A DNA stretch of 64,000 nucleotides, from the IMG/VR virus record IMGVR_UViG_3300020437_000004, positions 1 through 64,000 of that record; one strand, given 5' to 3'. This stretch comes from a virus. Below, piece after piece: positions 1 through 64,000 of this stretch. Each line of letters opens with the position of its first letter. Positions within the stretch are counted from its first letter, which is position 1. The position numbers and the translations under genes were made by a program. A model generated the notes under the pieces. The model searched no databases and was not told where the DNA came from. It saw nothing but the letters and a program-made list of their open reading frames with translations.

Positions 1-86
1 TCCGCTTTCTGCTCATCACCATGCACTTCAACAAGTGCTTCCTCATATAGTGCTTCAATTAGATCGGTGTTTGCTTGACAACTCAT
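1..86 (-). CDS. hypothetical protein, 5' part only (runs off left edge)
   Basis: A reading frame starts with ATG at 84-86 and stays open to the left edge, so its C-terminus lies outside the window. The visible 28 residues are acidic and helical-looking (MSCQANTDLIEALYEEAL at the start). An AGGAAT sequence lies about ten bases before the ATG. It continues the minus-strand series of small early genes. No family recognised. Confidence 0.5.
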   Translation of the reverse strand, partial: MSCQANTDLIEALYEEALVEVHGDEQKA

Positions 87-132
87 AATAAAATTCCTGG
101 AATAATGTGAATAATGGTTAATATAGTGGCGG

Positions 133-606
133 TTACCTCATGTAGAGGTGTCCGCCTGCCCAGTCAACTTTGTTTGGGTCTAGTAGAAATTTGATGTGAT
201 CAGGATTCTGAAAAGTGTATCTTACATGCTTAGCGGGTGATTTCCATGATGCAGGTTTATACACGTCACCAGTATTTTTATCGATGAATGTAACAACTGA
301 TCTCTCTCTATACTCTTGTCTGTCCTCTGACCACTCACATGAAACAACTTTGTAATACTTCTTACCTTCGATTGCCTTGAAAACGTCTAAGTTTGCTGTG
401 CCGTTTTCGATCTCAGCAAGTCTATCTAATTGATATTGAGATGGTGTAGATCTCACTTCACCGCCGAATGTTGGACGCTTATACATTGCGATAGTATAAA
501 GTTTTAGATTCTCAGTAAGTGCATCGCAATAACCTTGAGTATAAGACTTAACGAATGCCTTATTAGTCTTTTTGACTGATTCGCCGATTACTTTAGTTTG
601 AGTCAT
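133..606 (-). CDS. hypothetical protein, 157 aa
   Basis: Open frame of 157 codons starting with ATG at 606. The product is basic and soluble with no signal peptide or membrane segment; the C-terminal part is rich in aromatic and polar residues. It stands alone behind a promoter cassette (palindrome, CTACC box and TATAAT between 629 and 687), so it is probably its own early transcription unit. No Shine-Dalgarno-like sequence is evident in the short A-rich leader. I do not recognise a domain. Confidence 0.7.
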   Translation of the reverse strand: MTQTKVIGESVKKTNKAFVKSYTQGYCDALTENLKLYTIAMYKRPTFGGEVRSTPSQYQLDRLAEIENGTANLDVFKAIEGKKYYKVVSCEWSEDRQEYRERSVVTFIDKNTGDVYKPASWKSPAKHVRYTFQNPDHIKFLLDPNKVDWAGGHLYMR

Positions 607-628
607 GTTTGTTTGTTTAATTACTCTT

Positions 629-687
629 ATTATAATGGGTAAATGTGTGGTAGTGTATTCTTATGTGACACTAATAAAACTGTCACA
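629..687 (-). promoter_or_regulatory. early-type promoter cassette, copy 1
   Basis: Read on the minus strand: a 24-bp palindrome (arms TGTGACA and TGTCACA separated by ten bases, 664-687), eight bases, a CACTACC box (649-655), fourteen bases, and TATAAT (629-634). It lies 23 bases before the ATG of the gene ending at 133. Three other cassettes in the window have exactly the same spacings. The palindrome would be centred near -50, which suits a regulator-binding site. Confidence 0.65.
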
Positions 688-702
688 CAACTGGTTGACT
701 TT

Positions 703-915
703 TTATGGTCTTACCTCGTATTTTAAATGCTCAGCATGATAACCAATAAAATCAAATATTCGATTTCTTAGGTCATCTTCATTGTATGCTGTCCACCTAC
801 CTAGACATCTTTGGTGCATTACATATTCCTCTTGGGGTGTAAACTGCAAATCTGGGTCTCCGTCTCCTACTTCACTTAAGTAGAGTTCAATTTCTGTTAC
901 TTGATAATTCTTCAT
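703..915 (-). CDS. hypothetical protein, 70 aa
   Basis: A 70-residue acidic protein. The start at 915 is supported by a strong AGGAGG seven to twelve bases upstream, which overlaps the stop codon of the 58-residue gene before it; the two genes therefore form a small translationally linked pair. Its stop codon is 16 bases before the palindrome of promoter cassette copy 1. No domain recognised. Confidence 0.7.
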   Translation of the reverse strand: MKNYQVTEIELYLSEVGDGDPDLQFTPQEEYVMHQRCLGRWTAYNEDDLRNRIFDFIGYHAEHLKYEVRP

Positions 916-927
916 TATGTTAACCTC

Positions 928-1104
928 CTATGGTAGTTGGTTAACATATACTTGTCTCTTGAATCTTGAGACTATCTCATCAAGTGTTTTTAAATCAATA
1001 TCATCGATATTGTCATTCTCTTCGCCAACATAATAAAATGTGTTGTGAATGTCTTTGATGAGATCTAAGAGTGAAATCTCGTTTGCTGTGTAATCTGCTG
1101 ACAT
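928..1104 (-). CDS. hypothetical protein, 58 aa
   Basis: Short frame from ATG 1102-1104 to TAG 928-930, product 58 residues, acidic and helical (begins MSADYTANEISLLDLIKDIH). It fills the space between two genes, lies 27 bases downstream of the TATAAT of promoter cassette copy 2, and its stop codon runs into the ribosome-binding site of the next gene. Too short for most gene finders but its position makes it credible. Function unknown. Confidence 0.6.
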   Translation of the reverse strand: MSADYTANEISLLDLIKDIHNTFYYVGEENDNIDDIDLKTLDEIVSRFKRQVYVNQLP

Positions 1105-1130
1105 AAGTTTGATTGAATGATTATATTAAT

Positions 1131-1189
1131 ATTATAGTCACTAAAAACACGGTAGTGTATTCTTATGTGACACTAATATAACTGTCACA
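1131..1189 (-). promoter_or_regulatory. early-type promoter cassette, copy 2
   Basis: Minus strand order: palindrome TGTGACA-N10-TGTCACA at 1166-1189, eight bases, CACTACC box at 1151-1157, fourteen bases, TATAAT at 1131-1136. The eight-base linker is identical to copy 1. The stop codon TGA of the upstream gene (1185-1187) lies inside the palindrome arm. Confidence 0.65.
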
Positions 1190-1463
1190 TGTTTGGATAT
1201 TCTTCTTCTACTTTATGCTTAAAGTCTATTAATCCTTCGTGGATTTTAAACAATTTAAACATATCTACATCGCTGAAGTCATCCCACTCAGCAACATATC
1301 CCACTCTCTCGATATCTGGTTGACCATTCTTAAATTGTGGTGCATATCTGAAATCGCCATCGCTATCTAACCAAAAACACATGCCGAAATCATCGCTATT
1401 TGTAAAACCGTAAGGTGTAGGGGAAAAGTTATGCTTTTCCCTTAATGGTATGTTAGTAGGCAT
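1185..1463 (-). CDS. hypothetical protein, 92 aa
   Basis: A 92-residue acidic protein with many aromatic residues (FGMCFWLDSDGDFRYAPQF in the middle). Its ATG overlaps the stop codon of the preceding gene by one base (TAATG), indicating translational coupling. Its own stop lies inside the palindrome of promoter cassette copy 2. No domain recognised. Confidence 0.7.
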   Translation of the reverse strand: MPTNIPLREKHNFSPTPYGFTNSDDFGMCFWLDSDGDFRYAPQFKNGQPDIERVGYVAEWDDFSDVDMFKLFKIHEGLIDFKHKVEEEYPNM

Positions 1464-1870
1464 TACTTTCTCACCTCGTAGTATTCTCTAACTATTGAAG
1501 TTTGCTCACCAAACTGTTTGATTAGAAAATTTCTATATCTTACTGCTTGGGTGCCTAGGCATCTAGCGATCGCTCTCTCATTGAATGAAATTTCATCTAT
1601 CTCCCATGAGTCGTTACGAATAGCATCAACAAAACTACCACTACTGTGATCAAATTTGTTGTAAGTTAATGTCCCACCATTGCTATTTCTACTTAAATCG
1701 TTTATATCGTGAGTATAGTAAACTGTAGCGATGTGCTGACTACCAACATAAACATTGCTAGTAAAACAGTTATCTGTTTGATATGAGTTGTGAATCATTA
1801 CATCATTTTTAAGTGATGTGCTTTCTCTCTGTTTGATTGCCTGTAATACTCTTGTTTGATAGATGTCCAT
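1463..1870 (-). CDS. hypothetical protein, 135 aa
   Basis: First gene behind promoter cassette copy 3, 26 bases downstream of its TATAAT. The 135-residue product looks soluble, with a central beta-rich, aromatic segment and a charged C-terminal helix. It is coupled to the next gene by a TAATG overlap. I recognise no family. Confidence 0.7.
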   Translation of the reverse strand: MDIYQTRVLQAIKQRESTSLKNDVMIHNSYQTDNCFTSNVYVGSQHIATVYYTHDINDLSRNSNGGTLTYNKFDHSSGSFVDAIRNDSWEIDEISFNERAIARCLGTQAVRYRNFLIKQFGEQTSIVREYYEVRK

Positions 1871-1895
1871 GTGAGTAATTTATGATTATATAATC

Positions 1896-1954
1896 ATTAT
1901 AATCATTAAAAACACGGTAGGTAGTTTATATGTGACACTAATCCAACTGTCACA
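1896..1954 (-). promoter_or_regulatory. early-type promoter cassette, copy 3
   Basis: Minus strand order: palindrome TGTGACA-N10-TGTCACA (1931-1954), eight bases, an ACCTACC variant of the box (1916-1922), fourteen bases, TATAAT (1896-1901). A second TATAAT-like hexamer lies at 1885-1890. The TGA stop of the upstream methyltransferase gene (1950-1952) is inside the palindrome. Confidence 0.65.
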
Positions 1955-2867
1955 CACTATTAATACGTTTGTCGATTAATTCCTTATATTCTGAATGTAA
2001 CTCACATCCAATATAATCACGTCCTAATTGCTTACTAACCATTGCGGTAGTCCCTGATCCCATAAATGGATCTAAAATTAGGTCACCTACTCTACTCCCT
2101 GCTAAAATACACGGTTGAATGAGATCAGGCGGAAATACTGCAAAGTGACTTCCTTTATATGGTTTATTAGTTACTGACCATACAGATCGCTTATTCTTCT
2201 TAGGATAAGATTTAGTTAGTCCAGTATGGGGACTTAATCCTGTGCCTTTATTATGATACTTTCCTTTACTTCTATCTCTCACTCCCCAGTCTTTAGCATC
2301 TTCCTTGATTGCTTCATTGTCATAAAAATATTTCTTATTCTTACTGAATAAGAAAATATACTCATGTGCTTTAGTGCATCTATCTCTCACGGATTCGGGC
2401 ATCGGGTTAGGTTTATGCCAAATAATATCTTGCCTTAAATACCATCCATCCTGACGTAATGCAAACGCTAACATCCACGGAATACCGATTAAATCCTTTT
2501 CTTTTAATCCCTCTAACTTATTACCACGTTTATTACATTTATCAGGTAAATCTTGCTTAGTCTTACTTACTGATTGCTTAGGATATGACTGACCTTTTCC
2601 AGGACGATAATTATAATAACTATCTCCTATGTTTAACCATAGTGTGCCATCATCCTGTAAATTATCTCTTACTAAGCGAAAGATCTCCACCATATTTTTA
2701 ATATATTCTTCTGGTGTTTCTTCCTGACCTACTTGATTCTCTTCTCCACCATAATCCCTTAGTCCATAATAAGGCGGTGATGTTACACACATTTGTGCTT
2801 TATGCATCCAAAGATTTGGAAGTGTTTCTCTTACGTCACCATAGACAATAGTATTACGGTCGATCAT
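1950..2867 (-). CDS. DNA methyltransferase, beta class (N4-cytosine or N6-adenine)
   Basis: S-adenosylmethionine-dependent methylation of the amino group of a DNA base. The catalytic motif IV, TSPPYYGLRDYG, lies near residue 29 and the SAM-binding motif I, DPFMGSGTT, near residue 267. Motif IV before motif I defines the beta class. A central segment is the likely target-recognition domain. The 305-residue length is normal for an orphan phage enzyme. No restriction nuclease is adjacent, so a role in protecting phage DNA from host restriction or in marking it is more likely than a complete R-M system. It overlaps the upstream gene by ATGA. The methylated base and site cannot be told from the sequence. 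Confidence 0.9.
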   Translation of the reverse strand: MIDRNTIVYGDVRETLPNLWMHKAQMCVTSPPYYGLRDYGGEENQVGQEETPEEYIKNMVEIFRLVRDNLQDDGTLWLNIGDSYYNYRPGKGQSYPKQSVSKTKQDLPDKCNKRGNKLEGLKEKDLIGIPWMLAFALRQDGWYLRQDIIWHKPNPMPESVRDRCTKAHEYIFLFSKNKKYFYDNEAIKEDAKDWGVRDRSKGKYHNKGTGLSPHTGLTKSYPKKNKRSVWSVTNKPYKGSHFAVFPPDLIQPCILAGSRVGDLILDPFMGSGTTAMVSKQLGRDYIGCELHSEYKELIDKRINSV

Positions 2868-3076
2868 TCTTTAAGTTGGGGAAAATGTGTAGGTGTGAAT
2901 TCATCTAGTTTAACATTATAACCTATTACTCTAGGTGTTTCATATTCATCTTTTACTCTATTATAATACGATGCATGACTATCAAGATATGCCTGTATTT
3001 CTTCTGCTAAGTGAAATGGATTGATCTCAGCATCGTTGCCTGCTTGAATTTTGAAACAGTAGGTAATTTCTTTCAT
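2864..3076 (-). CDS. hypothetical protein, 70 aa
   Basis: A 70-residue protein ending four bases inside the methyltransferase gene (ATGA overlap), so it is translated just before that enzyme. Soluble, acidic, with a beta-strand-like start (MKEITYCFKIQAG). Whether it partners the methyltransferase is unknown; only the coupling is visible. Confidence 0.65.
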   Translation of the reverse strand: MKEITYCFKIQAGNDAEINPFHLAEEIQAYLDSHASYYNRVKDEYETPRVIGYNVKLDEFTPTHFPQLKE

Positions 3077-3079
3077 AGT

Positions 3080-3154
3080 TAGTGATGTGGGTTGTAATAG
3101 TTGAGCATTAAAAAGATAATAAAGATAATAACGAGAATAGTGATTACTAGCATT
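3080..3154 (-). CDS. possible membrane micropeptide, 24 aa
   Basis: Short frame from ATG 3152-3154, overlapping the stop codon of the upstream gene, to TAA 3080-3082. The product begins MLVITILVIIIFIIF, an almost uninterrupted hydrophobic stretch able to span a membrane, followed by a short polar tail. No clear Shine-Dalgarno sequence is seen. Similar micro-frames occur elsewhere in the window, which makes it worth listing, but expression is unproven. Confidence 0.35.
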
Positions 3155-3359
3155 GAATTGATTGAATAAGTTTTAATTCTTGATAATTATATACGGTCTT
3201 TCTGTCTCCATTGTCATCAATTAATACTGTCCAGTTTTCAGTAGGTGTAAATCCTTTTCTGTCAGTATCGTCCTTAATGTAGTTAATTAAAACTGTGTAT
3301 GTATCACCCTTATATGATACGATATCACCTAGTGATATATCTTTGACTGAGTTATACAT
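3147..3359 (-). CDS. hypothetical protein, 70 aa
   Basis: A 70-residue product with a beta-rich, SH3-like look: GDIVSYKGDTYTVL near the N-terminus resembles small phage barrel proteins that begin with a structural strand pair. Coupled to the upstream gene by TAATG (3357-3361). Member of the operon driven from promoter cassette copy 4. Function unknown. Confidence 0.65.
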   Translation of the reverse strand: MYNSVKDISLGDIVSYKGDTYTVLINYIKDDTDRKGFTPTENWTVLIDDNGDRKTVYNYQELKLIQSIQC

Positions 3360-3631
3360 TATGCTAACTCCCTATCGTCAATAATCTCTAGCATTAATTG
3401 ATATGCCTTTGATGGGTCATCTTCATTTACATATGCTTTAAGATCTTCATAGATGTATTCATCACAATTATTAAATGTGTATTTCTTGAATTGCTCTGTG
3501 TCCATTGATTCAATTTCTTTTTCAACTTGATCTTTAGCAAGTTTGAGCAATTCTTCGTTACTCATAGTTGTGATAATATACTCTACATACTCCTCTTTGA
3601 TCTCTTGTAAATCACCAGTTTTTACAGTCAT
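3359..3631 (-). CDS. hypothetical acidic protein, 90 aa
   Basis: Highly acidic 90-residue protein with long predicted helices (MSNEELLKLAKDQVEKEIES in the first third). A good ribosome-binding site, GGGAGG, lies before the ATG at 3631, inside the end of the overlapping upstream gene (ATGA). No domain recognised. Confidence 0.65.
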   Translation of the reverse strand: MTVKTGDLQEIKEEYVEYIITTMSNEELLKLAKDQVEKEIESMDTEQFKKYTFNNCDEYIYEDLKAYVNEDDPSKAYQLMLEIIDDRELA

Positions 3632-3792
3632 GATAATCCCTCCCAGATTGAAATAAATGTTGTAATCCAGTCACGATTTGCAACTGACATTGATGATAAA
3701 TCTTGCTCATCAGCACTTAACATAGGTAGATTGTGATCTGTGCAATACTGCACATAAATGTCACTTAACCAGTTGATTTGATTGTCATTCAT
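3628..3792 (-). CDS. hypothetical protein, 54 aa
   Basis: Frame from ATG 3790-3792 to TGA 3628-3630, 54 residues, beginning MNDNQINWLSDIYVQYC. It overlaps both neighbours by four bases (ATGA at each end), filling what would otherwise be a 157-base gap in a tightly packed operon. That geometry is the main reason to accept it. Function unknown. Confidence 0.6.
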   Translation of the reverse strand: MNDNQINWLSDIYVQYCTDHNLPMLSADEQDLSSMSVANRDWITTFISIWEGLS

Positions 3793-3971
3793 GATGTAAT
3801 CTCCCAAAATTTCTTGACTGCTGCGTCAGCAATAACAGGCAAATAACCTAGTTTTGAATTTTGCTCCATAGCATATAATTGATCATCAGTTAGACCATTT
3901 TCTTTACGAAAGTCTTCCCAACATTCGTCATAGCATTGATCTAAAAGTGCTTCCTCTTGAGTGAAATTCAT
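3789..3971 (-). CDS. hypothetical protein, 60 aa
   Basis: A 60-residue acidic protein with two cysteines near the N-terminus (LLDQCYDECWEDF). It sits one base after the upstream gene and overlaps the next by four bases. No family recognised. Confidence 0.6.
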   Translation of the reverse strand: MNFTQEEALLDQCYDECWEDFRKENGLTDDQLYAMEQNSKLGYLPVIADAAVKKFWEITS

Positions 3972-3972
3972 G

Positions 3973-4233
3973 TTAGTTAACTCCTATGATGTTGAGTGCA
4001 TTGTTGTAAGCAACTGCTCTTGCTTCGATAACCTGATCTCTCACTCTCTCACGGTCTAGACTATCACCACCACCCCATGTTACATGAGTGCCTTCTTCAC
4101 ATAAATCTAAAACATTGAGAGTAGCAAGTGCTAACTCTTGTCTTGTTAATCCATCGATAGGATATAAACAGTCAGGATGCTCAGGTGAATAGAATGATTC
4201 ACAATAGTCAAGAAATTCTTTGAAGTTGTGCAT
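3973..4233 (-). CDS. hypothetical protein, 86 aa
   Basis: First gene of a long minus-strand operon that ends with the methyltransferase at 1950. The 86-residue protein is acidic and helical and contains a glycine-rich turn (HVTWGGGDSLDRERV). It lies about 22 bases downstream of the -10 element of promoter cassette copy 4. Function unknown. Confidence 0.65.
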   Translation of the reverse strand: MHNFKEFLDYCESFYSPEHPDCLYPIDGLTRQELALATLNVLDLCEEGTHVTWGGGDSLDRERVRDQVIEARAVAYNNALNIIGVN

Positions 4234-4254
4234 GTGATTTGTTTAACTATTAAT

Positions 4255-4313
4255 ATAATAACAAAAAAGCACACGGTAGTGTGTTACCGTGTGCCACTAA
4301 TAAAACTGTCACT
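4255..4313 (-). promoter_or_regulatory. early-type promoter cassette, copy 4
   Basis: Same geometry as the other three copies: a slightly degenerate palindrome (TGTGCCA, ten bases, TGTCACT, 4290-4313), eight bases, CACTACC box (4275-4281), fourteen bases, and a -10-like TATTAT (4255-4260). The ten-base palindrome spacer is identical to copy 1. In this copy the box is also part of a perfect hairpin that looks like a terminator. Confidence 0.6.
4263..4293 (-). terminator. intrinsic terminator
   Basis: On the minus strand, a perfect nine-base-pair stem (CACACGGTA with TACCGTGTG, six-base loop, 4270-4293) is followed by C and TTTTTT. It would stop transcripts coming from the genes above 4309. 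It overlaps the CTACC box of promoter cassette copy 4, so stop and restart signals share sequence. Confidence 0.75.
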
Positions 4314-4458
4314 CTGACAATAGACTTTCTCTTTTACATAGGTAAGCATTACCATTGATTACTGCATCAATATAATTATTGTTTACAGTATGATTGATCA
4401 ATTTGGCATAACTGGTCAGTTTTTTGATCTTGGATTGCTGAGAATTTTTTGATTGCAT
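4309..4458 (-). CDS. possible hypothetical protein, 49 aa
   Basis: Frame from ATG 4456-4458 to TGA 4309-4311; a basic, polar 49-residue product beginning MQSKNSQQSKIKKLTSYAK. It overlaps the 45-residue membrane frame in a different phase. Its stop codon falls inside a palindrome arm, as in two other genes of this region, which argues that it is real; the A-rich composition argues for caution. Confidence 0.35.
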   Translation of the reverse strand: MQSKNSQQSKIKKLTSYAKLINHTVNNNYIDAVINGNAYLCKRESLLSE

Positions 4459-4513
4459 TGATTCCGAAGTTGACTGTGAAAAAGATAATAATAAAGGTTA
4501 GAGCGTATCTCAT
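4376..4513 (-). CDS. small membrane-anchored protein, 45 aa
   Basis: Frame from ATG 4511-4513 to TAA 4376-4378. The N-terminus MRYALTFIIIFFTVNFGI is a typical signal-anchor, followed by a polar tail with two cysteines. The ATG overlaps the stop of the upstream gene as TAATG, supporting coupled translation. Short membrane proteins of this kind are common in cyanophage early regions; role unknown. Confidence 0.5.
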   Translation of the reverse strand: MRYALTFIIIFFTVNFGINAIKKFSAIQDQKTDQLCQIDQSYCKQ

Positions 4514-4833
4514 TAGTAATTCATGATTTGTTTAGTGGGGACTTGATTAATATAACCTTCAATAAATTCTTTACATTCACAAACAGTATCATATCCACCG
4601 ATCTTAGTGTATATGAATACACCATTATCTAATTGCTTACGAGCATTAACTCTATACTTGTAAGCATTATAATCACCTACATGTGCACCACTAAGATCTT
4701 CAGTAATAGTAAATGCACTTAATTGGATACCGTGATCATTCTCTACATAATCCTCGGATACGAAAACATGCTCACTATATGTTGAGACGTTTAGATCTAG
4801 GTGTGAGTTGATGATCGCTAGTTGGTCTTCCAT
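4513..4833 (-). CDS. hypothetical protein, 106 aa
   Basis: A 106-residue soluble protein with alternating beta-type segments. It lies directly downstream of a TATAAT at 4857-4862, the only promoter of this region with a recognisable -35-like TTGTGC at 17-base spacing. It is coupled to the small membrane protein that follows. No domain recognised. Confidence 0.7.
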   Translation of the reverse strand: MEDQLAIINSHLDLNVSTYSEHVFVSEDYVENDHGIQLSAFTITEDLSGAHVGDYNAYKYRVNARKQLDNGVFIYTKIGGYDTVCECKEFIEGYINQVPTKQIMNY

Positions 4834-4856
4834 GTGATTCTGTGTGATTACATCCT

Positions 4857-4914
4857 ATTATAGGGCATAGGTGAGCAAAGCACAAGTTTATGTGACACAA
4901 TATTAAATGTCACA
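4857..4914 (-). promoter_or_regulatory. promoter with upstream palindrome
   Basis: TATAAT at 4857-4862 preceded, at 17 bases, by TTGTGC. Further upstream is another perfect TGTGACA-N10-TGTCACA palindrome (4891-4914), but its spacer sequence differs from the other copies and the CTACC box is absent. It drives the 106-residue gene. Confidence 0.55.
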
Positions 4915-5145
4915 TTTATATCCATCATTATAATATGATTCAATTATATTCATTTCGTCATCACTCAAATCCCATTTAAAATTACTAGGAAACAAGTTAA
5001 TCAATTTTTTAAATGCTTTATTACTGACTTCATTACTTCCGAAGTCATGTCGATCTCTCTCCACACATTCGTGGATATATCTCCACTCTTTAGTAGTGAA
5101 GTATCGTCTCACCTCATCATACTGATGTTGTGTTAATGGTCTCAT
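4903..5145 (-). CDS. hypothetical protein, 80 aa
   Basis: An 80-residue charged, helical protein with many aromatic residues (RRYFTTKEWRYIHECVERD). Its stop codon lies inside the palindrome at 4891-4914. It begins two bases before the end of the 59-residue gene upstream is cleared. Function unknown. Confidence 0.65.
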   Translation of the reverse strand: MRPLTQHQYDEVRRYFTTKEWRYIHECVERDRHDFGSNEVSNKAFKKLINLFPSNFKWDLSDDEMNIIESYYNDGYKCDI

Positions 5146-5146
5146 T

Positions 5147-5326
5147 TTAGTAGGATGCTTCCTCTAATTGGTCGATAGGGTTATCTTGAATACTGCAATA
5201 TGAAATATCGTCAGTATGATAAGATCGATAAATTCTCTTCCATATGGTATCGAATTCATCCTGATCTAAGTTTTTAAAGATAACTTGACCTTTAAAGTAA
5301 ATGTGGTAGGTTGTTGTTGTCTGCAT
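5147..5326 (-). CDS. hypothetical protein, 59 aa
   Basis: Frame from ATG 5324-5326 to TAA 5147-5149. The product (start MQTTTTYHIYFKGQVIFKNL) has a beta-beta-alpha pattern that I associate with a small protein family frequent in cyanophage early regions, though I cannot name a domain. It overlaps the end of the upstream gene by 35 bases and fills the gap before the next gene. Confidence 0.6.
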   Translation of the reverse strand: MQTTTTYHIYFKGQVIFKNLDQDEFDTIWKRIYRSYHTDDISYCSIQDNPIDQLEEASY

Positions 5327-5501
5327 TTAAGTCCTCTAGATACATCCATTCGTAACTACTATCCTCGGGATCTTCATTGTTAATAATGTATTCATTGAAA
5401 ATAGCATCGCTATTACCAATATTTGAGTCATCTACATGTCGTTTAATATTTGTCATGTAGGTATATCTCATTGATGAGAGTGCGAATTCAATGGTATTCA
5501 T
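5292..5501 (-). CDS. hypothetical protein, 69 aa
   Basis: A 69-residue acidic protein coupled to the oxygenase gene upstream (overlap 5498-5501). Asn/Asp-rich C-terminus. No family recognised. Confidence 0.55.
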   Translation of the reverse strand: MNTIEFALSSMRYTYMTNIKRHVDDSNIGNSDAIFNEYIINNEDPEDSSYEWMYLEDLNADNNNLPHLL

Positions 5502-5983
5502 GACTGGGGAAAGTAATTAAAGTTGATTACACATCTATCCTGAGTGGATGATGTGCCATAGTGAATTGTCTCGGATGGAAATATAACCATCCTACCCTTA
5601 ACAGACTCTACTTTTTGGTCTCCTACCATCGTATAACCATCATTACTATTAACATAGTAAATTCCAGTTAAAGCGTTAGGAAATTTATGATCTGTATGTG
5701 GGTGTGATGACGTGGGCACTTGCGAGCGAAGTTGCAAGTTTGCTTTAATCTTAATGAGTGCACATGCATTTAAGTTATACAATAATGGTTGCATTGCCCT
5801 ATCTTGACAAAAGTCAGATTGTGGAAATCCATTATTATAAAACATATGCACCATTTGTGATCTCGAATCGGGGTCAGTTGATACTATCCTACGACAGTAT
5901 GACCACGAAAAAGTGTCACTCAATAAAAGATCATGAATCTCTTGTTGAATAACACTAGGGACGAAATCATCAATAATCCTCAT
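5498..5983 (-). CDS. 2OG-Fe(II) oxygenase
   Basis: Iron(II)/2-oxoglutarate-dependent oxygenase, normally hydroxylating a side chain while converting 2-oxoglutarate to succinate. The metal triad is visible as H96-x-D98 in HPHTDH and H141 (IFPSETIHYG); R150 (STQDRCVINF) is placed to bind the 2-oxoglutarate carboxylate. At 161 residues it is a minimal double-stranded beta-helix domain. It starts right after a small membrane protein with a four-base overlap. It is one of eight such enzymes in the window; the substrate is unknown. Confidence 0.8.
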   Translation of the reverse strand: MRIIDDFVPSVIQQEIHDLLLSDTFSWSYCRRIVSTDPDSRSQMVHMFYNNGFPQSDFCQDRAMQPLLYNLNACALIKIKANLQLRSQVPTSSHPHTDHKFPNALTGIYYVNSNDGYTMVGDQKVESVKGRMVIFPSETIHYGTSSTQDRCVINFNYFPQS

Positions 5984-6108
5984 TTGTTAAATGGCGAATT
6001 GAAGTATGCCTTATTAACTGTGTAAACAGTCACTAGTGCTACTGCAATACCCAAAAAACCTAACCATAGAATAGGTGAATGTGGGAAATCGTATGTTGGA
6101 ATTTGCAT
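5980..6108 (-). CDS. small membrane protein, 42 aa
   Basis: Frame from ATG 6106-6108 to TGA 5980-5982, overlapping the oxygenase start by ATGA. Residues about 11-31 (SPILWLGFLGIAVALVTVYT) form a clear transmembrane helix, with a short tail ending in a proline-containing motif. The size and single helix recall photosystem small subunits, but I cannot match it to any. It follows a TATAAT at 6130-6135. Confidence 0.55.
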   Translation of the reverse strand: MQIPTYDFPHSPILWLGFLGIAVALVTVYTVNKAYFNSPFNK

Positions 6109-6129
6109 GTGTGTTTGTTTAACCTCTAT

Positions 6130-6188
6130 ATTATATGGCACTTAACCTATGTATGGTAGGGTCTTGTGCCACTACTTGATCTGTCATA
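6130..6188 (-). promoter_or_regulatory. possible promoter, degenerate cassette
   Basis: TATAAT at 6130-6135 lies 22 bases before the ATG of the 42-residue membrane protein. A degenerate palindrome (TGTGCCA, ten bases, TGTCATA, 6165-6188) and a CCTACC sequence (6155-6160) lie upstream, but the box spacing differs by five bases from the four regular cassettes and the palindrome is inside the upstream coding region. Confidence 0.4.
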
Positions 6189-6673
6189 CAATAGATTGAC
6201 CCGAGTGACACTCGTATGCCATCGTCAGGTGGTAGTCCCATGTGATACATATGCGATGGGAAAATTAAAGTTTGTCCCATATGAAATGGCACTCTCTCTA
6301 TTTCTTCGTTTGCATTATTGTAGAATACAGTATCACCTGATTCACCAGCTGCATGATATACAACTGAGATAAGATTAGGCATGTCACCATCATTATGGAT
6401 TTGTGACTGCATATTATCAAATTGCATATTCAATAGTGTCCTCATAGTTTTAGCATGTAATCGATGCTCCATGAGTGCATTAAAATATTTGATAAACCAT
6501 TCATCCTCACTACCCACAAATACACCATCTTGCACTACCATAGTGCCAAAGAATCGTGCATTCTCATAGCAGGCATAGGGACTATTAGTCCATCTAACAG
6601 GATATTCAACTAATCTGTTGGCAACACTATCTACCATCCAGTCAGGAAAAAGACCACTAACAACTTCAACCAA
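6131..6673 (-). CDS. 2OG-Fe(II) oxygenase
   Basis: Iron/2-oxoglutarate oxygenase with the pair H-x-D in QIHNDGD, a distal histidine in the PSHMYHMG segment and an arginine ten residues later (DDGIRVSLG). The frame is open to a TTG at 6706, but AAAGGAGG at 6682-6689 is eight bases before a TTG at 6671-6673, and this start fits both the ribosome-binding site and the overlap with the upstream stop; product about 180 residues. It belongs to the same broad group as the enzymes at 5498 and 10646. Substrate unknown. Confidence 0.75.
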   Translation of the reverse strand: MVEVVSGLFPDWMVDSVANRLVEYPVRWTNSPYACYENARFFGTMVVQDGVFVGSEDEWFIKYFNALMEHRLHAKTMRTLLNMQFDNMQSQIHNDGDMPNLISVVYHAAGESGDTVFYNNANEEIERVPFHMGQTLIFPSHMYHMGLPPDDGIRVSLGSIYCMTDQVVAQDPTIHRLSAI

Positions 6674-6872
6674 AACCACTCCCTCCTTTAGATTTAGGTC
6701 TATCAATTACTTCAATTCTATCTATAAGAATCTTTTTATTCCACCATAACTCTTGGATTTCTTGCCATGAATCCAACACTTTAGTGGAATTATCTTTGCA
6801 AATAACCTTATAGCAATGCCTATCATATGGGGCACTACTGGTCTCGGTGAAGTAATTAGGAAGTGAGATCAT
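6666..6872 (-). CDS. hypothetical protein, 68 aa
   Basis: Small protein of a type common in cyanophages: an aromatic N-terminus, a central beta pair (CYKVICKDNSTKVLDSW), and an E-L-W-W-containing helix, ending in a glycine-rich tail. I know no function. It overlaps the upstream gene by four bases and its 3' end carries the ribosome-binding site of the oxygenase that follows. Confidence 0.65.
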   Translation of the reverse strand: MISLPNYFTETSSAPYDRHCYKVICKDNSTKVLDSWQEIQELWWNKKILIDRIEVIDRPKSKGGSGFG

Positions 6873-7087
6873 AGTCTATCATTAAGTAATTGAATTTGCC
6901 AATTATCATCCCCACCTTCTAGTCGGTCAACCCAAAACCAAAAGTCAGGATAGTCAGGTGCTGAGCAAAACACCCTATTACCTCTAATATGCTCAACAAT
7001 AACCTCATTCTTATTGTTGAGATATTTGGTAAATATCTGTTGTGCCTTATTACTTTTAGGCACAACTAATGCTCTATTTTTAAGCAT
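6869..7087 (-). CDS. hypothetical protein, 72 aa
   Basis: A 72-residue basic protein, start overlapping the methyltransferase end by eight bases and end overlapping the next gene by four (ATGA). It contains a tryptophan/aromatic-rich segment (PDYPDFWFWVDRLEGGDDNW). No family recognised. Confidence 0.65.
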   Translation of the reverse strand: MLKNRALVVPKSNKAQQIFTKYLNNKNEVIVEHIRGNRVFCSAPDYPDFWFWVDRLEGGDDNWQIQLLNDRL

Positions 7088-7922
7088 AGTCTAGTCTTGT
7101 AAGTAAGTTGTCTTTAAATGGTCTGAGTCTATCGATGCACATTTTATGATATGTTTCATCGATCTCAAAACCAATAAATTGTCTATTCTCCTCTACTGAT
7201 ACCTGAGCGGTTGTGCCTGCACCCATAAATGGGTCTAGCACTACATCATTGACACTAGACCACGTTTTAATGTGACCTCGTGCCAACTCCTCAGGCATTG
7301 TAGCAGGATGTTTATATGATGCTTTAGACGATTGTCCAAATCCACCACTATTTTTAATTCTCCATATGTTTGTCCTTACTCCCCACTCTTTAATCGCATT
7401 ACTCTTACGATTAGGGTCATGTGTAGTGCCATCCTTTTTGCGTGATGTAGCATTACCCCATGATGTGATGCCTGCCCACTTGTTTTTCTTATCTTGAATA
7501 AGATTAATAGTTTTGGGACGTCCTTTAGATAGTATGAAACAATACTCAAATACTTGAGTATATCTTACTGACTTGACTCCACTAGCGAATGCTGTGCCTG
7601 TTTTCTCATATATCATTGTGTCGTGAAGTCTCAACCCTAAATCCATAAAATGTAAACATTGACGAAAACTAGATCCAGTCTCGGATCCTTTTATTGTCGC
7701 ATCGTTTACATTCCACATTATTACACCACCTTCCTTTAACACTCTGACCAGACCAGTAGCAACATCCTTAAAGACATTAAAATCCCACTTGCTACTATCA
7801 TTATATGTGCGTAAATCGTCGTAAGGCGGTGACGTTACGACGAGATCAACACTTTCTTTATCCATGAGTTGCATACCATCGATACAACTCATGTGATAGG
7901 TATCATTAAGCGATAGTTTCAT
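7080..7922 (-). CDS. DNA methyltransferase, beta class (N6-adenine or N4-cytosine)
   Basis: Second orphan DNA methyltransferase of the window, 280 residues. Motif IV, TSPPYDDLRTY, is near residue 30 and the SAM motif I, DPFMGAGTT, near residue 235, again the beta-class order. It is only distantly similar to the enzyme at 1950: the central recognition region differs. The gene overlaps the end of the upstream 206-residue gene by 17 bases. Two different specificities in one phage suggest broad protection of its DNA; neither target site can be inferred from sequence alone. Confidence 0.9.
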   Translation of the reverse strand: MKLSLNDTYHMSCIDGMQLMDKESVDLVVTSPPYDDLRTYNDSSKWDFNVFKDVATGLVRVLKEGGVIMWNVNDATIKGSETGSSFRQCLHFMDLGLRLHDTMIYEKTGTAFASGVKSVRYTQVFEYCFILSKGRPKTINLIQDKKNKWAGITSWGNATSRKKDGTTHDPNRKSNAIKEWGVRTNIWRIKNSGGFGQSSKASYKHPATMPEELARGHIKTWSSVNDVVLDPFMGAGTTAQVSVEENRQFIGFEIDETYHKMCIDRLRPFKDNLLTRLDYA

Positions 7923-8526
7923 AAACTGTGTGGATAAATTTCTGTGTCCTTCTTACACTACCGTAGATAGGTGTGATACAAATAAGATCTTCATTGTGCA
8001 CTCTAAGAGTAGAAAATCCGTTGTTGTTTTTACCAGTCTTAGTAACTGAGTCAGTCCAACCAGTAGCAGGATTCATAGCAAGTGACAAGTCAACTAGACA
8101 TGCAAACACCTCAGGAAATCCATTCTCTTTTTGTGTCAACTTAACACAAAAGATCTTATCAACCTTGGTCTTACTGTGATTGTTACCAGTAGCGAATGAT
8201 GATGTGCTACTACCGAGTGACATTTTGTTTTCGATCTCTTGCTCTAAGAGTAGAGCATCGTAACCAACTGTCTCCTCACTAATGTAATCAACACCCAAAT
8301 CTACTGCTGAGTCCTCAAGAGCAGGGTTAAAGATGTTTGCAAGAAATTTAGTTTTGTCAACTGTATTGTCCTCACCAAAGAATGTATCTAGGTTAGACTT
8401 CTTACCACCACTACAAATGTGTAGTGCTTTAGCAACACGGTCTGAAGTCAACTTGACTGCTTTAGGGACGATACGCTTAAGTGCTTCAGCGAGTTGGATG
8501 TTGTCTGCTTGGGGTCTGAGTTTCAT
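7906..8526 (-). CDS. hypothetical protein, 206 aa
   Basis: A 206-residue soluble protein, helical in the N-terminal third and beta-rich afterwards. It follows a promoter with the CACTACC box and TATAAT (8548-8574). I see no catalytic motif or known domain. Context (DNA methyltransferase downstream, helicase upstream) suggests DNA or regulatory work but does not establish it. Confidence 0.65.
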   Translation of the reverse strand: MKLRPQADNIQLAEALKRIVPKAVKLTSDRVAKALHICSGGKKSNLDTFFGEDNTVDKTKFLANIFNPALEDSAVDLGVDYISEETVGYDALLLEQEIENKMSLGSSTSSFATGNNHSKTKVDKIFCVKLTQKENGFPEVFACLVDLSLAMNPATGWTDSVTKTGKNNNGFSTLRVHNEDLICITPIYGSVRRTQKFIHTVYETIA

Positions 8527-8547
8527 TGTATTTGTCTGATTGATCTT

Positions 8548-8574
8548 ATTATAGCGTCAATAAAGACGGTAGTG
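8548..8574 (-). promoter_or_regulatory. early-type promoter without palindrome
   Basis: CACTACC box (8568-8574) and TATAAT (8548-8553) separated by exactly fourteen bases, as in the four regular cassettes, but no palindrome is found at the expected position upstream. It drives the 206-residue gene. Confidence 0.6.
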
Positions 8575-8715
8575 CAATGTAGTGGTCAGTTTCTCAAGTG
8601 TCCTACTCATATGCCTGTAACCACTACCAACATAGATCTGACCTGCTACAACACTAAGAGTTGCAACACCCCAAAAAATGTAATACCATTTAGATTTGAT
8701 TTGATACCTTTTCAT
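8557..8715 (-). CDS. small membrane protein, 52 aa
   Basis: Frame from ATG 8713-8715 to TGA 8557-8559. The N-terminus is basic (MKRYQIKSKW) followed by a hydrophobic helix (YYIFWGVATLSVVAGQIYVG), so one membrane span with a polar C-terminal tail is likely. It starts two bases after the helicase stop. Cyanophages often have such a gene beside a helicase; role unknown. Confidence 0.6.
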   Translation of the reverse strand: MKRYQIKSKWYYIFWGVATLSVVAGQIYVGSGYRHMSRTLEKLTTTLHYRLY

Positions 8716-8717
8716 AA

Positions 8718-9977
8718 TTAAACAATAGATGTGGGTGCAACACCCTTTACAAAAATCTCATCGACTACTCTCTGTAGTCTCTTGACAACTGCATTACCAT
8801 AATTGTTATGGATAGGGACTGTCAAGTAACCAGTTGGTTTTCTATAAAACTGACATGCACCTGCAGGAATACGACCTTCAGCGATCGCTTTAGTGTCATC
8901 CTTATGCATACGAATCACACGACCAATAGTTTGTGCCATTGATACAACATTGAGATTTCTCAATAGAATGCAATGGGTCAGACCGTGGACGTTGATACCC
9001 TCAGATAGAATAGAATAGTGCATAACAACAAATTTCTTGTTGTTATCCTTACCCCACTCAGATAGAGTTGTCATAAACTCTTCTCTGTTTACTTTCTTGT
9101 CATTAATATATGCACCATATTTAGATGTGACATGTAGATAGTCATAACCTCTGAGTCTCAACTGAGACAATAGAGTAGTGTGACCGATCATGTTGCCGAG
9201 GATACGACTAGATGGGACTGCAATCAACACCTTAGATGCTGACTCCTCATCAAGTGTGTCTAGCACATTGATAACTGTCCTTGTTTGTGTCTCATGCATT
9301 GTATCTCTATCCAAATCCATTTCAGTAGTAAATGGGACGATAGTAGGTGACACAATACTACCGTTAGCAATCAATTCTGGTGCAGGGACTGACTCCAATA
9401 CATCACCATAAACAAATTTGTTATTCATACCTCTAGTATGAATGCCTTCATTCTTTCTTGCTGTGCGTGGTGTCGCTGTGAAAAAATAACATTTATCTGC
9501 AACTTTACTTGACTCCATTGCTTTAGGGAAAAACTGACGTGTTACACTATTGTGTGCTTCATCAAAATAGATAGCATCAATAGGAATATCAGACTCCAAT
9601 ACACGATGTAGTGAATGATATGTTGTAAATATAATTGCATTCTCATGTAGAGCACGGCAACCCTCAACAAAATTAGCAATCTCTAGTGCCTTGGTTGTGC
9701 TGTAATAATGTGTCTCACCTGAGTGAGCATGACATACACGACCTTTAACTTGCTCCATGAAATCATCACACAACTGTTGAGCAAGTAAGATACGAGGTGC
9801 TACTACAACAATATGCTTAGGTCTATTGAGATACATGTTAGGTGTCTCTAATAGTTTCTTAGCATGCTGTATCATAATAAATGTCTTACCACCGCCTGTT
9901 GGGACGATGATCTGACCCTTGTCTGCTGTGCTCATAGCATCGAGTGCTCGTTGCTGATGTGGGCGAAGTGTGATCAA
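8718..9977 (-). CDS. SF2 DEAH-type DNA/RNA helicase
   Basis: ATP-dependent superfamily 2 helicase. Visible motifs, in order: RPHQQRALDAM (Q-like), PTGGGKT (Walker A), VAPRILLAQQ (Ia), FDEAH (II), TATPR (III), SEGINVHGL (V) and QTIGRVIR (VI). It lacks the N-terminal domain of T4 UvsW, so I do not use that name, although a comparable recombination role is possible. The frame is open to an ATG at 10076, but a terminator and a TATAAT lie inside that extension; I place the start at the TTG at 9975-9977, about 15 bases after the predicted transcription start, giving about 419 residues. Confidence 0.9.
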   Translation of the reverse strand: MITLRPHQQRALDAMSTADKGQIIVPTGGGKTFIMIQHAKKLLETPNMYLNRPKHIVVVAPRILLAQQLCDDFMEQVKGRVCHAHSGETHYYSTTKALEIANFVEGCRALHENAIIFTTYHSLHRVLESDIPIDAIYFDEAHNSVTRQFFPKAMESSKVADKCYFFTATPRTARKNEGIHTRGMNNKFVYGDVLESVPAPELIANGSIVSPTIVPFTTEMDLDRDTMHETQTRTVINVLDTLDEESASKVLIAVPSSRILGNMIGHTTLLSQLRLRGYDYLHVTSKYGAYINDKKVNREEFMTTLSEWGKDNNKKFVVMHYSILSEGINVHGLTHCILLRNLNVVSMAQTIGRVIRMHKDDTKAIAEGRIPAGACQFYRKPTGYLTVPIHNNYGNAVVKRLQRVVDEIFVKGVAPTSIV

Positions 9978-9998
9978 TGTATTCGTGTCGTTAGACGT

Positions 9999-10004
9999 AT
10001 TATA
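9999..10004 (-). promoter_or_regulatory. promoter -10 element for the helicase
   Basis: TATAAT on the minus strand, with TGCACA at 17-base spacing as a 4-of-6 match to TTGACA. The -35-like hexamer lies in the loop and stem of the terminator just upstream. Confidence 0.55.
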
Positions 10005-10008
10005 ACAT

Positions 10009-10031
10009 AAAAATGGGGTGCTGTGCACCCC
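10009..10031 (-). terminator. intrinsic terminator
   Basis: Minus strand: GGGGTGC, loop ACA, GCACCCC, then ATTTTT. It separates the transcript of the two small genes above from the helicase, and makes the longer helicase start at 10076 unlikely. Confidence 0.75.
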
Positions 10032-10064
10032 TAGGTCAGTTATTCGATTGTCACAATGGTGGGA

Positions 10065-10095
10065 CGAAACAAACATAATAAAGAATGTTGTTTCG
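10065..10095. repeat. inverted repeat CGAAACAA / TTGTTTCG
   Basis: A perfect eight-base inverted repeat with a 15-base spacer between the gene at 10118 and the terminator at 10009. It could be a second RNA hairpin at the transcript end or an operator; nothing decides this. Confidence 0.4.
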
Positions 10096-10117
10096 CCTTT
10101 AATATAATAGCATATAA

Positions 10118-10444
10118 TTATCTCTTGTCAACCTCTGGTAACATATCATTTCCAGGATGATCATCTATCTTTCCTTTATATGATTTACCATATTGTTTAA
10201 TTGCTTCTACTTCAACATTACCCCACTCATTTGGATATACACAAATACAACACTTATTCATAGGTTGTCGTGACCCTTCGGGATTAGGTTTAGTGGATAC
10301 ACAAATAGTGATGTAGTCATCACTAACAAATTCGATAGTGCCTTCTAGACCATCATACTTTGCTTTGCGTCCAACTTCTAGGTGTTTCATAATGTTTCGT
10401 AATTCAACCCTATCTGCATTACTTATGATAAGTGGGATAGTCAT
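10118..10444 (-). CDS. hypothetical protein, 108 aa
   Basis: A 108-residue protein with a barrel-like beta pattern (KYDGLEGTIEFVSDDYITICV) and a C-terminal polar region with a CCIC cluster. It overlaps the upstream gene by 26 bases. I associate it with a protein commonly found next to helicases in cyanophages but cannot name a function. Confidence 0.65.
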   Translation of the reverse strand: MTIPLIISNADRVELRNIMKHLEVGRKAKYDGLEGTIEFVSDDYITICVSTKPNPEGSRQPMNKCCICVYPNEWGNVEVEAIKQYGKSYKGKIDDHPGNDMLPEVDKR

Positions 10445-10613
10445 GTTTCAAGTGTAACTTTTCAATAATCTGAGAGATAGTATCACGGTCAACAGTTGAA
10501 ACACCATTGTATTCTCTCCACATCTTAGACTGGTAGAGGAATAAACACTTTCTAACGAGATTCTTCTCGTGATCAGTTAGTATGGCATCTTTTGCAAACA
10601 CGTTGATCTCCAT
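10419..10613 (-). CDS. hypothetical protein, 64 aa
   Basis: A 64-residue helical, basic protein. A TATAAT overlapping a TAATAAATA sequence lies about 10-20 bases upstream of its ATG (10623-10636), so early or late transcription could start here. No domain recognised. Confidence 0.6.
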   Translation of the reverse strand: MEINVFAKDAILTDHEKNLVRKCLFLYQSKMWREYNGVSTVDRDTISQIIEKLHLKHDYPTYHK

Positions 10614-10645
10614 CGTTATTTGTATTTATTATAACGATACCATTT

Positions 10646-11362
10646 TTACTTTGTCCAATATAACAGCGTTTGCTCATACATCAACTCTTTAACCTTTTTA
10701 GGATTGAGTCCTGCTACTCCTAGATCATCCTCTGTGTATGGGTGCTTAAGTTTACTAGCAACATCTAACAATTCATTGCGTTGCTCAATACCCATAAACT
10801 TGAATGCCATCATATATCTATTCCACAAGAAATATGGTGTGGGTGTGCGTCCTGAGTGTGGGATTCTACCATCGAAAATGACCACTCTGCCAGGTTTTGG
10901 CACTACTGCGTGGACGATATCTAACTCGTGATCATAGAATATAGTTTCTCCACCATAGTTAGGTATCCAAAACTGATTCATATAGACAATCATAGTGCAT
11001 TGATTATCACACCAGTATGGTGCATCACAATGGATTCTGGGTGCATCACCATGTTTCAACACATTCATATATGCTGAGTATAATGTCTCCCGTGGGGGCA
11101 CGGGCACATGTGAGCAATTTTCGAGTCTGTCTAACACCCATTGATATAGATGATGTCCTGAGCATTGATCAAAAGGTTTGCTTCCATGATGATCTACACT
11201 ATAGAAATCATGTGTATAGTATGTCCCTCTAAGATCTACTTTCTCAAGATTAGTTTGTGGCAAATCTTGTCTGCCATGATAATAAGGTAACTCTATTGCT
11301 TGCCGACAAATATCATCGTCAAGTATGTCAGTATCATATATTTTAATTAGAGGGTGCTTCAT
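10646..11362 (-). CDS. 2OG-Fe(II) oxygenase (prolyl-4-hydroxylase-like)
   Basis: A complete 238-residue enzyme of the prolyl-hydroxylase-like fold. The metal triad is H111-x-D113 (RIHCDAP) and H169 (DGRIPHSGR); R182 (WNRYMMAF) is placed for 2-oxoglutarate binding, and NYGGETIFYD is the typical strand after the first motif. It is the last of five consecutive oxygenase genes (13330 to 10646), with a four-base overlap with its neighbour. These are transcribed in the same direction as the halogenases and fibre genes upstream, which suggests a protein side chain as substrate; that is inference. Confidence 0.85.
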   Translation of the reverse strand: MKHPLIKIYDTDILDDDICRQAIELPYYHGRQDLPQTNLEKVDLRGTYYTHDFYSVDHHGSKPFDQCSGHHLYQWVLDRLENCSHVPVPPRETLYSAYMNVLKHGDAPRIHCDAPYWCDNQCTMIVYMNQFWIPNYGGETIFYDHELDIVHAVVPKPGRVVIFDGRIPHSGRTPTPYFLWNRYMMAFKFMGIEQRNELLDVASKLKHPYTEDDLGVAGLNPKKVKELMYEQTLLYWTK

Positions 11363-12069
11363 TCAATAAATCCAATGGTGTTGTTAAACTCATCATATCC
11401 TCTGTCAATGTTAGTCATTTGATATGCTGTGATATTCATAGTCATCACATATCTATTGCTATCACTATTGTTTCTGCCTGTCCTATGCTTCAACCAACCA
11501 GGAAAATATAATACATCATTTGTCTTTACTGGAATTTGGATCCAATGATCCTGTCTAGGTAATTCATAACCATCGTCAACAGGTTCTGCATACTTAAATG
11601 TATGCAAAGGATTGAGAATTTCTAGGTTACCACTACCTTCTGGCACATCTAAGTATGCACAAACTCCCACCTGCACATTGTGATGATGATGCTCTAACGT
11701 TGTTGCCTTGGGTGGATGTCTATTAATCCAACTCTCTGACATATTACGATAGACACCTTTAAGTGACCACATATCCCATATCCTATCTACAACACTAGGG
11801 ATGTGGTTGTTAGTCAAGTCATCAAAACATTGCCATCCGTGTGGTGGGTCATGTCGGCATCTACCAACTGACGATACTCCACCCTCTTCTAGTGCTGAGT
11901 TTAGATAGTTAGACTCTGGACTCTCGATAAAGTCTAGAAATATATCTGTCTCCTTTTTAATATCCTTCCATATATCTGAGAGATTATACTGTGATCTAAA
12001 GATAAAAGGATAAGGATTAACTGATTCTAAACCATCGCCAATCGACTGGTCTGGTAATGCTGTGAGCAT
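11359..12069 (-). CDS. 2OG-Fe(II) oxygenase (PF13759-like)
   Basis: Resembles the PF13759/TIGR02466 group of iron/2-oxoglutarate oxygenases. The metal site is in EHHHHNVQVGVCAYLDVPEG near residue 125, then a PLHTFKYAEP segment, FPGWLKHRTG with the distal histidine, and RYVMTMNITA with the arginine and closing strand. The 236-residue length is normal. It overlaps the upstream gene by 53 bases and the downstream oxygenase by four, so all are made from one transcript. Substrate unknown. Confidence 0.8.
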   Translation of the reverse strand: MLTALPDQSIGDGLESVNPYPFIFRSQYNLSDIWKDIKKETDIFLDFIESPESNYLNSALEEGGVSSVGRCRHDPPHGWQCFDDLTNNHIPSVVDRIWDMWSLKGVYRNMSESWINRHPPKATTLEHHHHNVQVGVCAYLDVPEGSGNLEILNPLHTFKYAEPVDDGYELPRQDHWIQIPVKTNDVLYFPGWLKHRTGRNNSDSNRYVMTMNITAYQMTNIDRGYDEFNNTIGFIE

Positions 12070-12739
12070 GATATAAAGAATAATGATGTACTGGAATACT
12101 CAAGGATATTCTCTCTTCTGACGGTTGTGCTTGATGATAACATCTTGGTGGGATGTATAGGGCATCACCTGCATTTAGCACAACATCTATAGCAGGTGTG
12201 AAACTATCATAGTCTATCATAGCATCGCCAGGATCTCCCTGTGCGACAAACGTTGCCCTTCTTTCATTATATACTTTCCAATGTGTCTTGCCTTTTAATT
12301 GCACGATGAAATTATTAGGCAAGTCCTCATGTATATAGAAACTATTTGACTTGCCTTTACCACAATATATTTGAAACTGACTATCACCTGAGAATATTTG
12401 TGACCACTCACCTACCATCTTCATGACCTTCTCACTTCTGTAAGAATAGTTGTTAATGATAAATGTATGTCCCTCTCTGAATAGTTGAAACAACTCGCTC
12501 TTTTCTTCCCATGCATGTGGTGACCATGAGCGTGGATGTTTATGTGGGTTTATCTTTCTTATCTCATGTTTACTTACAACATCGATATCGAAAAATTGTG
12601 GCATATTAAGGCAATATTCGACATCTTTCCATGAGCATATGTCATTGCACTCTTTCTCATCGATGACTTGCTCATAATAATATGGCACATCGAGATCCCA
12701 GTTTCTATCAAATAGTTTAAGGGGAAGTAAGAATGTCAT
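12017..12739 (-). CDS. JmjC/cupin-like oxygenase (ROX-like)
   Basis: Its central part resembles the JmjC-type cupin group that includes bacterial ribosomal oxygenases: FYIHEDLPNNFIVQLKGKTH gives the metal-binding H-x-D-like pair and the F..Q..G..W signature, followed by LNAGDALYIPPRCYHQAQPS with the distal histidine. Enzymes of this group hydroxylate histidine or arginine side chains in proteins. Here the metal pair reads H-E-D rather than the usual H-x-D/E, which fits within variation. Residue choice and substrate are not predictable, but the nearby fibres are unusually His-rich. Confidence 0.7.
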   Translation of the reverse strand: MTFLLPLKLFDRNWDLDVPYYYEQVIDEKECNDICSWKDVEYCLNMPQFFDIDVVSKHEIRKINPHKHPRSWSPHAWEEKSELFQLFREGHTFIINNYSYRSEKVMKMVGEWSQIFSGDSQFQIYCGKGKSNSFYIHEDLPNNFIVQLKGKTHWKVYNERRATFVAQGDPGDAMIDYDSFTPAIDVVLNAGDALYIPPRCYHQAQPSEERISLSIPVHHYSLYHAHSITRPVDWRWFRIS

Positions 12740-13391
12740 CAGGCATCCCTCGGAAATTAAAATTCAACACGATTCTATACTGATTGATCTTAGGATTAGA
12801 TGATGCATGAAATCTATTACCATCAAACAATACAAACTTATTCTTCTCTGGTTTGACTCTCTCTGCTATCGTGTAATCCTGTGTGAATATCTCATTGATA
12901 CGTCTATTGACATCACCATTTGGGTCATCACATTGATCGAATAGAATAGTATCTCCATCACTATCGTGGAAATAATATATACCAGTCATATGCTTACTGT
13001 CATGATCTGTGTGTGGTGTGTTGAAATCCTCCACAAAATGATTATGATGTAGCATTGCTAACCTGAGTCTAAACAACTCAAATGTCCCACGTCCTAACCT
13101 GTCCTGTATATGATCTACAATAGGAATAAAGAGATCATAATATTGTGAGACTGGTTGTCCATCATGAAACAACACATGTGTCCATCCAACACTTGTGCGT
13201 TTAGGTTCTGACTTTAGATCAACATCATCAGTATTGAGATTAATATTACCAAATTGATAATTATAACCACTACCAAATGTTACGTCATGTGGTAGAAAAT
13301 ACCAAGGGAAACCCCTTGATGTCATTGTATCAGTCAGTCGATTCAGATAGGTTGTCGTTAATAGATTCGATAGACTTCTGGATACTACCAT
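12717..13391 (-). CDS. 2OG-Fe(II) oxygenase
   Basis: 224 residues with H127-x-D129 (TPHTDHD), H195 (DGNRFHASSNP) and R206 (YRIVLNF), the metal triad and 2-oxoglutarate arginine. The motif GFPWYFLPHDVTFG near residue 27 is shared with other phage enzymes of this type and suggests that the true N-terminus could be nearer 13325, because the annotated start overlaps the upstream gene by 62 bases. Similar at the active site to the small enzyme at 5498. Confidence 0.82.
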   Translation of the reverse strand: MVVSRSLSNLLTTTYLNRLTDTMTSRGFPWYFLPHDVTFGSGYNYQFGNINLNTDDVDLKSEPKRTSVGWTHVLFHDGQPVSQYYDLFIPIVDHIQDRLGRGTFELFRLRLAMLHHNHFVEDFNTPHTDHDSKHMTGIYYFHDSDGDTILFDQCDDPNGDVNRRINEIFTQDYTIAERVKPEKNKFVLFDGNRFHASSNPKINQYRIVLNFNFRGMPDDILTSP

Positions 13392-14010
13392 AATTAATAT
13401 GCTGTGAGTATAGTGTCACGTTAAATGAGTAAGAGATTCTTTCCTCACTACTTTTGTTTGCTGCTACTTGATGTAGCATGTCTGCAGGGAAAATAATCAA
13501 CTGATCGACCTCAGGTTTGTATGATGCAATCTCATAGTTGAGTGGATTCAAACCATGTTGATAGTTATGTCCTACACCCCATGATTTAAACTTATGCAAC
13601 TCATCAAAAGGACGCATAAACGTGATGTCACCTGACTTCTCGGGCACTTTTGAGTAATATACTCCACCAAAGATTGCACCAGGATGTGAATGCACATGAT
13701 TGAGATCACCAGGCCCATTTATGTTTAACCAACCATTTGTTATCAACATAGCGTAATCTCTAAAACCTAGATCTTGGCACGCTACATCAACAACCTCATA
13801 GATTTGCTCTGAGAGATATTTCAATGGTGGTATGGTATGCATTCTTTCACTACCCCAGTCATTTGACTGGAAACCACCTTCGTTAGATGCTTTTCTACCT
13901 GACATCGCTCCACGATGCACCGTAGCAAATTCGTTAAAATGATCAGTATCTAATCCACAATTTTCCTTGTGCCAAATGCCACGAGGAAACCAATAATCAC
14001 ATTTAATCAT
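13330..14010 (-). CDS. 2OG-Fe(II) oxygenase (PF13759-like)
   Basis: Clear member of the PF13759/TIGR02466 type: NHVHSHPGAIFGGVYYSKV around residues 104-122 with the metal histidines, GDITFMRP, then IIFPADMLHQV with the distal histidine and ERISYSFNV with the 2-oxoglutarate arginine. First of the five-oxygenase run; its start abuts the stop of the 122-residue gene upstream. In established families this domain is often found in marine phages and bacteria without a known substrate. Confidence 0.88.
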   Translation of the reverse strand: MIKCDYWFPRGIWHKENCGLDTDHFNEFATVHRGAMSGRKASNEGGFQSNDWGSERMHTIPPLKYLSEQIYEVVDVACQDLGFRDYAMLITNGWLNINGPGDLNHVHSHPGAIFGGVYYSKVPEKSGDITFMRPFDELHKFKSWGVGHNYQHGLNPLNYEIASYKPEVDQLIIFPADMLHQVAANKSSEERISYSFNVTLYSQHINYGSIQKSIESINDNLSESTD

Positions 14011-14379
14011 TTAGTCCTCAAAGGTAAATTCCTTGTCAGTAATGTTAGGGTCAACATGCATTTTAAAGAGATAGAGTGCCTCTACCGCTCCTTGCAGTTT
14101 ATTAAGTTTATCTTTCTTCTCTTGTAGTCCTTCAAGAGATACACGAGTAACAGTAGATGAGTAAGACATATTGTCTAGTGCTTCGCTCATTTTCTGATAC
14201 TCTTCAGTTGCTTCCTTATGCTGATCGCAAAAGTCTTGCACTAGCTGGTCAAAGGTGAGTTTAACAGGATTACCATCCTCATCACACATAATGCCACGCT
14301 CTTCTTCACGAGAGACACCTGCCAACTCGTCAATTTTAATTTCTTCTGTAGTTTGACTACTGAGATTGTTTGCTTCCAT
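14011..14379 (-). CDS. hypothetical coiled-coil protein, 122 aa
   Basis: Acidic 122-residue protein with a long helical, coiled-coil-like second half (SLEGLQEKKDKLNKLQGAVE). Start overlaps the preceding stop as TAATG and a CTAAATA late-promoter-like element lies 23 bases upstream. It sits between the DUF6065-like protein and the oxygenases; a scaffold or adaptor role is only a guess. Confidence 0.6.
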   Translation of the reverse strand: MEANNLSSQTTEEIKIDELAGVSREEERGIMCDEDGNPVKLTFDQLVQDFCDQHKEATEEYQKMSEALDNMSYSSTVTRVSLEGLQEKKDKLNKLQGAVEALYLFKMHVDPNITDKEFTFED

Positions 14380-15245
14380 TAATCGAACCTCTCTAGGTTT
14401 TTATTTAGTGAGTTAATCTTCATGTGATCTTTAATACGGTCATTTAATTTGGTATTCTCAATAAACGATTTAGTTTTGAGATAATCCATCATTCTTTCCG
14501 CTTTGTAATCCTCATCGTTTGCAGTTTCGATGATGACATTAAACTCTTTTGTGTCTAACCACTTGCGTGGGATGGGAATCCATTGACACAATGGTGTCCC
14601 TGCTTCAACAATGTGGTCTCCCTCCATTGCATGCCAAAACAGTTGCACATTGATCTCATATGAGTATGACGGATCTACGATCCCTGTTGGTGCACTAAAT
14701 CGTTTGTCATCACTATATGATACTGGGATCTGCAAAATCACAATATCAGGGTGTGCCATGACCCTCCAAGGGGTCTCTAGTTTAACTACCTGCCCTAAGG
14801 TAGGTTGTGCTTTATTAACTAGATCACGCATACCATCAGTCTGTCTCTCAATGTGAGACGTGACATACTTACCACCAACAAACAACTGACGTGTCACCCA
14901 TTGAAATGTGCCTTTCTCTGGGTCTGGTCTAATTGCAAAGTCGGCAGGTGCAGGCAAAATCCATCCACTATCCATGATCGCAGTGATAGCAGGGCATGTG
15001 GCTGCATGCTCCTTGATACCATTGTCTTTCATTTTTAGGTTGTCGAATGTCTCTTTTAGTGCCAATACAGGGCAATCACTCTTGTTTTGGTATTGCTCTT
15101 TTAATGTATTGATTCGCCATTGACGTTTCAACTTTTGTGATGGGTATAGTGGGAAAAATTCGGCAACTCCTGCATCCATTGAATAAAATCTTATCCAAGG
15201 TTTCTGGAATTTACCCTTGATCTTCTTCCACATCGTCCTGACCAT
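14379..15245 (-). CDS. DUF6065-like protein, 288 aa
   Basis: Unknown function. The layout, an N-terminal IRFYSMDAGVAEFFPLYPS strand region, then CPAITAIMDSGWILPAPADF, and a C-terminal segment with GTPLCQWIPIPR, matches what I recall of the DUF6065 type, which has no established activity. It overlaps the end of halogenase 1 by 35 bases; GAGG nine bases upstream supports the ATG at 15245. Position between halogenases and oxygenases makes it a candidate partner in the same modification process. Confidence 0.6.
   Translation of the reverse strand: MVRTMWKKIKGKFQKPWIRFYSMDAGVAEFFPLYPSQKLKRQWRINTLKEQYQNKSDCPVLALKETFDNLKMKDNGIKEHAATCPAITAIMDSGWILPAPADFAIRPDPEKGTFQWVTRQLFVGGKYVTSHIERQTDGMRDLVNKAQPTLGQVVKLETPWRVMAHPDIVILQIPVSYSDDKRFSAPTGIVDPSYSYEINVQLFWHAMEGDHIVEAGTPLCQWIPIPRKWLDTKEFNVIIETANDEDYKAERMMDYLKTKSFIENTKLNDRIKDHMKINSLNKNLERFD
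14402..14408 (-). promoter_or_regulatory. late-promoter-like CTAAATA
   Basis: CTAAATA on the minus strand, 23 bases before the ATG of the 122-residue gene. It lies within the end of the upstream coding region. Confidence 0.4.
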
Positions 15246-16854
15246 AAATGTATCCTCTTAGATACTCATACTGAGTTGGTAATTGTTTTACTGAATTATA
15301 TATTGCTTCACGATCACGTTGCCAATCTTTGTGCACTTGCTCCACCTCACCCTTTCTGAGTGGGTATATATGATGTGCTTCAGCAACACTATGCTCGTTG
15401 ATAGGACGGAATCCCATACCAGCTGCAATATATACGAGACCATCAAATTTATCTGCTGACCAGAAATTCTTTCTCAGACCTTCATACAGTTGAAAATATT
15501 CCCTTCGTGATTCTAGCATAGAATGCCATCCAAGGCAATCATTCATATACTGTGTCAGGTCATGATTACTGAATAGTGCAGTATTTTGAGTAGCATCCCT
15601 CCAATACTTCGTGTCTTCACGTTGTGACAACACATAATGCATGCCAATAAAGTATTTCATAGACTCAATGGCATGATCGACAGTATAGTTATAACTGTCA
15701 ATATCAATCTTAGTTACGTTACCACGACGTTTGAGTGAGTCCACCAGATACAACAGATTCTCATGTGTAGTCATCAGACCAGTAGATTCTAGTGGCTCCA
15801 AGAAACCATATGCTAGTCCAATACCTACAACATTCTTGACCCACGCTTTCTCACGTTTGCCATGTCTGATACTAATCAGGCGATAGTCAGCATTGTCGGC
15901 AACTTTGGGCGAATATCGTTTTGCCAGATAACTTACAAACTCTTCGTGTGCAATGTCAGGGTCAATATATTTTTTACTGAATACATATCCTGCTCCTACT
16001 CTATTCCATAGTGGAATGTTATAACACCATCCATTAGACATTGCTACACAATCTGTGTAATTGTCCATCTGATTTTTACGATCCGTATATTCAACCCTAG
16101 CAGTCATTGCCATGTCGTTGAATAACACATCATTAAATGAGATAAACTTAGATCCCATCATACCTTCTAGGATCAGAGATTTAAAACCTGTGCAGTCAAT
16201 GTATAGGTCTGCTTCAATCATCAGACCTTCATCCCATCCCTCTGTGATATTTACTGACGTGATATGTCCTGTTGCATCTTTACTACAACTACCTACGATA
16301 CCCTCATATACTTTGACCTTCTTAAACTTTTTGCGTAGAAACTCACCAAACTTCTCACTATCCATATGGTATGCAGTATCCTGCTCCATATTCCAGTTAC
16401 GCATTTCTTCTGAAATATATTGTGGTGAGAGTTTATTCTGCTCTGATAGAATAGTATTTGGATTAAAGAAACGTGCAAACTCTTCGGGTGGATACAAGTG
16501 TGGATACTTTACTTGCAACTCAAAGAATGTCATATAATCACTACGATAATCGTTGTGATCTATGCGTCCAAATGGATATTGAAACCTCTCTCCGTTATTC
16601 TCTCTAAAGTTTTTAAATGCAATCGATGACTTGTAAGTAGCATTGCAATATGGCATCCACTCCTTGTCTTTGATGCCAAGAAATCTAAAAAACCTATTAA
16701 TATGTCCGAGTGTAGATTCTCCTACTCCAATAATATCTCTGCCTTTAGGTTGGATCAGGGTTACCTCAGCATTTGGGAATGCTTTCTGCATAGTTGCAGC
16801 TGCCATCCATCCAGATGACCCACCACCCACAATACAAAATGACTTATACTGCAT
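15211..16854 (-). CDS. flavin-dependent tryptophan-halogenase family protein 1
   Basis: Member of the PrnA-type flavin-dependent halogenases, which use FADH2, oxygen and chloride or bromide to halogenate an indole or similar ring. Visible: FAD-binding GGGSSGW (residues 10-16), GVGEST (43-48), the conserved lysine K75 in NATYKSSIAF that carries the hypohalous intermediate in characterised enzymes, the diagnostic motif as GWCYNIP (W-x-Y-x-I-P instead of W-x-W-x-I-P), and FLEPLESTG. The 547 residues match the family. A flavin reductase is not seen in the window and may come from the host. Overlaps halogenase 2 by 11 bases. Substrate unknown; the fibre proteins upstream are a candidate. Confidence 0.88.
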   Translation of the reverse strand: MQYKSFCIVGGGSSGWMAAATMQKAFPNAEVTLIQPKGRDIIGVGESTLGHINRFFRFLGIKDKEWMPYCNATYKSSIAFKNFRENNGERFQYPFGRIDHNDYRSDYMTFFELQVKYPHLYPPEEFARFFNPNTILSEQNKLSPQYISEEMRNWNMEQDTAYHMDSEKFGEFLRKKFKKVKVYEGIVGSCSKDATGHITSVNITEGWDEGLMIEADLYIDCTGFKSLILEGMMGSKFISFNDVLFNDMAMTARVEYTDRKNQMDNYTDCVAMSNGWCYNIPLWNRVGAGYVFSKKYIDPDIAHEEFVSYLAKRYSPKVADNADYRLISIRHGKREKAWVKNVVGIGLAYGFLEPLESTGLMTTHENLLYLVDSLKRRGNVTKIDIDSYNYTVDHAIESMKYFIGMHYVLSQREDTKYWRDATQNTALFSNHDLTQYMNDCLGWHSMLESRREYFQLYEGLRKNFWSADKFDGLVYIAAGMGFRPINEHSVAEAHHIYPLRKGEVEQVHKDWQRDREAIYNSVKQLPTQYEYLRGYIYGQDDVEEDQG

Positions 16855-18313
16855 ACAATGTCCTATTGTAATAATCTAACGGATTGACTCCTAGTCTAGC
16901 ATGATTCCACTCGTGTGTCCAACTGTTGAGGTGTGAGTCCTCAGGAATTCCACCATGAAATAGGATCTCACTTTCAATAACATCAGTAAATGGATTCCAT
17001 CCATGACCTGCCATCACACAATAGAGTGAGTCTCCATCAGCATTTTGCCAATTTAGTTTATTACCAAAATTATGTGACTCCTCTAGCATTGTGATCTTCG
17101 CTGCCTCAATCATATTACCATCAGGATATCTTATTTGCGATACCGCTTTCCAGTAATCTGAGTCATGACGCTGTGTAAGAGCATAATGAAGAGCAACAAA
17201 AGAAGCAAAACCATCGAATGCAAATGCTACTGCCTTGTTATATGTATCCCTCATCATTTGAGTGGTGTGCGGTTTCCACATCCTACAGAATTTGAGTAGG
17301 AATTCATGCACCGACAACAATCCATTAGATTCTAATGGTTCGATGAAACCACCAGACAATCCAATAGACACCACATTACCACACCATATCTCTTTCTTTC
17401 TTCCTGTCTTAAAATGTATCTTTCTAAACTCTTCAGTATCATATTTAAGGAAAGATGCAAACTCTTTTAGTGCACTTTGATGATCCTGATACTTACTAGA
17501 GAATACATATCCCGTCCCAATACGGGCAAATGTGGGCACTGTCCAGACCCAACCACTACTCAATGCTGTGCACTGTGTATATGATTTTAATTCCTCTTGT
17601 TTATCTTTATATTCTAAACGTGTGACCCATGCTGTATCATTTGGCAACCAGTCACTATAATCTAACCACTCAGAATTGTTGAGTAGAGATGTAAATCCTG
17701 TGCAATCAAAATATAAATCTGCTTCGTGTTGTTTCTCATCTATCCACAGATATTTTATATCGTCTCCTACCCTCTCAAAATCATCTACTGTGCCAATAAT
17801 ACGCTTGACACTCTGGCATTTATTGTCTCGTAACCACTCAGCGAATTTTACAGCATCAAAGTGAAATCCAGTATTCTTTTTGATTTTAAAATTAGGATCC
17901 TTGATAGGTAACAGGTTATGCTCTGCACATTCTGCTGCTATCCAATAATCTCTGGCAAATTTATCATTACTCCATCCTTTCTTATATTGATTCCAAAACC
18001 AGACATCAGGGTGTGCCAAATTATAATTTGGCGATCCAAATGGATATTGCCATGGTGTGTCGTCCACATCATGAAAATTACTAAATCTTACACTAATCTT
18101 ATATGTGGCATCACATGCCACCATCCAGTCCTCATCTTTGAGTCCTACATAATCTGCCCAGATCCTAAAATACTGAGTCGTAGACTCTCCTACACCCACA
18201 GGGGGTTTACTAGGTGACTCTACGACTGTGATGTCTGCGTCTGGAAATTTTGTCAGCATTGTGGTTGCTGTCATCCAACCAGATGACCCACCACCAATAA
18301 TATAAATTTTCAT
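16844..18313 (-). CDS. flavin-dependent tryptophan-halogenase family protein 2
   Basis: Second PrnA-type protein, 489 residues. FAD motif GGGSSGW (7-13), GVGEST (40-45), lysine K72 in DATYKISVRFSNF, diagnostic WVWTVP motif intact, and FIEPLESNGL. All residues expected of an active halogenase are present. It is the first of the pair and begins just after a TATAAT-like sequence, downstream of the fibre and chaperone-like genes. The two copies are clearly paralogous but not close. Halogenated product unknown. Confidence 0.9.
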   Translation of the reverse strand: MKIYIIGGGSSGWMTATTMLTKFPDADITVVESPSKPPVGVGESTTQYFRIWADYVGLKDEDWMVACDATYKISVRFSNFHDVDDTPWQYPFGSPNYNLAHPDVWFWNQYKKGWSNDKFARDYWIAAECAEHNLLPIKDPNFKIKKNTGFHFDAVKFAEWLRDNKCQSVKRIIGTVDDFERVGDDIKYLWIDEKQHEADLYFDCTGFTSLLNNSEWLDYSDWLPNDTAWVTRLEYKDKQEELKSYTQCTALSSGWVWTVPTFARIGTGYVFSSKYQDHQSALKEFASFLKYDTEEFRKIHFKTGRKKEIWCGNVVSIGLSGGFIEPLESNGLLSVHEFLLKFCRMWKPHTTQMMRDTYNKAVAFAFDGFASFVALHYALTQRHDSDYWKAVSQIRYPDGNMIEAAKITMLEESHNFGNKLNWQNADGDSLYCVMAGHGWNPFTDVIESEILFHGGIPEDSHLNSWTHEWNHARLGVNPLDYYNRTLYAV

Positions 18314-18331
18314 ACTATAAATTATAGCACA

Positions 18332-18739
18332 TTAACTAGGATATGGCTCCCATGCCATACGTCCTTCTACTTGAATTTTCTTAACATCCTCTGTGAATGC
18401 AGGTGCACTACTTGGACTAGGCACGTTTGCTTTTACTGCTGCAACATGATCTTTAAATCTTGTGCCACCATCTAGTTGGTCTTTGTAAATCATGTCCAAC
18501 TGCTCACCCACAGAACCATAGGCAATCGTGCGTGCAACAAGGTATGCTTCTGCCTGATTTTCTAGCTCTGCTCTTGGGTAGATAACACCATTAACCATAC
18601 GGTGCTCGTTGGTTGTGTCGTCAGGGACTTCCATCCACTTCATAGTAGCATCAGCACCATCGTAGATTTGAAACTCGTCACCGTCTTCACAAATGTCGGT
18701 GATCATTCCAGACTCACCGTGGATAATTGCTTTTTTCAT
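18332..18739 (-). CDS. fibre-associated protein, 135 aa (tail assembly chaperone-like)
   Basis: The segment AYGSVGEQLDMIYKDQLDGG resembles the G-D-Q-L-D-M-x-W/Y motif in short proteins that follow tail fibre genes in many phages and are taken to be fibre chaperones or adaptors. It is encoded directly after three fibre paralogues, and a CTAAATA element lies 24 bases before its ATG. The proline/serine-rich hinge (VPSPSSAPAF) near the C-terminus is also usual. Function is inferred from place and motif only. Confidence 0.6.
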   Translation of the reverse strand: MKKAIIHGESGMITDICEDGDEFQIYDGADATMKWMEVPDDTTNEHRMVNGVIYPRAELENQAEAYLVARTIAYGSVGEQLDMIYKDQLDGGTRFKDHVAAVKANVPSPSSAPAFTEDVKKIQVEGRMAWEPYPS

Positions 18740-18762
18740 TGGTTTTCTGAAAGAATCTTAGT

Positions 18763-18769
18763 TATTTAG
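18763..18769 (-). promoter_or_regulatory. late-promoter-like CTAAATA
   Basis: CTAAATA on the minus strand 24 bases before the ATG of the 135-residue chaperone-like gene, overlapping the stop of the fibre gene upstream. Confidence 0.45.
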
Positions 18770-19575
18770 CCATAATATTCGTGGACTACCACAACACCTA
18801 CACGTCCAGATGCACCTCTGTTACTGTGCTGTGATCCATTACCACCTGCTCCCCATGCACTATGACCTTCGTGTCTATGAGAATAGTTACTTTGTCTGTG
18901 TGAGCTGGGTTGCGATCCACCATAGTATGATCTACCACCTGAGTGGTTACCATATGAGTGATGAGATCCATGACCATTACCTCCACCACCGTGGACGTTT
19001 AGGTTACCACCTGAGCCGTTACCTCCATATCCACCTGAGTGTTGTTGAGAGCAGTTTGCACCAACTCCACCACCTGCTGAGCAGTAACCACCAAAACTAG
19101 ATGAGTTACCGTTACCTCCACAACCTGAGTAGTTTGTGCCACCACCAGGATTTCCTACTGTAACAGATACTGAGCTGACATTCTGCACGTCAATAACTCT
19201 TTGTGACATACCACCTGCACCACCTGCTTCGGTATATCCTGACCCTCCACCACCTGCACCAACAACGGTGACCATGATAGATTTACAGTCACTAGGTCTT
19301 GTCCATGTGCCATTAGATGTCCACACCTGCACAGCTCTAAAACCTGATACTGCAGACGCTTCAACCCATGACAGGTTTGTGCCATCGGTCTGTAGGAATC
19401 TACCTGACTGACCTGACTGGTTAGGGATAATATACTTTGATGATCCAGTAACGTTACCGTTAATAGTAATGTTACCCACAATCAGAGTCGCATTGGCAGT
19501 AATACCACCAGTGGTCAAAGTGAAACCCGAGATGCCTGCAAGGTCTTTTACATTTGTAACTCTAAGTGTGCTCAT
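18766..19575 (-). CDS. Gly/His-rich tail fibre or adhesin, paralogue 1
   Basis: 269 residues in three parts: an N-terminal beta-structured attachment region (about 1-95, ending near FLQTDGTNLSWVEAS), a hinge with VWTSNGTWTRPSDCKSIMVT, and a glycine-rich C-terminus (GAGGGGSGYTEAGGAGGMSQ and on) with dense His, Ser, Tyr and Asn. It ends with VVVVHEYYG. Such glycine-rich domains form the tips of some T-even adhesins. It overlaps paralogue 2 by four bases. It is probably exposed on the particle and involved in host recognition; its His-rich tip could bind metal ions. Confidence 0.8.
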   Translation of the reverse strand: MSTLRVTNVKDLAGISGFTLTTGGITANATLIVGNITINGNVTGSSKYIIPNQSGQSGRFLQTDGTNLSWVEASAVSGFRAVQVWTSNGTWTRPSDCKSIMVTVVGAGGGGSGYTEAGGAGGMSQRVIDVQNVSSVSVTVGNPGGGTNYSGCGGNGNSSSFGGYCSAGGGVGANCSQQHSGGYGGNGSGGNLNVHGGGGNGHGSHHSYGNHSGGRSYYGGSQPSSHRQSNYSHRHEGHSAWGAGGNGSQHSNRGASGRVGVVVVHEYYG

Positions 19576-21161
19576 CTGAAATACAACTCCACCCTTGCTG
19601 ATCTATTTATTCCGTTACGGTTCTGGCAACAGTTGATACGGTCTCCTGCTGAGTAGTTACCAAAGTTACCAGTCATACCAATACCACCTGATACGTCATC
19701 AGAGTTCATGTCTGCTTCTGGATAACCACCAGACCCACCACCGTTTTCATTCCATCCAAATCCCCAACGTGTGCGTGCCCAACCACCATTGTTTCTGTAG
19801 TTGAATCCGTAGAATCTAACGTGTGACTGACCAGAGAAATTACCAATACCACAGAATTCGTTGGCATTAGACTTATAGAATCTATCTACCTGATTCCAGA
19901 AGTTGATAGGCTCAATCCTACCACCTCTACCATATCCTGTGTTGAAATCTGTTTCAAACCATGTCCATCCTCTGTTACTACTAGGGACGCATCCTCCGTT
20001 ACCAATATCTGGCCAAATTGCCATGATATCCTTGGCACGGAATCTATTCATAACTTCAAACTTAGCATCACCATCGTTGGTGTTTGTTGATCCTGTGTTG
20101 AGAGTATTGTTAGATGTCCAGTAACTAGATCCCCAGTTAAATGTGGTGCCACGAGTTGCTTTCATACCCATCATCCAACCACCACCTAACCATCTATTAT
20201 CCATCAAACAATAGATTTGGGTTGCTCCTACGCCAGGTAAGTTAATCCAATAAACTCCATCACCTGCACCAGGATTTCTAATCTTGATTTCCTCTGCAGA
20301 TTCTGCAGGGTTACCAGATGATTGACCATAAGAAGTATCGGGCGATGTTGGGCGTCCATAGAATTCATGGACTACGACAACACCTTGTCTACCACTAGCA
20401 CCTCTGTTACCGTGCTGTGATCCGTTACCACCTGCACCCCACGCTGAGTGCCCTTCATGTCTGTGACTGTAGTTACCTTGTCTGTGAGAAGACGGTTGTG
20501 ATCCACCGTAGTAACTTGCTCCTCCTGCATGGTTTCCATAAGAGTGATGAGATCCGTGGGCGTTTCCTCCTCCACCAAATACGTTTAGTGTACCACCAAT
20601 ACCTTCTCCTCCTAATCCACCTTCGTGCTGCTGAATACAATTCGATCCTCCTCCACCTCCACCAGTGACATAGGAGCCGAAACTTGAAGAGTTGCCGTTT
20701 CCACCACATCCTGCGTAATTTGTACCTCCGCCAGGATTTCCTACTGTAACTGATACAGATGTTACGTTGTTTACATCAATGACACGTTGAGACATTCCGC
20801 CTGCCCCACCTGCCTCACAATAACCAGATCCACCACCGCCTGCTCCGACGGCTGTAACCATAATACTTGTGCAGTCAGACGGTCTATTCCATGTGCCGTT
20901 TCCTGTCCACACTTGCATACTTCTAATACCTGCAAGACCTGCTGCTTCAACCCATGAGAGTTGACTACCATCAGTCTGCAAGAGTTTGCCTGCATTACCT
21001 GCCTGCCTTGGGATAATATGATCAGAGTTACCAGAGATAGCTCCGTTAATTACAATATTACCTACAACCAACGGAAGTGTTGCTGTAACACCACCATTAG
21101 ATAGAGAGAATCCACCTGTGTCGGTTAGATCATTAATTGAAGATACTTTTAAAAGACTCAT
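19572..21161 (-). CDS. Gly/His-rich tail fibre with C-terminal fibrinogen/intelectin-like domain
   Basis: The first 270 residues match the two neighbouring paralogues (attachment region, hinge, Gly/His-rich segment ending VVVVHEFYG). It then continues for about 260 residues with a domain that looks like a fibrinogen-related or intelectin-type lectin: GVYWINLPGVGATQIYCLMD, GGGWMMGMKATRG, a Trp-rich middle (RWGFGWNENGGGSGGYPEAD) and the end INRSARVELYFR. Those domains bind carbohydrates in animals. Cysteines are present at the expected early and late positions. A receptor-binding role on the host surface is likely; ligand unknown. Confidence 0.78.
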   Translation of the reverse strand: MSLLKVSSINDLTDTGGFSLSNGGVTATLPLVVGNIVINGAISGNSDHIIPRQAGNAGKLLQTDGSQLSWVEAAGLAGIRSMQVWTGNGTWNRPSDCTSIMVTAVGAGGGGSGYCEAGGAGGMSQRVIDVNNVTSVSVTVGNPGGGTNYAGCGGNGNSSSFGSYVTGGGGGGSNCIQQHEGGLGGEGIGGTLNVFGGGGNAHGSHHSYGNHAGGASYYGGSQPSSHRQGNYSHRHEGHSAWGAGGNGSQHGNRGASGRQGVVVVHEFYGRPTSPDTSYGQSSGNPAESAEEIKIRNPGAGDGVYWINLPGVGATQIYCLMDNRWLGGGWMMGMKATRGTTFNWGSSYWTSNNTLNTGSTNTNDGDAKFEVMNRFRAKDIMAIWPDIGNGGCVPSSNRGWTWFETDFNTGYGRGGRIEPINFWNQVDRFYKSNANEFCGIGNFSGQSHVRFYGFNYRNNGGWARTRWGFGWNENGGGSGGYPEADMNSDDVSGGIGMTGNFGNYSAGDRINCCQNRNGINRSARVELYFR

Positions 21162-21164
21162 TAG

Positions 21165-21974
21165 TTAACCCCAGAATTCGTGCACAACAACAATACCCTC
21201 ACGACCTCGGGCACCCCTGTTACTATGTCGAGATCCGTTTCCACCAGATCCCCATGCTGCATGTAGCTCATGTCTGTGTGACCAGTTTACTTGGTTATGA
21301 CCTGCAGGTTGTCCACCACCGTAGTAACTAACACCTGATGCATAGTTACCATAAGAGTGATGACTACCATGACCATTACCCCCGCCACCATGCACGTTTA
21401 GTTGTCCACCACTACCGTTACCACCATAACCACCTGCGTGCTGCTGTGAGCAGTTAGCTCCTACACCACCAGATGCACTACAATATCCACCGAATGATGA
21501 GGTATTACCATTACCACCACAACCTGAGTAGTTAGTACCTCCACCAGGATTACCTACTGTGACAGATACAGATGAAACGTTAGTCACATCAACTTGGCGT
21601 TGTGACATACCACCTGCACCACCAGATTCTGTATATCCTGATCCACCGCCACCTGCACCAACACATGTGACCATGATGTTTTTACATCCCTCTGGTCTAT
21701 TCCATGTGCCATTAGCAGTGAATACTTCCATTGATCTGATACCAGATCTAGTTGTTAATGATGACCAAGAAGGTGTTGATCCATTAGTGGTTAGAAACTT
21801 ACCACCTTGCCCTCCTTGTGAAGGTACAACGTAGTTTGATGATCCACCAATAGTGCCGTTGATAACAAGGTCACTAACAGTTAAAGTACCATTGATCGAA
21901 ATGGTAGTATTGGTGATACTAAAACCATTAACACCAGAGGTATCTTGAATTGTATTAACTCTTAGTAGTGCCAT
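21165..21974 (-). CDS. Gly/His-rich tail fibre or adhesin, paralogue 3
   Basis: Third member of the tandem family, 269 residues, same layout as paralogue 1, ending VVVHEFWG. The N-terminal parts of the three copies differ more than the glycine-rich parts, which share near-identical stretches such as GGAGGMSQR and NPGGGTNYSGCGGNG. This is the first of the three to be transcribed. Duplication with local divergence is typical of host-range proteins. Confidence 0.8.
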   Translation of the reverse strand: MALLRVNTIQDTSGVNGFSITNTTISINGTLTVSDLVINGTIGGSSNYVVPSQGGQGGKFLTTNGSTPSWSSLTTRSGIRSMEVFTANGTWNRPEGCKNIMVTCVGAGGGGSGYTESGGAGGMSQRQVDVTNVSSVSVTVGNPGGGTNYSGCGGNGNTSSFGGYCSASGGVGANCSQQHAGGYGGNGSGGQLNVHGGGGNGHGSHHSYGNYASGVSYYGGGQPAGHNQVNWSHRHELHAAWGSGGNGSRHSNRGARGREGIVVVHEFWG

Positions 21975-21975
21975 G

Positions 21976-22311
21976 TTAATTCACAAACGGTTTAAGTGCT
22001 TCGTAGAAAGACCCAGTATTATTTAGCTTACCTTCATCTATGTCTTTCCATAGTTTTTCTAGTAATTGAGCATTAGTCGGGCGATATTTAGCAACATCAA
22101 AAGTCAAATCCTTGACTTTATTCAAGATCAATACTGGATCATATTCTCTATTATCGCTAAATGTAATGTTGTATGGATCAATATTTGTCAATACATAACC
22201 TGCACCAGGATATACTGCCTCAATCGCCTCTTTGAGCACAACTTCATCCTCAGGGATAGTTTGCTTATCCCTTACACGGTCTAGGAATTTTCTCCAATCT
22301 GATTCAATCAT
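21976..22311 (-). CDS. hypothetical protein between fibre genes, 111 aa
   Basis: An acidic 111-residue soluble protein containing DPYNITFSDNREYDPVLILN and a helical C-terminus. It is coupled to the 300-residue structural gene by a one-base overlap (TAATG). Its place suggests a minor structural or assembly protein. No domain recognised. Confidence 0.6.
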   Translation of the reverse strand: MIESDWRKFLDRVRDKQTIPEDEVVLKEAIEAVYPGAGYVLTNIDPYNITFSDNREYDPVLILNKVKDLTFDVAKYRPTNAQLLEKLWKDIDEGKLNNTGSFYEALKPFVN

Positions 22312-23213
22312 TAGTTACCTCTGACCTCCAAAGCCATTAGTGTGCTGACACTTCTCATGTCATTGCTACCTCTATCATTTATGTAGAGATCTCTTACTGA
22401 CCCACTCCATGATGCAGACGCCCCAACAGTGTATGTGACAGCGTTTGTGGTGCCAGGTGTGTCATGATAGTGCACTGGCCACGAATACATGTGGTCACTG
22501 GTGTCGTCACCAGTATATGTAGTAGCAACAGATCCACTACCAACGTTGTTGTTTCCGCTTAGTCCACTAGTGATTAGGTTACCATCACGGAAGAAACCAA
22601 ATGATGTAACATGTCTAGCGTTACCTGTAATCATTGCAATCAATACAATCTTAGAGTTTGTATGTGTAGGTGCAATGGATACCTCTAAGTCAGGTATCTG
22701 AGTTAAGTTGTTATCTCTAATCAAATAACGATTAGGGGGTGTTGATGCAAACTTTGCCTGCACAACCTCACCCTCTTTTAGGTCATTCTCCTCTCCACCA
22801 AGAATAAACCATGTTGCATTATTTTCAACAGTAACAGTATTACCACTAGCAATTTCCACAGGACCTGCAGTGAAACCGTTAGTAAATTCTACTCCTCCGT
22901 TTGCAATAGGTCCTACAGTGATATTCTCACCGATTGTAGGTCCATTTGTACGAATGATAGAGTCTTCACCTACGGCAGGACCTCCACCACCCACGTCATC
23001 CCAACCTGGCACACCTGCTGCAGCATCTTGTAAATAGATTTGTGCCATATCTTCGGTGGTATTATACACCAAAGTACCATAGGCAGGTGTCCCAAGACCA
23101 TTAATTGCAGTTTGAGTAAGAGCAGGCAGGTTGATCTGCTCTGTCACAGTTAGAGCAGTAATAATTGCTCTTGTGGCAGCGTCAATCTGATTACCATTAA
23201 TCTTAGTAGACAT
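22311..23213 (-). CDS. virion structural protein, fibre-like, 300 aa
   Basis: Starts with a short helical segment and a TAYGTLVYNTTEDMAQIYL-like region (here GTPAYGTLVYNTTEDMAQIY) that is frequent at the N-termini of phage fibre proteins, followed by Gly/Thr/Asn-rich beta repeats and a beta-sandwich-like C-terminal 150 residues. A CTAAATA late element lies 20 bases before the ATG. Likely a particle-surface protein; exact role unknown. Confidence 0.7.
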   Translation of the reverse strand: MSTKINGNQIDAATRAIITALTVTEQINLPALTQTAINGLGTPAYGTLVYNTTEDMAQIYLQDAAAGVPGWDDVGGGGPAVGEDSIIRTNGPTIGENITVGPIANGGVEFTNGFTAGPVEIASGNTVTVENNATWFILGGEENDLKEGEVVQAKFASTPPNRYLIRDNNLTQIPDLEVSIAPTHTNSKIVLIAMITGNARHVTSFGFFRDGNLITSGLSGNNNVGSGSVATTYTGDDTSDHMYSWPVHYHDTPGTTNAVTYTVGASASWSGSVRDLYINDRGSNDMRSVSTLMALEVRGN

Positions 23214-23232
23214 CTACTTCCTCTTGATATTT

Positions 23233-23239
23233 TATTTAG
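23233..23239 (-). promoter_or_regulatory. late-promoter-like CTAAATA
   Basis: CTAAATA on the minus strand, 20 bases before the ATG of the 300-residue structural gene and overlapping the stop of the gene upstream. Confidence 0.45.
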
Positions 23240-26200
23240 ATAACCAACTCTCTTACATGGATAGTGTCACCTGTTTGTGGCACTGTGCCAATAGAGAAAT
23301 CAACAGAGTTTCCACTCACTTGATAGTCAACACCAGGCACCTGACATACTCCATTTAGGAATACTAATAGAGAGTAAGATGTATGGTTAGGGGAGATAGC
23401 GAAGGTTGCAGTTGCTCCATCACCATTGTATGTGGTGCCGTTGTTGCTGTTAGCAAGACCAGTAGCAAGTGTATACTTATCGGCAGCACCGTAGTATCCA
23501 GTTACTTCTAGGTTACCTTCAACATGGAAGTTACCTCCAATCTTCATTCTATTTGTAGCGTCAGGTGCTATACCAACACCATAGTGTGTAACGCCACTAT
23601 AACGATTAGATGTGATAGGCGTAGTATCACTCAATCCAAACTTATACCATGTGCCTGCATCATAAATCCAACCAAGTGCTTGACCTGGTTGCCAATCAAT
23701 GTTGTAACACATGTCTCCTGTGTTGAATGCAGAATCTGCCTGTGTAACAGGAAGTCCAGATCCGTCATCCTCAGCAAGGAATGTCTTTCTCAGCACCGTG
23801 CCATCGTCGTTAGAGTATGTAAACTCTAGTGACTGGATCTCATCCTGTGATGTAACTTTCTTCTGGAAAGTAACAGGACCTGAGAATACTGATTCCAACT
23901 GGTTAGATGCACCACCAATAACAGTTAGTTTATCAGTCAGCACCAATTCAGAGAATGTCTCAATCGTTGTGCCTTCCTCACCCAACACGTTAAGTTGTGC
24001 AATATCTTCGTTAGTGATCTGACCTGTAACTGGGTTAATAACCTGGTTACCAACAAACAACTCACCATCACTGTTAACACCTGAGTAGTATGCAACACCT
24101 GCTGATTCTTTGAGTGACTGTGACAATCTAACCTGAGCAGGTGACAACACTTCCACCTGTGTAGATGGGAATGCAGTTGAATAGTTACCTGGTCCGAAAC
24201 CAAGGTATTCAAACGTGTGACCTGACGCTCTAAGGATAGAGTATCTTCTCAGCTCAACCAGTAGCGGTTGCACGCTGCTATCAGCGTTAAGTTTCAGAGG
24301 AATCTTTCTTTCCTCTGCATCACCCAGACGTGCAGTAACTGAGATACCATTCAACACGTTAGATGCTGTAGTATATCCTAAGTTATTTTGTGACTCCTGT
24401 AGATAATACTGTGTAGTCTCTTTTGTGATAGAGAGCTGAGTATTCTCATTTGGTGTAGGAGATGCACCGTCAGTTGTCTTCACTAGACCCAACACTTCAT
24501 TATCTGCAACAGAGATAGATGCTGCAGGGTCTGCAACAGGATTGTCTCTGTCAAATGCAGGGTAGAGATCAACTGTTTGTTGAGAGAAGTTGAATTCGTT
24601 GAAGTTAGTTGTTGTTGGGCTAACTGAAGCATTAAGAAGAGTCAGATAGTATACACCATCTGTGACACCTCTTTCAAACTCTTGATATGTCTCGACTGCA
24701 TAGATGTAATATGTCCGTGAGTATGCAGGAGAGTTAGTCTCGGAAGATCTGGGCTGAATAACGAAACCAGTAATCGGTGTCCTAGGCACTGGGAATGCGT
24801 CTTTATCAAGGACGTAACGATAACGATAGATTCTGTCAACAAGGTTTCTAGCATCAGGCACCCTACGGATGAATGTAGTAGGTGTGAATCCGAGGTTTTG
24901 ATATGTTGTATTAGACTGTAGTGTAGTATAAATTGTATTCTGACTACCATCTACTTGGATATACCAGTTGCTTTGCACGCTATCCCACTTGAGAGGAGAG
25001 TCATCATCACCAGGTGATGTGCCTGTTACAGTAGGACCTGAAGGTGTAATCTCTGCGTAGTGTGTAGTTGGCTCAGATGCACCAGATGCAACCAGTAGCA
25101 CATAAACTCTATCTGGGGTGTTTACGTCGTCTCTTCTAGCACCAACTGTATAGCCTTGGACTTTTGAAGGTGGTTTGCCAGTTTCTACGGAGTAACCATA
25201 TAGGAATAGTTTTGTAGGATCTGCTGCTGCTCTAGTCTTATTAATATCAATGGTCACCCAGTTAACTGAGATCTCTTCAACATCTGATAGTCCTTTTGGT
25301 GGGATAACGTGAGTTATTTGCCCAGCCTTGTCTTTTGTAAAACTTGCCGACTTAAATCCTGTTGATCTAAGTGAAGTATTTCCGAAGTTACTGTTACTAT
25401 TAGTGATAGAAAGGTCGCCACCACTATTGCTAAAGAAATGATCGCCAAATCCCACAGCGAAAACAGAAACGACTTGAATGAAAGCGTCGTTGGATGCTTT
25501 GATATGGCAGTTACGCCATCCTTTACGGTATTTTGCCAGTCCATTAATATGTGCTCCACTACCTGCTGCTTGTGCTTCATATTGTCCTGTTGTTGGATTA
25601 TATAAAACAAATGCTCTATCGTCTTTTTGTAGAGAGATACCTGTAAACTGTGCCACAACCATGGATTTGAAACCAGTTGCCTCGGCACCATCAGCGTGCA
25701 TACCATTGATACCCCAAACTGATCTTAGCGAGCAGTTGAATACATATGGAGATGCAGAGTCAACAGTATCAATCTCAACTTTAACAAGGACGTTACTACC
25801 AATAGCATTACCAGATGGCTCAGCACTCATCTGATAAGTAAACTGGTTACCTTGTGCAGACGTAACAAAGAATGATCCATTATACAATAACTGATCCTGC
25901 TCAGTAGGACCTGTTACACCAGAAATATTAACAGCAACACCAACAGAGAAACCGTGGTTTTTGGGGTTACCCAATTCATCCACGGTAAATGCAGTAGCAG
26001 TCTGTCCGTTTCTAATGATCTGTGATACAGCAAATTCATCAGAGATCGGACCTACAATTCTGTTTTCCTCAACTCTTGCCTGTAACTGGTCTTGTGCGAT
26101 AATACCAGATGAGTCGGGGATTGTAGCGTATGCTTTAGAGATCTTCTGATAGTAGAGGTTTAGATCATCTGTATTAGCATACTCAAAACATGTTAGTTTA

Positions 26201-26808
26201 TGATGTGAGAAGTTAGGTGCGATCTGTGAGAGGTCGTCTCTATAGAATACACCATTGTTGTCCCCATCAAAGAAGGACATCTGCCAGAAATATGTTGCAC
26301 CAGTTAACCTAAAGATCGCAGTAGGATCAGGTTCATTAGCAGCAGTAATACCGAGACTACCCTGTACTGTGGGATAAGGGACATATTTCGGAACGATTTT
26401 GGTTCGACGTAAGTCCGAACCAACAACAGAGCAACCACGAGGGACAATAATACCACCACGAGTTGAATTAAATTTATAAAGCTCATTGGATGCAGACGTT
26501 ATATCAAAGTTAGTATTCTCATTAAATGGTTGGATCTGGTTAAAATCTGCAAGACCTGGTCTATTGTCTAGCACATACTCGGAAGGATACAGATAGATCG
26601 AGAATGCATCGAATTCGTCATTACTAAGACCAACTCTGTATGAAAATCTCGATACTTCTAGAAATGCACGTTGCAACGTCTTAAATGGACGTAACGCTGA
26701 GTTACCTCTATTATCAAAACTATCTGACGCATCAAAATCATCGGGGTTAACGTAGATAATACGTCCAGTCCTCGATGTAATGATATTTTTAAGACGAGTA
26801 AGTGCCAT
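23236..26808 (-). CDS. large virion structural protein, 1190 aa
   Basis: The N-terminus (TGRIIYVNPDDFDASDSF, then NRGNSALRPFKTLQRAFLEV) is characteristic of a large structural protein found in many T4-like cyanophages; a pectate-lyase-like beta-helix near the N-terminus is plausible from ALRPFKTLQRA and GGIIVPRGCSVVG. The rest is a chain of beta-rich modules, with a C-terminal TFAISPNHTSYSLLVFLNGV strand domain seen in other phage fibres. It is probably part of the baseplate or long fibre system. A TAATAAATA element lies 21 bases upstream. Confidence 0.75.
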   Translation of the reverse strand: MALTRLKNIITSRTGRIIYVNPDDFDASDSFDNRGNSALRPFKTLQRAFLEVSRFSYRVGLSNDEFDAFSIYLYPSEYVLDNRPGLADFNQIQPFNENTNFDITSASNELYKFNSTRGGIIVPRGCSVVGSDLRRTKIVPKYVPYPTVQGSLGITAANEPDPTAIFRLTGATYFWQMSFFDGDNNGVFYRDDLSQIAPNFSHHKLTCFEYANTDDLNLYYQKISKAYATIPDSSGIIAQDQLQARVEENRIVGPISDEFAVSQIIRNGQTATAFTVDELGNPKNHGFSVGVAVNISGVTGPTEQDQLLYNGSFFVTSAQGNQFTYQMSAEPSGNAIGSNVLVKVEIDTVDSASPYVFNCSLRSVWGINGMHADGAEATGFKSMVVAQFTGISLQKDDRAFVLYNPTTGQYEAQAAGSGAHINGLAKYRKGWRNCHIKASNDAFIQVVSVFAVGFGDHFFSNSGGDLSITNSNSNFGNTSLRSTGFKSASFTKDKAGQITHVIPPKGLSDVEEISVNWVTIDINKTRAAADPTKLFLYGYSVETGKPPSKVQGYTVGARRDDVNTPDRVYVLLVASGASEPTTHYAEITPSGPTVTGTSPGDDDSPLKWDSVQSNWYIQVDGSQNTIYTTLQSNTTYQNLGFTPTTFIRRVPDARNLVDRIYRYRYVLDKDAFPVPRTPITGFVIQPRSSETNSPAYSRTYYIYAVETYQEFERGVTDGVYYLTLLNASVSPTTTNFNEFNFSQQTVDLYPAFDRDNPVADPAASISVADNEVLGLVKTTDGASPTPNENTQLSITKETTQYYLQESQNNLGYTTASNVLNGISVTARLGDAEERKIPLKLNADSSVQPLLVELRRYSILRASGHTFEYLGFGPGNYSTAFPSTQVEVLSPAQVRLSQSLKESAGVAYYSGVNSDGELFVGNQVINPVTGQITNEDIAQLNVLGEEGTTIETFSELVLTDKLTVIGGASNQLESVFSGPVTFQKKVTSQDEIQSLEFTYSNDDGTVLRKTFLAEDDGSGLPVTQADSAFNTGDMCYNIDWQPGQALGWIYDAGTWYKFGLSDTTPITSNRYSGVTHYGVGIAPDATNRMKIGGNFHVEGNLEVTGYYGAADKYTLATGLANSNNGTTYNGDGATATFAISPNHTSYSLLVFLNGVCQVPGVDYQVSGNSVDFSIGTVPQTGDTIHVRELVI

Positions 26809-26828
26809 TTACTGTTTCCCTATATGGT

Positions 26829-26837
26829 TATTTATTA
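26829..26837 (-). promoter_or_regulatory. late-promoter-like TAATAAATA
   Basis: On the minus strand, 21 bases before the ATG of the 1190-residue structural gene; shares the TAAATA core with the other late elements. Confidence 0.5.
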
Positions 26838-29039
26838 TGGGGTTGGAGCACCGCCACCTTCACCACCAGTTGAAGTCTTAGTCATATTCACGACCTCAAA
26901 GTCGGAAGATGAAGACTCAAAACCATTAACAATAAAAGATACGTTTGTGTTTGCTGCACGACAGACTAGGTTTTGACCAGGTCCGACAACGATAGATGAA
27001 TTCTTTTCACTAACGTTTGCAGCGATTGCCTTATCATAGAATAGGTAATCACTTACGTTGTAAACTCCTGTTGCAGAAGTTTGAATACCAGATGAGATAG
27101 TTGCTACATTGAAGGTTAGGTTTGCAGCACCTCCACCACCTAGATCACTATCAAGGATAGTTACAGTATTACCAACAGTGTGATTCTTACCACCATTCAA
27201 GACTGTCACAGTTGCTGCACCTGTAGATGCTGCGACTACAACAGAGAATGATTGTCCAGTGCCACTACCGTTAGTAGATCCACTGACTGTGTATGTCCCT
27301 GCAGTCCTACTTGCATCGGCAGCACTGATAGTATCAATGGTAAGAATCTTACCATCTACAACTTCCGTCATAGATCTTACACCATTGTTAAGAGTAGGAG
27401 AGTCATAGAATTGATCACCCACAGAGAATGCTGCTGAGTTTCTATCAATAGAAACTTTCAGATGATTAGTTGCAGGATCCCATCCATGGACGTAACCATA
27501 AGGACCTACGCTTACACCGTTTGCTTCAACAGTTTGTGTGATACCACCGATAGTAAATGTATCAGCAGCAGCAAGTGGCTCACCTGCAACATTGTAGATG
27601 TAAACTCTTGTGTAAGTAGGAGTCAAACTAACGTTAGCAGTAAAACCACGACCACCAGTCTGTGAAGGATCAAGTCCATCCTCAGAGTAGATATTCAATA
27701 GGTTACTAGTAGAATCTGTGATGCTGATAGTTACTGTGCAACCTGCTTGTCCTGCAGTACCTACCTTAGTAACACCTGTAGTATACTCAGTACCTGATCC
27801 ATTAGGACCTTCAGTGTCATCTGCTGAAAATCTAAATGCGTTACCTGCGTTTGTTGCGTTACTTTGATCAAAGATATATGTCCTGTCAAGGTCTAATTGT
27901 AGTGCCTGATTATAGATATGATCGGTTGCACTAGCACCTGTAAGAGACAAAACAAACTTAGTAGAGATTGTTTGAGATGCAGTTGCACTGAATGATACAG
28001 TTGCTGCTGCACCACCTGCGAATGTAAGTCCCTCGTCAGTTGTAAACCAGTTAAGAAGATACTGTCCATTGTTTGTCAAGAGTGTGACATTGGATCCGTT
28101 GTTGTGGTTAACATCAGATGTGCCGTAAGACCCACGAGTAACAGTAAGATCATTACCTGCAACACCTGTGACCTCTAGGATCTCATTGTCAATCAAGATA
28201 AATCCACCAGTCACAAAACCAGTAGAGTCTGTAACAGTAAGAGTTACGTCACCTGCAGCATATGTGCCACCCTCATCAATGGTAGTGGTAGTAGCAGATG
28301 CTGACCATGCAACAGACAAACGACCTGCAGGAATATTTGCAGGAGTTGTGCCAAGTGCACCACGAGTAACAGTCAGGACGTTAGTCGTAGTGTTAATTCC
28401 AGAGGAATTGATAGAAATAATTTCGTCTGTATTATCTGAGTTAGCAGGGTCACCAACAGTTAGATACATACCGTCAGCAAGACCAGTATTTCTATCTACG
28501 TTAACTGAAGTGCCACCTGTGCCAATATCAGCGATCTCAATATATGCAGAAGTACCTCCTGCCTGCACACCACGGTTGGATGCAGTAACACCAGAAGTTG
28601 CACCAGTAATAGTCTCACCATCGACAGGAGTACCAGTCAGAGAGTCAGCAGCGAAACTAAGTTGAATAATCTCAGCAATCTTTGTGTAGTAAGTTACAGC
28701 AGTCGTGGGTTTGAATACATCAAGAATAGTGCCAGTCGCACCGTTAGTAGATGTAAAATTAGTGCCAGGAATTGCTTGTGAATCTTGGAAACCTGGATTA
28801 AGATCCAAGTAGTAAGATGTGATTGGATTGCCTTTTGCAAATTTATATGCACTAGCATTCAAACCATCTAGGTGTAGCACCTGATCGTAATCTCTCAACG
28901 CTAATCGATATGAGCTACCAGATCCATTCTGGTTGCACACATTGACTACCGTCGATGCTGTGTCTGTGATATTCGCCTTATAAAGCGTCGTATCTGTGGT
29001 TGCTGCGGGTGATACGGCAGCTAGTCTACCTGCTGTCAT
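26835..29039 (-). CDS. virion structural protein, 734 aa
   Basis: Thr/Gly/Asn-rich, beta-structured protein. A repeated motif of the form EIISI..TVTRGALGTT and EILEV..TVTRGSYGTS occurs twice in the middle (near residues 200 and 285), a module found in other phage structural proteins. The N-terminus has a short region conserved-looking for particle attachment. It ends in an acidic and glycine-rich tail (TGGEGGGAPTP). Gene order among fibre genes and the lack of any enzyme motif support a structural role. Confidence 0.7.
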   Translation of the reverse strand: MTAGRLAAVSPAATTDTTLYKANITDTASTVVNVCNQNGSGSSYRLALRDYDQVLHLDGLNASAYKFAKGNPITSYYLDLNPGFQDSQAIPGTNFTSTNGATGTILDVFKPTTAVTYYTKIAEIIQLSFAADSLTGTPVDGETITGATSGVTASNRGVQAGGTSAYIEIADIGTGGTSVNVDRNTGLADGMYLTVGDPANSDNTDEIISINSSGINTTTNVLTVTRGALGTTPANIPAGRLSVAWSASATTTTIDEGGTYAAGDVTLTVTDSTGFVTGGFILIDNEILEVTGVAGNDLTVTRGSYGTSDVNHNNGSNVTLLTNNGQYLLNWFTTDEGLTFAGGAAATVSFSATASQTISTKFVLSLTGASATDHIYNQALQLDLDRTYIFDQSNATNAGNAFRFSADDTEGPNGSGTEYTTGVTKVGTAGQAGCTVTISITDSTSNLLNIYSEDGLDPSQTGGRGFTANVSLTPTYTRVYIYNVAGEPLAAADTFTIGGITQTVEANGVSVGPYGYVHGWDPATNHLKVSIDRNSAAFSVGDQFYDSPTLNNGVRSMTEVVDGKILTIDTISAADASRTAGTYTVSGSTNGSGTGQSFSVVVAASTGAATVTVLNGGKNHTVGNTVTILDSDLGGGGAANLTFNVATISSGIQTSATGVYNVSDYLFYDKAIAANVSEKNSSIVVGPGQNLVCRAANTNVSFIVNGFESSSSDFEVVNMTKTSTGGEGGGAPTP

Positions 29040-29046
29040 TTTTTAA

Positions 29047-30387
29047 TTACCATCCTGACTGGAAATGTGATTGTAGTCTAAGTTGTCCACCTAAGACTGG
29101 GGCGGAAATAGGACCACCGAAACTAATACCCACCTCAGCGATGTTATTAGTAGAAAGTAACGTTGCGTCTGCGTTAGGGAATTGAATCGTTACTGCCTCA
29201 GTAATATTAGAGACATCAATAGTAACTAAACCGTTTAAATCGTTAGGGTTGTTAATCTTAGCAGATTCAAAGGTCTTGTTAACCAACGTTTGAGTCTTCA
29301 ATTCTGTTACAAGAACCGAAGGATCAGTAGTATTTAGGGGAGCAGAAGGGTCGTTGTTTGGGAAACTAAAAGAATAGTTTTGGTTGTCTTCAATGTTAGA
29401 CAAGTCAAAAGTTACTTTCCTATTAATACCTACACCTGCAGTAGTATCTGCAAAAATTGCACCCTGATATACTTTATTACTTAGTGTTTGAGTTGAGTCT
29501 GTACCAACGAGAGTAGCATTAAGATCATCAAATGTGATCGTGCGATCAGCAGTAATACCAGAGGAATCAAAGATAACCTGTGGTGTTGGGTTTTGAGGAT
29601 CACCAGAGGGAGTATTCGAGAATGTGGGGTTAACCATATTCTTGTTGAATATATTCTGCTCTGTAATGTCGTCAATCAGCGTTGATTGTGTTTGTGTTGC
29701 ACCGAAATCAGGCAGTCTATAGATATGTGTGCCTGGTGATTGCCATGCGTCACACTCTAACTTAGCAATCTTATCGGTAGATGTAGATCCAGTAATAGAC
29801 AACTCATTATCTTTGATGATAAGAGTCTTATTTGTCAGTGTCTGGAATGTGTCGTTAGCAACGAGAGTTGTAGACGTGTTTGCACCTACATCTGGCAAGT
29901 CAAATCTTTTTGTACCTGACTGTGTAGAGATAGTATCAGCATTAAAGAATGCTCTCTTAGCAGGGTTTTGATCACCTGTTAGATAGAATTCAACGTCTTT
30001 AAACTGAGTCAGACCCTGTACAGTAAAATAACCACTACCCTGAGGAGTGATTTGTACATTGCTGTTAGCACTAGCCGTATCAATAGCAGTGATGTTTACC
30101 GTTGAAGATCCATCAGTGTTTGCTACTCTAGTGTTATAGATTGTCGCAGATCCAAAGGTTATACCAATCTCATTTGCTTGTGCTTGGTAGAGTCCTGTGT
30201 CCCTGTCCAAATCGAAACATAGACCAGGCGTGGACGCTGTACCTGCACTCACACCTCTATGCAACTGGTTAACTTTGGCTTTGCGGTTAGGTTGTAATGG
30301 ATCAGAAATAACTACAGGGAGAATCGACTCGCCAGTAACCTCTGCATCCGTTATAGTACCTAATTGTGATATTCTTTTGGTTGCCAC
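29047..30387 (-). CDS. virion structural protein, fibre-like, 446 aa
   Basis: Begins MATKRISQLGTITDAEVTG, a start often seen in phage fibre or connector proteins, and contains repeated segments with LTNKTL, LSNKVY and LVNKTFES, spaced by about 65-70 residues, that probably form triple-beta-helix repeats. A perfect TATAAATA late element (30414-30421) lies 27 bases upstream. It is the first gene of the structural block running down to the fibres. Confidence 0.7.
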   Translation of the reverse strand: MATKRISQLGTITDAEVTGESILPVVISDPLQPNRKAKVNQLHRGVSAGTASTPGLCFDLDRDTGLYQAQANEIGITFGSATIYNTRVANTDGSSTVNITAIDTASANSNVQITPQGSGYFTVQGLTQFKDVEFYLTGDQNPAKRAFFNADTISTQSGTKRFDLPDVGANTSTTLVANDTFQTLTNKTLIIKDNELSITGSTSTDKIAKLECDAWQSPGTHIYRLPDFGATQTQSTLIDDITEQNIFNKNMVNPTFSNTPSGDPQNPTPQVIFDSSGITADRTITFDDLNATLVGTDSTQTLSNKVYQGAIFADTTAGVGINRKVTFDLSNIEDNQNYSFSFPNNDPSAPLNTTDPSVLVTELKTQTLVNKTFESAKINNPNDLNGLVTIDVSNITEAVTIQFPNADATLLSTNNIAEVGISFGGPISAPVLGGQLRLQSHFQSGW

Positions 30388-30413
30388 AACCGCTCGCTAT
30401 TTAGTTACAACTT

Positions 30414-30421
30414 TATTTATA
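30414..30421 (-). promoter_or_regulatory. late promoter TATAAATA
   Basis: Exact T4-type late promoter sequence on the minus strand, 27 bases before the ATG of the 446-residue structural gene. A CTAAATA at 30398-30404 lies closer still, too near to be the main element. Confidence 0.65.
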
Positions 30422-30907
30422 CTAGTCAAGAGTCAACCTTTGTCGGTATTCTTCAGCATAAGTCCCTCTTTGACCGTATACACCCCATCCTAACCAACTA
30501 TATGCAGGTTTCATATACTGGTCGATAGTTTTACCTCCTTCTTTTAGGTCTGGAAGTATGGATTGGAATTGATATTCATTCATCATATAACGAGTCTGAC
30601 ATGCAAGACTACTAGGATCGCAATTATATTTCATTGCAAATGCTCCTAGACCCGCATACCTTGCAAGGGATGTCCATTGGATCAGACCATAACCACCTGT
30701 ATGACAGTTTTCGTATTCTACTCTTGCTCCACCTTCACATATATTAGAGTGAAACATTGATTCTTGTTTAATATTACCTAGCACAGTGGCTAGAGCATTC
30801 TTGTCTGTAATTCCTTGTGTTTGTAATTCTTTCAATACATATGCCTCTGCAAAGGATGCATCAGGCATTTTATATGTCATGCTCGCTGCTAATAGAATCT
30901 CAAGCAT
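30422..30907 (-). CDS. phage tail lysozyme
   Basis: 161-residue peptidoglycan hydrolase of the phage-tail-lysozyme type: LATVLGNIKQESMF contains the catalytic glutamate, followed by GGYGLIQWTS with the Gly/Gln/Trp motif, and ALKYNC-like and SWLGWGVYG segments. In T4 the lysozyme is a domain of gp5; here the gp5 relative lacks it, and this separate enzyme is encoded shortly after gp5, so it may act with the spike. The start at 30907 is set by GAGGAGGTG six bases before the ATG; a longer frame to 30934 is less likely. Confidence 0.82.
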   Translation of the reverse strand: MLEILLAASMTYKMPDASFAEAYVLKELQTQGITDKNALATVLGNIKQESMFHSNICEGGARVEYENCHTGGYGLIQWTSLARYAGLGAFAMKYNCDPSSLACQTRYMMNEYQFQSILPDLKEGGKTIDQYMKPAYSWLGWGVYGQRGTYAEEYRQRLTLD

Positions 30908-31187
30908 CGGGCACCTCCTCAAAGTTAACAACATACCCTTCCAGATCCCACATCAGTGGGTGACATTCCTCCTCACAAAGATAACAGGAATACTTGAATA
31001 AGTCTTCCATTGTGTATTCTGAGGATGTCTCTGCATCTAGAATGATCTCTTCGTCTTGTTGCATAAATTCTGGCAACTCATCAAAGGTATAGGGCATACC
31101 ATTGATTTTATAACACTTGACGATTTGACGTCCTTGATCAGGTAATTCTAGATAACAATAGTTTTCGCTTACCTTGACCTGTAACAT
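30900..31187 (-). CDS. hypothetical acidic protein, 95 aa
   Basis: 95 residues, strongly acidic, with a CYLCEEEC cluster in the last third that could bind a metal ion. The last codons overlap the lysozyme start by eight bases, and it carries that gene's ribosome-binding site. Lies between gp5 and lysozyme; an assembly role is possible but not shown. Confidence 0.6.
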   Translation of the reverse strand: MLQVKVSENYCYLELPDQGRQIVKCYKINGMPYTFDELPEFMQQDEEIILDAETSSEYTMEDLFKYSCYLCEEECHPLMWDLEGYVVNFEEVPDA

Positions 31188-31442
31188 TTAAAAATCCTTC
31201 GTCATTTCTCTCATGGACTCTGCTACATATACTCCGACAGCAGCAGGGTCTGGGACAAATTCCTCAGCGTCTGGGATGTTTACATCATCTGGAAGTTGAG
31301 TGTAACCCATAACTGGGGTCAGCAAAACTGCTTTTTCATCTTTCGTAATAACTTTGATCGTGTGACCCTTTTCGCAAAGTTTCAACGCAAAGTCAAAGTT
31401 ACTTTCAATCTCATCTTGTGTGAGAGTAATAATAGTGCTCAT
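31188..31442 (-). CDS. hypothetical protein, 84 aa (weak Phd-like N-terminus)
   Basis: The first 45 residues (for example LKLCEKGHTIKVITKDEKAV) recall the strand-helix pattern of Phd/YefM antitoxins, but no toxin gene is nearby and the C-terminal half is proline- and acid-rich. I treat the resemblance as weak. It overlaps the upstream gene by four bases (ATGA). Confidence 0.5.
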   Translation of the reverse strand: MSTIITLTQDEIESNFDFALKLCEKGHTIKVITKDEKAVLLTPVMGYTQLPDDVNIPDAEEFVPDPAAVGVYVAESMREMTKDF

Positions 31443-31627
31443 GGTGTGATTGTAAGTAGATCTCTAGGGACTGCTGCTTGGAAGTTGGCAAGAGTTTCAG
31501 AGAAACCTTCTCCTCCTTCCTCGTCCCACTTGTATTTAACAACTTCTTCATAACCTGCCTCATCAAGGATGGTTATCTTCCGTTGACTCATCTTCACAAA
31601 AATGTGAGCGACGGCATCTGAGTCCAT
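31439..31627 (-). CDS. hypothetical protein, 62 aa
   Basis: Acidic protein, 62 residues from the first ATG or 50 from MSQRKITILDEAG, which looks like the more natural N-terminus. It follows gp5 after a hairpin at 31630-31651. No family recognised. Confidence 0.55.
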   Translation of the reverse strand: MDSDAVAHIFVKMSQRKITILDEAGYEEVVKYKWDEEGGEGFSETLANFQAAVPRDLLTITP

Positions 31628-31629
31628 AA

Positions 31630-31651
31630 TATAGGGGGGTCACTCCCTATA
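31630..31651 (-). repeat. hairpin after gp5
   Basis: Perfect seven-base stem TATAGGG / CCCTATA with an eight-base loop just after the gp5 stop. It has no T-run, so it may be an RNA processing or stability element rather than a full terminator; its outer arm also offers a TATATT -10-like sequence for the next gene. Confidence 0.4.
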
Positions 31652-31658
31652 CTATACA

Positions 31659-34256
31659 TCAATTCAACAGGACTGGCAAGCCATAAATCTGAGTAGGTCC
31701 TGCAGAGCAACCTGCAGCGAAGAATCCAGTATTCACACCGTATGATGCGATACCGTTGTTTACTTGGTTAATGATAGCACCACCTGCTGCATTAACGATC
31801 TCAGCGATACCACCTGATGAGGTGTTAACGAAAGTAAAGTGTGCACCAGTTGTGCCTGACACTACGTCTGCCATACCACCCACAAGAGTTGTGGCATTAG
31901 CAATACGAATGTGTAGTGGTGGTGTAGCGGGTGGGATACCTGGTTGGTCAACACATGCATCAACAATAGATCCCTTGACCATCTGGAATACACCAGAGAC
32001 CTTAGGCATAACGTCAAGACTAAACATATTAACGAATGCCAACTCACCAGATCCTAGGAATTTACTGATCCAGTTTGCTTCCATAGTAATCTCACCGTCA
32101 GCAACCAGATCAATAGCGTTACCTTCAATCTTAGTTACCTGTGCTGACATATTAATTTTATCTGCTGCCTGTATTTTAACGTCAGCACCTTGGACTGTAA
32201 CAATACCAGAGTATGCAATGGTATGGTCACCGTGCTTCACTTCAACAGATGATTGCTCTTTGCTACTACTACTCTTCGTAGGCACGGCTAGAGTTGATCC
32301 GCCTTCTCTACGTCCCCATTTATCAGTGCCTGGCTCCTTAGGATATGCAGGATAGTCGCTGCGACCATAGACAGGTGTAGGTGGTTTAAAGAAGTTAGCA
32401 TTGTCAGTGCGGAATGCATACTGCCCTCTTTCATTCTTAGTCTTAGGTTTAGAGGGTTTAGATGATCCTGTAGTTTCTGTAGGATCTCCACAACTCTGAT
32501 TTATATTCATAGCACCAACAACTTCAATGTTGAAGTTACCCATGACCTTCAAGAAGTAGTCACCTTCTACAGTTAGAGTCTTATTACCTTTTACAGTTTC
32601 GCAAGAATCCTTCGCAATAATTCTCGTGTCATTGTTAGGGACATTCTTATGGACATTGCCAAGTTTATCCTCAATAGTAGATACACCACCAGGACCACTG
32701 ACAATACGCTTTTCCTTCTTAGGTGTAGCGTCCTCAATAATGCTTGTGCCATTTAAAAATGTTTGAGTAGTTTGTCGGTAAGGATCGATCTCACCAAACA
32801 TATCATTAAAGAATCCTCGACCGTCTTTCTGCTCCTTACCCCATTTACCTGCAGGTAGTGGATTCCCACTTTGTTTAAGTGTCTCTCCAAAAGTGTCGCA
32901 TTGGGTAGTCCCCAGTAATGGAAACCACCCTTTCGTCTTACTGACCTTCGTCGTTCGTCCGCAGTCCTTTGCAAATAGTGCCTTAAGGATACCCATGACG
33001 ATACCCAACAGAGATCCCCAGTCCAACTTAGAGAAGTCTGTAGTAAGAATAGTTTTAATATTACCAGTAAGTGCTGTCACACCTTTGCCTGCCTCGGATA
33101 CACCAAGGATACCAGTCATCACTGTGCCAATAGTTTGTGCTGTATCTGACATGGCTTTCTGTGCACCATTCAGCATACGATCAATGATATTATCTACTTT
33201 ATTAGCTACGCCATCTAACGCATCAGTAATCTTATCCGTAATACTATTTGCCAGTCCATTGGCAAAACTAGAGATGTCACCTAGTGCACTGTTAACCAGA
33301 CCTAACCATGATGGCACAGGCATACAGAAGATATCTAGGATCTGCGATAGGAAAGCCATGATAACTTTCAACACTGCCATCGGCACAAACTTTGATACAA
33401 GTTTCACGATCAAGTTTACTGCCTTGGAGATTGCTTCTGCCATTGCTTGCTTTAGAGGTGCAAGCATACCAGATAGACCACCACTTACAAAGTTTACAAT
33501 CTTATTCAGTCTTTCTTTAATTGGGTCGCCAGGTATAATTTTACCAGTGATGATAGAAACATATGTGCCATCCTTACCTCTAGCGAGTTGGTTACCCATG
33601 TTGCCCAACTCTTTCAACATACGACTTAAGTCAGTCTGGAATCCTTTACCCGCAGATCCATTTACACCATCAGCAACACCTTGCATCTCAGATGGGACAA
33701 TAGCAGGGTTAGTCGTAGGGTCACCATGACCTGAGTTAACAACTGCTGCCTTACCTAGTGCACCTCTAGACTCATCTTCTTGACCACCAGGATCTGCAGG
33801 TGGTGAAACAACTGCTACAGCAGTGTTACCTGAGTTTACCTTTTCACCTGTAAGTGTCTGTGCTTGTGGTGGATTATCATCATCTTTCTTTGCTTCTTCT
33901 GGGTTAGCAGCAAAGGTGTCACCCTTCTGATCTTTAACAGTATGGAATGCACCCATAACCATAGGGATCTGACCTTCTTCACCATCCATGAAGAAACCAA
34001 CGACCATTGCACCTTCCTGCAATTCGCCCTTGGATCCGATCTGTTTTACCTGTGGTTTATCTGTAGGGACTAGACACATTGCCCACGGCAATGCCTCGGT
34101 TGGCATTTTCTTTAGGTAATCCTCTGAGTCATTACCACCAGTATGCCATCCATAGATACGCACCTTGACACGACCAAGTTGCATCGGGTCTTTATTAGAC
34201 TCGACTTCCCCGACCCACCAAGTGAATCCGTCCGATCCAGAATAATCTGTTATCAT
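31659..34256 (-). CDS. 5: baseplate hub/spike protein, gp5-like
   Basis: 865 residues. The N-terminal domain (FTWWVGEVESNKDPMQLGRV, then VRIYGWHTG) is the gp5-type OB fold that sits on the gp27 hub; a second signature, GAMVVGFFMDGEEGQIPMVM, completes it. The middle contains hydrophobic helical segments (about 240-440), which is unusual for gp5. The C-terminal third has repeated short beta motifs (GVSTIEDKLGN, TVEGDYFLKVMGNFNIEV, DHTIAYSGIVTVQGADVKIQ) of the kind that build a membrane-piercing needle. No lysozyme domain is present; a separate lysozyme is encoded at 30422. Symbol given by T4 correspondence. Confidence 0.85.
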   Translation of the reverse strand: MITDYSGSDGFTWWVGEVESNKDPMQLGRVKVRIYGWHTGGNDSEDYLKKMPTEALPWAMCLVPTDKPQVKQIGSKGELQEGAMVVGFFMDGEEGQIPMVMGAFHTVKDQKGDTFAANPEEAKKDDDNPPQAQTLTGEKVNSGNTAVAVVSPPADPGGQEDESRGALGKAAVVNSGHGDPTTNPAIVPSEMQGVADGVNGSAGKGFQTDLSRMLKELGNMGNQLARGKDGTYVSIITGKIIPGDPIKERLNKIVNFVSGGLSGMLAPLKQAMAEAISKAVNLIVKLVSKFVPMAVLKVIMAFLSQILDIFCMPVPSWLGLVNSALGDISSFANGLANSITDKITDALDGVANKVDNIIDRMLNGAQKAMSDTAQTIGTVMTGILGVSEAGKGVTALTGNIKTILTTDFSKLDWGSLLGIVMGILKALFAKDCGRTTKVSKTKGWFPLLGTTQCDTFGETLKQSGNPLPAGKWGKEQKDGRGFFNDMFGEIDPYRQTTQTFLNGTSIIEDATPKKEKRIVSGPGGVSTIEDKLGNVHKNVPNNDTRIIAKDSCETVKGNKTLTVEGDYFLKVMGNFNIEVVGAMNINQSCGDPTETTGSSKPSKPKTKNERGQYAFRTDNANFFKPPTPVYGRSDYPAYPKEPGTDKWGRREGGSTLAVPTKSSSSKEQSSVEVKHGDHTIAYSGIVTVQGADVKIQAADKINMSAQVTKIEGNAIDLVADGEITMEANWISKFLGSGELAFVNMFSLDVMPKVSGVFQMVKGSIVDACVDQPGIPPATPPLHIRIANATTLVGGMADVVSGTTGAHFTFVNTSSGGIAEIVNAAGGAIINQVNNGIASYGVNTGFFAAGCSAGPTQIYGLPVLLN

Positions 34257-34277
34257 TATAATTGGTATGGATATAAG

Positions 34278-34745
34278 TTATTTAGGAAGTTTTACGAAAT
34301 GAAATTCGCCATCCTTCTCTTCTTTGCCCCAAACAAATGCACCTGATCTTAGTCTACGACCATTGTCGAATGACCAGTAATCAGTGCCATTGAATCTTGC
34401 AAGTGCAGTTATGTTAACATCATTTACTACACAAGGACCGTTTGTCTCTCCCCACCATGTCCCATCGTCCATCTTGACGAAGACAAAACCGCATCCTTCT
34501 TTGTTTCTTTTTAGATCTAAAGTATCACACTCAATTATATCTTCGTGAATACGTTTATATTTTGCTCTGAAATGTTTATAGGGTTTATTAGGACCCTCAT
34601 ACTCATACCAAGATTTACATTCTAAAATCTTACCCTTTTTGATCTCAGTCCATTCAATGTGGATTAGTGGCCACTTTTGTGGATCTGAATATGCTTGAGA
34701 TTTATTTGAGTAATGTCCACACAGAGCCTCTTCAAAGCTACTCAT
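34278..34745 (-). CDS. cpeT: CpeT/CpcT-type chromophore lyase relative
   Basis: Auxiliary gene from cyanobacteria. ALCGHYSNKSQAYSDPQKWP at the N-terminus corresponds to the conserved L-x-G-x-Y-S-N-K-x-Q-A motif of the CpeT/CpcT family, and GCGFVFVKMDDGTWWGETNG with FVWGKEEKDGEFHFVKLPK match the middle and end. Host enzymes attach phycoerythrobilin or phycocyanobilin to phycobiliprotein subunits; phage versions bind bilin and may act as chaperones. At 155 residues it is shorter than host proteins, as usual for phages. It lies inside the tail operon directly before gp5, with a CTAAATA element overlapping its stop. Confidence 0.82.
   Translation of the reverse strand: MSSFEEALCGHYSNKSQAYSDPQKWPLIHIEWTEIKKGKILECKSWYEYEGPNKPYKHFRAKYKRIHEDIIECDTLDLKRNKEGCGFVFVKMDDGTWWGETNGPCVVNDVNITALARFNGTDYWSFDNGRRLRSGAFVWGKEEKDGEFHFVKLPK
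34279..34285 (-). promoter_or_regulatory. late-promoter-like CTAAATA
   Basis: CTAAATA on the minus strand, 23 bases before the gp5 ATG. Confidence 0.5.
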
Positions 34746-34769
34746 CGTCTGAAACCCAACAAGCTAATT

Positions 34770-34910
34770 CTATTTGTTATTTTGTTTCTTGTCAAGCCCT
34801 TTCTTTGCTTGCTCTCTCATCATCCTAGCGTATACAATTTCTGCTGATGACCAATGATCTGGATCTTTGATTATTTTGTTTGCTGCCTTTTTTACTTCTT
34901 TTAGTCGCAT
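34770..34910 (-). CDS. hypothetical basic protein, 46 aa
   Basis: Frame from ATG 34908-34910 to TAG 34770-34772; helical, very basic product (MRLKEVKKAANKIIKDPDHW at the start). A perfect TATAAATA late promoter lies 32 bases upstream, which supports expression. Function unknown. Confidence 0.6.
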   Translation of the reverse strand: MRLKEVKKAANKIIKDPDHWSSAEIVYARMMREQAKKGLDKKQNNK

Positions 34911-34941
34911 TTGTTACATATTTGTTAGAGTTTGCTAACTC

Positions 34942-34949
34942 TATTTATA
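34942..34949 (-). promoter_or_regulatory. late promoter TATAAATA
   Basis: Exact late promoter sequence on the minus strand, 32 bases before the 46-residue gene and upstream of cpeT and gp5. Confidence 0.65.
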
Positions 34950-34957
34950 ACAAATAC

Positions 34958-35089
34958 TTAACGTTTTACATCATGGGCACAACCGTCACCCTTGTAGTTA
35001 TCCGTGTCGTAATATCCACCTCTAGACCCAAAGTATAGAGTCGCCATTACAAATGGAAAAGCAGACCACAGGAGTATGTTACCTAGCAT
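34958..35089 (-). CDS. small membrane protein, 43 aa
   Basis: Frame from ATG 35087-35089 to TAA 34958-34960. Starts MLGNILLWSAFPFVMATLYF, one membrane span, then a Gly/Tyr/Asp-rich polar tail. It overlaps the 24-residue micro-frame before it. I recall similar short proteins from other cyanophages but no function. Confidence 0.55.
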   Translation of the reverse strand: MLGNILLWSAFPFVMATLYFGSRGGYYDTDNYKGDGCAHDVKR

Positions 35090-35153
35090 CAATATACCTC
35101 GCTACGCATACACCCCAAAAAGTAAATGCTCCAAAAAATATTAGATATTCCAT
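35079..35153 (-). CDS. possible membrane micropeptide, 24 aa
   Basis: Frame from ATG 35151-35153, which overlaps the stop of the 99-residue gene by one base (TGATG), to TAA 35079-35081. Product begins MEYLIFFGAFTFWGVCVARY, a single hydrophobic helix. Coupling on both sides supports it. Confidence 0.45.
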   Translation of the reverse strand: MEYLIFFGAFTFWGVCVARYIDAR

Positions 35154-35452
35154 CAGTCTCGTTGTCTCCAATCGTCAGGTCTATCTTGTCTAAACCAGTC
35201 TGCGATGTCTCCTGCATCAGTGAAACCCCTTTTGTGTTTACTTGAATCGGGGTCTCCAATATTCAAGTTATTCAGAAAAGAGTCGTCTGGATTCGTTGCC
35301 AACCTCCTTGCTGTTTGCAACATCCCTCTTGCGGATGTATTTGTTTTTGCTAACTTTTCTGCCCAAATCATATCTTCCAAACTAACTTCCATACCTGCTG
35401 CGATGCTCTTACAAATTTCTTGTAGGCGGAGACGATACTGGGTTGATAACAT
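35153..35452 (-). CDS. hypothetical protein, 99 aa
   Basis: 99 residues, helical N-terminal half (YRLRLQEICKSIAAGMEVSL) and a polar C-terminal half ending DWFRQDRPDDWRQRD. I recognise this as a protein often present next to tail genes in cyanomyoviruses, with no known role. Coupled downstream to a membrane micropeptide. Confidence 0.65.
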   Translation of the reverse strand: MLSTQYRLRLQEICKSIAAGMEVSLEDMIWAEKLAKTNTSARGMLQTARRLATNPDDSFLNNLNIGDPDSSKHKRGFTDAGDIADWFRQDRPDDWRQRD

Positions 35453-35456
35453 AAAT

Positions 35457-35600
35457 TTACGGTTGCTTTTTCTTTAGTTGTTCATAGAGGATTGCTTGCA
35501 TAAAAGACTTAGGTCCTTTTTCAAGCAGATCTTCCTTCCACTTAATACTTTTAAGTGTAGGAGGATTCTTTAGTTTGTTTGTTTTTTTGCGACGTGCCAT
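35457..35600 (-). CDS. hypothetical basic protein, 47 aa
   Basis: Frame from ATG 35598-35600 to TAA 35457-35459. Lysine/arginine-rich (MARRKKTNKLKNPPTLKSIK), then an amphipathic helix. Its ATG overlaps the stop of the 27-residue peptide (TAATG). Could bind nucleic acid or be a minor virion peptide. Confidence 0.55.
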   Translation of the reverse strand: MARRKKTNKLKNPPTLKSIKWKEDLLEKGPKSFMQAILYEQLKKKQP

Positions 35601-35683
35601 TACTTTTTAAATACACCTGCCTTTGCAAGCAAGTATACAGACAATGTAGTCCAAAACAGCACTTCTAGTCCAACATTATTCAT
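35600..35683 (-). CDS. possible membrane micropeptide, 27 aa
   Basis: Frame from ATG 35681-35683 to TAA 35600-35602; product MNNVGLEVLFWTTLSVYLLA and a short basic end, one likely membrane helix. It follows cp12 by two bases and is coupled to the next gene. Confidence 0.45.
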   Translation of the reverse strand: MNNVGLEVLFWTTLSVYLLAKAGVFKK

Positions 35684-35685
35684 AA

Positions 35686-35913
35686 TTAATCTTCATAAAT
35701 TAAGCACTCTGGCTCATCTGGGTGTTGGTCACAGAATAGCTCAATGCAGTTAGGATCATGGTGATCTCCTGCTTCGATCTCTTTCTTGTGGTGCTCAACA
35801 TAGTCCTCCAAATCATGCAACTCCAACTCGATGTGGCGACGCATTTGTGGATTTGTGGTAGGATCGCTAAGGATTTGCTTATCCTTCTCGATGTGTGCTT
35901 CGATGCTTTTCAT
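35686..35913 (-). CDS. cp12: CP12-like Calvin-cycle inhibitor
   Basis: 75 residues. The C-terminal segment CIELFCDQHPDEPECLIYED has the CP12 signature with its cysteine pair C61 and C70 (C-x8-C) and the final Y-x-D; the acidic helical N-terminal part is as in phage CP12. In cyanobacteria CP12 binds GAPDH and phosphoribulokinase under oxidising conditions and shuts down carbon fixation; phage copies are thought to divert host carbon to the pentose phosphate pathway. The N-terminal cysteine pair of plant CP12 is absent, as is normal in phages. A GATAAATA late-type element lies 25 bases upstream; it sits right after the hub gene. Confidence 0.85.
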   Translation of the reverse strand: MKSIEAHIEKDKQILSDPTTNPQMRRHIELELHDLEDYVEHHKKEIEAGDHHDPNCIELFCDQHPDEPECLIYED

Positions 35914-35936
35914 GTGTGATACCTGTGTGATTACTA

Positions 35937-37355
35937 CTATTTATCTTCACGGATCGAATCTTTAGTAAGATAAAGAGTGGTTGTTATGCCATCCTTACGA
36001 TAGACATGTTTTAGACCTGCAATCAGATACTTACCACTATATACACGATCTTGCTTGACGTCATTCTTATTCTCCGTTTTAGATGCGGGAATGCTGACTT
36101 TAACCAATTCGCCTACAGCAAGAGCGGTGTTACCTGGTACGACGATTGTTAGTTGTATAGCATTTAGTAATGCATACCTAGCAGTAGCATACGATGATAC
36201 AGATAGCGTGTCAAGATATGTCCTGGTTCCCCCTTCTGGATCTCCACCACCTGCAGGTTGGTGAATCCAAGTAGGCATGACTCTTAGTTTGAATCTAGTA
36301 GCTGCTTGTGCTTTAGAATCAAAACCCGTGTCTTGAAATGGTCTGCCCGTGTCAATCGTCGATGCTTTATCAAATATAGATTCAAACGTAGTTTCAAAAT
36401 TCTTTCTCTTCACCTCAGTGGTATTATTCTCACCACCACTTGAGGATGCTGTTGGTAGATGTGTCAATCCTAGAGAAGGGACTGATACACCAAGCACAGA
36501 TGTTTTATATAAACCTGTCCTTAATTTTTCTAGATGATTAACTTTATCTGGAAATGTAATAGTTTCAATTTTAAAGTATTCTTCTACTGCAGTTTTAGTC
36601 TCTACACCTGACTGCATGTAGGTATATGTTTTAATCTCATCGTTTTCATTACCCTCACATAGTCTGTCAATAGATTTGTAATGAAATCCATGCTTATTTT
36701 CATAGAATAAGAAACCTGATTGCATGTTAGATCTCTTACCTGTGCCACCCTCTTGTCTCAATACCTTATCGCTAAGATATGCAATAGTGTCATAGGGTCT
36801 CCAATTAGGGCAACTGAAACAAACTTTGCTAGGTTTTTCAAAGTTTTTATTTTTTGCTTTTTCACCTGCCTTGAGATATTCCTTTGCAATAAATCTAGGA
36901 AGATTGTCCTTGTCTTTGTGCTTCTCACAAGGTCCGAATGCACCAAATACTCTGTTTGCTTCATTTAAGAATGCTTCATGTGACACGAGATGCAGGATAT
37001 ACATCGCTGCTCTCTCATTCTTGATGAAACTACCCATCTTAAAGATTCGGAAGATAACCTCTAATGGATCCTTGTTTGAGCTCTCTGAGGTAATTTTAAT
37101 CTTTACAATTTCCTTACCACGAATCTTTTTGTATAGATCAATAGAGTCAACGATTGCTATGTCACACCTTAGGAAAGGACTATCAATAGACTCATAGTAT
37201 TCTATAGATGCAACAAGATCACCAATATCAAAGACATTATCACCCTTAAGTCTATTCTTAGGTGACAATGGCTCAGACCACTTCATCCTACCCTCTTCAC
37301 CAAAGGCAATGGATGCTTCATTCAGCTCTACAATTTTCGCTCTTCTTTCTGCCAT
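35937..37355 (-). CDS. baseplate central hub protein, gp27-like
   Basis: 472 residues. The N-terminal part (SPFLRCDIAIVDSIDLYKKI, then EIVKIKITS) and the C-terminal part (NTALAVGELVKVSIPASKTE, ending KYLIAGLKHVYRKDGITTTL) have the paired beta-barrel signature of gp27-type hub proteins. A cysteine group (CEKH...CFSCPNW near residues 143-180) could bind zinc. It follows the tape-measure genes and precedes gp5, the order expected for proteins that assemble together. T4 correspondence is inferred from pattern and place. Confidence 0.72.
   Translation of the reverse strand: MAERRAKIVELNEASIAFGEEGRMKWSEPLSPKNRLKGDNVFDIGDLVASIEYYESIDSPFLRCDIAIVDSIDLYKKIRGKEIVKIKITSESSNKDPLEVIFRIFKMGSFIKNERAAMYILHLVSHEAFLNEANRVFGAFGPCEKHKDKDNLPRFIAKEYLKAGEKAKNKNFEKPSKVCFSCPNWRPYDTIAYLSDKVLRQEGGTGKRSNMQSGFLFYENKHGFHYKSIDRLCEGNENDEIKTYTYMQSGVETKTAVEEYFKIETITFPDKVNHLEKLRTGLYKTSVLGVSVPSLGLTHLPTASSSGGENNTTEVKRKNFETTFESIFDKASTIDTGRPFQDTGFDSKAQAATRFKLRVMPTWIHQPAGGGDPEGGTRTYLDTLSVSSYATARYALLNAIQLTIVVPGNTALAVGELVKVSIPASKTENKNDVKQDRVYSGKYLIAGLKHVYRKDGITTTLYLTKDSIREDK
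35938..35945 (-). promoter_or_regulatory. late-promoter-like GATAAATA
   Basis: GATAAATA on the minus strand, 25 bases before the cp12 ATG, overlapping the end of the hub gene. Confidence 0.5.
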
Positions 37356-40300
37356 TATTTAAGTGTAGGTGTGTAGGTCAAGTCAGCTTGTGTTTCTCTG
37401 AATCTAGAGAATCTAGATACAAAGTATGGATCTGCTTCATTCCATTGATTTGAGTTAGGTATTACGATAGGCACTTCTTCTGGTTGTGATGCTTCTCCAC
37501 CACCTGCACCCATTGCTGCAACCTTTTGATTCTGAGCTTCAACTGCCTGCATGACAGCCATGTTTGCATTCTCTTTAGTCTTTCTCTTGTTACTATTCTC
37601 TTCAGATTTAAAACCAAGTAACCGTTTACCAACGTCTTTAACGCTGTTGAATACTTGACCTGCTTTATCTAGGGTCATTTTAACTACCCTTGTTGCAGGA
37701 TCTAACTGCTGATTCTGTGGCTCGGTGTCACCTTTACCCTTAAATGCATACTCACCTCTTACATTCTTCTGTTGATCGCCACTAAAGTTACCACCTACTC
37801 TTCCTCTATCTTTAGCACCCGATCCTCTCTTTCTCCTCTGGATAGGCTCAATGTTTGGTTTGATTTTATCACCCTTAATCGTCTCTGTAGGTTTAGTTTC
37901 TGGTGGCTCAACCTTACCCCATACGTCTCCCATCTTCCATGTCACAAAGTCCTTTGTAGACATGTTCATATTATCACTACTTCCAAATTTGAATCTTCTT
38001 CTCTGCTCTTTTTTACCTAGACCTAAGAAACCTGTCTTGACTGTGTATGTAGGATAGTATACGTCAACCATACGCATACCTGCTGCGATACCATGGTCAT
38101 CAACATAACCTCCAGCTTTGTATAGTGATTCATATGAATTGATAGATTTATATTTTGCTTCACCACCATCTGCAAATCCTTTTGGTGTTGCATATCCTTT
38201 ACTTACTGCTTCTCTCATTCTTCTACCAGTAAGACCAGAATCTGTTTTTGTCTTAGGTGTGTTGAATGGGACGATGAATGCTGATCCACCACTTGCTCTA
38301 TTAGGCATTCCAACCCACTCTAGACCGTGACCAATGAATGATACAGAGTTACCACCATCCAAACTTACAGGATAACCAGACTGAGGACCGTTGATCCATC
38401 CACCTCTAGCATACTCTGGGACTTGTGGTTGTATTACACCACCACCTGCAAACCAGTTGCCAGGATTCCACCATCCACCTTCGCTGCTCTTAGGTGATAC
38501 TGCATGGATTATTTTATTCATTAATCCAATAACAGACTTCTCACCTCCACCAATCATCTTGTTGAGAGCTTTGATCTGATTACCTTCTTCTTGTATCTGT
38601 GATTTATCTTCGTCAACACCGCCTGATCCACCTGAGCTCTCTGATCCCATGACACTCATGGGGACACCAAATACTTCTGCTAGTGGTGCAATAAAGTTGC
38701 CGATCATTGACTTCAGAGGACCTGGCAAGAATTTTGCAAACATAGATCCTACCTTTGCAATAACAGATACGATAGAGATACCAACCGCTTTGATAGGTAG
38801 TGCCAACAACTGTGACAGTGCCATGACCTTACGAGTCATCATCTGTCTGTAGTCATTTGCAAATTCAAACATAGCACCCAACTTGGATTCACCCTCGGAT
38901 GCTTCTCCACCGTCGTCCATCTTGGGGACGACTACCATACCACCTGCTGCCTTTTCAATCGTAACGCCATAGTTTTTAAGTTTCTCAGCATAGCTCATAT
39001 TGTAATAAGCCATGTATTCATCTGTAGAAACCTCTTTGTCATTAATATATGCCTGACCAGTATCCATGTCGAATCGACCAGATACCCTCTTCGTAGGTTT
39101 GAATTCCTTCTTCGGTGTAGGTTTAGGTTTTTCTACTTTTGGTTTCTCGTCTTTCTTACCGCCTCCTGCAAAGAAACTTAAGATAAAAGTCAATGCCTTC
39201 ATCAAACCAATCAAAGGTGCAAATGCTACCGTGCCAAAGAATGCACCAACCTTCTTGATCATTGGCATAGCAGGCTCAATAAAGTCTAAGACCTTATTAA
39301 ATGCACCACCAAGTGCCTTAAAGAAATCTCCTGCTGCCTGTTGTATAGGTGCAAAGACAGATGCAAATACTTCTCCGATTGCTCCGAAGAATTTCATGAA
39401 TGGATCAATGATGGGTTGCATTGCCTTACCAATACCACCACCTACAGCACCACCAACAAATGCACCTGCTGCACCTGCCAACGCACCTGCACCAGGTATT
39501 CCAGTCGCTGCACCCAGAGAAGCACCGATTGCTTGACCTGCACCTGCACCAACACCTGTGCCTATTGCTTCTCCTTGCTCTGCACCAGATAACCGTGCTG
39601 CTGCATATGCTGCACCACCAAATACTGCTGCACCACCAACTCTACTACGCAGAACGCTACTTGCTACTTTCCTGAGCTTTCCTCCTAGTCCACCTGCCTT
39701 CATCAGGTTTTTGACCATGCCAAAAAGCATGCCCACAACTGCTTTTATGCCTTTGAGTGCTGCTAATGGATTCCTAAGTATCGTGAATGCTGCAAATATA
39801 GGTGCTAAGCCCAGTGCAAACTGCATCACACCAAAGAATCCTCGTAGTGACAAAGGATTCTCTAAAAACTTTATTAAACCTTTTCCTGCTGTGCCTAGTA
39901 AGAAGGTGGTGACTCCAAATGCCCACTTACCTATAGCATATAAACCTTTTGCTAATGCTTTGACTTTATCTGGATTTTTCATGATCCAGTCAAAGATTGC
40001 AAACTTAACTATCCCTGCAAATAACCATGTTGCAATACTACCAAGCATCGCAAAGAAACCACCGAATGTTTTCGCTGCTACACCAACAAAACCTGCAATA
40101 ATCTTTCCAGATGTAGTCTTTACCTCTGCTGCGTCGTCTCTCTTCTCTCTTTGTGCTTCTTTCTTATCCTCTATCTTCTGACGTGCTGCATCACGTTTTT
40201 CATTAGAATCTTTTAACTTCCTATATCTCTCATCAATACCTTTCTGTGAGATTTGGAATTGCACCATCTCTTTCATGGCAATAGTCTGTTTCTCTAGTGC

Positions 40301-40471
40301 CAGTGCAATAGAGTTTAATGTGCCACCAAGACTATTTGCTGCATTAAGATTCTTCTTTAAACCTGTAGTAATCTCTTGTGTTTCCTTACTGGCACTCTTA
40401 TCCACCCCCTTAAAAGATACCATCTTATAAAGGGCAGGTTTTTTAATAACTGTCTTGGGTTTTTCTGCCAT
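37355..40471 (-). CDS. tape-measure-like tail protein, 1038 aa
   Basis: Charged, helical N-terminus (about 60-115), a long hydrophobic region with many membrane-like helices (about 120-440, for example WLFAGIVKFAIFDWIM), a Gly/Ala-zipper block (GTGVGAGAGQAIGASLGAAT) and a polar C-terminal half with WWNPGNWFAGGGVIQPQ. This matches tape-measure or hub-filling proteins and is likely the counterpart of a T4 gp29/gp28-like function. It overlaps the previous giant by one base and shares its general layout, suggesting an old duplication. Confidence 0.65.
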   Translation of the reverse strand: MAEKPKTVIKKPALYKMVSFKGVDKSASKETQEITTGLKKNLNAANSLGGTLNSIALALEKQTIAMKEMVQFQISQKGIDERYRKLKDSNEKRDAARQKIEDKKEAQREKRDDAAEVKTTSGKIIAGFVGVAAKTFGGFFAMLGSIATWLFAGIVKFAIFDWIMKNPDKVKALAKGLYAIGKWAFGVTTFLLGTAGKGLIKFLENPLSLRGFFGVMQFALGLAPIFAAFTILRNPLAALKGIKAVVGMLFGMVKNLMKAGGLGGKLRKVASSVLRSRVGGAAVFGGAAYAAARLSGAEQGEAIGTGVGAGAGQAIGASLGAATGIPGAGALAGAAGAFVGGAVGGGIGKAMQPIIDPFMKFFGAIGEVFASVFAPIQQAAGDFFKALGGAFNKVLDFIEPAMPMIKKVGAFFGTVAFAPLIGLMKALTFILSFFAGGGKKDEKPKVEKPKPTPKKEFKPTKRVSGRFDMDTGQAYINDKEVSTDEYMAYYNMSYAEKLKNYGVTIEKAAGGMVVVPKMDDGGEASEGESKLGAMFEFANDYRQMMTRKVMALSQLLALPIKAVGISIVSVIAKVGSMFAKFLPGPLKSMIGNFIAPLAEVFGVPMSVMGSESSGGSGGVDEDKSQIQEEGNQIKALNKMIGGGEKSVIGLMNKIIHAVSPKSSEGGWWNPGNWFAGGGVIQPQVPEYARGGWINGPQSGYPVSLDGGNSVSFIGHGLEWVGMPNRASGGSAFIVPFNTPKTKTDSGLTGRRMREAVSKGYATPKGFADGGEAKYKSINSYESLYKAGGYVDDHGIAAGMRMVDVYYPTYTVKTGFLGLGKKEQRRRFKFGSSDNMNMSTKDFVTWKMGDVWGKVEPPETKPTETIKGDKIKPNIEPIQRRKRGSGAKDRGRVGGNFSGDQQKNVRGEYAFKGKGDTEPQNQQLDPATRVVKMTLDKAGQVFNSVKDVGKRLLGFKSEENSNKRKTKENANMAVMQAVEAQNQKVAAMGAGGGEASQPEEVPIVIPNSNQWNEADPYFVSRFSRFRETQADLTYTPTLK

Positions 40472-43400
40472 TATCGTCTAAGAATACCAGGTGTCAATGG
40501 TTGAGTGACTTTCTTGTAGGTCTGACCACCGCCACCTCCACTATTTATTGCGATAGGCATGGATATAGGTAGACATACAGGAGTGTCAGTCTGCTCAAGT
40601 GCTTCCTCTGCCTTTGCTCCATCTATCATCATTTGACGGTCTGCTTCATTCCTATTTTCTAGTTGTTGATATTTGTCTATTGATGATTGGATTGGGACGT
40701 CTTCTTTCTTAGGTTTTCTCTTGAATCTACTGAATATATTTACAACCTTAGTAATAAGATCCTTAACACTTGATCCTGCTGTAGGCACACTTTCTCCTGT
40801 AGGGACAGCATCAGCAGCAGGTATCGCTGCAGGATTAGCTCCTTGCATCTTAGGCTGAGGTGTCTGACCTCTAAATTCTTGTGTCTGTGGCATATCACCA
40901 TCTGTATCACCCTCTACCTCTGCACCAAGTTGTGCTGCAGCAAACGATCTATGATCACTTGGCGATGCATCTAAGTGAATATGGACTGATCCACTAGGTT
41001 TATTTCCTTGCAATCCAATGACAGACTTAGGTCCTACCATTGATCCTACACTGGTTTTAATACTGTCAAAGTGGTGAAATTGCATCCTGTCCTTACCATG
41101 ATTAGCAATCACCACAGTGTTATGACTGTCACCACCTGCGTATACAACTTTACCAGTAACACCTGCAACAACTGGTGTGCCTCTATCTAATCCTGGTCTA
41201 TTCCAATCTCTTACTGCAACATAGTCTCTAGGCACGATAGGATGACCACCTAGTCTATTGTTGTTATATGAATGACTATCAGATTTATTATGGTGTAGAG
41301 CATAATCACTGAATGGAGTTTGAGGTGTCAGTTTAACATCAGCAACTGCTCCATTGGTTGATAACAAACCACCTTGTGAATATCCCTGTATCTCTTTCTT
41401 CCTTTGGATCTTCTGATCCATTCTCCTATACATCCCAATAGAAGGAGATTCACCCATACCAGTCCTAGAAGATCTCTTCTTCTTGGTGACCATCTTCTTG
41501 ACAAAGCTGCCAATTCCAATGGCAGCACCCATGAGAAGACCACCCACTGCCATTTCTTCTGTATCTTCATCAGTATCCATTGTATCTACAGCTCTCTGTA
41601 GAATACCAATAAGACTATTCTTACCTACACCTATCATCTTGATAGTTGTAGACAAATCACTCTGTGGTTTCTTTCTCTCCTCTGCCATCAAGTCAACCTG
41701 TGGCACAGGAATTGCTTTCACACCACCACTACCACCTGAGCTTGCAGATGCACCACCTCCAAAAATCTGAGATACTACTGACAGTTGAGGACCTAATATC
41801 TTCTTGACGTTAGGTGCAAATATACCAAAAAGTGCAATACCACCAGTAATAGCAGCAACTAGACCCTTACCTAAAACATCTACTGCTAGTGCTAATCCCA
41901 TCAAAGGTGATGGTGTGAGTCTATTCTTAGATGATATCTTAGGTTTAGTATCCTGCTGAGTAGGAGCTGGAGTGAAAGTTGCTCTATCTCTATTCTTATC
42001 AAATTTAGGAGTCTGACTTCTACCTCTAAATTCTCCACCCTGATCAAACTGCTCAAGATCTGGTTTCTTCTCTGATCCTTTTGCATTTGCTACCTGATCT
42101 AATTCTATATCTCTGCCAGGATCCTTACGTCTTATAACATCCCATGCAAATCCTATAGGATTTAAAGTAAATGCGACAATATTCTTAATTAAATTGAAGG
42201 TAAACGACAATACCTTAAAGACTGTCTTAATAGCACCACCTAATACAAAACCTACAAACTTTGTAATAGGTATAATTGCCTTCATTATAGTGCCGACAAT
42301 ATTACCCAATGCTTTAAAGAATGTGCCGAGTAACTCTTTCATTGGCTCAAGCACTGGCATGAGAGGAGCTAGGAATATGTCCTTCATCATTCCAAATGCT
42401 CGTGCAATAGGCTCAAAGATAGGTTGAATAATAGGTCCTATCTTACTACCAATGAATCCACCTAAGAAGTCACCAATAGCAGCACCAATCATAGGTCCGA
42501 AAGGTCCTAAGAATGGTAACAATGCACCACCTGCTGCTGCTCCCGCTACACCACCGATTGCTTTACCTACACCTTCACCTGCTGCTGTGCCTTTTGCCTC
42601 TCCTTCTCTATCTCCACCCATGATGCGACCGATACCACCAACTACGGATGTAGCACCTGCCAACATTGTGGCACCACCGCCAGGTATCCTTCCTTTCAAT
42701 CCTTTGAATGCATTACCCATACGTCTGGTAGCACCCATCTTCATGCCACCGATCTTAGACGTCGGTCTAACTCTATTCTCAAATGCTTTTAATCCGCCAG
42801 GCTGCTTACGAGCTGCCTTACGCATCGTATTATACTCTTCTTTAGTATAAAACTTATTAGTCTTTTTGTCGTAATATCCGTTTTTTACTCTTTCAGTTGC
42901 TTCTTTAGCACCCTGCTCAGTCTTTCTAGCACCTTCAAAGATATTGGTTAGTTTACCTACATCACTAAACAACTTCCATGGCATGAGTAAGTATTGTGCA
43001 CCTCTAAGTGCTGCAAGACCTACCAATAACTGCATTCCTCCCTTAAAGAATCGGAATACCCTATTGATCTTATTCTCTCCTAAATTATCTGTCCGACCAA
43101 ACATATTGGTCAGTCCATTTAAGACATTATTAACACCAAAACTCGTTATCTTATATACAAACTTAACTAGAGATGCTACTACTTTAAATACTTGTTTAAT
43201 TGCTTCTCCATTCTTCGACATCCAGTCGAGACCACCAAACAAGAGAAATGCACTAAAAATTGAGCTGAAGAATCCACCGATCCTATCCAACATCTTCTGG
43301 AAAGGAGTCAATTCCTTCTTTCTATTCTCTTTCTCCTTCGCTATCTCCTTGCCTTTCTCTAGATTCTTAGACATGTCCGCAGACTTGTCTCTCTTTCCTC

Positions 43401-43677
43401 GTAACTTCTCTCTTTTCTTCTGGACTTTTAGGCGTGAAGCGATAAGTTTCTTCTCTTTATCCTTACCTACATCATATTTTCTATCTGTCTTGACTTTGCT
43501 TACAATGTAATCCTTTTGGAATTCAGTAATGATTGCCATCTGCTCGATGGACTTACCGATGCCCTCAGTGGTCTGTCCGAGTCTGTTCACACTCTTCCGA
43601 AGTCCATTCATGTTGGTGCCGACCGTAGTCGTGGACTTGAAAGGTTTAACAGTAACGAATGACCGTATTGCTGACAT
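40471..43677 (-). CDS. tape-measure-like tail protein with M23 peptidase domain, 1068 aa
   Basis: N-terminal coiled-coil-like, Lys/Glu-rich part (about 70-125), hydrophobic and glycine-zipper middle (GTAAGEGVGKAIGGVAGAAA), then near residues 790-910 an M23 (LytM) endopeptidase-like domain: HHNKSDSH with an H-x3-D pattern, PVVAGVTGKVVYAGG, QFHHFDSI, and the HIHLD motif at about residue 899. M23 enzymes cleave peptidoglycan cross-bridges and use zinc. This would place a wall-cutting domain within the tail tube. Its neighbours, gp51-like and gp26, are tail-assembly factors expected beside a tape measure. Confidence 0.72.
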   Translation of the reverse strand: MSAIRSFVTVKPFKSTTTVGTNMNGLRKSVNRLGQTTEGIGKSIEQMAIITEFQKDYIVSKVKTDRKYDVGKDKEKKLIASRLKVQKKREKLRGKRDKSADMSKNLEKGKEIAKEKENRKKELTPFQKMLDRIGGFFSSIFSAFLLFGGLDWMSKNGEAIKQVFKVVASLVKFVYKITSFGVNNVLNGLTNMFGRTDNLGENKINRVFRFFKGGMQLLVGLAALRGAQYLLMPWKLFSDVGKLTNIFEGARKTEQGAKEATERVKNGYYDKKTNKFYTKEEYNTMRKAARKQPGGLKAFENRVRPTSKIGGMKMGATRRMGNAFKGLKGRIPGGGATMLAGATSVVGGIGRIMGGDREGEAKGTAAGEGVGKAIGGVAGAAAGGALLPFLGPFGPMIGAAIGDFLGGFIGSKIGPIIQPIFEPIARAFGMMKDIFLAPLMPVLEPMKELLGTFFKALGNIVGTIMKAIIPITKFVGFVLGGAIKTVFKVLSFTFNLIKNIVAFTLNPIGFAWDVIRRKDPGRDIELDQVANAKGSEKKPDLEQFDQGGEFRGRSQTPKFDKNRDRATFTPAPTQQDTKPKISSKNRLTPSPLMGLALAVDVLGKGLVAAITGGIALFGIFAPNVKKILGPQLSVVSQIFGGGASASSGGSGGVKAIPVPQVDLMAEERKKPQSDLSTTIKMIGVGKNSLIGILQRAVDTMDTDEDTEEMAVGGLLMGAAIGIGSFVKKMVTKKKRSSRTGMGESPSIGMYRRMDQKIQRKKEIQGYSQGGLLSTNGAVADVKLTPQTPFSDYALHHNKSDSHSYNNNRLGGHPIVPRDYVAVRDWNRPGLDRGTPVVAGVTGKVVYAGGDSHNTVVIANHGKDRMQFHHFDSIKTSVGSMVGPKSVIGLQGNKPSGSVHIHLDASPSDHRSFAAAQLGAEVEGDTDGDMPQTQEFRGQTPQPKMQGANPAAIPAADAVPTGESVPTAGSSVKDLITKVVNIFSRFKRKPKKEDVPIQSSIDKYQQLENRNEADRQMMIDGAKAEEALEQTDTPVCLPISMPIAINSGGGGGQTYKKVTQPLTPGILRR

Positions 43678-43868
43678 TAGAGATTAACTCGATTCCTGTT
43701 ATTTTCTGCTGCACGGCGTCTTTCTTCTTCTTGAAGATAGGCTAGTAACAAATTAACATAGACATCTCTCTCCCATGGGATCATATTCTCTAACTCAGTC
43801 AAAGAATACTTGTGATGCTGCATCAAAGCAAAATTAGTCTTGTATAGGTTTTCAAGACTATCATGCAA
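43677..43868 (-). CDS. tail assembly chaperone-like, gp51-like, 63 aa
   Basis: 63 residues with QHHKYSLTELENMIPWERDV, the pattern of small tail chaperones: a first helix, an E-N-M-I-P/W-E-R-D motif, and a charged tail. In T4 the gene after gp26 is gp51, a baseplate-hub assembly catalyst; this matches place and size class. One-base overlap with the giant gene downstream. Correspondence inferred. Confidence 0.6.
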   Translation of the reverse strand: MHDSLENLYKTNFALMQHHKYSLTELENMIPWERDVYVNLLLAYLQEEERRRAAENNRNRVNL

Positions 43869-43873
43869 CAGAC

Positions 43874-44584
43874 TTATGCGAAAAAAGCTGCTAAGCCCTC
43901 AAATACAATGTCATTATCTTTTTTGGTCTTAGGATTCCTCACACTCATGGTATAACTGAGTTTTGGAATAGTTTCAAAGAATTCTTGGATCTTCGCAAAT
44001 TGGTCTGAATTCAGACTCTCTAGGAAGTCAACTGCTTCTTTTTTAGTGAAACTATCATAAACTTCATCACCATCGAATGCTTGACCAATACAACTTGCTG
44101 CAAGTTGGAAAACGTCATCAATGGTTTGCTCACCATCTGTCATATTCTGTTGGACGAAAATGTCGAGTGAAGGATACTTCATTACGACTCCAACATCATC
44201 AGTAAACATGATTTTAGGATTATGATTATCAGGTACTTGTAACTCAACCTTGTCTAAAGGCACTGATACATCCACCTGTGTTTCACCATCATCAGGCATT
44301 GTTACCTTGAATTCACTAACCTCTCCGACCGCTTTTGATCTGATTTTGAGGAAAACATACTCAATTTCAAAAGTCGCGAGTTTTTCAACTTCCTTGTCCA
44401 AGAGAGACGTGCAGTTCTTAATGATAGTTTTAACTGCCTTAACCATCTCCTTTTCATCCTTCGATTCCATGGCGAGATAGAGGAGTTTCTCTTCTTTAAC
44501 AAGGAAAGGACGGTAAGTAAGTTTCTTACCCGTGATCGGGATTTTAAGGTCATGCTCAGGTAGTGCAATTTTGGGTAATGGCAT
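43874..44584 (-). CDS. 26: baseplate hub assembly protein, gp26-like
   Basis: 236 residues, close to T4 gp26 (208). The opening LPLPKIALPEHDLKIPITGK-like stretch and RPFLVKEEKLLYLAMESKDE are typical of the T4 baseplate gp26 family, with KKEAVDFLESLNSDQFAKIQ and FFETIPKLSYT near the C-terminus. Works in assembly of the baseplate hub, probably as a chaperone of the tape-measure region. A CTAAATA element lies 25 bases upstream. Confidence 0.82.
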   Translation of the reverse strand: MPLPKIALPEHDLKIPITGKKLTYRPFLVKEEKLLYLAMESKDEKEMVKAVKTIIKNCTSLLDKEVEKLATFEIEYVFLKIRSKAVGEVSEFKVTMPDDGETQVDVSVPLDKVELQVPDNHNPKIMFTDDVGVVMKYPSLDIFVQQNMTDGEQTIDDVFQLAASCIGQAFDGDEVYDSFTKKEAVDFLESLNSDQFAKIQEFFETIPKLSYTMSVRNPKTKKDNDIVFEGLAAFFA

Positions 44585-44608
44585 AATATACTCAAATACT
44601 ATATGTTT

Positions 44609-44615
44609 TATTTAG
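44609..44615 (-). promoter_or_regulatory. late-promoter-like CTAAATA
   Basis: CTAAATA on the minus strand, 25 bases before the gp26 ATG. Confidence 0.5.
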
Positions 44616-45445
44616 ACCCCAATACCGACGAAGTTTTCGAGACTGGAATCTATGCTAAGTGAATCAAGCACAGAAGAGTTGTCCATTGGAATTTGGACAT
44701 CCTTAAGTGCACCTTTAAACATCTTAGCATTGTTTGGTGTGTCCATACGGTATCTCTCGTAATAGAAAGAGATATCCAATTTAATTAGATCCGTAGGTCC
44801 ATTATTTAGTGTGATTGCAGACATGTCAAATGGAAATGCTCCATACATTGTCCAACAGGCAGATACACCGTTGAAACGCTGCATATAGGTTGCTTTTTGA
44901 CCATTATCTTTAGTCCTAGTCTGCTTTCCAACGTAGTTGGATGCTAATTCCCATTTAATTAGACGAAGTTTACTTGTATATTGATCATACATACCCACTC
45001 TATTCTCTGAGTCGGATGCTGTGTAATTCATCCATCTCTCAAAATACTCTCTATGATACATGTCTTTAGGTAGCAAGAATGATACTTGCATTTCACTAAA
45101 ACTAGTATCAGTGGCAAATCTTCTCATTGCACCAACGTCTCTTACTGTGCCAACAGTAATACGTCTGCCAGGTATACTCACAGTGTCAGCATAGTAATTC
45201 ATCATATCAGCATGCTCACGGTATTTCCTCATCTGCGTCTGGTCTTCGATACCGACGAATCCAAGTACGTTATCAAGGAATTGGTTACCAGTCAAAGACT
45301 GCTCAGCAAAGTCACCGCCAACACTTGTCATAACAGGTGGCGGGTCAATTACCACTTGGAAGAGATTAGATCTTGCAGGCTCTTTATTACCTGTCCCGAT
45401 TAACTCTCTAAAAGTGTTTATTGAATTGGGTTGTTTGTAGCTCAT
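44612..45445 (-). CDS. 54: baseplate tail-tube initiator, gp54-like
   Basis: 277 residues of tail-tube fold: RSNLFQVVIDPPP at the start, YYADTVSIPGRRITVGTVRD, MQVSFLLPKDMYHREYFERW and a C-terminal LIKLDISFYYERYRM strand. In T4, gp54 binds the baseplate and gp48 and starts polymerisation of the gp19 tube. Its partner gp48 is encoded nearby on the other strand. Overlaps the upstream gene by four bases. Confidence 0.8.
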   Translation of the reverse strand: MSYKQPNSINTFRELIGTGNKEPARSNLFQVVIDPPPVMTSVGGDFAEQSLTGNQFLDNVLGFVGIEDQTQMRKYREHADMMNYYADTVSIPGRRITVGTVRDVGAMRRFATDTSFSEMQVSFLLPKDMYHREYFERWMNYTASDSENRVGMYDQYTSKLRLIKWELASNYVGKQTRTKDNGQKATYMQRFNGVSACWTMYGAFPFDMSAITLNNGPTDLIKLDISFYYERYRMDTPNNAKMFKGALKDVQIPMDNSSVLDSLSIDSSLENFVGIGV

Positions 45446-45912
45446 ACTCTGCTCCAGATTACGCTACTAGGCACTGGCACTTTGACTCCCATTCTTGTAA
45501 ATAGAAACTGCTCTAATGGCAGTGGGACATAATCTGTAAATGCCGAAGGTGGCACTATGTATATATTTGATGCACTAGACATAAAGTATTTATGATAGCA
45601 ACGCGAAGGATATGTATTTGCACCTCCTGCCCATGATTTTCCTACTATTTGCCTTGCAGATGGGCGTAAATAGTGGATATTACCACCACTAAACTGTCCT
45701 AAAAAGTTGTCTACATCAGTCACAAGAGTTAGTGGGTGCATGTCATACCAGTCTAATCGTTGTGATTGTGCTACATAGTCATAGAATAGAATATCACCTT
45801 CTCTGATAGGACGCCCTAAAGACTCTAGACCATATCTAACCTGTGAGCGATACCAATCCTTAGATTGACTACGCCCTCCTGCTAGCTCTTTTACGTCTTT
45901 GAATAAACTCAT
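45442..45912 (-). CDS. conserved virion-associated protein, unknown, 156 aa
   Basis: Contains GDILFYDYVAQSQRLDWYDM and the GNIHYLRPSARQIV motif, a pattern I know from a T4-like phage protein of uncertain role encoded near gp4. In T4 the gene next to gp4 is gp2 (DNA end protection), but I cannot support that identity from the sequence. It overlaps gp4 and gp54 by four bases each, so it is made with head and baseplate proteins. Confidence 0.6.
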   Translation of the reverse strand: MSLFKDVKELAGGRSQSKDWYRSQVRYGLESLGRPIREGDILFYDYVAQSQRLDWYDMHPLTLVTDVDNFLGQFSGGNIHYLRPSARQIVGKSWAGGANTYPSRCYHKYFMSSASNIYIVPPSAFTDYVPLPLEQFLFTRMGVKVPVPSSVIWSRV

Positions 45913-46343
45913 ACCTTAAGGTGTTTTTCGGTGAGTATCATAAATTCCATGTTTCTGTCAAGACAGTATTCAGTCGCTGCTTTCCATTTTGCCTGATTAA
46001 TACCGTAGGTCTTGACCTCATTAATAAACTTTTTTGTTTGTCTCTTAGGTCGTTTTGGCACCATACATTGCTTCTCTGGTTTAACCTCAACGATGTATTT
46101 CTTGATTTTATTGTCTTTTGTGCGTGCCTTTACATAGAAATCAGGGAAATATCGGTGCACACGGCGATCCACAGGTGACACATAGGGGATAATAATCTCT
46201 TCACTACCCCATTGGAGCACATTTTCATTCTTATCACACCAGACCATAAACTTTCTTTCCCACAAACTCCTATAAATAATATTTGTAGGATCACCTTTAT
46301 ATTTTTTCGGTTGTGATGGTCTGTATCTTCCCGAATATGCCAT
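45909..46343 (-). CDS. 4: head completion protein, gp4-like
   Basis: 144 residues. DPTNIIYRSLWERKFMVWCD and VHRYFPDFYVKARTK with VEVKPEKQ show the nuclease-like fold (acidic residue, then E-V-K) of gp4 (gp50) head-completion proteins of T4-type phages, which act when DNA-filled heads are finished before tail joining. Its ATG (46341-46343) overlaps the start codon of gp48 on the other strand, so its promoter must lie inside gp48; a TATAAATA is found there at 46546-46553. Confidence 0.85.
   Translation of the reverse strand: MAYSGRYRPSQPKKYKGDPTNIIYRSLWERKFMVWCDKNENVLQWGSEEIIIPYVSPVDRRVHRYFPDFYVKARTKDNKIKKYIVEVKPEKQCMVPKRPKRQTKKFINEVKTYGINQAKWKAATEYCLDRNMEFMILTEKHLKV
46271..46278 (+). promoter_or_regulatory. 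late promoter TATAAATA (plus strand)
   Basis: Exact late promoter sequence on the plus strand within gp4, 63 bases before the gp48 ATG. It is the only late element I see for the plus-strand genes. Confidence 0.65.
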
Positions 46344-47361
46344 GGCAAATAATAGACTATTAGTATTCCCTAGATCAAAACCGTATGGCGGAAGTCGCTC
46401 TGAGACCAGAGGCGACGTAACTTCTGCTGACGCTTATCCTACACAGGTGATTGATTACCTAAAACTTGACATTTATGATAGTCAAGAGAGTAATCCTTAC
46501 AATGAAATAGGTGGTGACTCAAATAATGTCATCGCTAACTCTATATATTTATACCTCCCTTCCAAACTTTCTGAGCAATTCAGTGCTAACTACACCAACC
46601 ATAAACTAGGTCAGGTTGGTAGTAACCTAGTGCAGATGGGTCAAGGTGGTATGGCAGGTGACGGTTTTACAGATAGTATTCAAGAAGCTGCAGATGCTGC
46701 AAAAGCACAACTTGGTTTTAAGATGGCAGGAGATGCTATCAATGCCGTTGTTGCTAAAACTGGTGGATCCAGTAGTTTGTCTGCTAACTCTCTTTCAGCA
46801 TTAACCCAAAAACGTGTCTTCAACCCCTACGAGGAGACTACATTTGAGGGTATGAATTATAGAAGACACAATTTTAACTTCAAACTAGTGCCTAAAAGTG
46901 CGAAAGACGTAGAAATGATCGGTGAGATCATTAAAACTCTTCGTATTGCTATGCTACCTGGCAGTAGTAAACAGAAATGGTTGACTATCCCTGATTTCTT
47001 CAAAATCAGTATAATTAGATATAGTGACGACGGTCAAACAGAAAAAATACAAACACCTGATAAAGAAGGTGGTGTGTTGCAGGATCTATACAGATTCCCA
47101 ACAAAACTAGTGCTAACAGATATGGGAATTGACTATTCACCTGATGGCAACTATGCCAGTCTCAAGTCATTCTTCGGTGAATCGAAAAACTTCTCTGAGT
47201 ATGATTATGGTCCTGTTAGTTATAACTTATCACTTACATTTAGCGAAACTGCTCTTCCAATCAAGAATTTCTACGATAAGAATTTCCAATACGACTCTGA
47301 AGGTGAATGGAATTGGGAAGATTGGGCAGGTGAAGGAGATTCAACTGAAACAAGCTCATGA
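46342..47361 (+). CDS. 48: baseplate tail-tube cap, gp48-like
   Basis: 339 residues, near T4 gp48 (364). ANNRLLVFPRSKPYGG at the start, IYLYLPSKLSEQFSANYTNH, YRRHNFNFKLVPKSAKDVEM and GPVSYNLSLTFSETALPI give the tail-tube-related fold. gp48 and gp54 together cap the baseplate and start the tube. It is on the plus strand, opposite nearly all other genes; the next gene gp53 overlaps its end by four bases. The glycine-rich insert near residue 100-150 is a variable loop. Confidence 0.8.
   Translation: MANNRLLVFPRSKPYGGSRSETRGDVTSADAYPTQVIDYLKLDIYDSQESNPYNEIGGDSNNVIANSIYLYLPSKLSEQFSANYTNHKLGQVGSNLVQMGQGGMAGDGFTDSIQEAADAAKAQLGFKMAGDAINAVVAKTGGSSSLSANSLSALTQKRVFNPYEETTFEGMNYRRHNFNFKLVPKSAKDVEMIGEIIKTLRIAMLPGSSKQKWLTIPDFFKISIIRYSDDGQTEKIQTPDKEGGVLQDLYRFPTKLVLTDMGIDYSPDGNYASLKSFFGESKNFSEYDYGPVSYNLSLTFSETALPIKNFYDKNFQYDSEGEWNWEDWAGEGDSTETSS
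46546..46553 (-). promoter_or_regulatory. late promoter TATAAATA for gp4 operon
   Basis: Exact late promoter on the minus strand inside gp48, about 200 bases before the gp4 ATG. It forms a divergent, overlapping pair with the plus-strand element at 46271. Confidence 0.55.
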
Positions 47362-48407
47362 GTCAATACTTTTCCTACTTACCTAACATCAAGGTCAGAA
47401 AGACTGGTTATCGTCAAGATAGCACGTCTCCCTATGTTAATGCGAAGAATATCTTCCGTAGAGTCAAAATTCGTGATGAGTTGGATGACATCATTTTAGG
47501 ATTTGAGAAATATTACATCAAAAACAGCGAAAGACCAGATCAACTCGCTCAGAAGTTTTACAATGATACTAAGTATGATTGGGTTATTCTACTTTGCAAC
47601 GAAATAACCAATCTATACAATGATTGGCCAATGAATGAATATGAGTTGACTGAGTATATTGTAAGGAAATACAATTTCACAAATCCCACTGATATTGGTA
47701 AAACTAGGCATTGGGTCACTAAAGAGGTCAAAAGAGACGGTAGAGTGTATCTGCAAGAGGACATGGAAGTGCCTCAAAACTTTGAATTTACCCTACCTGG
47801 CGGTGAAGTGATTCCACAGGCAGATCTTGTAAGACCCATTTCTTACTATCAACACGAAATGAGGCAAAATGAGCGAAAACGTCTTATTTACATTTTACGT
47901 CGAGAATACCTAGATGACTTTGTAGAGGAATTCTTCAGTTTGGTGTCTTATTTGCCAAACGACGAATTAGAGGTAGATATCTTTGGAAAGGAAACAAAGA
48001 CTACTTTCCGCACAGTCCAAGAAATCTTCAAACCGACGAAAAAGGAATATACGACCGAAATCGGAAAAACACCAAGTATCACATTCTTGGCACAACAGCA
48101 ACTTACGTCCAGAGTGTATACACCTGGCACAGGGTCTACAGTCAATGGCACGAATGTTGCATCAACATTGTCACCTTTCGATTCAGCAGGAGCGTTTACT
48201 GGGGATGGATCTACAACGACTGATCAAAATACTTACAGTAGTGGTAGTAGCAGTAGTAGTAGCTCGAGCAGTAGCTCTTCTTCTTCTAACTCAAGCTCTT
48301 CATCTTCTTCTTCTTCCTCCTCATCATCTTCTTCCTCCTCAGGATCCTCTGGGTCGTCAGGATCATCAGGATCAAGTGGCGGTGGATACTATGGAGGAGG
48401 TTACTAG
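47358..48407 (+). CDS. 53: baseplate wedge protein, gp53-like, with Ser/Gly-rich tail
   Basis: The first 190 or so residues match gp53 of T4 (196 residues): FRRVKIRDELDDIILGFEKY, then YYIKNSERPDQLAQKFYNDT and YDWVILLCNEITNLYNDWPM, a LysM-like element. gp53 holds baseplate wedges together. The protein then extends to 349 residues: a linker and, from about residue 295, an almost pure serine tract with glycine and a final GGGYYGGGY. The serine codons mix AGY and TCN, so it is maintained at protein level. Starts four bases inside gp48; ends near a strong terminator. Confidence 0.85.
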   Translation: MSQYFSYLPNIKVRKTGYRQDSTSPYVNAKNIFRRVKIRDELDDIILGFEKYYIKNSERPDQLAQKFYNDTKYDWVILLCNEITNLYNDWPMNEYELTEYIVRKYNFTNPTDIGKTRHWVTKEVKRDGRVYLQEDMEVPQNFEFTLPGGEVIPQADLVRPISYYQHEMRQNERKRLIYILRREYLDDFVEEFFSLVSYLPNDELEVDIFGKETKTTFRTVQEIFKPTKKEYTTEIGKTPSITFLAQQQLTSRVYTPGTGSTVNGTNVASTLSPFDSAGAFTGDGSTTTDQNTYSSGSSSSSSSSSSSSSSNSSSSSSSSSSSSSSSSSGSSGSSGSSGSSGGGYYGGGY

Positions 48408-48437
48408 GTATTAATACTTAACGCGACCCCCCAGACC

Positions 48438-48468
48438 AAAAAATACCCCGAATTTTTTTTCGGGGTAT
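48438..48468 (-). terminator. strong terminator between convergent genes
   Basis: A perfect ten-base stem, ATACCCCGAA / TTCGGGGTAT, with six-base loop (48443-48468). Minus-strand transcripts meet a TTTTTT run straight after it; on the plus strand the hairpin alone could also slow or stop polymerase coming from gp53. It separates the plus-strand pair from the minus-strand genes. Confidence 0.85.
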
Positions 48469-48494
48469 CTGTAACTGGAAAGTCGATTTTGGTT

Positions 48495-48740
48495 TCAGTT
48501 AATATAACCGTGCTGTTTTAAATATTGCAACGCATCCTTCAATCCACCCAAAGGTTTACTACCTAGGGCAATCTGAGGGTAGTGAGCATCACCTCCGAAT
48601 TCCATTTGGAATTGTTGCTTTGTAAAGTCTTCATCAAGGAAATATTCTCGAAAGTTACATCCTAGTGCCTTTAAAAGTTGTGCTGCCCTCTCACACTCCT
48701 GACTTTTGTTAGAGTAGATGGTTGCAATATTCATTGTCAT
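48495..48740 (-). CDS. glutaredoxin-like protein with altered active site
   Basis: 81 residues with the thioredoxin-like glutaredoxin fold: start MNIATIYSNKSQECERAAQL, cis-proline strand YPQIALGSK, and LGGLKDALQYL. The usual C-P-Y-C site is S-Q-E-C, so only the second cysteine remains and the normal dithiol reaction is not possible. It may have a monothiol or non-redox role. A regular CPYC glutaredoxin is encoded at 56339, so the two paralogues have diverged. Overlaps the upstream gene by four bases. Confidence 0.75.
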   Translation of the reverse strand: MTMNIATIYSNKSQECERAAQLLKALGCNFREYFLDEDFTKQQFQMEFGGDAHYPQIALGSKPLGGLKDALQYLKQHGYIN

Positions 48741-48961
48741 GGTTTGTGTGCTGCAAACTTGTCATGATTACCGTCGCCTGGCATCTTACCAAAGGCAACG
48801 TATTCGATTGCTTGCTTCGATCCCTCTAGTCTTTTGAGATCGCTTTCGTTTTTCACATACTCTTCGTATGCTTCTTTCAACTCTTCGTTTCTTGCGGAGA
48901 GTTGCATTGTCCTCTTCGTAAAACGTTGGAGGAGTTGCTCATAAGATTCAACTGATTTCAT
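48737..48961 (-). CDS. hypothetical coiled-coil protein, 74 aa
   Basis: Helical, highly charged (RNEELKEAYEEYVKNESDLK), probably coiled coil for the first 55 residues. Coupled to both neighbours by four-base overlaps. No family recognised. Confidence 0.6.
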   Translation of the reverse strand: MKSVESYEQLLQRFTKRTMQLSARNEELKEAYEEYVKNESDLKRLEGSKQAIEYVAFGKMPGDGNHDKFAAHKP

Positions 48962-49431
48962 TCACCTAATCTGTGGATAACAGGTTTTTCGTTTTTCAAT
49001 ATATTATATAGTTTCATACACTCTGCACATGATACAGGATAAAACTCTGCAGAGGGATCAAACCCATCGTATCTCTTTGCTTGATTGATAACTATAGATC
49101 CATTCTCTCCTGACACTGACCTGTGAAATGTGCCACGAGGTATGATCAATGCACCACTATGCACATCAAGGTGCACTATATGGTATGGGAATTTCCATTC
49201 CTCATTGACCAACTCAAACATCCTTGTCCCTGAGACTACTCTATTGTAGTCATCTTGGAAAGAATGAATATAGAATTGCTTACCTCCCACACAATCAGGT
49301 GGGGGTGACTGAGCAGGTCCTTCATGGACTACTAAGTCAGCAGCATTGGATTCATCTACTGATATGTCATAAAAAATAACACCGTCTGTTTCTCTAAACA
49401 CACGGTGTTTTTTAAAATGTATGTCACTCAT
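48958..49431 (-). CDS. cupin-like protein, 157 aa
   Basis: The segment HIVHLDVHSGALIIPRGTFH followed by RSVSGENGSIVINQ resembles cupin motif 2 (G-x5-P-x-G-x2-H-x3-N), with a metal-ligand-like histidine pair. The N-terminal part has SPPPDCVGGKQFYIHSF. It could be a sugar-binding or oxygenase-like cupin; no substrate can be predicted. The C-terminus has CAECMK, a C-x2-C pair. Overlaps the DUF4385 gene by eight bases. Confidence 0.6.
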   Translation of the reverse strand: MSDIHFKKHRVFRETDGVIFYDISVDESNAADLVVHEGPAQSPPPDCVGGKQFYIHSFQDDYNRVVSGTRMFELVNEEWKFPYHIVHLDVHSGALIIPRGTFHRSVSGENGSIVINQAKRYDGFDPSAEFYPVSCAECMKLYNILKNEKPVIHRLGE

Positions 49432-49885
49432 GTGACCGCCACTCCTTCCTCATCTTTTTATATGTATCGTTGTTAGCAACGATGTCTCTAACTTTCTTAA
49501 AGATCTTTGCAGACTTTGCATACTTACTGGTAGCATGGTCTTCTTCTTGTGGTCTCACGTTACCATCATCGTCATACTTTTTACCAGAGTTATGGTTTGC
49601 GTAACGACGTGCTCTTGTGAAACCCATCTCCAAAAACTTACGACACATGTCCATGCCTATAAAATCTTCTTCGTCTCTGTAATCTAGATACATTGCGAAG
49701 ATTTTATTCGCAGACTCTACTGCAATCTCTGGAGTCTTAAATCTCCAATGAGCACATATGTCGTTAGTATAAGGGCGTACCAGTAAAACTCCTTGCTCCC
49801 CCCTTCCAATGCGATAAAGCATCCGAGTTTCTGTATCTGTAAAGTCAAGAGTCTTGTAATCGAGGTCATAATCAAACTCTTTCAT
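49424..49885 (-). CDS. DUF4385 family protein
   Basis: Recognised by the succession RIGRGEQGVLLVRPYTNDI, HWRFKTPEIAVESANKIFAM, DFIGMDMCRKFLEMGFTRAR and RYANHNSGKKYDDDG, which is the core of DUF4385, a family common in T4-like phages and some bacteria with no known activity. The start is the ATG at 49883-49885, which overlaps the upstream stop; a TTG one codon earlier is possible. 153 residues, normal length. Confidence 0.85.
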   Translation of the reverse strand: MKEFDYDLDYKTLDFTDTETRMLYRIGRGEQGVLLVRPYTNDICAHWRFKTPEIAVESANKIFAMYLDYRDEEDFIGMDMCRKFLEMGFTRARRYANHNSGKKYDDDGNVRPQEEDHATSKYAKSAKIFKKVRDIVANNDTYKKMRKEWRSHE

Positions 49886-50346
49886 CAACCCCCATCAACT
49901 TCACAACCTGCGATGGCACCACTAACGATACCAAGAGGGATAGACCAGATATAAGCATCTGATTCAGAGATAGCACCTGCTACACCGCCACCAAGGATAC
50001 CGCCTAAAACGGCACCCTCTGAGCAGTCGTTTGTGTCTTCCTCTCGTGGGACAGGGACAGCACGAGGACCGTTGTCCCTATATGGTGGTCTCCAATATCT
50101 GTCTCCATAACAGGGGACAGCGACAGTCTTGCGTTTGTAGTCAACGTAGCCAGGACTATCTGAGGTGCCAGGAATATATACTTCCTTATATCGTTGCTCA
50201 TAGCATGTGCGAGAGCGAGATCCAGACCACCCACGATACTCACGCTCACCAGTAGTAGGATTGATTGATCCGTTGTGGTGTGCGAAAGCAGTAGTCGGAG
50301 TGGTGATGACACCCAGAAGTGTCATGGCAGTTAACATTGACTTCAT
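49885..50346 (-). CDS. secreted glycine-zipper protein, 153 aa
   Basis: A signal peptide is clear (MKSMLTAMTLLGVITTPTTA, cleavage near FA-HH). The mature part is basic, Tyr/Arg-rich with paired cysteines, and ends in a glycine-zipper segment (GAVLGGILGGGVAGAISESD and GIVSGAIAG) that could enter or span a membrane, as in 17-kDa-antigen-type outer membrane proteins. A role at the host envelope during infection is likely but undefined. It follows gp32 directly. Confidence 0.7.
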   Translation of the reverse strand: MKSMLTAMTLLGVITTPTTAFAHHNGSINPTTGEREYRGWSGSRSRTCYEQRYKEVYIPGTSDSPGYVDYKRKTVAVPCYGDRYWRPPYRDNGPRAVPVPREEDTNDCSEGAVLGGILGGGVAGAISESDAYIWSIPLGIVSGAIAGCEVDGG

Positions 50347-51240
50347 TTAGTCTTCTTCGGCAAGTTTAGCAAAGTAGGAAAGGTCTACGTCCTCATCCTT
50401 CTGTAATGATTCTACCTTATCTCCAAACCCTGTGCGAAGATCAGGGACACTTTGTGAAGTGTCTTCCTCTTCGTAAGTCTCAGGGTCAGGACGCTTAGGT
50501 GTAACCTTAAGCACAGAATTGAGACGTGCTTCCAATTCTTCGTAAGATTTAAACTGTGATGGGTTGGTAAAGTCCTTAAGACTATAAGATTGTTTCCAAA
50601 CTGCTTCCAACTCAGCGTCAGTCATCTTACCAAGAGTAGATGGGTTAGCAAACCCACTCTTATCATAATTCCAGAAACCTGCAACCTTACAGATCTTCAG
50701 ACGGAAGTCCGCACCATTCCAAAGATCGAATGGATTGATTGCTTGCTCGTCTTCAAACTCAGGTTGTGCAGCAGCGACGATCTTGTCATGAATCTTCTTA
50801 CCATACTTGTAGAGGAAGACCTTGCCCTCATTCTCAGGATTCATTTCATCCTTAACAACATAGATGTTGCTGTAGTATGAGAGTTTACGCTTCTGCTTTC
50901 GTGCAATTTCCTTGTCAGAATCGTTGCCACTATTCCACAACTCTCGGTTGAGGTCAGAGACAGGATCCTTTTGTCCTAGAGTAGTCAAACTATTTTCAAT
51001 ATACCATCCACCAGGACCTTGGAAGGCATGACTCCAAACCTGTGCCCAAGGAAGGTCTTCCCCATCAGGCTCTGGAAGGAATCGAATAACAGCATACCCA
51101 TTACCGCTCTTGTCAAGAGTTGGTTTCCATAGACGCTCATCAACTTGAGCACTGCCCGCAGGCTTTTGTAGTTTCTCAATCTCCTTTGTAAGTTTTGCAA
51201 AGGAAGATCCAGAAGACTTCTTGAGTGATGCAAATGACAT
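50347..51240 (-). CDS. 32: single-stranded DNA-binding protein, gp32-like
   Basis: 297 residues from MSFASLKKSSGSSF, the usual N-terminus; GGAG nine bases before the ATG at 51240 supports it over an upstream ATG at 51282. GNGYAVIRFLP, WSHAFQGPGGWYIEN, SYYSNIYVVKDEMNPENEGK and YKYGKKI match T4 gp32, and the acidic C-terminus (EDVDLSYFAKLAEED) is the protein-interaction tail. Binds and protects single-stranded DNA in replication and recombination. The zinc-ligand cysteines of T4 gp32 are not present in the matching region (TTLGQKDPVSDLNREL), so this version should fold without zinc. Confidence 0.93.
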   Translation of the reverse strand: MSFASLKKSSGSSFAKLTKEIEKLQKPAGSAQVDERLWKPTLDKSGNGYAVIRFLPEPDGEDLPWAQVWSHAFQGPGGWYIENSLTTLGQKDPVSDLNRELWNSGNDSDKEIARKQKRKLSYYSNIYVVKDEMNPENEGKVFLYKYGKKIHDKIVAAAQPEFEDEQAINPFDLWNGADFRLKICKVAGFWNYDKSGFANPSTLGKMTDAELEAVWKQSYSLKDFTNPSQFKSYEELEARLNSVLKVTPKRPDPETYEEEDTSQSVPDLRTGFGDKVESLQKDEDVDLSYFAKLAEED

Positions 51241-51296
51241 TTTTGTATTCTCCGTGTTTGTATTTGGCATTAGTGCCACCATTCATGGTGACATAC

Positions 51297-51303
51297 TATT
51301 TAG
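51297..51303 (-). promoter_or_regulatory. late-promoter-like CTAAATA upstream of gp32
   Basis: CTAAATA on the minus strand, overlapping the end of the 50-residue gene and about 57 bases before the gp32 start. Function in gp32 transcription is uncertain since gp32 is also needed early. Confidence 0.35.
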
Positions 51304-51452
51304 GTCTTGTCAAGACCTTGTGTTTTATTCCTGATAATTATATTCTCTCCATCATGTGTGAAAATAATCTCGTCATCGGGATCCCAAAGTAACTCCTCCA
51401 TGACATCATTCAAACGTTTCATGTCTTCCCATAGTTGATCAGGATTCGGCAT
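51300..51452 (-). CDS. hypothetical acidic protein, 50 aa
   Basis: Frame from ATG 51450-51452 to TAA 51300-51302, preceded by AAGGAG at good spacing. Acidic, helical (MPNPDQLWEDMKRLNDVMEE) with a beta end (EIIFTHDGENIIIRNK). It fills the gap between gp32 and the DUF1825-like gene. Function unknown. Confidence 0.6.
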   Translation of the reverse strand: MPNPDQLWEDMKRLNDVMEELLWDPDDEIIFTHDGENIIIRNKTQGLDKT

Positions 51453-51798
51453 TGTTTAACTCCTTCTTCCATCCTAACAATTTATCTTCCATAACTTGTA
51501 GCACAGACATGAGATCCATACCACCTGTCGTCTTCATTGATAGTGTGTCTACTCTGTCCTTAATATATGCAACAGACTCATCGCTATCATCTTCATGTGA
51601 TGCGAGTGCTAGTCGTGCATAAAATAACTTCTGTTTAGCAATCAACTCTAGCGTCTTGTTGATGTGCTCAATTCTTTTCTTGACATCATACTCTGCAAAA
51701 CCTGCAGACATCTTTAGCAAGTCAGTGTAACATACTTGGATGTCTTCGAGTGACTCTCTTACTTGATCGCTGTGGAAAAATTCTTCTTTCTTGGTCAT
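51439..51798 (-). CDS. DUF1825-like protein, 119 aa
   Basis: EEFFHSDQVRESLEDIQVCY, then KLFYARLALASHEDDSDESV, corresponds to DUF1825, a helical family of cyanobacteria also common in their phages. No activity is established. It lies between gp33-like and gp32 genes with four-base overlap upstream, so replication or transcription use is plausible. Confidence 0.7.
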   Translation of the reverse strand: MTKKEEFFHSDQVRESLEDIQVCYTDLLKMSAGFAEYDVKKRIEHINKTLELIAKQKLFYARLALASHEDDSDESVAYIKDRVDTLSMKTTGGMDLMSVLQVMEDKLLGWKKELNNAES

Positions 51799-52040
51799 AG
51801 TGGGAGGACACCTCTTGAGGTGCGTTTAACGTAATTAAGTTGTTGAGCATCCCATTTGATTTTATCTTTCAATGGTCGAGAGATCAGTTTATTAACAACT
51901 TCAATCTCTATTCCATACTCTTCACATACTGTAGTGACTGCTTCAATATAATTTAGCAGTCCTTCACTGTCTTTAACAAGGTTTTCTACCAGTGAAGTAA
52001 ATTTACCTTGTGTCATAAATTCCTTTTCAATATCATTCAT
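51795..52040 (-). CDS. 33: late transcription coactivator, gp33-like
   Basis: 81 residues. GLLNYIEAVTTVCEEYGIEI and VNKLISRPLKDKIKWDAQQL resemble the core of gp33, which binds RNA polymerase beta flap and links the sliding clamp to late transcription at TATAAATA promoters. T4 gp33 is 112 residues and near gp32, as here. The window's many TAAATA-type elements fit its presence. Overlaps both neighbours by four bases. Confidence 0.7.
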   Translation of the reverse strand: MNDIEKEFMTQGKFTSLVENLVKDSEGLLNYIEAVTTVCEEYGIEIEVVNKLISRPLKDKIKWDAQQLNYVKRTSRGVLPL

Positions 52041-52663
52041 TTGGTGACCTCCACATACATGCGAGAGACTCCACCAGATTCAATGAGACCTGAGGGAAAT
52101 GCATTCGCTGCAATAGTCATGCGGGGTCCATTAGTGGTGTTAGGTTGTGCGTAATGCCTTATAGTAGGAGGGAAACAGATAAACTTACCTGCCTCTGTAG
52201 GCTCCTCATGCATTATGTGGTATTTTGTGTCCGTATAATCTCCAAAAGGTGAGATGTTAGTATTACTATACCACGGATTCGGCAAAAGCCAAACTGTTTT
52301 ATCTTGTGGCAAACCAGATGCATAATAATTACTGCTTAGGAAACAGTTAGGATGCGTGTGGTCAAAGAAATGATCACCAGGATCATTCTTGTTTGCCCAT
52401 GACGATACAAATTTAAAAGAGGTAGCGTTGGGTGCTATCTCTTTCCTTACTTCTTCCAGACATTCATTCATCCATGAAAATAAATCAGCAAACTGTGGTA
52501 GATCATGTAACTGTTTACCTGTCCCACGAGCATTAATACCTGCCCAGATCCAGTTAAAATCATTACGTTTCCACTGTAAGTTTTCTAATTCATATGCAAC
52601 CTTCTCTACGTCGCCAGGATAATAGAAGCGAAAGAAGGGGATGCCTAGAAAAGTATCTTTCAT
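52037..52663 (-). CDS. 2OG-Fe(II) oxygenase (PF13759-like)
   Basis: 208 residues of the same type as the enzymes at 13330 and 11359: HFFDHTHPNCFLSSNYYASG holds the metal histidines, MHEEPTEAGKFICFPPTIRH the distal histidine, and GPRMTIAANAFP the arginine strand. It is placed within the replication block, between gp33 and an exonuclease, away from the other oxygenases, so it probably has a different target. Overlaps both neighbours by four bases. Confidence 0.82.
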   Translation of the reverse strand: MKDTFLGIPFFRFYYPGDVEKVAYELENLQWKRNDFNWIWAGINARGTGKQLHDLPQFADLFSWMNECLEEVRKEIAPNATSFKFVSSWANKNDPGDHFFDHTHPNCFLSSNYYASGLPQDKTVWLLPNPWYSNTNISPFGDYTDTKYHIMHEEPTEAGKFICFPPTIRHYAQPNTTNGPRMTIAANAFPSGLIESGGVSRMYVEVTK

Positions 52664-53334
52664 TGACGAGATTCAATATACTGTCTGTATTCTTTAATGT
52701 AATCAAGAAGTTTGTTGATATACTTCTCTTTATCATATCTCTGCTCGACTTGCATCTCGCCAGACTCTGATACAGATATTGTAACTAACTTGTCAACCTC
52801 AATGCCAGTGTGCTCGTAATACATGTAAGCATAAGCACTACACTGCACGAAATAGTTTTCCAACCACTCAGGTTTTTTCAATTCCTTTGTGGTTTTGAAA
52901 TCAATTACAGCAAGCTCGCCATCAAACTGAGCAAGGCAATCAACACGGCCAGCGAGATATAGATTGCGAGAAAATAAAGGGGCTTCAATAAGATGAATAT
53001 CAGTGATCCGATCAAGATCCTTACGAGCAGCCCTAAAAAGGTACGAGGTAAGACCCTCGCCTTGCGTACGATTTTCCACATCTTCATTTCTTAGATACTT
53101 TTCTACTAGGTTGTGATACTTGGTGCCTCTCCAAGAAGATTTCATACGAATCTTCTCTGCCTCGTGGTATCCGACACGCTTCTGCCACTCAAGGATACCT
53201 GCCTTAGATTGATGACCGATAACTGTGGTGACAGATGGCACCCACACCTTGTCAAGTTTGTAGAATCTTCCCTGCTCTAGGGTGCGTGATTCTAACTCAA
53301 GGATCTCACAAGGAGGTCCTACATGATTAAACAT
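52660..53334 (-). CDS. PD-(D/E)XK exonuclease, MGME1/Cas4-like
   Basis: 224 residues. WVPSVTTVIGHQSKAGILEW at the start, RGTKYHNLVEKYLRN with the motif histidine, then LYLAGRVDCLAQFDGELAVI and DFKTTKEL give the catalytic G-x-x-D ... D-x-K core; QCSAYAYMY is the usual helix after it. Related enzymes (MGME1, phage exonucleases) degrade single-stranded DNA ends. It lies next to phoH and near gp32, consistent with replication or recombination. Confidence 0.85.
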   Translation of the reverse strand: MFNHVGPPCEILELESRTLEQGRFYKLDKVWVPSVTTVIGHQSKAGILEWQKRVGYHEAEKIRMKSSWRGTKYHNLVEKYLRNEDVENRTQGEGLTSYLFRAARKDLDRITDIHLIEAPLFSRNLYLAGRVDCLAQFDGELAVIDFKTTKELKKPEWLENYFVQCSAYAYMYYEHTGIEVDKLVTISVSESGEMQVEQRYDKEKYINKLLDYIKEYRQYIESRQ

Positions 53335-53340
53335 AATTAA

Positions 53341-54081
53341 TTAATATCCAAGAGATAATTTGCTAACGAGATACTCTTTCACGAGACCTGACCTTACTAT
53401 ATCATCAATACCAAACTCTACGCAAGTAAATGATGGCATTTGCTTAAGAATTCTAAGGAAGTCTAGGATACCTTCTCTCTCATTAGATTTTGTCAAGTCT
53501 GACTGAAAGTAATCACCACAAAAAATAATTTTGCAGTCTTCTCCAACACGAGTGATAATAGAATCTAACTCGTGGAAGTTTAGGTTTGAAAACTCATCAA
53601 CAAGAATGATAGAGTTATCAAATGTGGTGCCTCTAATAAAAGAGGTTGACCAGAATGAAATAGTTTCTTGTGCTCTAAGATTAGAATACAATGCTTCAAA
53701 ACTATTGTCATCAGGCATCTCAAACATATACTTCACCATATTTTTATATGGAATTTGATATAGGTTTGATTTGTCTTCATGATCACCTGGCAAGAAACCA
53801 ATCTCCCTTGTAGGGACGAGTGACCTTACCATGTAAACCTTCTCATACTTTGATGCAGGGTCAAGACATTGTTTCAATGCAAGATACAAAGAGATGAATG
53901 TCTTACCTGTCCCTGCTGCACCATGGAGCACTAGATTCTGTCCCTTACCATATGCTTCCCAGATCTTCTCCTGATTCTCTGTGAGTGGCTCGATGGTTTT
54001 AAGGTGCTCAAGGTTGATAGGTTTCTTCCTTCGCAATACCTTGGTTGGGATATTTGCTAGTGACTTCTTTGGTCTAGGCAT
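53341..54081 (-). CDS. phoH: PhoH-like ATPase
   Basis: 246 residues: LTENQEKIWEAYGKGQNLVL, Walker A GAAGTGKT near residue 58, YEKVYMVRSLVPTREIGFLP, Walker B IILVDEFSN and KIIFCGDYFQSDL. This is the PhoH family, common in marine phages, with ATP-binding and suspected RNA-related activity; link to phosphate stress is by host relatives only. One-base overlap with the upstream gene. Confidence 0.95.
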   Translation of the reverse strand: MPRPKKSLANIPTKVLRRKKPINLEHLKTIEPLTENQEKIWEAYGKGQNLVLHGAAGTGKTFISLYLALKQCLDPASKYEKVYMVRSLVPTREIGFLPGDHEDKSNLYQIPYKNMVKYMFEMPDDNSFEALYSNLRAQETISFWSTSFIRGTTFDNSIILVDEFSNLNFHELDSIITRVGEDCKIIFCGDYFQSDLTKSNEREGILDFLRILKQMPSFTCVEFGIDDIVRSGLVKEYLVSKLSLGY

Positions 54082-54311
54082 TAGGTGTATTGACTAAGGT
54101 TTGCTTTAGGGTGTGCTGCTTGGACTTTAGACATGACTTCTTTGAAACCATCAGACTGTTTAGGTTTGCCGTAGGTTGTGCCTGCGACACCTTTTGACCA
54201 GTCTTTATCCCAATCGGGATTGTCTTTTCTCCATTGATCGTATTCCGCCATGGTCATACGAAACTCTTTCTCTTCACCTGTCTCTCTGTGTTTTACATTG
54301 TAGGTTGGCAT
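54081..54311 (-). CDS. hypothetical protein, 76 aa
   Basis: Starts MPTYNVKHRETGEEKEFRMT; the beginning recalls FmdB-type zinc-ribbon proteins, but the needed cysteines are missing. The rest is polar with two tryptophans in NPDWDKDWSKG. The ATG at 54309-54311 overlaps the thyX stop (TAATG) and GAGG lies before it, so the longer frame to 54329 is unlikely. Confidence 0.65.
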   Translation of the reverse strand: MPTYNVKHRETGEEKEFRMTMAEYDQWRKDNPDWDKDWSKGVAGTTYGKPKQSDGFKEVMSKVQAAHPKANLSQYT

Positions 54312-55006
54312 TAGTCTATCCTCAAACATGGTTGGATGTCATCCCATCCTTCGGGACAACCGCAGTCTTCGCACCATTCAAGTGCTTTAGAGACGATAGG
54401 GAATTGACACATGAATACTTTTTTACAAGCATTTGCAATGTCCATGTGCTCTTTTTGTGTGCCATTAGCAGACCTCAATTCAATATAATGAATCCATGAT
54501 CGGACTGATCCTGTCATGTAGATTCTGGTTGGTGTTGCCAAAGGCAATACCATTCTAGCACACTCTTTAGCAATTCCGTGTCTCAACAACTCATTATATA
54601 GATCAACTCCTTCGTTAAAATACTGTGCAATCCTACCCTGCAGGAAATACTTCTCCTTTTGTGGCACATCATCAATACTATTCTGTCTATTCTTACTGTC
54701 TTGACGACGTAGATCAGGGACAGGGATCTCACCTAGCAGATTAGTATCAGCATATCTCTGTGAGAACTCTTGAAATGTGAAGCTACGATGCCTCAGAATT
54801 TGAGCTGCGATTGCTCTTGTAGTATTGATCTCAAGTGTCAAACTTGCCTGCTCAAATACAGACCAATGATTATGTTTGATGCAATAAGATAGAAGTCCTT
54901 CTACCTTTGGATTGTCTTGATTGTTTGGGTTGCTTACTCTCGCAATGTAACCCATTGTTTTTTCTGCCTCAGGTGTGACGCTTACGAGACAAACTTTATT
55001 AGTCAT
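54311..55006 (-). CDS. thyX: flavin-dependent thymidylate synthase ThyX
   Basis: Makes dTMP from dUMP with methylene-tetrahydrofolate, FAD and NADPH, for phage DNA synthesis. 231 residues; the ThyX signature R-H-R-x2-x-x-x-E-x-S-x-R-Y is RHRSFTFQEFSQRYAD, and SVRSWIHYIELRSANGTQKE is the C-terminal substrate region. HNHWSVFEQASLTLEINTTR at the N-terminal third is also typical. It overlaps its neighbours by one and eight bases. Confidence 0.97.
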   Translation of the reverse strand: MTNKVCLVSVTPEAEKTMGYIARVSNPNNQDNPKVEGLLSYCIKHNHWSVFEQASLTLEINTTRAIAAQILRHRSFTFQEFSQRYADTNLLGEIPVPDLRRQDSKNRQNSIDDVPQKEKYFLQGRIAQYFNEGVDLYNELLRHGIAKECARMVLPLATPTRIYMTGSVRSWIHYIELRSANGTQKEHMDIANACKKVFMCQFPIVSKALEWCEDCGCPEGWDDIQPCLRID

Positions 55007-55277
55007 GCTTAAAAATTAGACGTGCCATTACTAGTAAACCAAATGATTTCAAGTAACCCAATACAGGTAGTCCAAACGTGCCAACCATGATCCAATTCCA
55101 GAAGAACATAAAAACAAGAGGAGATATAAACAGTGCACCCAATGCAGCAGCGACCTTACGTCCTACTGTTTCGTTGTCCATTGCTTTAATCTTCTCTGTC
55201 CACTCCTCTACAGTCTCTGCAGGAGCAGGAGTTTCTTCAATTTTTTTTGCTTTTCTTGGATCGATATAGACGCTCAA
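54999..55277 (-). CDS. membrane protein, 92 aa
   Basis: Charged, Ala/Glu-rich first half and two membrane helices in the second (AALGALFISPLVFMFFWNWI and FGLPVLGYLKSFGLLVMARL). Small, inner-membrane type. Overlaps thyX by eight bases. No family recognised. Confidence 0.65.
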   Translation of the reverse strand: MSVYIDPRKAKKIEETPAPAETVEEWTEKIKAMDNETVGRKVAAALGALFISPLVFMFFWNWIMVGTFGLPVLGYLKSFGLLVMARLIFKHD

Positions 55278-55717
55278 GACCTATTACCCCATCGAATTTC
55301 TGGAAATGCTTCTTTAACTACCGCTTCTGTGATGCGATACTTCTTGTGTAGAGACTTATTAACTGCTTTAATAAATGCCACAGCGTCATCTTTGTAGAGA
55401 CCCTCTAGCATCTGAATAAACATATTCTCTACCTTCATGTTAGGGAGGTTGTCTGCACCACCCTTGAAGAAATAGTAAAACTTCTTTGCTTCTACAATCA
55501 AATTAGTATGCTCTGTCCCCAACGGTGCTTCGTTAGGTGTGTAAGGTACGTCCTCACCAAGAGGCACACGAGGCACGACTGACCCATCAAAGTTGATAAT
55601 GAATAGTGTGCGAAGTGCTTGACTGTTGTTATCACGAAGAATTTTAATTTTCTCTGCTTTTGTCTTAGCAGAGTGAGTCTTTTGCAAGACCTCACAAATC
55701 ATAAGTTTTTGTGCCAT
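55274..55717 (-). CDS. DUF6433-like protein, 147 aa
   Basis: A 147-residue basic protein with KAEKIKILRDNNSQALRTLF, GEDVPYTPNEAPLGTEHTNL and VENMFIQMLEGLYKDDAVAF, a layout I associate with DUF6433, common in T4-like cyanophages and without known activity. Overlaps the next gene by four bases. A role in replication is only suggested by place. Confidence 0.65.
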   Translation of the reverse strand: MAQKLMICEVLQKTHSAKTKAEKIKILRDNNSQALRTLFIINFDGSVVPRVPLGEDVPYTPNEAPLGTEHTNLIVEAKKFYYFFKGGADNLPNMKVENMFIQMLEGLYKDDAVAFIKAVNKSLHKKYRITEAVVKEAFPEIRWGNRS

Positions 55718-55719
55718 GA

Positions 55720-55962
55720 TTAATCATCAGTGTCAGTAATTGTATCATCTTCCTCTGTCAAACGCAAGTAGAATAGATCTTCTGTGTCCAGAAAATTACC
55801 ATTCTCATCATACATCTCGGGATGCATGACTATTTTAGCATAGTCTGCCTTTTCTTGCCACTCGTCAAATGCTGCTTTGATATTCCAAGAGATCAAGAAT
55901 CCAACAAGGAAACTACCTAACGTGAGGAAGAAGGCAATGTAAAGGAAAGAAAGATCCGCCAT
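55720..55962 (-). CDS. single-span membrane protein, 80 aa
   Basis: N-terminal helix LSFLYIAFFLTLGSFLVGFL, then an acidic cytoplasmic or periplasmic part ending in an Asp-rich tail (TEEDDTITDTDD). CTAAATA lies 28 bases before its ATG. Unknown role; common type in cyanophages. Confidence 0.65.
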   Translation of the reverse strand: MADLSFLYIAFFLTLGSFLVGFLISWNIKAAFDEWQEKADYAKIVMHPEMYDENGNFLDTEDLFYLRLTEEDDTITDTDD

Positions 55963-55988
55963 GTAATTGCCTCCTAAGACTGTTGTTT

Positions 55989-56339
55989 TTATTTAGTAAC
56001 TTTTTTCCTGCCTGGTCTCCTATCCCTTTCATATTTCCATGCATCCTCAAGGATACCGTAGAGATACTTTCTAATCTTTCTTGCTTCTGGTTTTGGGATG
56101 TGTCCGTATGCTTCACGCAATACTTTGTCACCTCCCTTGATATATGCATCAAGATCTAGGATAGTATTGTTTAGAGAGTTAGCAGTTGGGGATTCAATAA
56201 ACTCAGTAGTCTCCTTACGAGTATACTTTGCTCCTTTTAAATACCCATACATGTTAAATAAGAAACGTTTCTTCTCGAATGCTTCATCAATCGATCGCTC
56301 GATCAACTCATATAATTCGTTAGCGTTTCTGAGTTTCAT
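55989..56339 (-). CDS. hypothetical basic protein, 116 aa
   Basis: Helical and basic, starting MKLRNANELYELIERSIDEA; start codon overlaps the glutaredoxin stop (TAATG), so the longer frame to 56384 is unlikely. C-terminus ends RRPGRKKVTK. No domain recognised. Confidence 0.65.
   Translation of the reverse strand: MKLRNANELYELIERSIDEAFEKKRFLFNMYGYLKGAKYTRKETTEFIESPTANSLNNTILDLDAYIKGGDKVLREAYGHIPKPEARKIRKYLYGILEDAWKYERDRRPGRKKVTK
55990..55996 (-). promoter_or_regulatory. late-promoter-like CTAAATA
   Basis: CTAAATA on the minus strand, 28 bases before the ATG of the 80-residue membrane protein. Confidence 0.4.
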
Positions 56340-56590
56340 TAGAGGAATTTGCCTTCTCGTAGATGTTTTACAGCATCGGTGCAACCACCGACTTTATTCC
56401 CACCAATGATTACCTGTGGGAAGGTAGACCCCATACCAAACTCCGCATAGAATTGGTTGCGGTCGAAGTTAACATCGAGTTTCATCTCGTTGTAACTCCA
56501 TCGATTCATATTATACACTTCTTTAATTTTTGTGCAATAAGGACAACCAGATCTTGTATAGATTGTTGTCGATGGTGGAATCTTTGCCAT
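56339..56590 (-). CDS. glutaredoxin
   Basis: 83 residues: IYTRSGCPYCTKIKEVYNMN with the C-P-Y-C dithiol site, FPQVIIGG with the cis-proline, and VGGCTDAVKHL. Reduces disulfides with glutathione; in phages it serves ribonucleotide reductase. All catalytic residues are present, in contrast to the altered paralogue at 48495. Confidence 0.95.
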   Translation of the reverse strand: MAKIPPSTTIYTRSGCPYCTKIKEVYNMNRWSYNEMKLDVNFDRNQFYAEFGMGSTFPQVIIGGNKVGGCTDAVKHLREGKFL

Positions 56591-56600
56591 AATATTATAG

Positions 56601-56627
56601 AAAAAAAGAAAGGGGTCAGAGACCCCT
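56601..56627 (-). terminator. intrinsic terminator
   Basis: Minus strand: AGGGGTC, loop TCT, GACCCCT, followed by TTCTTTTTTT. It ends the transcript of the beta-barrel-like gene at 56652. Confidence 0.85.
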
Positions 56628-56651
56628 GATGGTATTATATATCCTTTCTAC

Positions 56652-57020
56652 TTAGAAAGCATACTTCACACCCAACTTACCTCCGTATCCGTTGTCTGCA
56701 GAGTCTGCAGTAACAAAAGAGACTTCAGTGTAGAGATCCATCGCCTCAGAGAGTGGAAGACCAAGACCTGCCTTACCAGAGAAGTCAGTGTCAGTGTCAC
56801 CACCGTCCACAGAAGTCACTGCTGGACCTCCTTGGACGTAGTAAGATGCGATTCCAACTTGTCCTTCGTAACCAACGTGCACGTCAGTCGTCGTCCCAGT
56901 ATAATCCGAGCCAGTCCAAGAGGAGTTTGCTTCGATATTAATATACGGTCCTGCAAAGGAAGCAGATGGGGCTACCACAGCTGCGGTAGCAGCAAGAGTT
57001 GCGATTGCAGTTTTGATCAT
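56652..57020 (-). CDS. secreted outer-membrane beta-barrel-like protein, 122 aa
   Basis: Signal peptide MIKTAIATLAATAAVVAPSA with cleavage near SFA-GP. The mature 98 residues show alternating strands with Gly/aromatic residues and end in YGGKLGVKYAF; a terminal phenylalanine after alternating residues is the usual outer-membrane insertion signal. Too short for a porin alone, so perhaps a half barrel or periplasmic protein. It has its own late promoter (57070-57077) and terminator, so it is a single-gene transcript. Possible role in altering the host outer membrane late in infection. Confidence 0.7.
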   Translation of the reverse strand: MIKTAIATLAATAAVVAPSASFAGPYINIEANSSWTGSDYTGTTTDVHVGYEGQVGIASYYVQGGPAVTSVDGGDTDTDFSGKAGLGLPLSEAMDLYTEVSFVTADSADNGYGGKLGVKYAF

Positions 57021-57069
57021 GTGTTTTTTACCTTTAGTTTGAGTTTATGTAACAGATAGTTACAATGGG

Positions 57070-57077
57070 TATTTATA
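57070..57077 (-). promoter_or_regulatory. late promoter TATAAATA
   Basis: Exact late promoter on the minus strand, 50 bases before the ATG of the secreted beta-barrel-like protein, overlapping the end of the third halogenase relative. Confidence 0.65.
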
Positions 57078-58227
57078 CTATTGACAAATCACGATCCCCT
57101 GACAATCCACAATGTAATTGATACATGCATGTAATGCCAAAGATATGTGTGTGATCTGGTGCATAGTAGTAGTCAGGATGCTGTGTGAGGTGAGAATTTT
57201 TGCCCTCTCCCCACGAAGATCTGACTTTGTGGATGAGTCTACCATCATTCCACCATTTTTGTCCAACCCTTGTGACACTTTTCTTACTGACCTTCTCCCA
57301 GTATCCAGAATTGTGAGCACTACCATATTGATAGTGGAAGGCAAGGGCATCAACATATGCCTCTACCATTCTTAGATACCAGAGATTAGCGAGTAGTCTC
57401 TCCTCATTTGTTTGGCCATTAACCAAATAGTCGCAGATTCTTTTTGCGACCATATCATAATGTAATAGCGAAAGTGCTTGCAATGGCTCGAAGAAGAGCA
57501 AAGCGTTACCATTGAGTGCCAACTTATTATTGACAATCATATCGGGTGCGTAAGATGGAGTCCACTCGAAGAGGTCTCCATGTGAGTATACAACCTCAGC
57601 ATCTACATGTGACTGATAGTCCCTGTGAAACAGGTAACCTGTCCGTGAGATGCCTTGCTTAGGAAATGGAAGACTAAACTTCCATCCATATTCATGGGCG
57701 AGGTGGTAGGTATACTCTGGGTGACCATGTATTTTATGGTCATCGAAATATAATACACTATTGACACATGGAATGTCAATCTCTTTTCTATAGTTGCTGA
57801 GAGCACCTGAGCAGTTGATTACGAAATCATATTCATTGCTAATAGAATTAAGAGCAGTGATACGTTTTCCAATAAACTTTACTCCTTTATATTTCTCTAG
57901 ATTCTCTTGGAGAAATGGGTTAAGAGTCTTAGTGTAAAAGTGAATAGCATCTGCATGTAGAAATCTATGATAGAAATGCTTTGAGTTACCCCAGTCAACA
58001 AACTCAATGCCCTTCTTATAGGACGCAAGTCCTAGGGCAATAAGATCATCGATAGTTAAACCCAATGTGCATTCTATCAGTGATGCAAATTGAGGTGTGG
58101 TTGACTCACCAACAGGAAGTTGTTGGGTGTCGGGATCATAATAACAATCAACTTTAATGTTGTAGGTCAAGAGATTCATGATGGTAATTAAACCACCACT
58201 ACCTCTGCCAATCACTGCTACCTTCAT
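57073..58227 (-). CDS. divergent flavin-dependent halogenase family protein 3
   Basis: 384 residues, about 100-160 shorter than the two at 15211 and 16844. FAD-binding VIGRGSGG (5-12), PVGESTTPQ (38-46), a lysine pair K71/K72 in ASYKKGIEFVDWG and a EYGWKFSLPF segment in place of the W-x-W-x-I-P motif; FFEPLQALSLL replaces EPLESTG. The FAD fold and the lysine are kept but two signature motifs are altered, so it may be a halogenase with a different substrate or another flavin monooxygenase. It overlaps the 121-residue gene by four bases and that gene overlaps the giant fibre-like gene by one. Confidence 0.75.
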   Translation of the reverse strand: MKVAVIGRGSGGLITIMNLLTYNIKVDCYYDPDTQQLPVGESTTPQFASLIECTLGLTIDDLIALGLASYKKGIEFVDWGNSKHFYHRFLHADAIHFYTKTLNPFLQENLEKYKGVKFIGKRITALNSISNEYDFVINCSGALSNYRKEIDIPCVNSVLYFDDHKIHGHPEYTYHLAHEYGWKFSLPFPKQGISRTGYLFHRDYQSHVDAEVVYSHGDLFEWTPSYAPDMIVNNKLALNGNALLFFEPLQALSLLHYDMVAKRICDYLVNGQTNEERLLANLWYLRMVEAYVDALAFHYQYGSAHNSGYWEKVSKKSVTRVGQKWWNDGRLIHKVRSSWGEGKNSHLTQHPDYYYAPDHTHIFGITCMYQLHCGLSGDRDLSIV

Positions 58228-58589
58228 TCTCCTTCTAGATACTCTCGAATTTCTGCTGCTCTTGTTTCAGAGACACTCATCTTTTCTTTAGGTGAGTCTA
58301 GTCCAACTTCCTTTCGGTAGTCTTCCACTATCTTATCATAGGGGACTTCTCTCAATTCGTCAACAATGTTTTTGCCTGACGGTTTTGTATCAAGATCTTT
58401 GATGGTATTGATATTGCTATTCCAATACCTCTTCATCTTCTTAAGCATCTTATGACGACCATCGGGATCGTCTTTATACTTTTCGATGACCTCACGCAGA
58501 AGTTTCAACTCTTTAGTTGTCTTCTGTATTGTTTTGTCTGCCCAGTCCTTGTGTCTTTTACGACCTGGCTGGTCACCAAATCCATTCAT
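58224..58589 (-). CDS. hypothetical basic protein, 121 aa
   Basis: Lys/Arg/Glu-rich, helical, beginning MNGFGDQPGRKRHKDWADKT. It lies between the giant gene (one-base overlap) and the third halogenase (four-base overlap), so the three are translationally linked. No family recognised; an adaptor for the enzyme is possible. Confidence 0.6.
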   Translation of the reverse strand: MNGFGDQPGRKRHKDWADKTIQKTTKELKLLREVIEKYKDDPDGRHKMLKKMKRYWNSNINTIKDLDTKPSGKNIVDELREVPYDKIVEDYRKEVGLDSPKEKMSVSETRAAEIREYLEGE

Positions 58590-61500
58590 TACTGTACTCC
58601 GTTAACTCTGATTTTGAATCTGACTCGATCACGGTATTCTTTCTTATCTATAAACCAATACATAGACTCCTTGTTATGTGACTCTTGGTAGAATGCATCA
58701 TACACAGGACGTTTTGTATCTCTGTAACCTCGACCAGATGGCTCGTATCCAATCTTAATTTCTGACGGTATGTCTTTAGTTAGTGGATTGTAATTAGGAG
58801 CACTGGATCTATGTGCTGCGATGGTAGGACTAAATGGTGCAACATTATTATCGGTGGAGTAATCCATGATCCGATCAGTATACTTAGGTGGCCAGTAGAA
58901 TTCAAATTCCTGACCCTCTCCATATCCGTCACCCCAGTCCAAGACTTCGAGCAATTCTATTGTAGCATAGAAATTTGTAATTCGCTTAGGACCTGCCTTG
59001 TTGCTGTAACCTTCATTCTTTGCCCAGAAAGTTATACCAACACGAATCTTGGCAGTGTTAGCACCGATGCCATGATCCTCTACGTTATCATCATCCTCTG
59101 GAATCAACCAGTAGTCTTGGATAAAGTATCCCATCTCATAGTTTGTAAGGACTTCTGGATTCTGTTGCATACCATCGTAGAGGTTGTCAAGCATCCACTG
59201 TAAGTCACTAGTTGCTACGAAACTATTCATCTTGGTATCCCACCATGAGAAACCATCGTCAGAATACTTTGCAAGTCTTGCATAGTGTGTCTCTGATTGG
59301 ACGTGTCTCTTTACAGCAGTGGGTGCACCAGTGCCATCCAAGTAGATAGGACCTGTCTTGCCATCTTTGAATAGCATTCTGGTGACAAGTTGATTGTAAT
59401 GTTGTCCTTTATCTTTCTCTTTGAATCCATATGTATCAATGTATGCATTCCTATCACTGCCATCCCATCCACGGAAGGACATAGCAGCACGGTTATTAGA
59501 TCCTCCCTGATCTGCTGTCCAGTGTGTGTAGCGTGGGTAATCATCATGGTCATGGATCTGATTATTAGCATCCATGTTTACTGCTTGCTGATTCTCCCAA
59601 ACAGTATAGTATCTCTGCCAGTCTTCAATCTCTGAGTTTTTACCTCTGTCATCTAGGTTGTGCATGTAGCACATATCAAATCCTGTGATCTCACCACCCA
59701 CACCCTTAGAAGATTCTGCCTCTGGGTTGATAGTTGATGGGTATGGAATTGACCTAGCGTCACCTGGTTGTGTCTGTAGACGGAGGTTGAATGTTGATTC
59801 AAAGAGATAATTATCTTCATCAAGGATGCCTAACCTAGGTGTAATCTGTCCACTAGTAGGTCCTCGTTTGATCTCTGTGACTTTGAATTTAATTACGTCA
59901 CCCTCAACTACCTCAAAGAAATCATCATCATGTAACTTCTGTCCGATCTCTGGCCATGCTCCTGCTCTAAACTTCTGCTCCCAAAGAACGTTATTGTTTT
60001 TCCAAAGTTTTAATATGAATACCATGCAGTCACCTGCAAGACCTTGAGTAATACCTCCAAGACTACGCAAAGAGAATTTACCTTTGGTTACTATCTTACT
60101 CTTCTGTGTCCTGTTAACTTGGAATAGATACTCACCATTACATTTACCACATGAGATGTCTCCACTATCTCCTGTGACGTCAATGACCTCAGATCCACAA
60201 TCATTTCTCATCAACAAGACATCTTTAAATGATTTCTTAAACAGTCGTGGATCACAATCTGACTTAGAAAGTAGAGGTTTAGTTATAGATGGAGGTTTGT
60301 CCTCTCTCCACACATAACATTCAATACCCTCATAGGCTGTAGCACCACCTGCCCATACAACTTCGTGCCAGAATTTACAATCATCAAAGTCACTGTCACC
60401 ACTGATTAGATCCTCCCACCACTGCCAGTGATCACCTTTCCATACTGTGTAGTCTCTACTGTCACTAACAGATCCTTCTGGGTTGAGTGATTCATCAGAG
60501 AATAAAACATAATTAGATTCTGAGGATGATACACCATCAATCCTCCATCCATCTGACAACTGAGAGAAGTTTGTAAATGTATCACCTACGTTATAACTGT
60601 TGAGTTGAGCACCATTAGAGACAAGCAAGAATCCTAAGTTGCCACCCTTGTATTGTTGAAGGATGTTGATAGGTATCATATGCTGTGTCATACCAGCCTC
60701 ATTAGTTGCATCCACAACCAAAAGTTGTGCCCATCGTGGGACACCATCTGTCTCAATGTATGCCATCAAGGTATTTCTATACCCTGCCCTACCTTTTTCC
60801 ACATCTATATTCATTAAGATGGTGTTGTTTACATCATTTGGAATTAGGTAATAGTTTTTGTTAGAGTCCTTGGTAGGTGGCTCTTCTATTGTTTGCTTAC
60901 GAATAGAATAGAAATGATTATCCATTTCTATGTTGCCAGTGCTTGCTTTATCTACCCGTGAAATTCTAATCGTCCCGTTACAATCGTCTCCATGTCCATC
61001 AAGAAGACAGACAGATTCATTGTCATTGTATATCCTATCAGCAAAATTACTATTAGCAGAGTGTAGATTCTGGAAAGTAATAGGGTAAGTGCCTGCTGAC
61101 ATGTTGGTAAATCTTTCAGTCTGACTACCTCTCGTGCCTCGACGCTCAAATGTCTTGTTGTCAATAGTAAAACTATCACATGTCACACCTGCAATATTTG
61201 GAGAGTCTTTCCATGACCACTCGATAGTGAAGTCACAGTTACCAGAGACTGTAATACTTTGACCAGAGAATTTTACTTCTGCTGTAGAGAATAGTTTGTC
61301 ATAATACCTATGTAATTCTTGTGCCTTTTCTTTCTTACCTAGGTATGGATTCATGGCTGCAGCATCTTCATATGCCCATCCTAAAATTTCTACGAAACCA
61401 TACCCACCTGCGTTTAAGGTTGCTCTCTCACCATTGCCTGGTGTGTCAGGCTCACCTGGTTTAATTGTAAGTAGAGTATCTTTTCTAGAGTTGGAATAGT

Positions 61501-62977
61501 ATTTGTATACTGCAACTGATCTATCGTCTTTCTTATTCTTATGTAAGTAGAAGACAGGTTGATTAGATGTCAGTGTATATCCTGTTGGAGGTGTAGAGGA
61601 TGTGCCATAGTCATGATTAGTGCCTGCCTTGTTACCTTCCAACACCATGAATGTGACATCAAAACTAGCACTGTCACCAGTAAATGATGCTGTGGTTTCT
61701 GTGCCTACAGCAGGTAGGTCACCAGTGTATGTGCAATACCATCTACTATCAAACTCACCATTGTCATTATATACTTCAACGTTAACAGTGATGTTAGCAC
61801 TACCAAGAGTAGCACTGTATGTCCTGTTACCTGCAGACGTATAGATTTTATTACCGCCAGGATTATCGATCTTACTACCATTCCATGACCCATCATAGTT
61901 TGTGGTCACACCTAATAGATTATGCAGACCACTACCATAAGGTTTAAATGCTAGAGCAGCACCTTTCTGTGTCACATACTCATAGATACCAACTCTATCT
62001 GGATAGCAGTTAGCAATACAGAATGACTTGATGTTACCGTTATATCCTCTAGGGTAGAAGGTAACACAATCCTGTGAAGGTGGTTGCCATGCACCATCAA
62101 TGTATGGTTTAAACAAACACTCTAGTGCTTCCTCTACACACTTACCCCAGTCATCATTTTTCTGCTCAGGTGGACAATAGAATTGCTCTCTTGTATCAGT
62201 CCTCTCCCAGTATCCATCACCAATATCTTTAACTAAATTATCTCTTTGCAACTCCCATATTTTATCACAGTCTTTACCTCCTCCACCGATAGTTGGTGGA
62301 AGAATACCTGTGCCAGGTGTAGGTATCTTAATAGGAAATTCTACACACGTACTAGGATCTGTAGCATACTTCTCACACTCTGGACAGAATGGTAAGTATG
62401 GAAACATATCACAGATCATATCGATCGGTGGGTCTACCCTGAGATCAGGTATATCAAACGGAGGTAGATCAATATCAGGTTGTCTAATCCCACCATCATC
62501 AAGTCCTAGAGGAGGATAACATCTTCCAACCAACTGTCTGATAACTTCCCTAGGATCTATATCCTCATCAGATGGAGGAAGTGGAGGGGGTGTAGGTAGA
62601 TCAGGTGACGTGCCTCGCTCAGGACTGTTAGGTATAGGAATAGGACCGTAACATCTATTCGCAGGGTTGTCAGCAGGATCATCATAAGTTGGCACACCAC
62701 TACTAGGAGGTGGCGGTGGTGTGGCGAGTGTGATTCTGACGGGATTAGATGCATCCAACGGGTTAGGTTGGAGTGACTCCTGTCTAAACGGACCGTAGCA
62801 TCTTCCATCAGCACCAATGATGGGATCACTAGGCTGCAGAGTCCCAGCCGCTTGCCTTGGGTCACTAGGAATATACTGTGTAACATCCCTAGGGTTGGCA
62901 GCGTCGAGTGCGTTAGGTTGTAATTGAGGTATCTGTGGTGAATAACTTCCACCATAACACCTTGGGTCCGCTGTCAT
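58589..62977 (-). CDS. giant virion-like protein with RCYGP repeats, 1462 aa
   Basis: The first 155 residues hold four repeats of about 45-53 residues marked by R-C-Y-G/P at residues 6, 59, 108 and 152, with proline-rich spacers and a repeated LQPNxLDAxNP. Then a cysteine-rich segment (about 185-310), followed by beta-rich modules (for example FSGQSITVSGNCDFTIEWSW, and WHEVVWAGGATAYEGIECYV). No enzyme motif is seen. Length and composition suggest a tail fibre or long surface protein. A late-type AATAAATA lies 23 bases upstream. It is followed by and coupled to a halogenase relative. Confidence 0.65.
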   Translation of the reverse strand: MTADPRCYGGSYSPQIPQLQPNALDAANPRDVTQYIPSDPRQAAGTLQPSDPIIGADGRCYGPFRQESLQPNPLDASNPVRITLATPPPPPSSGVPTYDDPADNPANRCYGPIPIPNSPERGTSPDLPTPPPLPPSDEDIDPREVIRQLVGRCYPPLGLDDGGIRQPDIDLPPFDIPDLRVDPPIDMICDMFPYLPFCPECEKYATDPSTCVEFPIKIPTPGTGILPPTIGGGGKDCDKIWELQRDNLVKDIGDGYWERTDTREQFYCPPEQKNDDWGKCVEEALECLFKPYIDGAWQPPSQDCVTFYPRGYNGNIKSFCIANCYPDRVGIYEYVTQKGAALAFKPYGSGLHNLLGVTTNYDGSWNGSKIDNPGGNKIYTSAGNRTYSATLGSANITVNVEVYNDNGEFDSRWYCTYTGDLPAVGTETTASFTGDSASFDVTFMVLEGNKAGTNHDYGTSSTPPTGYTLTSNQPVFYLHKNKKDDRSVAVYKYYSNSRKDTLLTIKPGEPDTPGNGERATLNAGGYGFVEILGWAYEDAAAMNPYLGKKEKAQELHRYYDKLFSTAEVKFSGQSITVSGNCDFTIEWSWKDSPNIAGVTCDSFTIDNKTFERRGTRGSQTERFTNMSAGTYPITFQNLHSANSNFADRIYNDNESVCLLDGHGDDCNGTIRISRVDKASTGNIEMDNHFYSIRKQTIEEPPTKDSNKNYYLIPNDVNNTILMNIDVEKGRAGYRNTLMAYIETDGVPRWAQLLVVDATNEAGMTQHMIPINILQQYKGGNLGFLLVSNGAQLNSYNVGDTFTNFSQLSDGWRIDGVSSSESNYVLFSDESLNPEGSVSDSRDYTVWKGDHWQWWEDLISGDSDFDDCKFWHEVVWAGGATAYEGIECYVWREDKPPSITKPLLSKSDCDPRLFKKSFKDVLLMRNDCGSEVIDVTGDSGDISCGKCNGEYLFQVNRTQKSKIVTKGKFSLRSLGGITQGLAGDCMVFILKLWKNNNVLWEQKFRAGAWPEIGQKLHDDDFFEVVEGDVIKFKVTEIKRGPTSGQITPRLGILDEDNYLFESTFNLRLQTQPGDARSIPYPSTINPEAESSKGVGGEITGFDMCYMHNLDDRGKNSEIEDWQRYYTVWENQQAVNMDANNQIHDHDDYPRYTHWTADQGGSNNRAAMSFRGWDGSDRNAYIDTYGFKEKDKGQHYNQLVTRMLFKDGKTGPIYLDGTGAPTAVKRHVQSETHYARLAKYSDDGFSWWDTKMNSFVATSDLQWMLDNLYDGMQQNPEVLTNYEMGYFIQDYWLIPEDDDNVEDHGIGANTAKIRVGITFWAKNEGYSNKAGPKRITNFYATIELLEVLDWGDGYGEGQEFEFYWPPKYTDRIMDYSTDNNVAPFSPTIAAHRSSAPNYNPLTKDIPSEIKIGYEPSGRGYRDTKRPVYDAFYQESHNKESMYWFIDKKEYRDRVRFKIRVNGVQ

Positions 62978-62982
62978 TACAA

Positions 62983-63651
62983 CTAGTTATCTTCTTTGTT
63001 ATTTATTTCCTCTTCCATAGTCTTGTATGCCCACTCATCTGTGTGTCCAACTGACCACCATTTAGGTAGAGTTTCTACAGCATAGTTTTGTGTGCAGACT
63101 TTGAAGTCAGGTTGTAGTAGAGCATCATTGTTTACCAAACTGTTGTCAAAGAATTGACATCTATTGTTAGGTTGTGCAGCAAACTGTCCATTGTCCAGTG
63201 CAATAATATTAAATGTCTTATGCTCAGGATCATGCTCTGAAAAGTTTGTATCCAATACAGAGAAGTCAGGGTGTGCTGTATCAATAGTGAATTCATATTC
63301 ACCAGGATGCATCTTCCTATCTTTACCAAAGAAAGAGCAGCGACCAAGGATAGGTTTCTCAACCACTGTAATATTGTAGTCGAAACAATCCCACAACTCT
63401 AGGACATCTAGTGGTAGTTGATTATCTTTATCATAATCTTCCTTCCATACGAATGCACTGAGTGGTAACTTGTCAAACAGTGCACCGTAATCAGTCAGTA
63501 GGGTCTCAAAGTATAATGCTTTCGCTTGTATACTTCTTACTGAGATCCAAATACCAGGTGTGATCTCTCCATGACCCTTCTCTAGGTCATAAAGATACTC
63601 TTTCTTTACCCATACCTTTCTTGGAGGTAAGGGGTGGACTAGATAACTCAT
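62983..63651 (-). CDS. conserved hypothetical protein, 222 aa
   Basis: Starts MSYLVHPLPPRKVWVKKEYL; mostly beta-structured, with WISVRSIQAKALYFETLLTD and a Cys-containing C-terminal half, ending in an acidic tail. It is similar in style to proteins placed between structural genes in cyanophages. Overlaps the upstream metallopeptidase-like gene by four bases. No domain recognised. Confidence 0.65.
   Translation of the reverse strand: MSYLVHPLPPRKVWVKKEYLYDLEKGHGEITPGIWISVRSIQAKALYFETLLTDYGALFDKLPLSAFVWKEDYDKDNQLPLDVLELWDCFDYNITVVEKPILGRCSFFGKDRKMHPGEYEFTIDTAHPDFSVLDTNFSEHDPEHKTFNIIALDNGQFAAQPNNRCQFFDNSLVNNDALLQPDFKVCTQNYAVETLPKWWSVGHTDEWAYKTMEEEINNKEDN
63000..63007 (-). promoter_or_regulatory. 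late-promoter-like AATAAATA
   Basis: AATAAATA on the minus strand, 23 bases before the ATG of the 1462-residue gene. Confidence 0.5.
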
Positions 63652-64000
63652 TCTTTAATGTAATTGTTTTCAATAAGCCACTGCTTAGTGAGTGGAGTGG
63701 GTGGATATACTTCCCACATAGGAGTGCCAGATGCACAGACTTCAAGTGCTTCCTGTGTCATGCCCTCTTCATGACCTGCCCAGAATGCCTCCTTCTCCCA
63801 TGGGATCGCTTTAGGATTCTGGTAGTATGCTTTTGCTGCCATGTCTGCCCACAGACCAGGCACATCCTCTTCGGGTTTGATAATAGCAAGTAGTGTATTA
63901 TCTAGCGTCCCTGCCATACAGTCTTGTGCAGCATGCCAACCCTCATGCCTGAGGACTGCCATCAAAATATGAGGACGACTAACCCATGCCTCATTCAGAT
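63648..64000 (-). CDS. HExxH metallopeptidase-like protein, C-terminal part
   Basis: The frame is open to the right edge, so the N-terminus lies outside the window. The visible part contains ILMAVLRHEGWHAAQDCMAG, with HEGWH as an H-E-x-x-H zinc motif, and further on EEDVPGLWADMAAKAYY and EKEAFWAGHEEG, in which a Glu or His could be the third ligand. It may process a virion protein or act on the host wall. Overlaps the next gene by four bases. Family not identified. Confidence 0.65.
   Translation of the reverse strand, partial: LNEAWVSRPHILMAVLRHEGWHAAQDCMAGTLDNTLLAIIKPEEDVPGLWADMAAKAYYQNPKAIPWEKEAFWAGHEEGMTQEALEVCASGTPMWEVYPPTPLTKQWLIENNYIKE

Follow-up and report, generated by a model that had tools for sequence, protein, structure and literature searches.

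Gene content of the fibre-tip block

The window, the whole 64,000-nucleotide stretch of viral DNA analysed here, carries 13 genes between positions 10646 and 21974 that all lie on the minus strand and either overlap or are separated by gaps of at most 26 bp; every gene listed for this block in the preliminary description is present. The whole block is kept in P-TIM40 at 89% DNA identity, and dN/dS is 0.04–0.16 in each gene, indicating purifying selection. It is best explained as a fibre-tip cassette of T4-like cyanophages, with tip, small protein and tailoring enzymes produced together. Upstream of the tips, on the same strand, phrog matches identified a small protein with weak phrog_1787 likeness (21976–22311), a fibre-associated protein (phrog_7459; 22311–23213) and the proximal tail fibre (phrog_529; 23236–26808), the last of which occurs in at least 460 phage records, whether or not they carry the cassette. 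The T4-type late promoter TATAAATA occurred at chance level, and none was found within 8.5–27 kb.

Three tip paralogues were found on the minus strand: paralogue 1, a Gly/His-rich protein of receptor-binding type (269 aa; 21165–21974; PF21722, E 1e-13), paralogue 2 (529 aa; 19572–21161) and paralogue 3 (269 aa; 18766–19575; PF21722, E 1e-12). All three match PF21722 (Gly_rich_2) above the cut-off and belong to phrog_863, and paralogue 2 adds a C-terminal fibrinogen-like domain with the motif YCDxxxxGGGW (NF040941 above cut-off). PF21722 together with gene order places the Gly-rich tip domain in a gene of its own behind the fibre shaft genes. Because a profile search of the PDB with the tip gave no match, a fold search was used instead; the best solved match to the AlphaFold model of paralogue 1 (pLDDT 82) was the cyanophage Pam3 fibre (7YPX, E 5e-8), and S16 gp38 was not among the best 50 of 82 fold matches. 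The tip is predicted to be of receptor-binding type and is probably the host-touching part of the fibre.

The fibres had been described as rich in Trp, Tyr, His and Asn. By composition this is correct for His (2.5–4.5% vs a background of 1.6%) and Asn (8–10% vs 5.7%), and Gly reaches 21–24% vs 9%, but Trp (1.5–1.9% vs 1.4%) and Tyr (3.3–4.1% vs 3.9%) stay near background, so the argument from Trp/Tyr richness fails and is replaced below by conserved aromatic/His positions. Trp amounts to 3.0% in the whole 529-aa fibre, a rise caused only by its fibrinogen-like tail. Tryptic sites are few in the tip. Next to the tips lies a small tip-associated protein of 135 aa (phrog_1787 by phrog match; 18332–18739, minus strand), for which the gene position makes a role as tip chaperone probable.

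The two tryptophan-halogenase relatives noticed earlier were recovered as Hal1 (489 aa; 16844–18313; PF04820, E 5e-91) and Hal2 (547 aa; 15211–16854; E 6e-99), both on the minus strand, with PF04820 scores for the two of 332 and 306 bits against a cut-off of 21 and most of each protein covered. The nearest solved structure is VirX1 (6QGM), with E 2e-82 for Hal1 and 6e-136 for Hal2. Catalytic motifs were judged in a survey of 208 proteins by GxGxxG, the catalytic Lys, the EPLES glutamate and a WxWxIP-type motif, and they are intact in Hal1 (ATYK, EPLES, WVWTVP) and in Hal2 (ATYK, EPLES, WCYNIP). In a quick tree of a 118-row set, both fall inside a viral clade with VirX1 (SH-aLRT 100), and they are predicted from sequence to be VirX1-clade flavin-dependent halogenases. 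Both start straight at the FAD-binding fold and have no signal peptide, and Hal1 also shows weak profile similarity to QhpG.

Five 2OG-Fe(II)/JmjC-like oxygenases, as claimed from the start, all have Pfam matches and HxD or HxH metal motifs (10646–14010, minus strand). Oxygenases 1 (13330–14010; PF13759, E 3.5e-19) and 4 (11359–12069; E 9e-15) are of the 2OG-FeII_Oxy_5 type, and oxygenases 2 (12717–13391; PF13640, E 7e-6; HTD motif) and 5 (10646–11362; PF13640, E 7e-9; HCD motif) are of the 2OG-FeII_Oxy_3 type. Oxygenase 3 (12017–12739; PF08007, E 6e-19) is a JmjC_2 protein of the ribosomal-oxygenase type, with HED at 137 and, by inspection, the distal His within PRCYHQ; its nearest solved relatives are the NO66/MINA histidyl hydroxylases (NO66, E 2e-6) and the L16 arginine hydroxylase.

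Two further minus-strand genes lie between the halogenases and the oxygenases. A phrog_7084 protein of 288 aa (14379–15245) is predicted to have a dUTPase-like beta core plus helices (model pLDDT 89.5; Foldseek matches to dUTPases, E 2e-4). Its earlier description as DUF6065-like was dropped, as the match is marginal and seen for only one of six homologues (E 0.08). A coiled-coil-like protein of 122 aa (14011–14379) has no confident Pfam match, and homologues occupy the same position in 25 of 60 cassettes.

Linkage of the tip to VirX1-type halogenases

A survey of fibre–halogenase co-occurrence, suggested beforehand, found a VirX1-type halogenase downstream of the tip in all 117 distinct tip loci that had 3 kb or more of downstream sequence (median distance 555 bp, maximum 2279 bp); the order tip, small protein, halogenase was kept in 116 of them. 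The tip-anchored scan on its own gave a halogenase at 68/68 loci, and a scan with the S-H38 Gly-rich protein gave one locus. With the window's own proximal fibre as anchor there were zero tip-less loci, hence gp13 and S-SM1-type anchors were used. From the neutral gp13 anchor, 10 loci had both tip and halogenase, none had the tip without a halogenase and 28 had neither (Fisher 2.8e-5). From the neutral S-SM1-type proximal-fibre anchor, a halogenase was present at 0/45 loci; these loci encode proteins with 28–39% Gly, which rules out Gly-richness alone as a predictor of the halogenase. In INPHARED, all 20 tip-bearing records contain a VirX1-type halogenase, against a background of 69 halogenase records among at least 460 cyanophage records (hypergeometric 2e-18, a value that ignores kinship).

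The oxygenases had also been tied to this fibre type. This held for the JmjC protein but not for the 2OG enzymes as a class, which are not specific to these tips because they also lie behind 21 of 28 tip-less fibre loci. The phrog_7084 protein occurs with halogenase-linked tips and at 0/28 tip-less loci. Unlike the 2OG oxygenases, the halogenases, JmjC and phrog_7084 are specific to this tip type.

The cassette was found at two unrelated genomic sites. For the co-loss half of the suggested survey, joint absence was seen in the S-RIM44 group, where tip, halogenases, phrog_7084 and JmjC are together in five records and together absent from four. The S-RIM44 isolate Np_05_0604, which has no cassette, carries another tip and one oxygenase at the site, and its gp13-side flanks of the site are 94–95% identical. 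A homologous tip family that comes with the same small protein downstream and with a 2OG oxygenase provides a control, with no halogenase at 23/24 loci (Fisher 1.5e-25); at the exception, L541, a halogenase lies 6.6 kb downstream. At positions 149, 195, 231, 233 and 235, numbered on fibre 1 of the window, aromatic residues or His are found in 81–100% of 160 linked tips vs 0–7% of 15 others; these residues are provisional, because the control family is distant and its alignment has indels near 149 and 231. L541, the sole halogenase-bearing member of the control family, has Tyr at 149, but an alignment indel falls there and this match was discounted.

Halogenases placed independently of these fibres, named in the preliminary description as evidence against its reading, do exist, but only as other halogenase types or as a minority of the VirX1 clade. 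The VirX1-clade halogenases at L008, L080, L084 and L090 adjoin replication/recombination genes, so fibre linkage does not extend to the whole family. Nor does it hold for every phage halogenase: the T4-GC212 ‘prnA’ halogenases of Syn1, S-PM2, P-SSM2 and S-SSM7 lie in metabolic-gene regions, and the S-B64-type genes adjoin SbcC or UvsX-like genes. Among the bacterial relatives compared, the tip-cassette arrangement was absent.

Proposed tip modification and competing readings

We consider it probable that the neighbouring tip is modified post-translationally by the halogenases and the JmjC/2OG enzymes, and the gene neighbourhood makes the tip itself the likely substrate of the cassette enzymes. 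This reading draws on the conserved linkage, the co-presence and co-absence in the S-RIM44 group, purifying selection, the intact catalytic motifs, the tip-type fold and the aromatic/His positions missing from the halogenase-less tip family. The NO66/MINA relatives of the JmjC protein, the two unrelated sites and the precedents for FDH-fold enzymes on peptide or protein Trp point the same way. The two halogenases would add Cl, Br (or I) to exposed Tyr, Trp, Phe or His side chains of the tip, and the JmjC protein and 2OG enzymes would hydroxylate side chains of the His/Asn/Arg/Pro type, with phrog_7084 as a putative accessory. Inside infected cells, modification may precede virion assembly or accompany it, and it might change the stability of the tip or its contact with the receptor. 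That the modification consists of halogenation plus hydroxylation may well be the case, and an effect on adsorption or host range is suggested more tentatively.

An auxiliary metabolism, in which the enzymes would produce a small halogenated compound, such as an antibiotic, a toxin or a decorated polysaccharide, and lie near the fibres because the region is variable, appears rather unlikely. It has published antecedents in the proposals of pyrrolnitrin-like antibiotic protection (PMC2984593; PMC9964418) and of a halogenated metabolite or capsule decoration by the S-SSM6a cluster (PMC7824862), and many free aromatics are substrates of VirX1 in vitro (PMC8407142). However, a cluster of the S-SSM6a type combines carbamoyltransferases and sugar enzymes with a halogenase from outside the VirX1 clade, whereas in the window cassette and in those of Syn10, S-WAM1 and P-RSM6 no carbamoyltransferase or sugar-modifying gene came up among the genes annotated or searched with profiles; and joint presence and absence of tip and halogenase at two different sites is not what it predicts. 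Hitch-hiking of unrelated genes gathered by a recombination hotspot would fit the variability of the cassette site, but is very improbable given the strong purifying selection and a gene order kept across divergent phages at two sites, with no tip of this type lacking a halogenase among the 117 loci.

Tip-specific co-presence would also be accounted for if the enzymes modified a host surface or receptor precursor recognised by the tip, for example to block superinfection, and left the tip itself unmodified. We regard this as quite unlikely, since the enzyme genes share one block with late-type structural genes, the halogenases have no signal peptide, and late expression would be ill-timed for altering a receptor. 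The substrate could instead lie elsewhere in the virion, for instance in the shaft of the fibre, in the fibrinogen-like domain that the 529-aa protein carries or in a component of the baseplate; further virion genes adjoin the cassette and the fibrinogen-like domain is the only Trp-enriched part of the fibres, but the proximal fibre and phrog_7459 occur without halogenases in many phages, and what all linked cassettes have in common is the tip domain and not the fibrinogen-like extension, making this choice of substrate improbable.

Relation to known enzymes and significance

VirX1 (PDB 6QGM; Gkotsi et al. 2019, cited in PMC10452541) is a flavin-dependent halogenase from cyanophage Syn10 that has been crystallised. 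In Syn10 it is the second halogenase of a tip cassette, after the tip genes (L002, 13499–15091). It shares a clade with the cassette halogenases but was characterised on small molecules, taking many small aromatics in vitro (PMC8407142). No published link between VirX1 and tip genes was found in the literature searched, which excluded the primary VirX1 paper. The T4-GC212 ‘prnA’ halogenases are likewise cyanophage PF04820 proteins but form separate tree groups in genomes without the tip, and that of S-SSM7 adjoins carbamoyltransferase and sugar-modifying genes, of which the window cassette has none identified.

SrpI and MibH are RiPP halogenases of the FDH fold acting on Trp within peptides encoded beside their genes (PMC12615548), and QhpG is an FDH-like monooxygenase acting on protein Trp (PMC7876137). 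The cassette likewise places enzymes beside a candidate substrate gene, here presumably the tip, which is adjacent and co-inherited (117/117 loci; S-RIM44), and it may work like a RiPP-like cluster of substrate and tailoring enzymes; the known substrates are, however, natural-product peptides or the precursor of a quinone cofactor and not a viral attachment protein. The gp38 adhesins of T2, S16 and PP01 are poly-glycine sandwiches with receptor loops (PMC12892980). The cassette tip resembles them as a small separate Gly-rich tip gene behind a fibre gene, with PF21722. To our knowledge, gp38 adhesins have no halogenase or oxygenase partners. NO66, MINA53 and YcfD hydroxylate His or Arg in proteins; they share the JmjC_2 domain with the cassette JmjC and are its closest solved relatives, but are cellular enzymes with ribosomal substrates.

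For VirX1 and most cyanophage ‘tryptophan halogenases’, published guesses at the native function are antibiotic protection or metabolism. The neighbouring tip offers a concrete candidate substrate for VirX1-type enzymes, and the first candidate residues are those homologous to Tyr149, Tyr/His195, the aromatic residue at 231 and His233/235 of fibre 1 in the window. It may well be that a dedicated, exchangeable enzyme set halogenates and hydroxylates the receptor-binding tip of marine phages, and that this is the native role of VirX1-type enzymes. If so, a viral attachment protein would bear post-translational C–Cl, C–Br or C–I and hydroxyl groups, and the VirX1-type enzymes would act naturally as halogenases of proteins, which would make them useful for protein chemistry. 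Ocean surveys should then be wary of scoring such genes as auxiliary metabolic ones, and halogen chemistry on a phage receptor-binding protein would lead to variation in attachment that is invisible in sequence alone.

Organization and fold of the fibre-tip island

The window lies inside a viral record of 124,853 bases, and its closest named phage is the T4-like cyanophage P-TIM40, with 89% DNA identity across the whole island (10646-21974, minus strand). The run of 13 genes proposed in the preliminary description was confirmed; neighbouring genes overlap or are separated by no more than 26 bases. It comes after a shaft gene (phrog_693) and a proximal fibre gene (phrog_529) and contains three fibre-tip genes of the Gly_rich_2 family, a small protein (phrog_1787), two halogenases (PF04820; 16844-18313 and 15211-16854), a phrog_7084 protein (14379-15245), a small coiled-coil-like protein and five oxygenases. 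The DUF6065-like label assigned earlier had only a marginal match, and the composition of the fibres, previously described as Trp/Tyr-rich, showed no general enrichment of either residue.

The dN/dS values against P-TIM40 were 0.04-0.16 in every island gene, so all of them are maintained. Both halogenases retain the FAD motif, the catalytic Lys, the EPLES Glu and a WxWxIP-type motif, and the oxygenases retain HxD or HxH motifs. Two 2OG-FeII_Oxy_3 proteins (10646-11362 and 12717-13391, minus strand) match phrog_274, labelled "DNA endonuclease V", a name that RefSeq also gives to their homologues in P-TIM40 and other cyanophages; this label is probably wrong.

Pfam assigns the tip to a Gly-rich domain family. 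The predicted tip-domain model is confident (pLDDT 82; >90 for much of residues 80-200), and among the solved structures listed it matched best the fibre of cyanophage Pam3 (7YPX, E 5e-8) and the tail tip of mycobacteriophage Bxb1. The gene position resembles that of the gp38 adhesins of T2/S16/PP01 phages, in which a poly-glycine core bears receptor loops (PMC12892980); S16 gp38 was absent among the matches listed, so the tip, gp38-like by gene position, is a candidate member of gp38 proper. In S-CREM1, the first of two tip copies (54494-55291) carries five stop codons and the adjoining copy is intact.

Linkage of tip and halogenase

The preliminary description had suggested surveying genomes for co-occurrence and co-loss of these genes; the survey bore out the tip-halogenase linkage, which is strongly supported. 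By tblastn, 12 INPHARED records have the tip, another 8 have a divergent tip of S-RIM44/Sf type, and all 20 carry VirX1-type halogenases (INPHARED totals: proximal fibre, 460 records; any halogenase, only 69). When duplicate proteins were removed and only IMG/VR loci with 3 kb or more of downstream sequence were counted, a halogenase was present at 117/117 tip loci (median distance 555 bases), in the order tip, small protein, halogenase at 116; the tip-anchored scan by itself gave 68/68.

Because these searches start from the tip or the halogenase, two neutral anchors were added. Upstream of gp13, tip and halogenase occurred together at 10 loci, tip without halogenase at 0, halogenase without tip at 10 and neither at 28 (Fisher 2.8e-5); among the 10 tip-less halogenase loci, at least two visibly begin inside the cassette at a contig end and seven have other Gly-rich proteins (27-32% Gly) nearby. 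Downstream of the S-SM1-type proximal fibre, a halogenase was found at 0/45 loci. In whole-record searches of 41 genomes, a halogenase adjoined strong tips in 20 records, and none lay near the weak and distant tip homologues of three records. Two tip cassettes (L062 and L066) hold at least three tandem flavin halogenases belonging to separate tree groups. At another locus (L046, 9992-13264), a halogenase sits immediately between a fibre of 920 aa and a Gly-rich (36%) protein of 451 aa, a separate case of fibre linkage that involves a different type of tip.

Joint presence and absence was seen in the S-RIM44 group. Five records contain the tip, halogenases, phrog_7084 and JmjC protein; KX349292, KX349295, KX349297 and KU594607 lack the tip, the cassette halogenases, phrog_7084 and JmjC, and the one halogenase they have is remote, near 167 kb. 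One record of each kind was compared: Np_42_0711 has three tips, the small protein, two halogenases, phrog_7084, oxygenases and JmjC, and at the same site (giant fibre to gp13) Np_05_0604 has a different tip, a weak small-protein homologue and one 2OG oxygenase, with gp13-side flanks 94-95% identical. The cassette is found at two sites unrelated to each other: behind the proximal fibre (P-TIM40, Syn10, S-WAM1, S-SZBM1, P-RSM6 and S-CREM1) and before gp13 (S-RIM44, Sf-FP1 and Sf-FR1). Co-linear retention at two sites together with joint presence and absence in S-RIM44 is hard to explain by chance or by a metabolic role.

A second tip family and the halogenase clade

The weak tip homologues constitute a second tip family of 27 distinct full-length proteins. 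At the 24 of its loci that extend far enough to judge, the small protein was always present and so was a 2OG oxygenase, whereas the halogenase was missing at 23 (1/24 vs 117/117, Fisher 1.5e-25, phylogeny not corrected); thus a homologous tip that shares the small protein manages without halogenase, JmjC and phrog_7084. The sole exception, L541, carries halogenase, JmjC and phrog_7084, and its halogenase lies 6.6 kb downstream. When 160 halogenase-linked tips were compared with 15 second-family representatives, aromatic or His residues at positions 149, 195, 231, 233 and 235 of window fibre 1 (the 269-aa paralogue at 21165-21974, minus strand) were found in 81-100% of the former vs 0-7% of the latter and are thus specific to the linked tips, as are, less firmly, those at 70 and 114. 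Because the two families align with some uncertainty around 149 and 231, these residues are candidates only. Behind tip-less fibres, 2OG oxygenases follow at 21/28 loci, and JmjC and phrog_7084 at 0/28. The phrog_7084 protein, which accompanies halogenase-linked tips, is predicted with confidence to contain a dUTPase-like core, to which helices are fused; it is possibly a recognition or scaffold subunit.

VirX1, the crystallised Syn10 halogenase (6QGM), is the best solved relative of both window halogenases and is itself the second halogenase of Syn10's cassette. A quick tree of 166 proteins grouped 88/92 tip-linked halogenases with VirX1 in a single viral set (SH-aLRT 100); the halogenases of Syn1, S-PM2, P-SSM2 and S-SSM7 lie in metabolic-gene regions and outside this set. 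Exceptions within it include halogenases that adjoin replication/recombination genes (S-B64, L080, L084 and L090, directly behind SbcC-like or replicative-helicase-like genes and far from fibres) or other fibres (L046, L081 and L096). Bacterial relatives lack this neighbourhood, with one exception, a Prochlorococcus single-cell contig with phrog_7084 (L254) that is probably viral. The window also encodes a third, shorter halogenase-like protein away from the fibres (57073-58227, minus strand; 384 aa; phrog_2928, E 4e-79), a type shared with P-TIM40, and the S-PM2 halogenase reading frame (121319-122608) has an internal stop.

Proposed modification of the tip

Published work has assigned these halogenases a part in auxiliary metabolism or in protection by antibiotics (PMC2984593, PMC9964418, PMC9146016, PMC10452541), and the S-SSM6a halogenase cluster in terms of a metabolite or capsule (PMC7824862). 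The most economical reading of the present island is a cassette of a substrate plus its tailoring enzymes, and modification of the tip by these enzymes is, on balance, the best explanation of the linkage, co-presence and co-absence, selection, motifs and folds seen here. The tip would be translated with the help of its small partner protein and then halogenated and hydroxylated in the cytoplasm, prior to assembly, which may affect adsorption and perhaps host range. There is precedent in FDH or FDH-like enzymes established to act on Trp of encoded peptides (SrpI and MibH; PMC12615548) or of an encoded protein (QhpG; PMC7876137), and the nearest solved relatives of the JmjC protein, the histidyl hydroxylases NO66 and MINA and the L16 arginine hydroxylase, act on proteins. 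VirX1 has an open active site and no assigned pathway (PMC8407142), which fits a bulky native substrate.

No description of a halogenase-tail fibre linkage was found in the literature searched, the incomplete coverage of which leaves priority unproven. The island is rather likely to be a tailoring cluster in which the enzyme families are known and the sort of substrate is new; the discovery of halogenated virion tips would make it categorically new.
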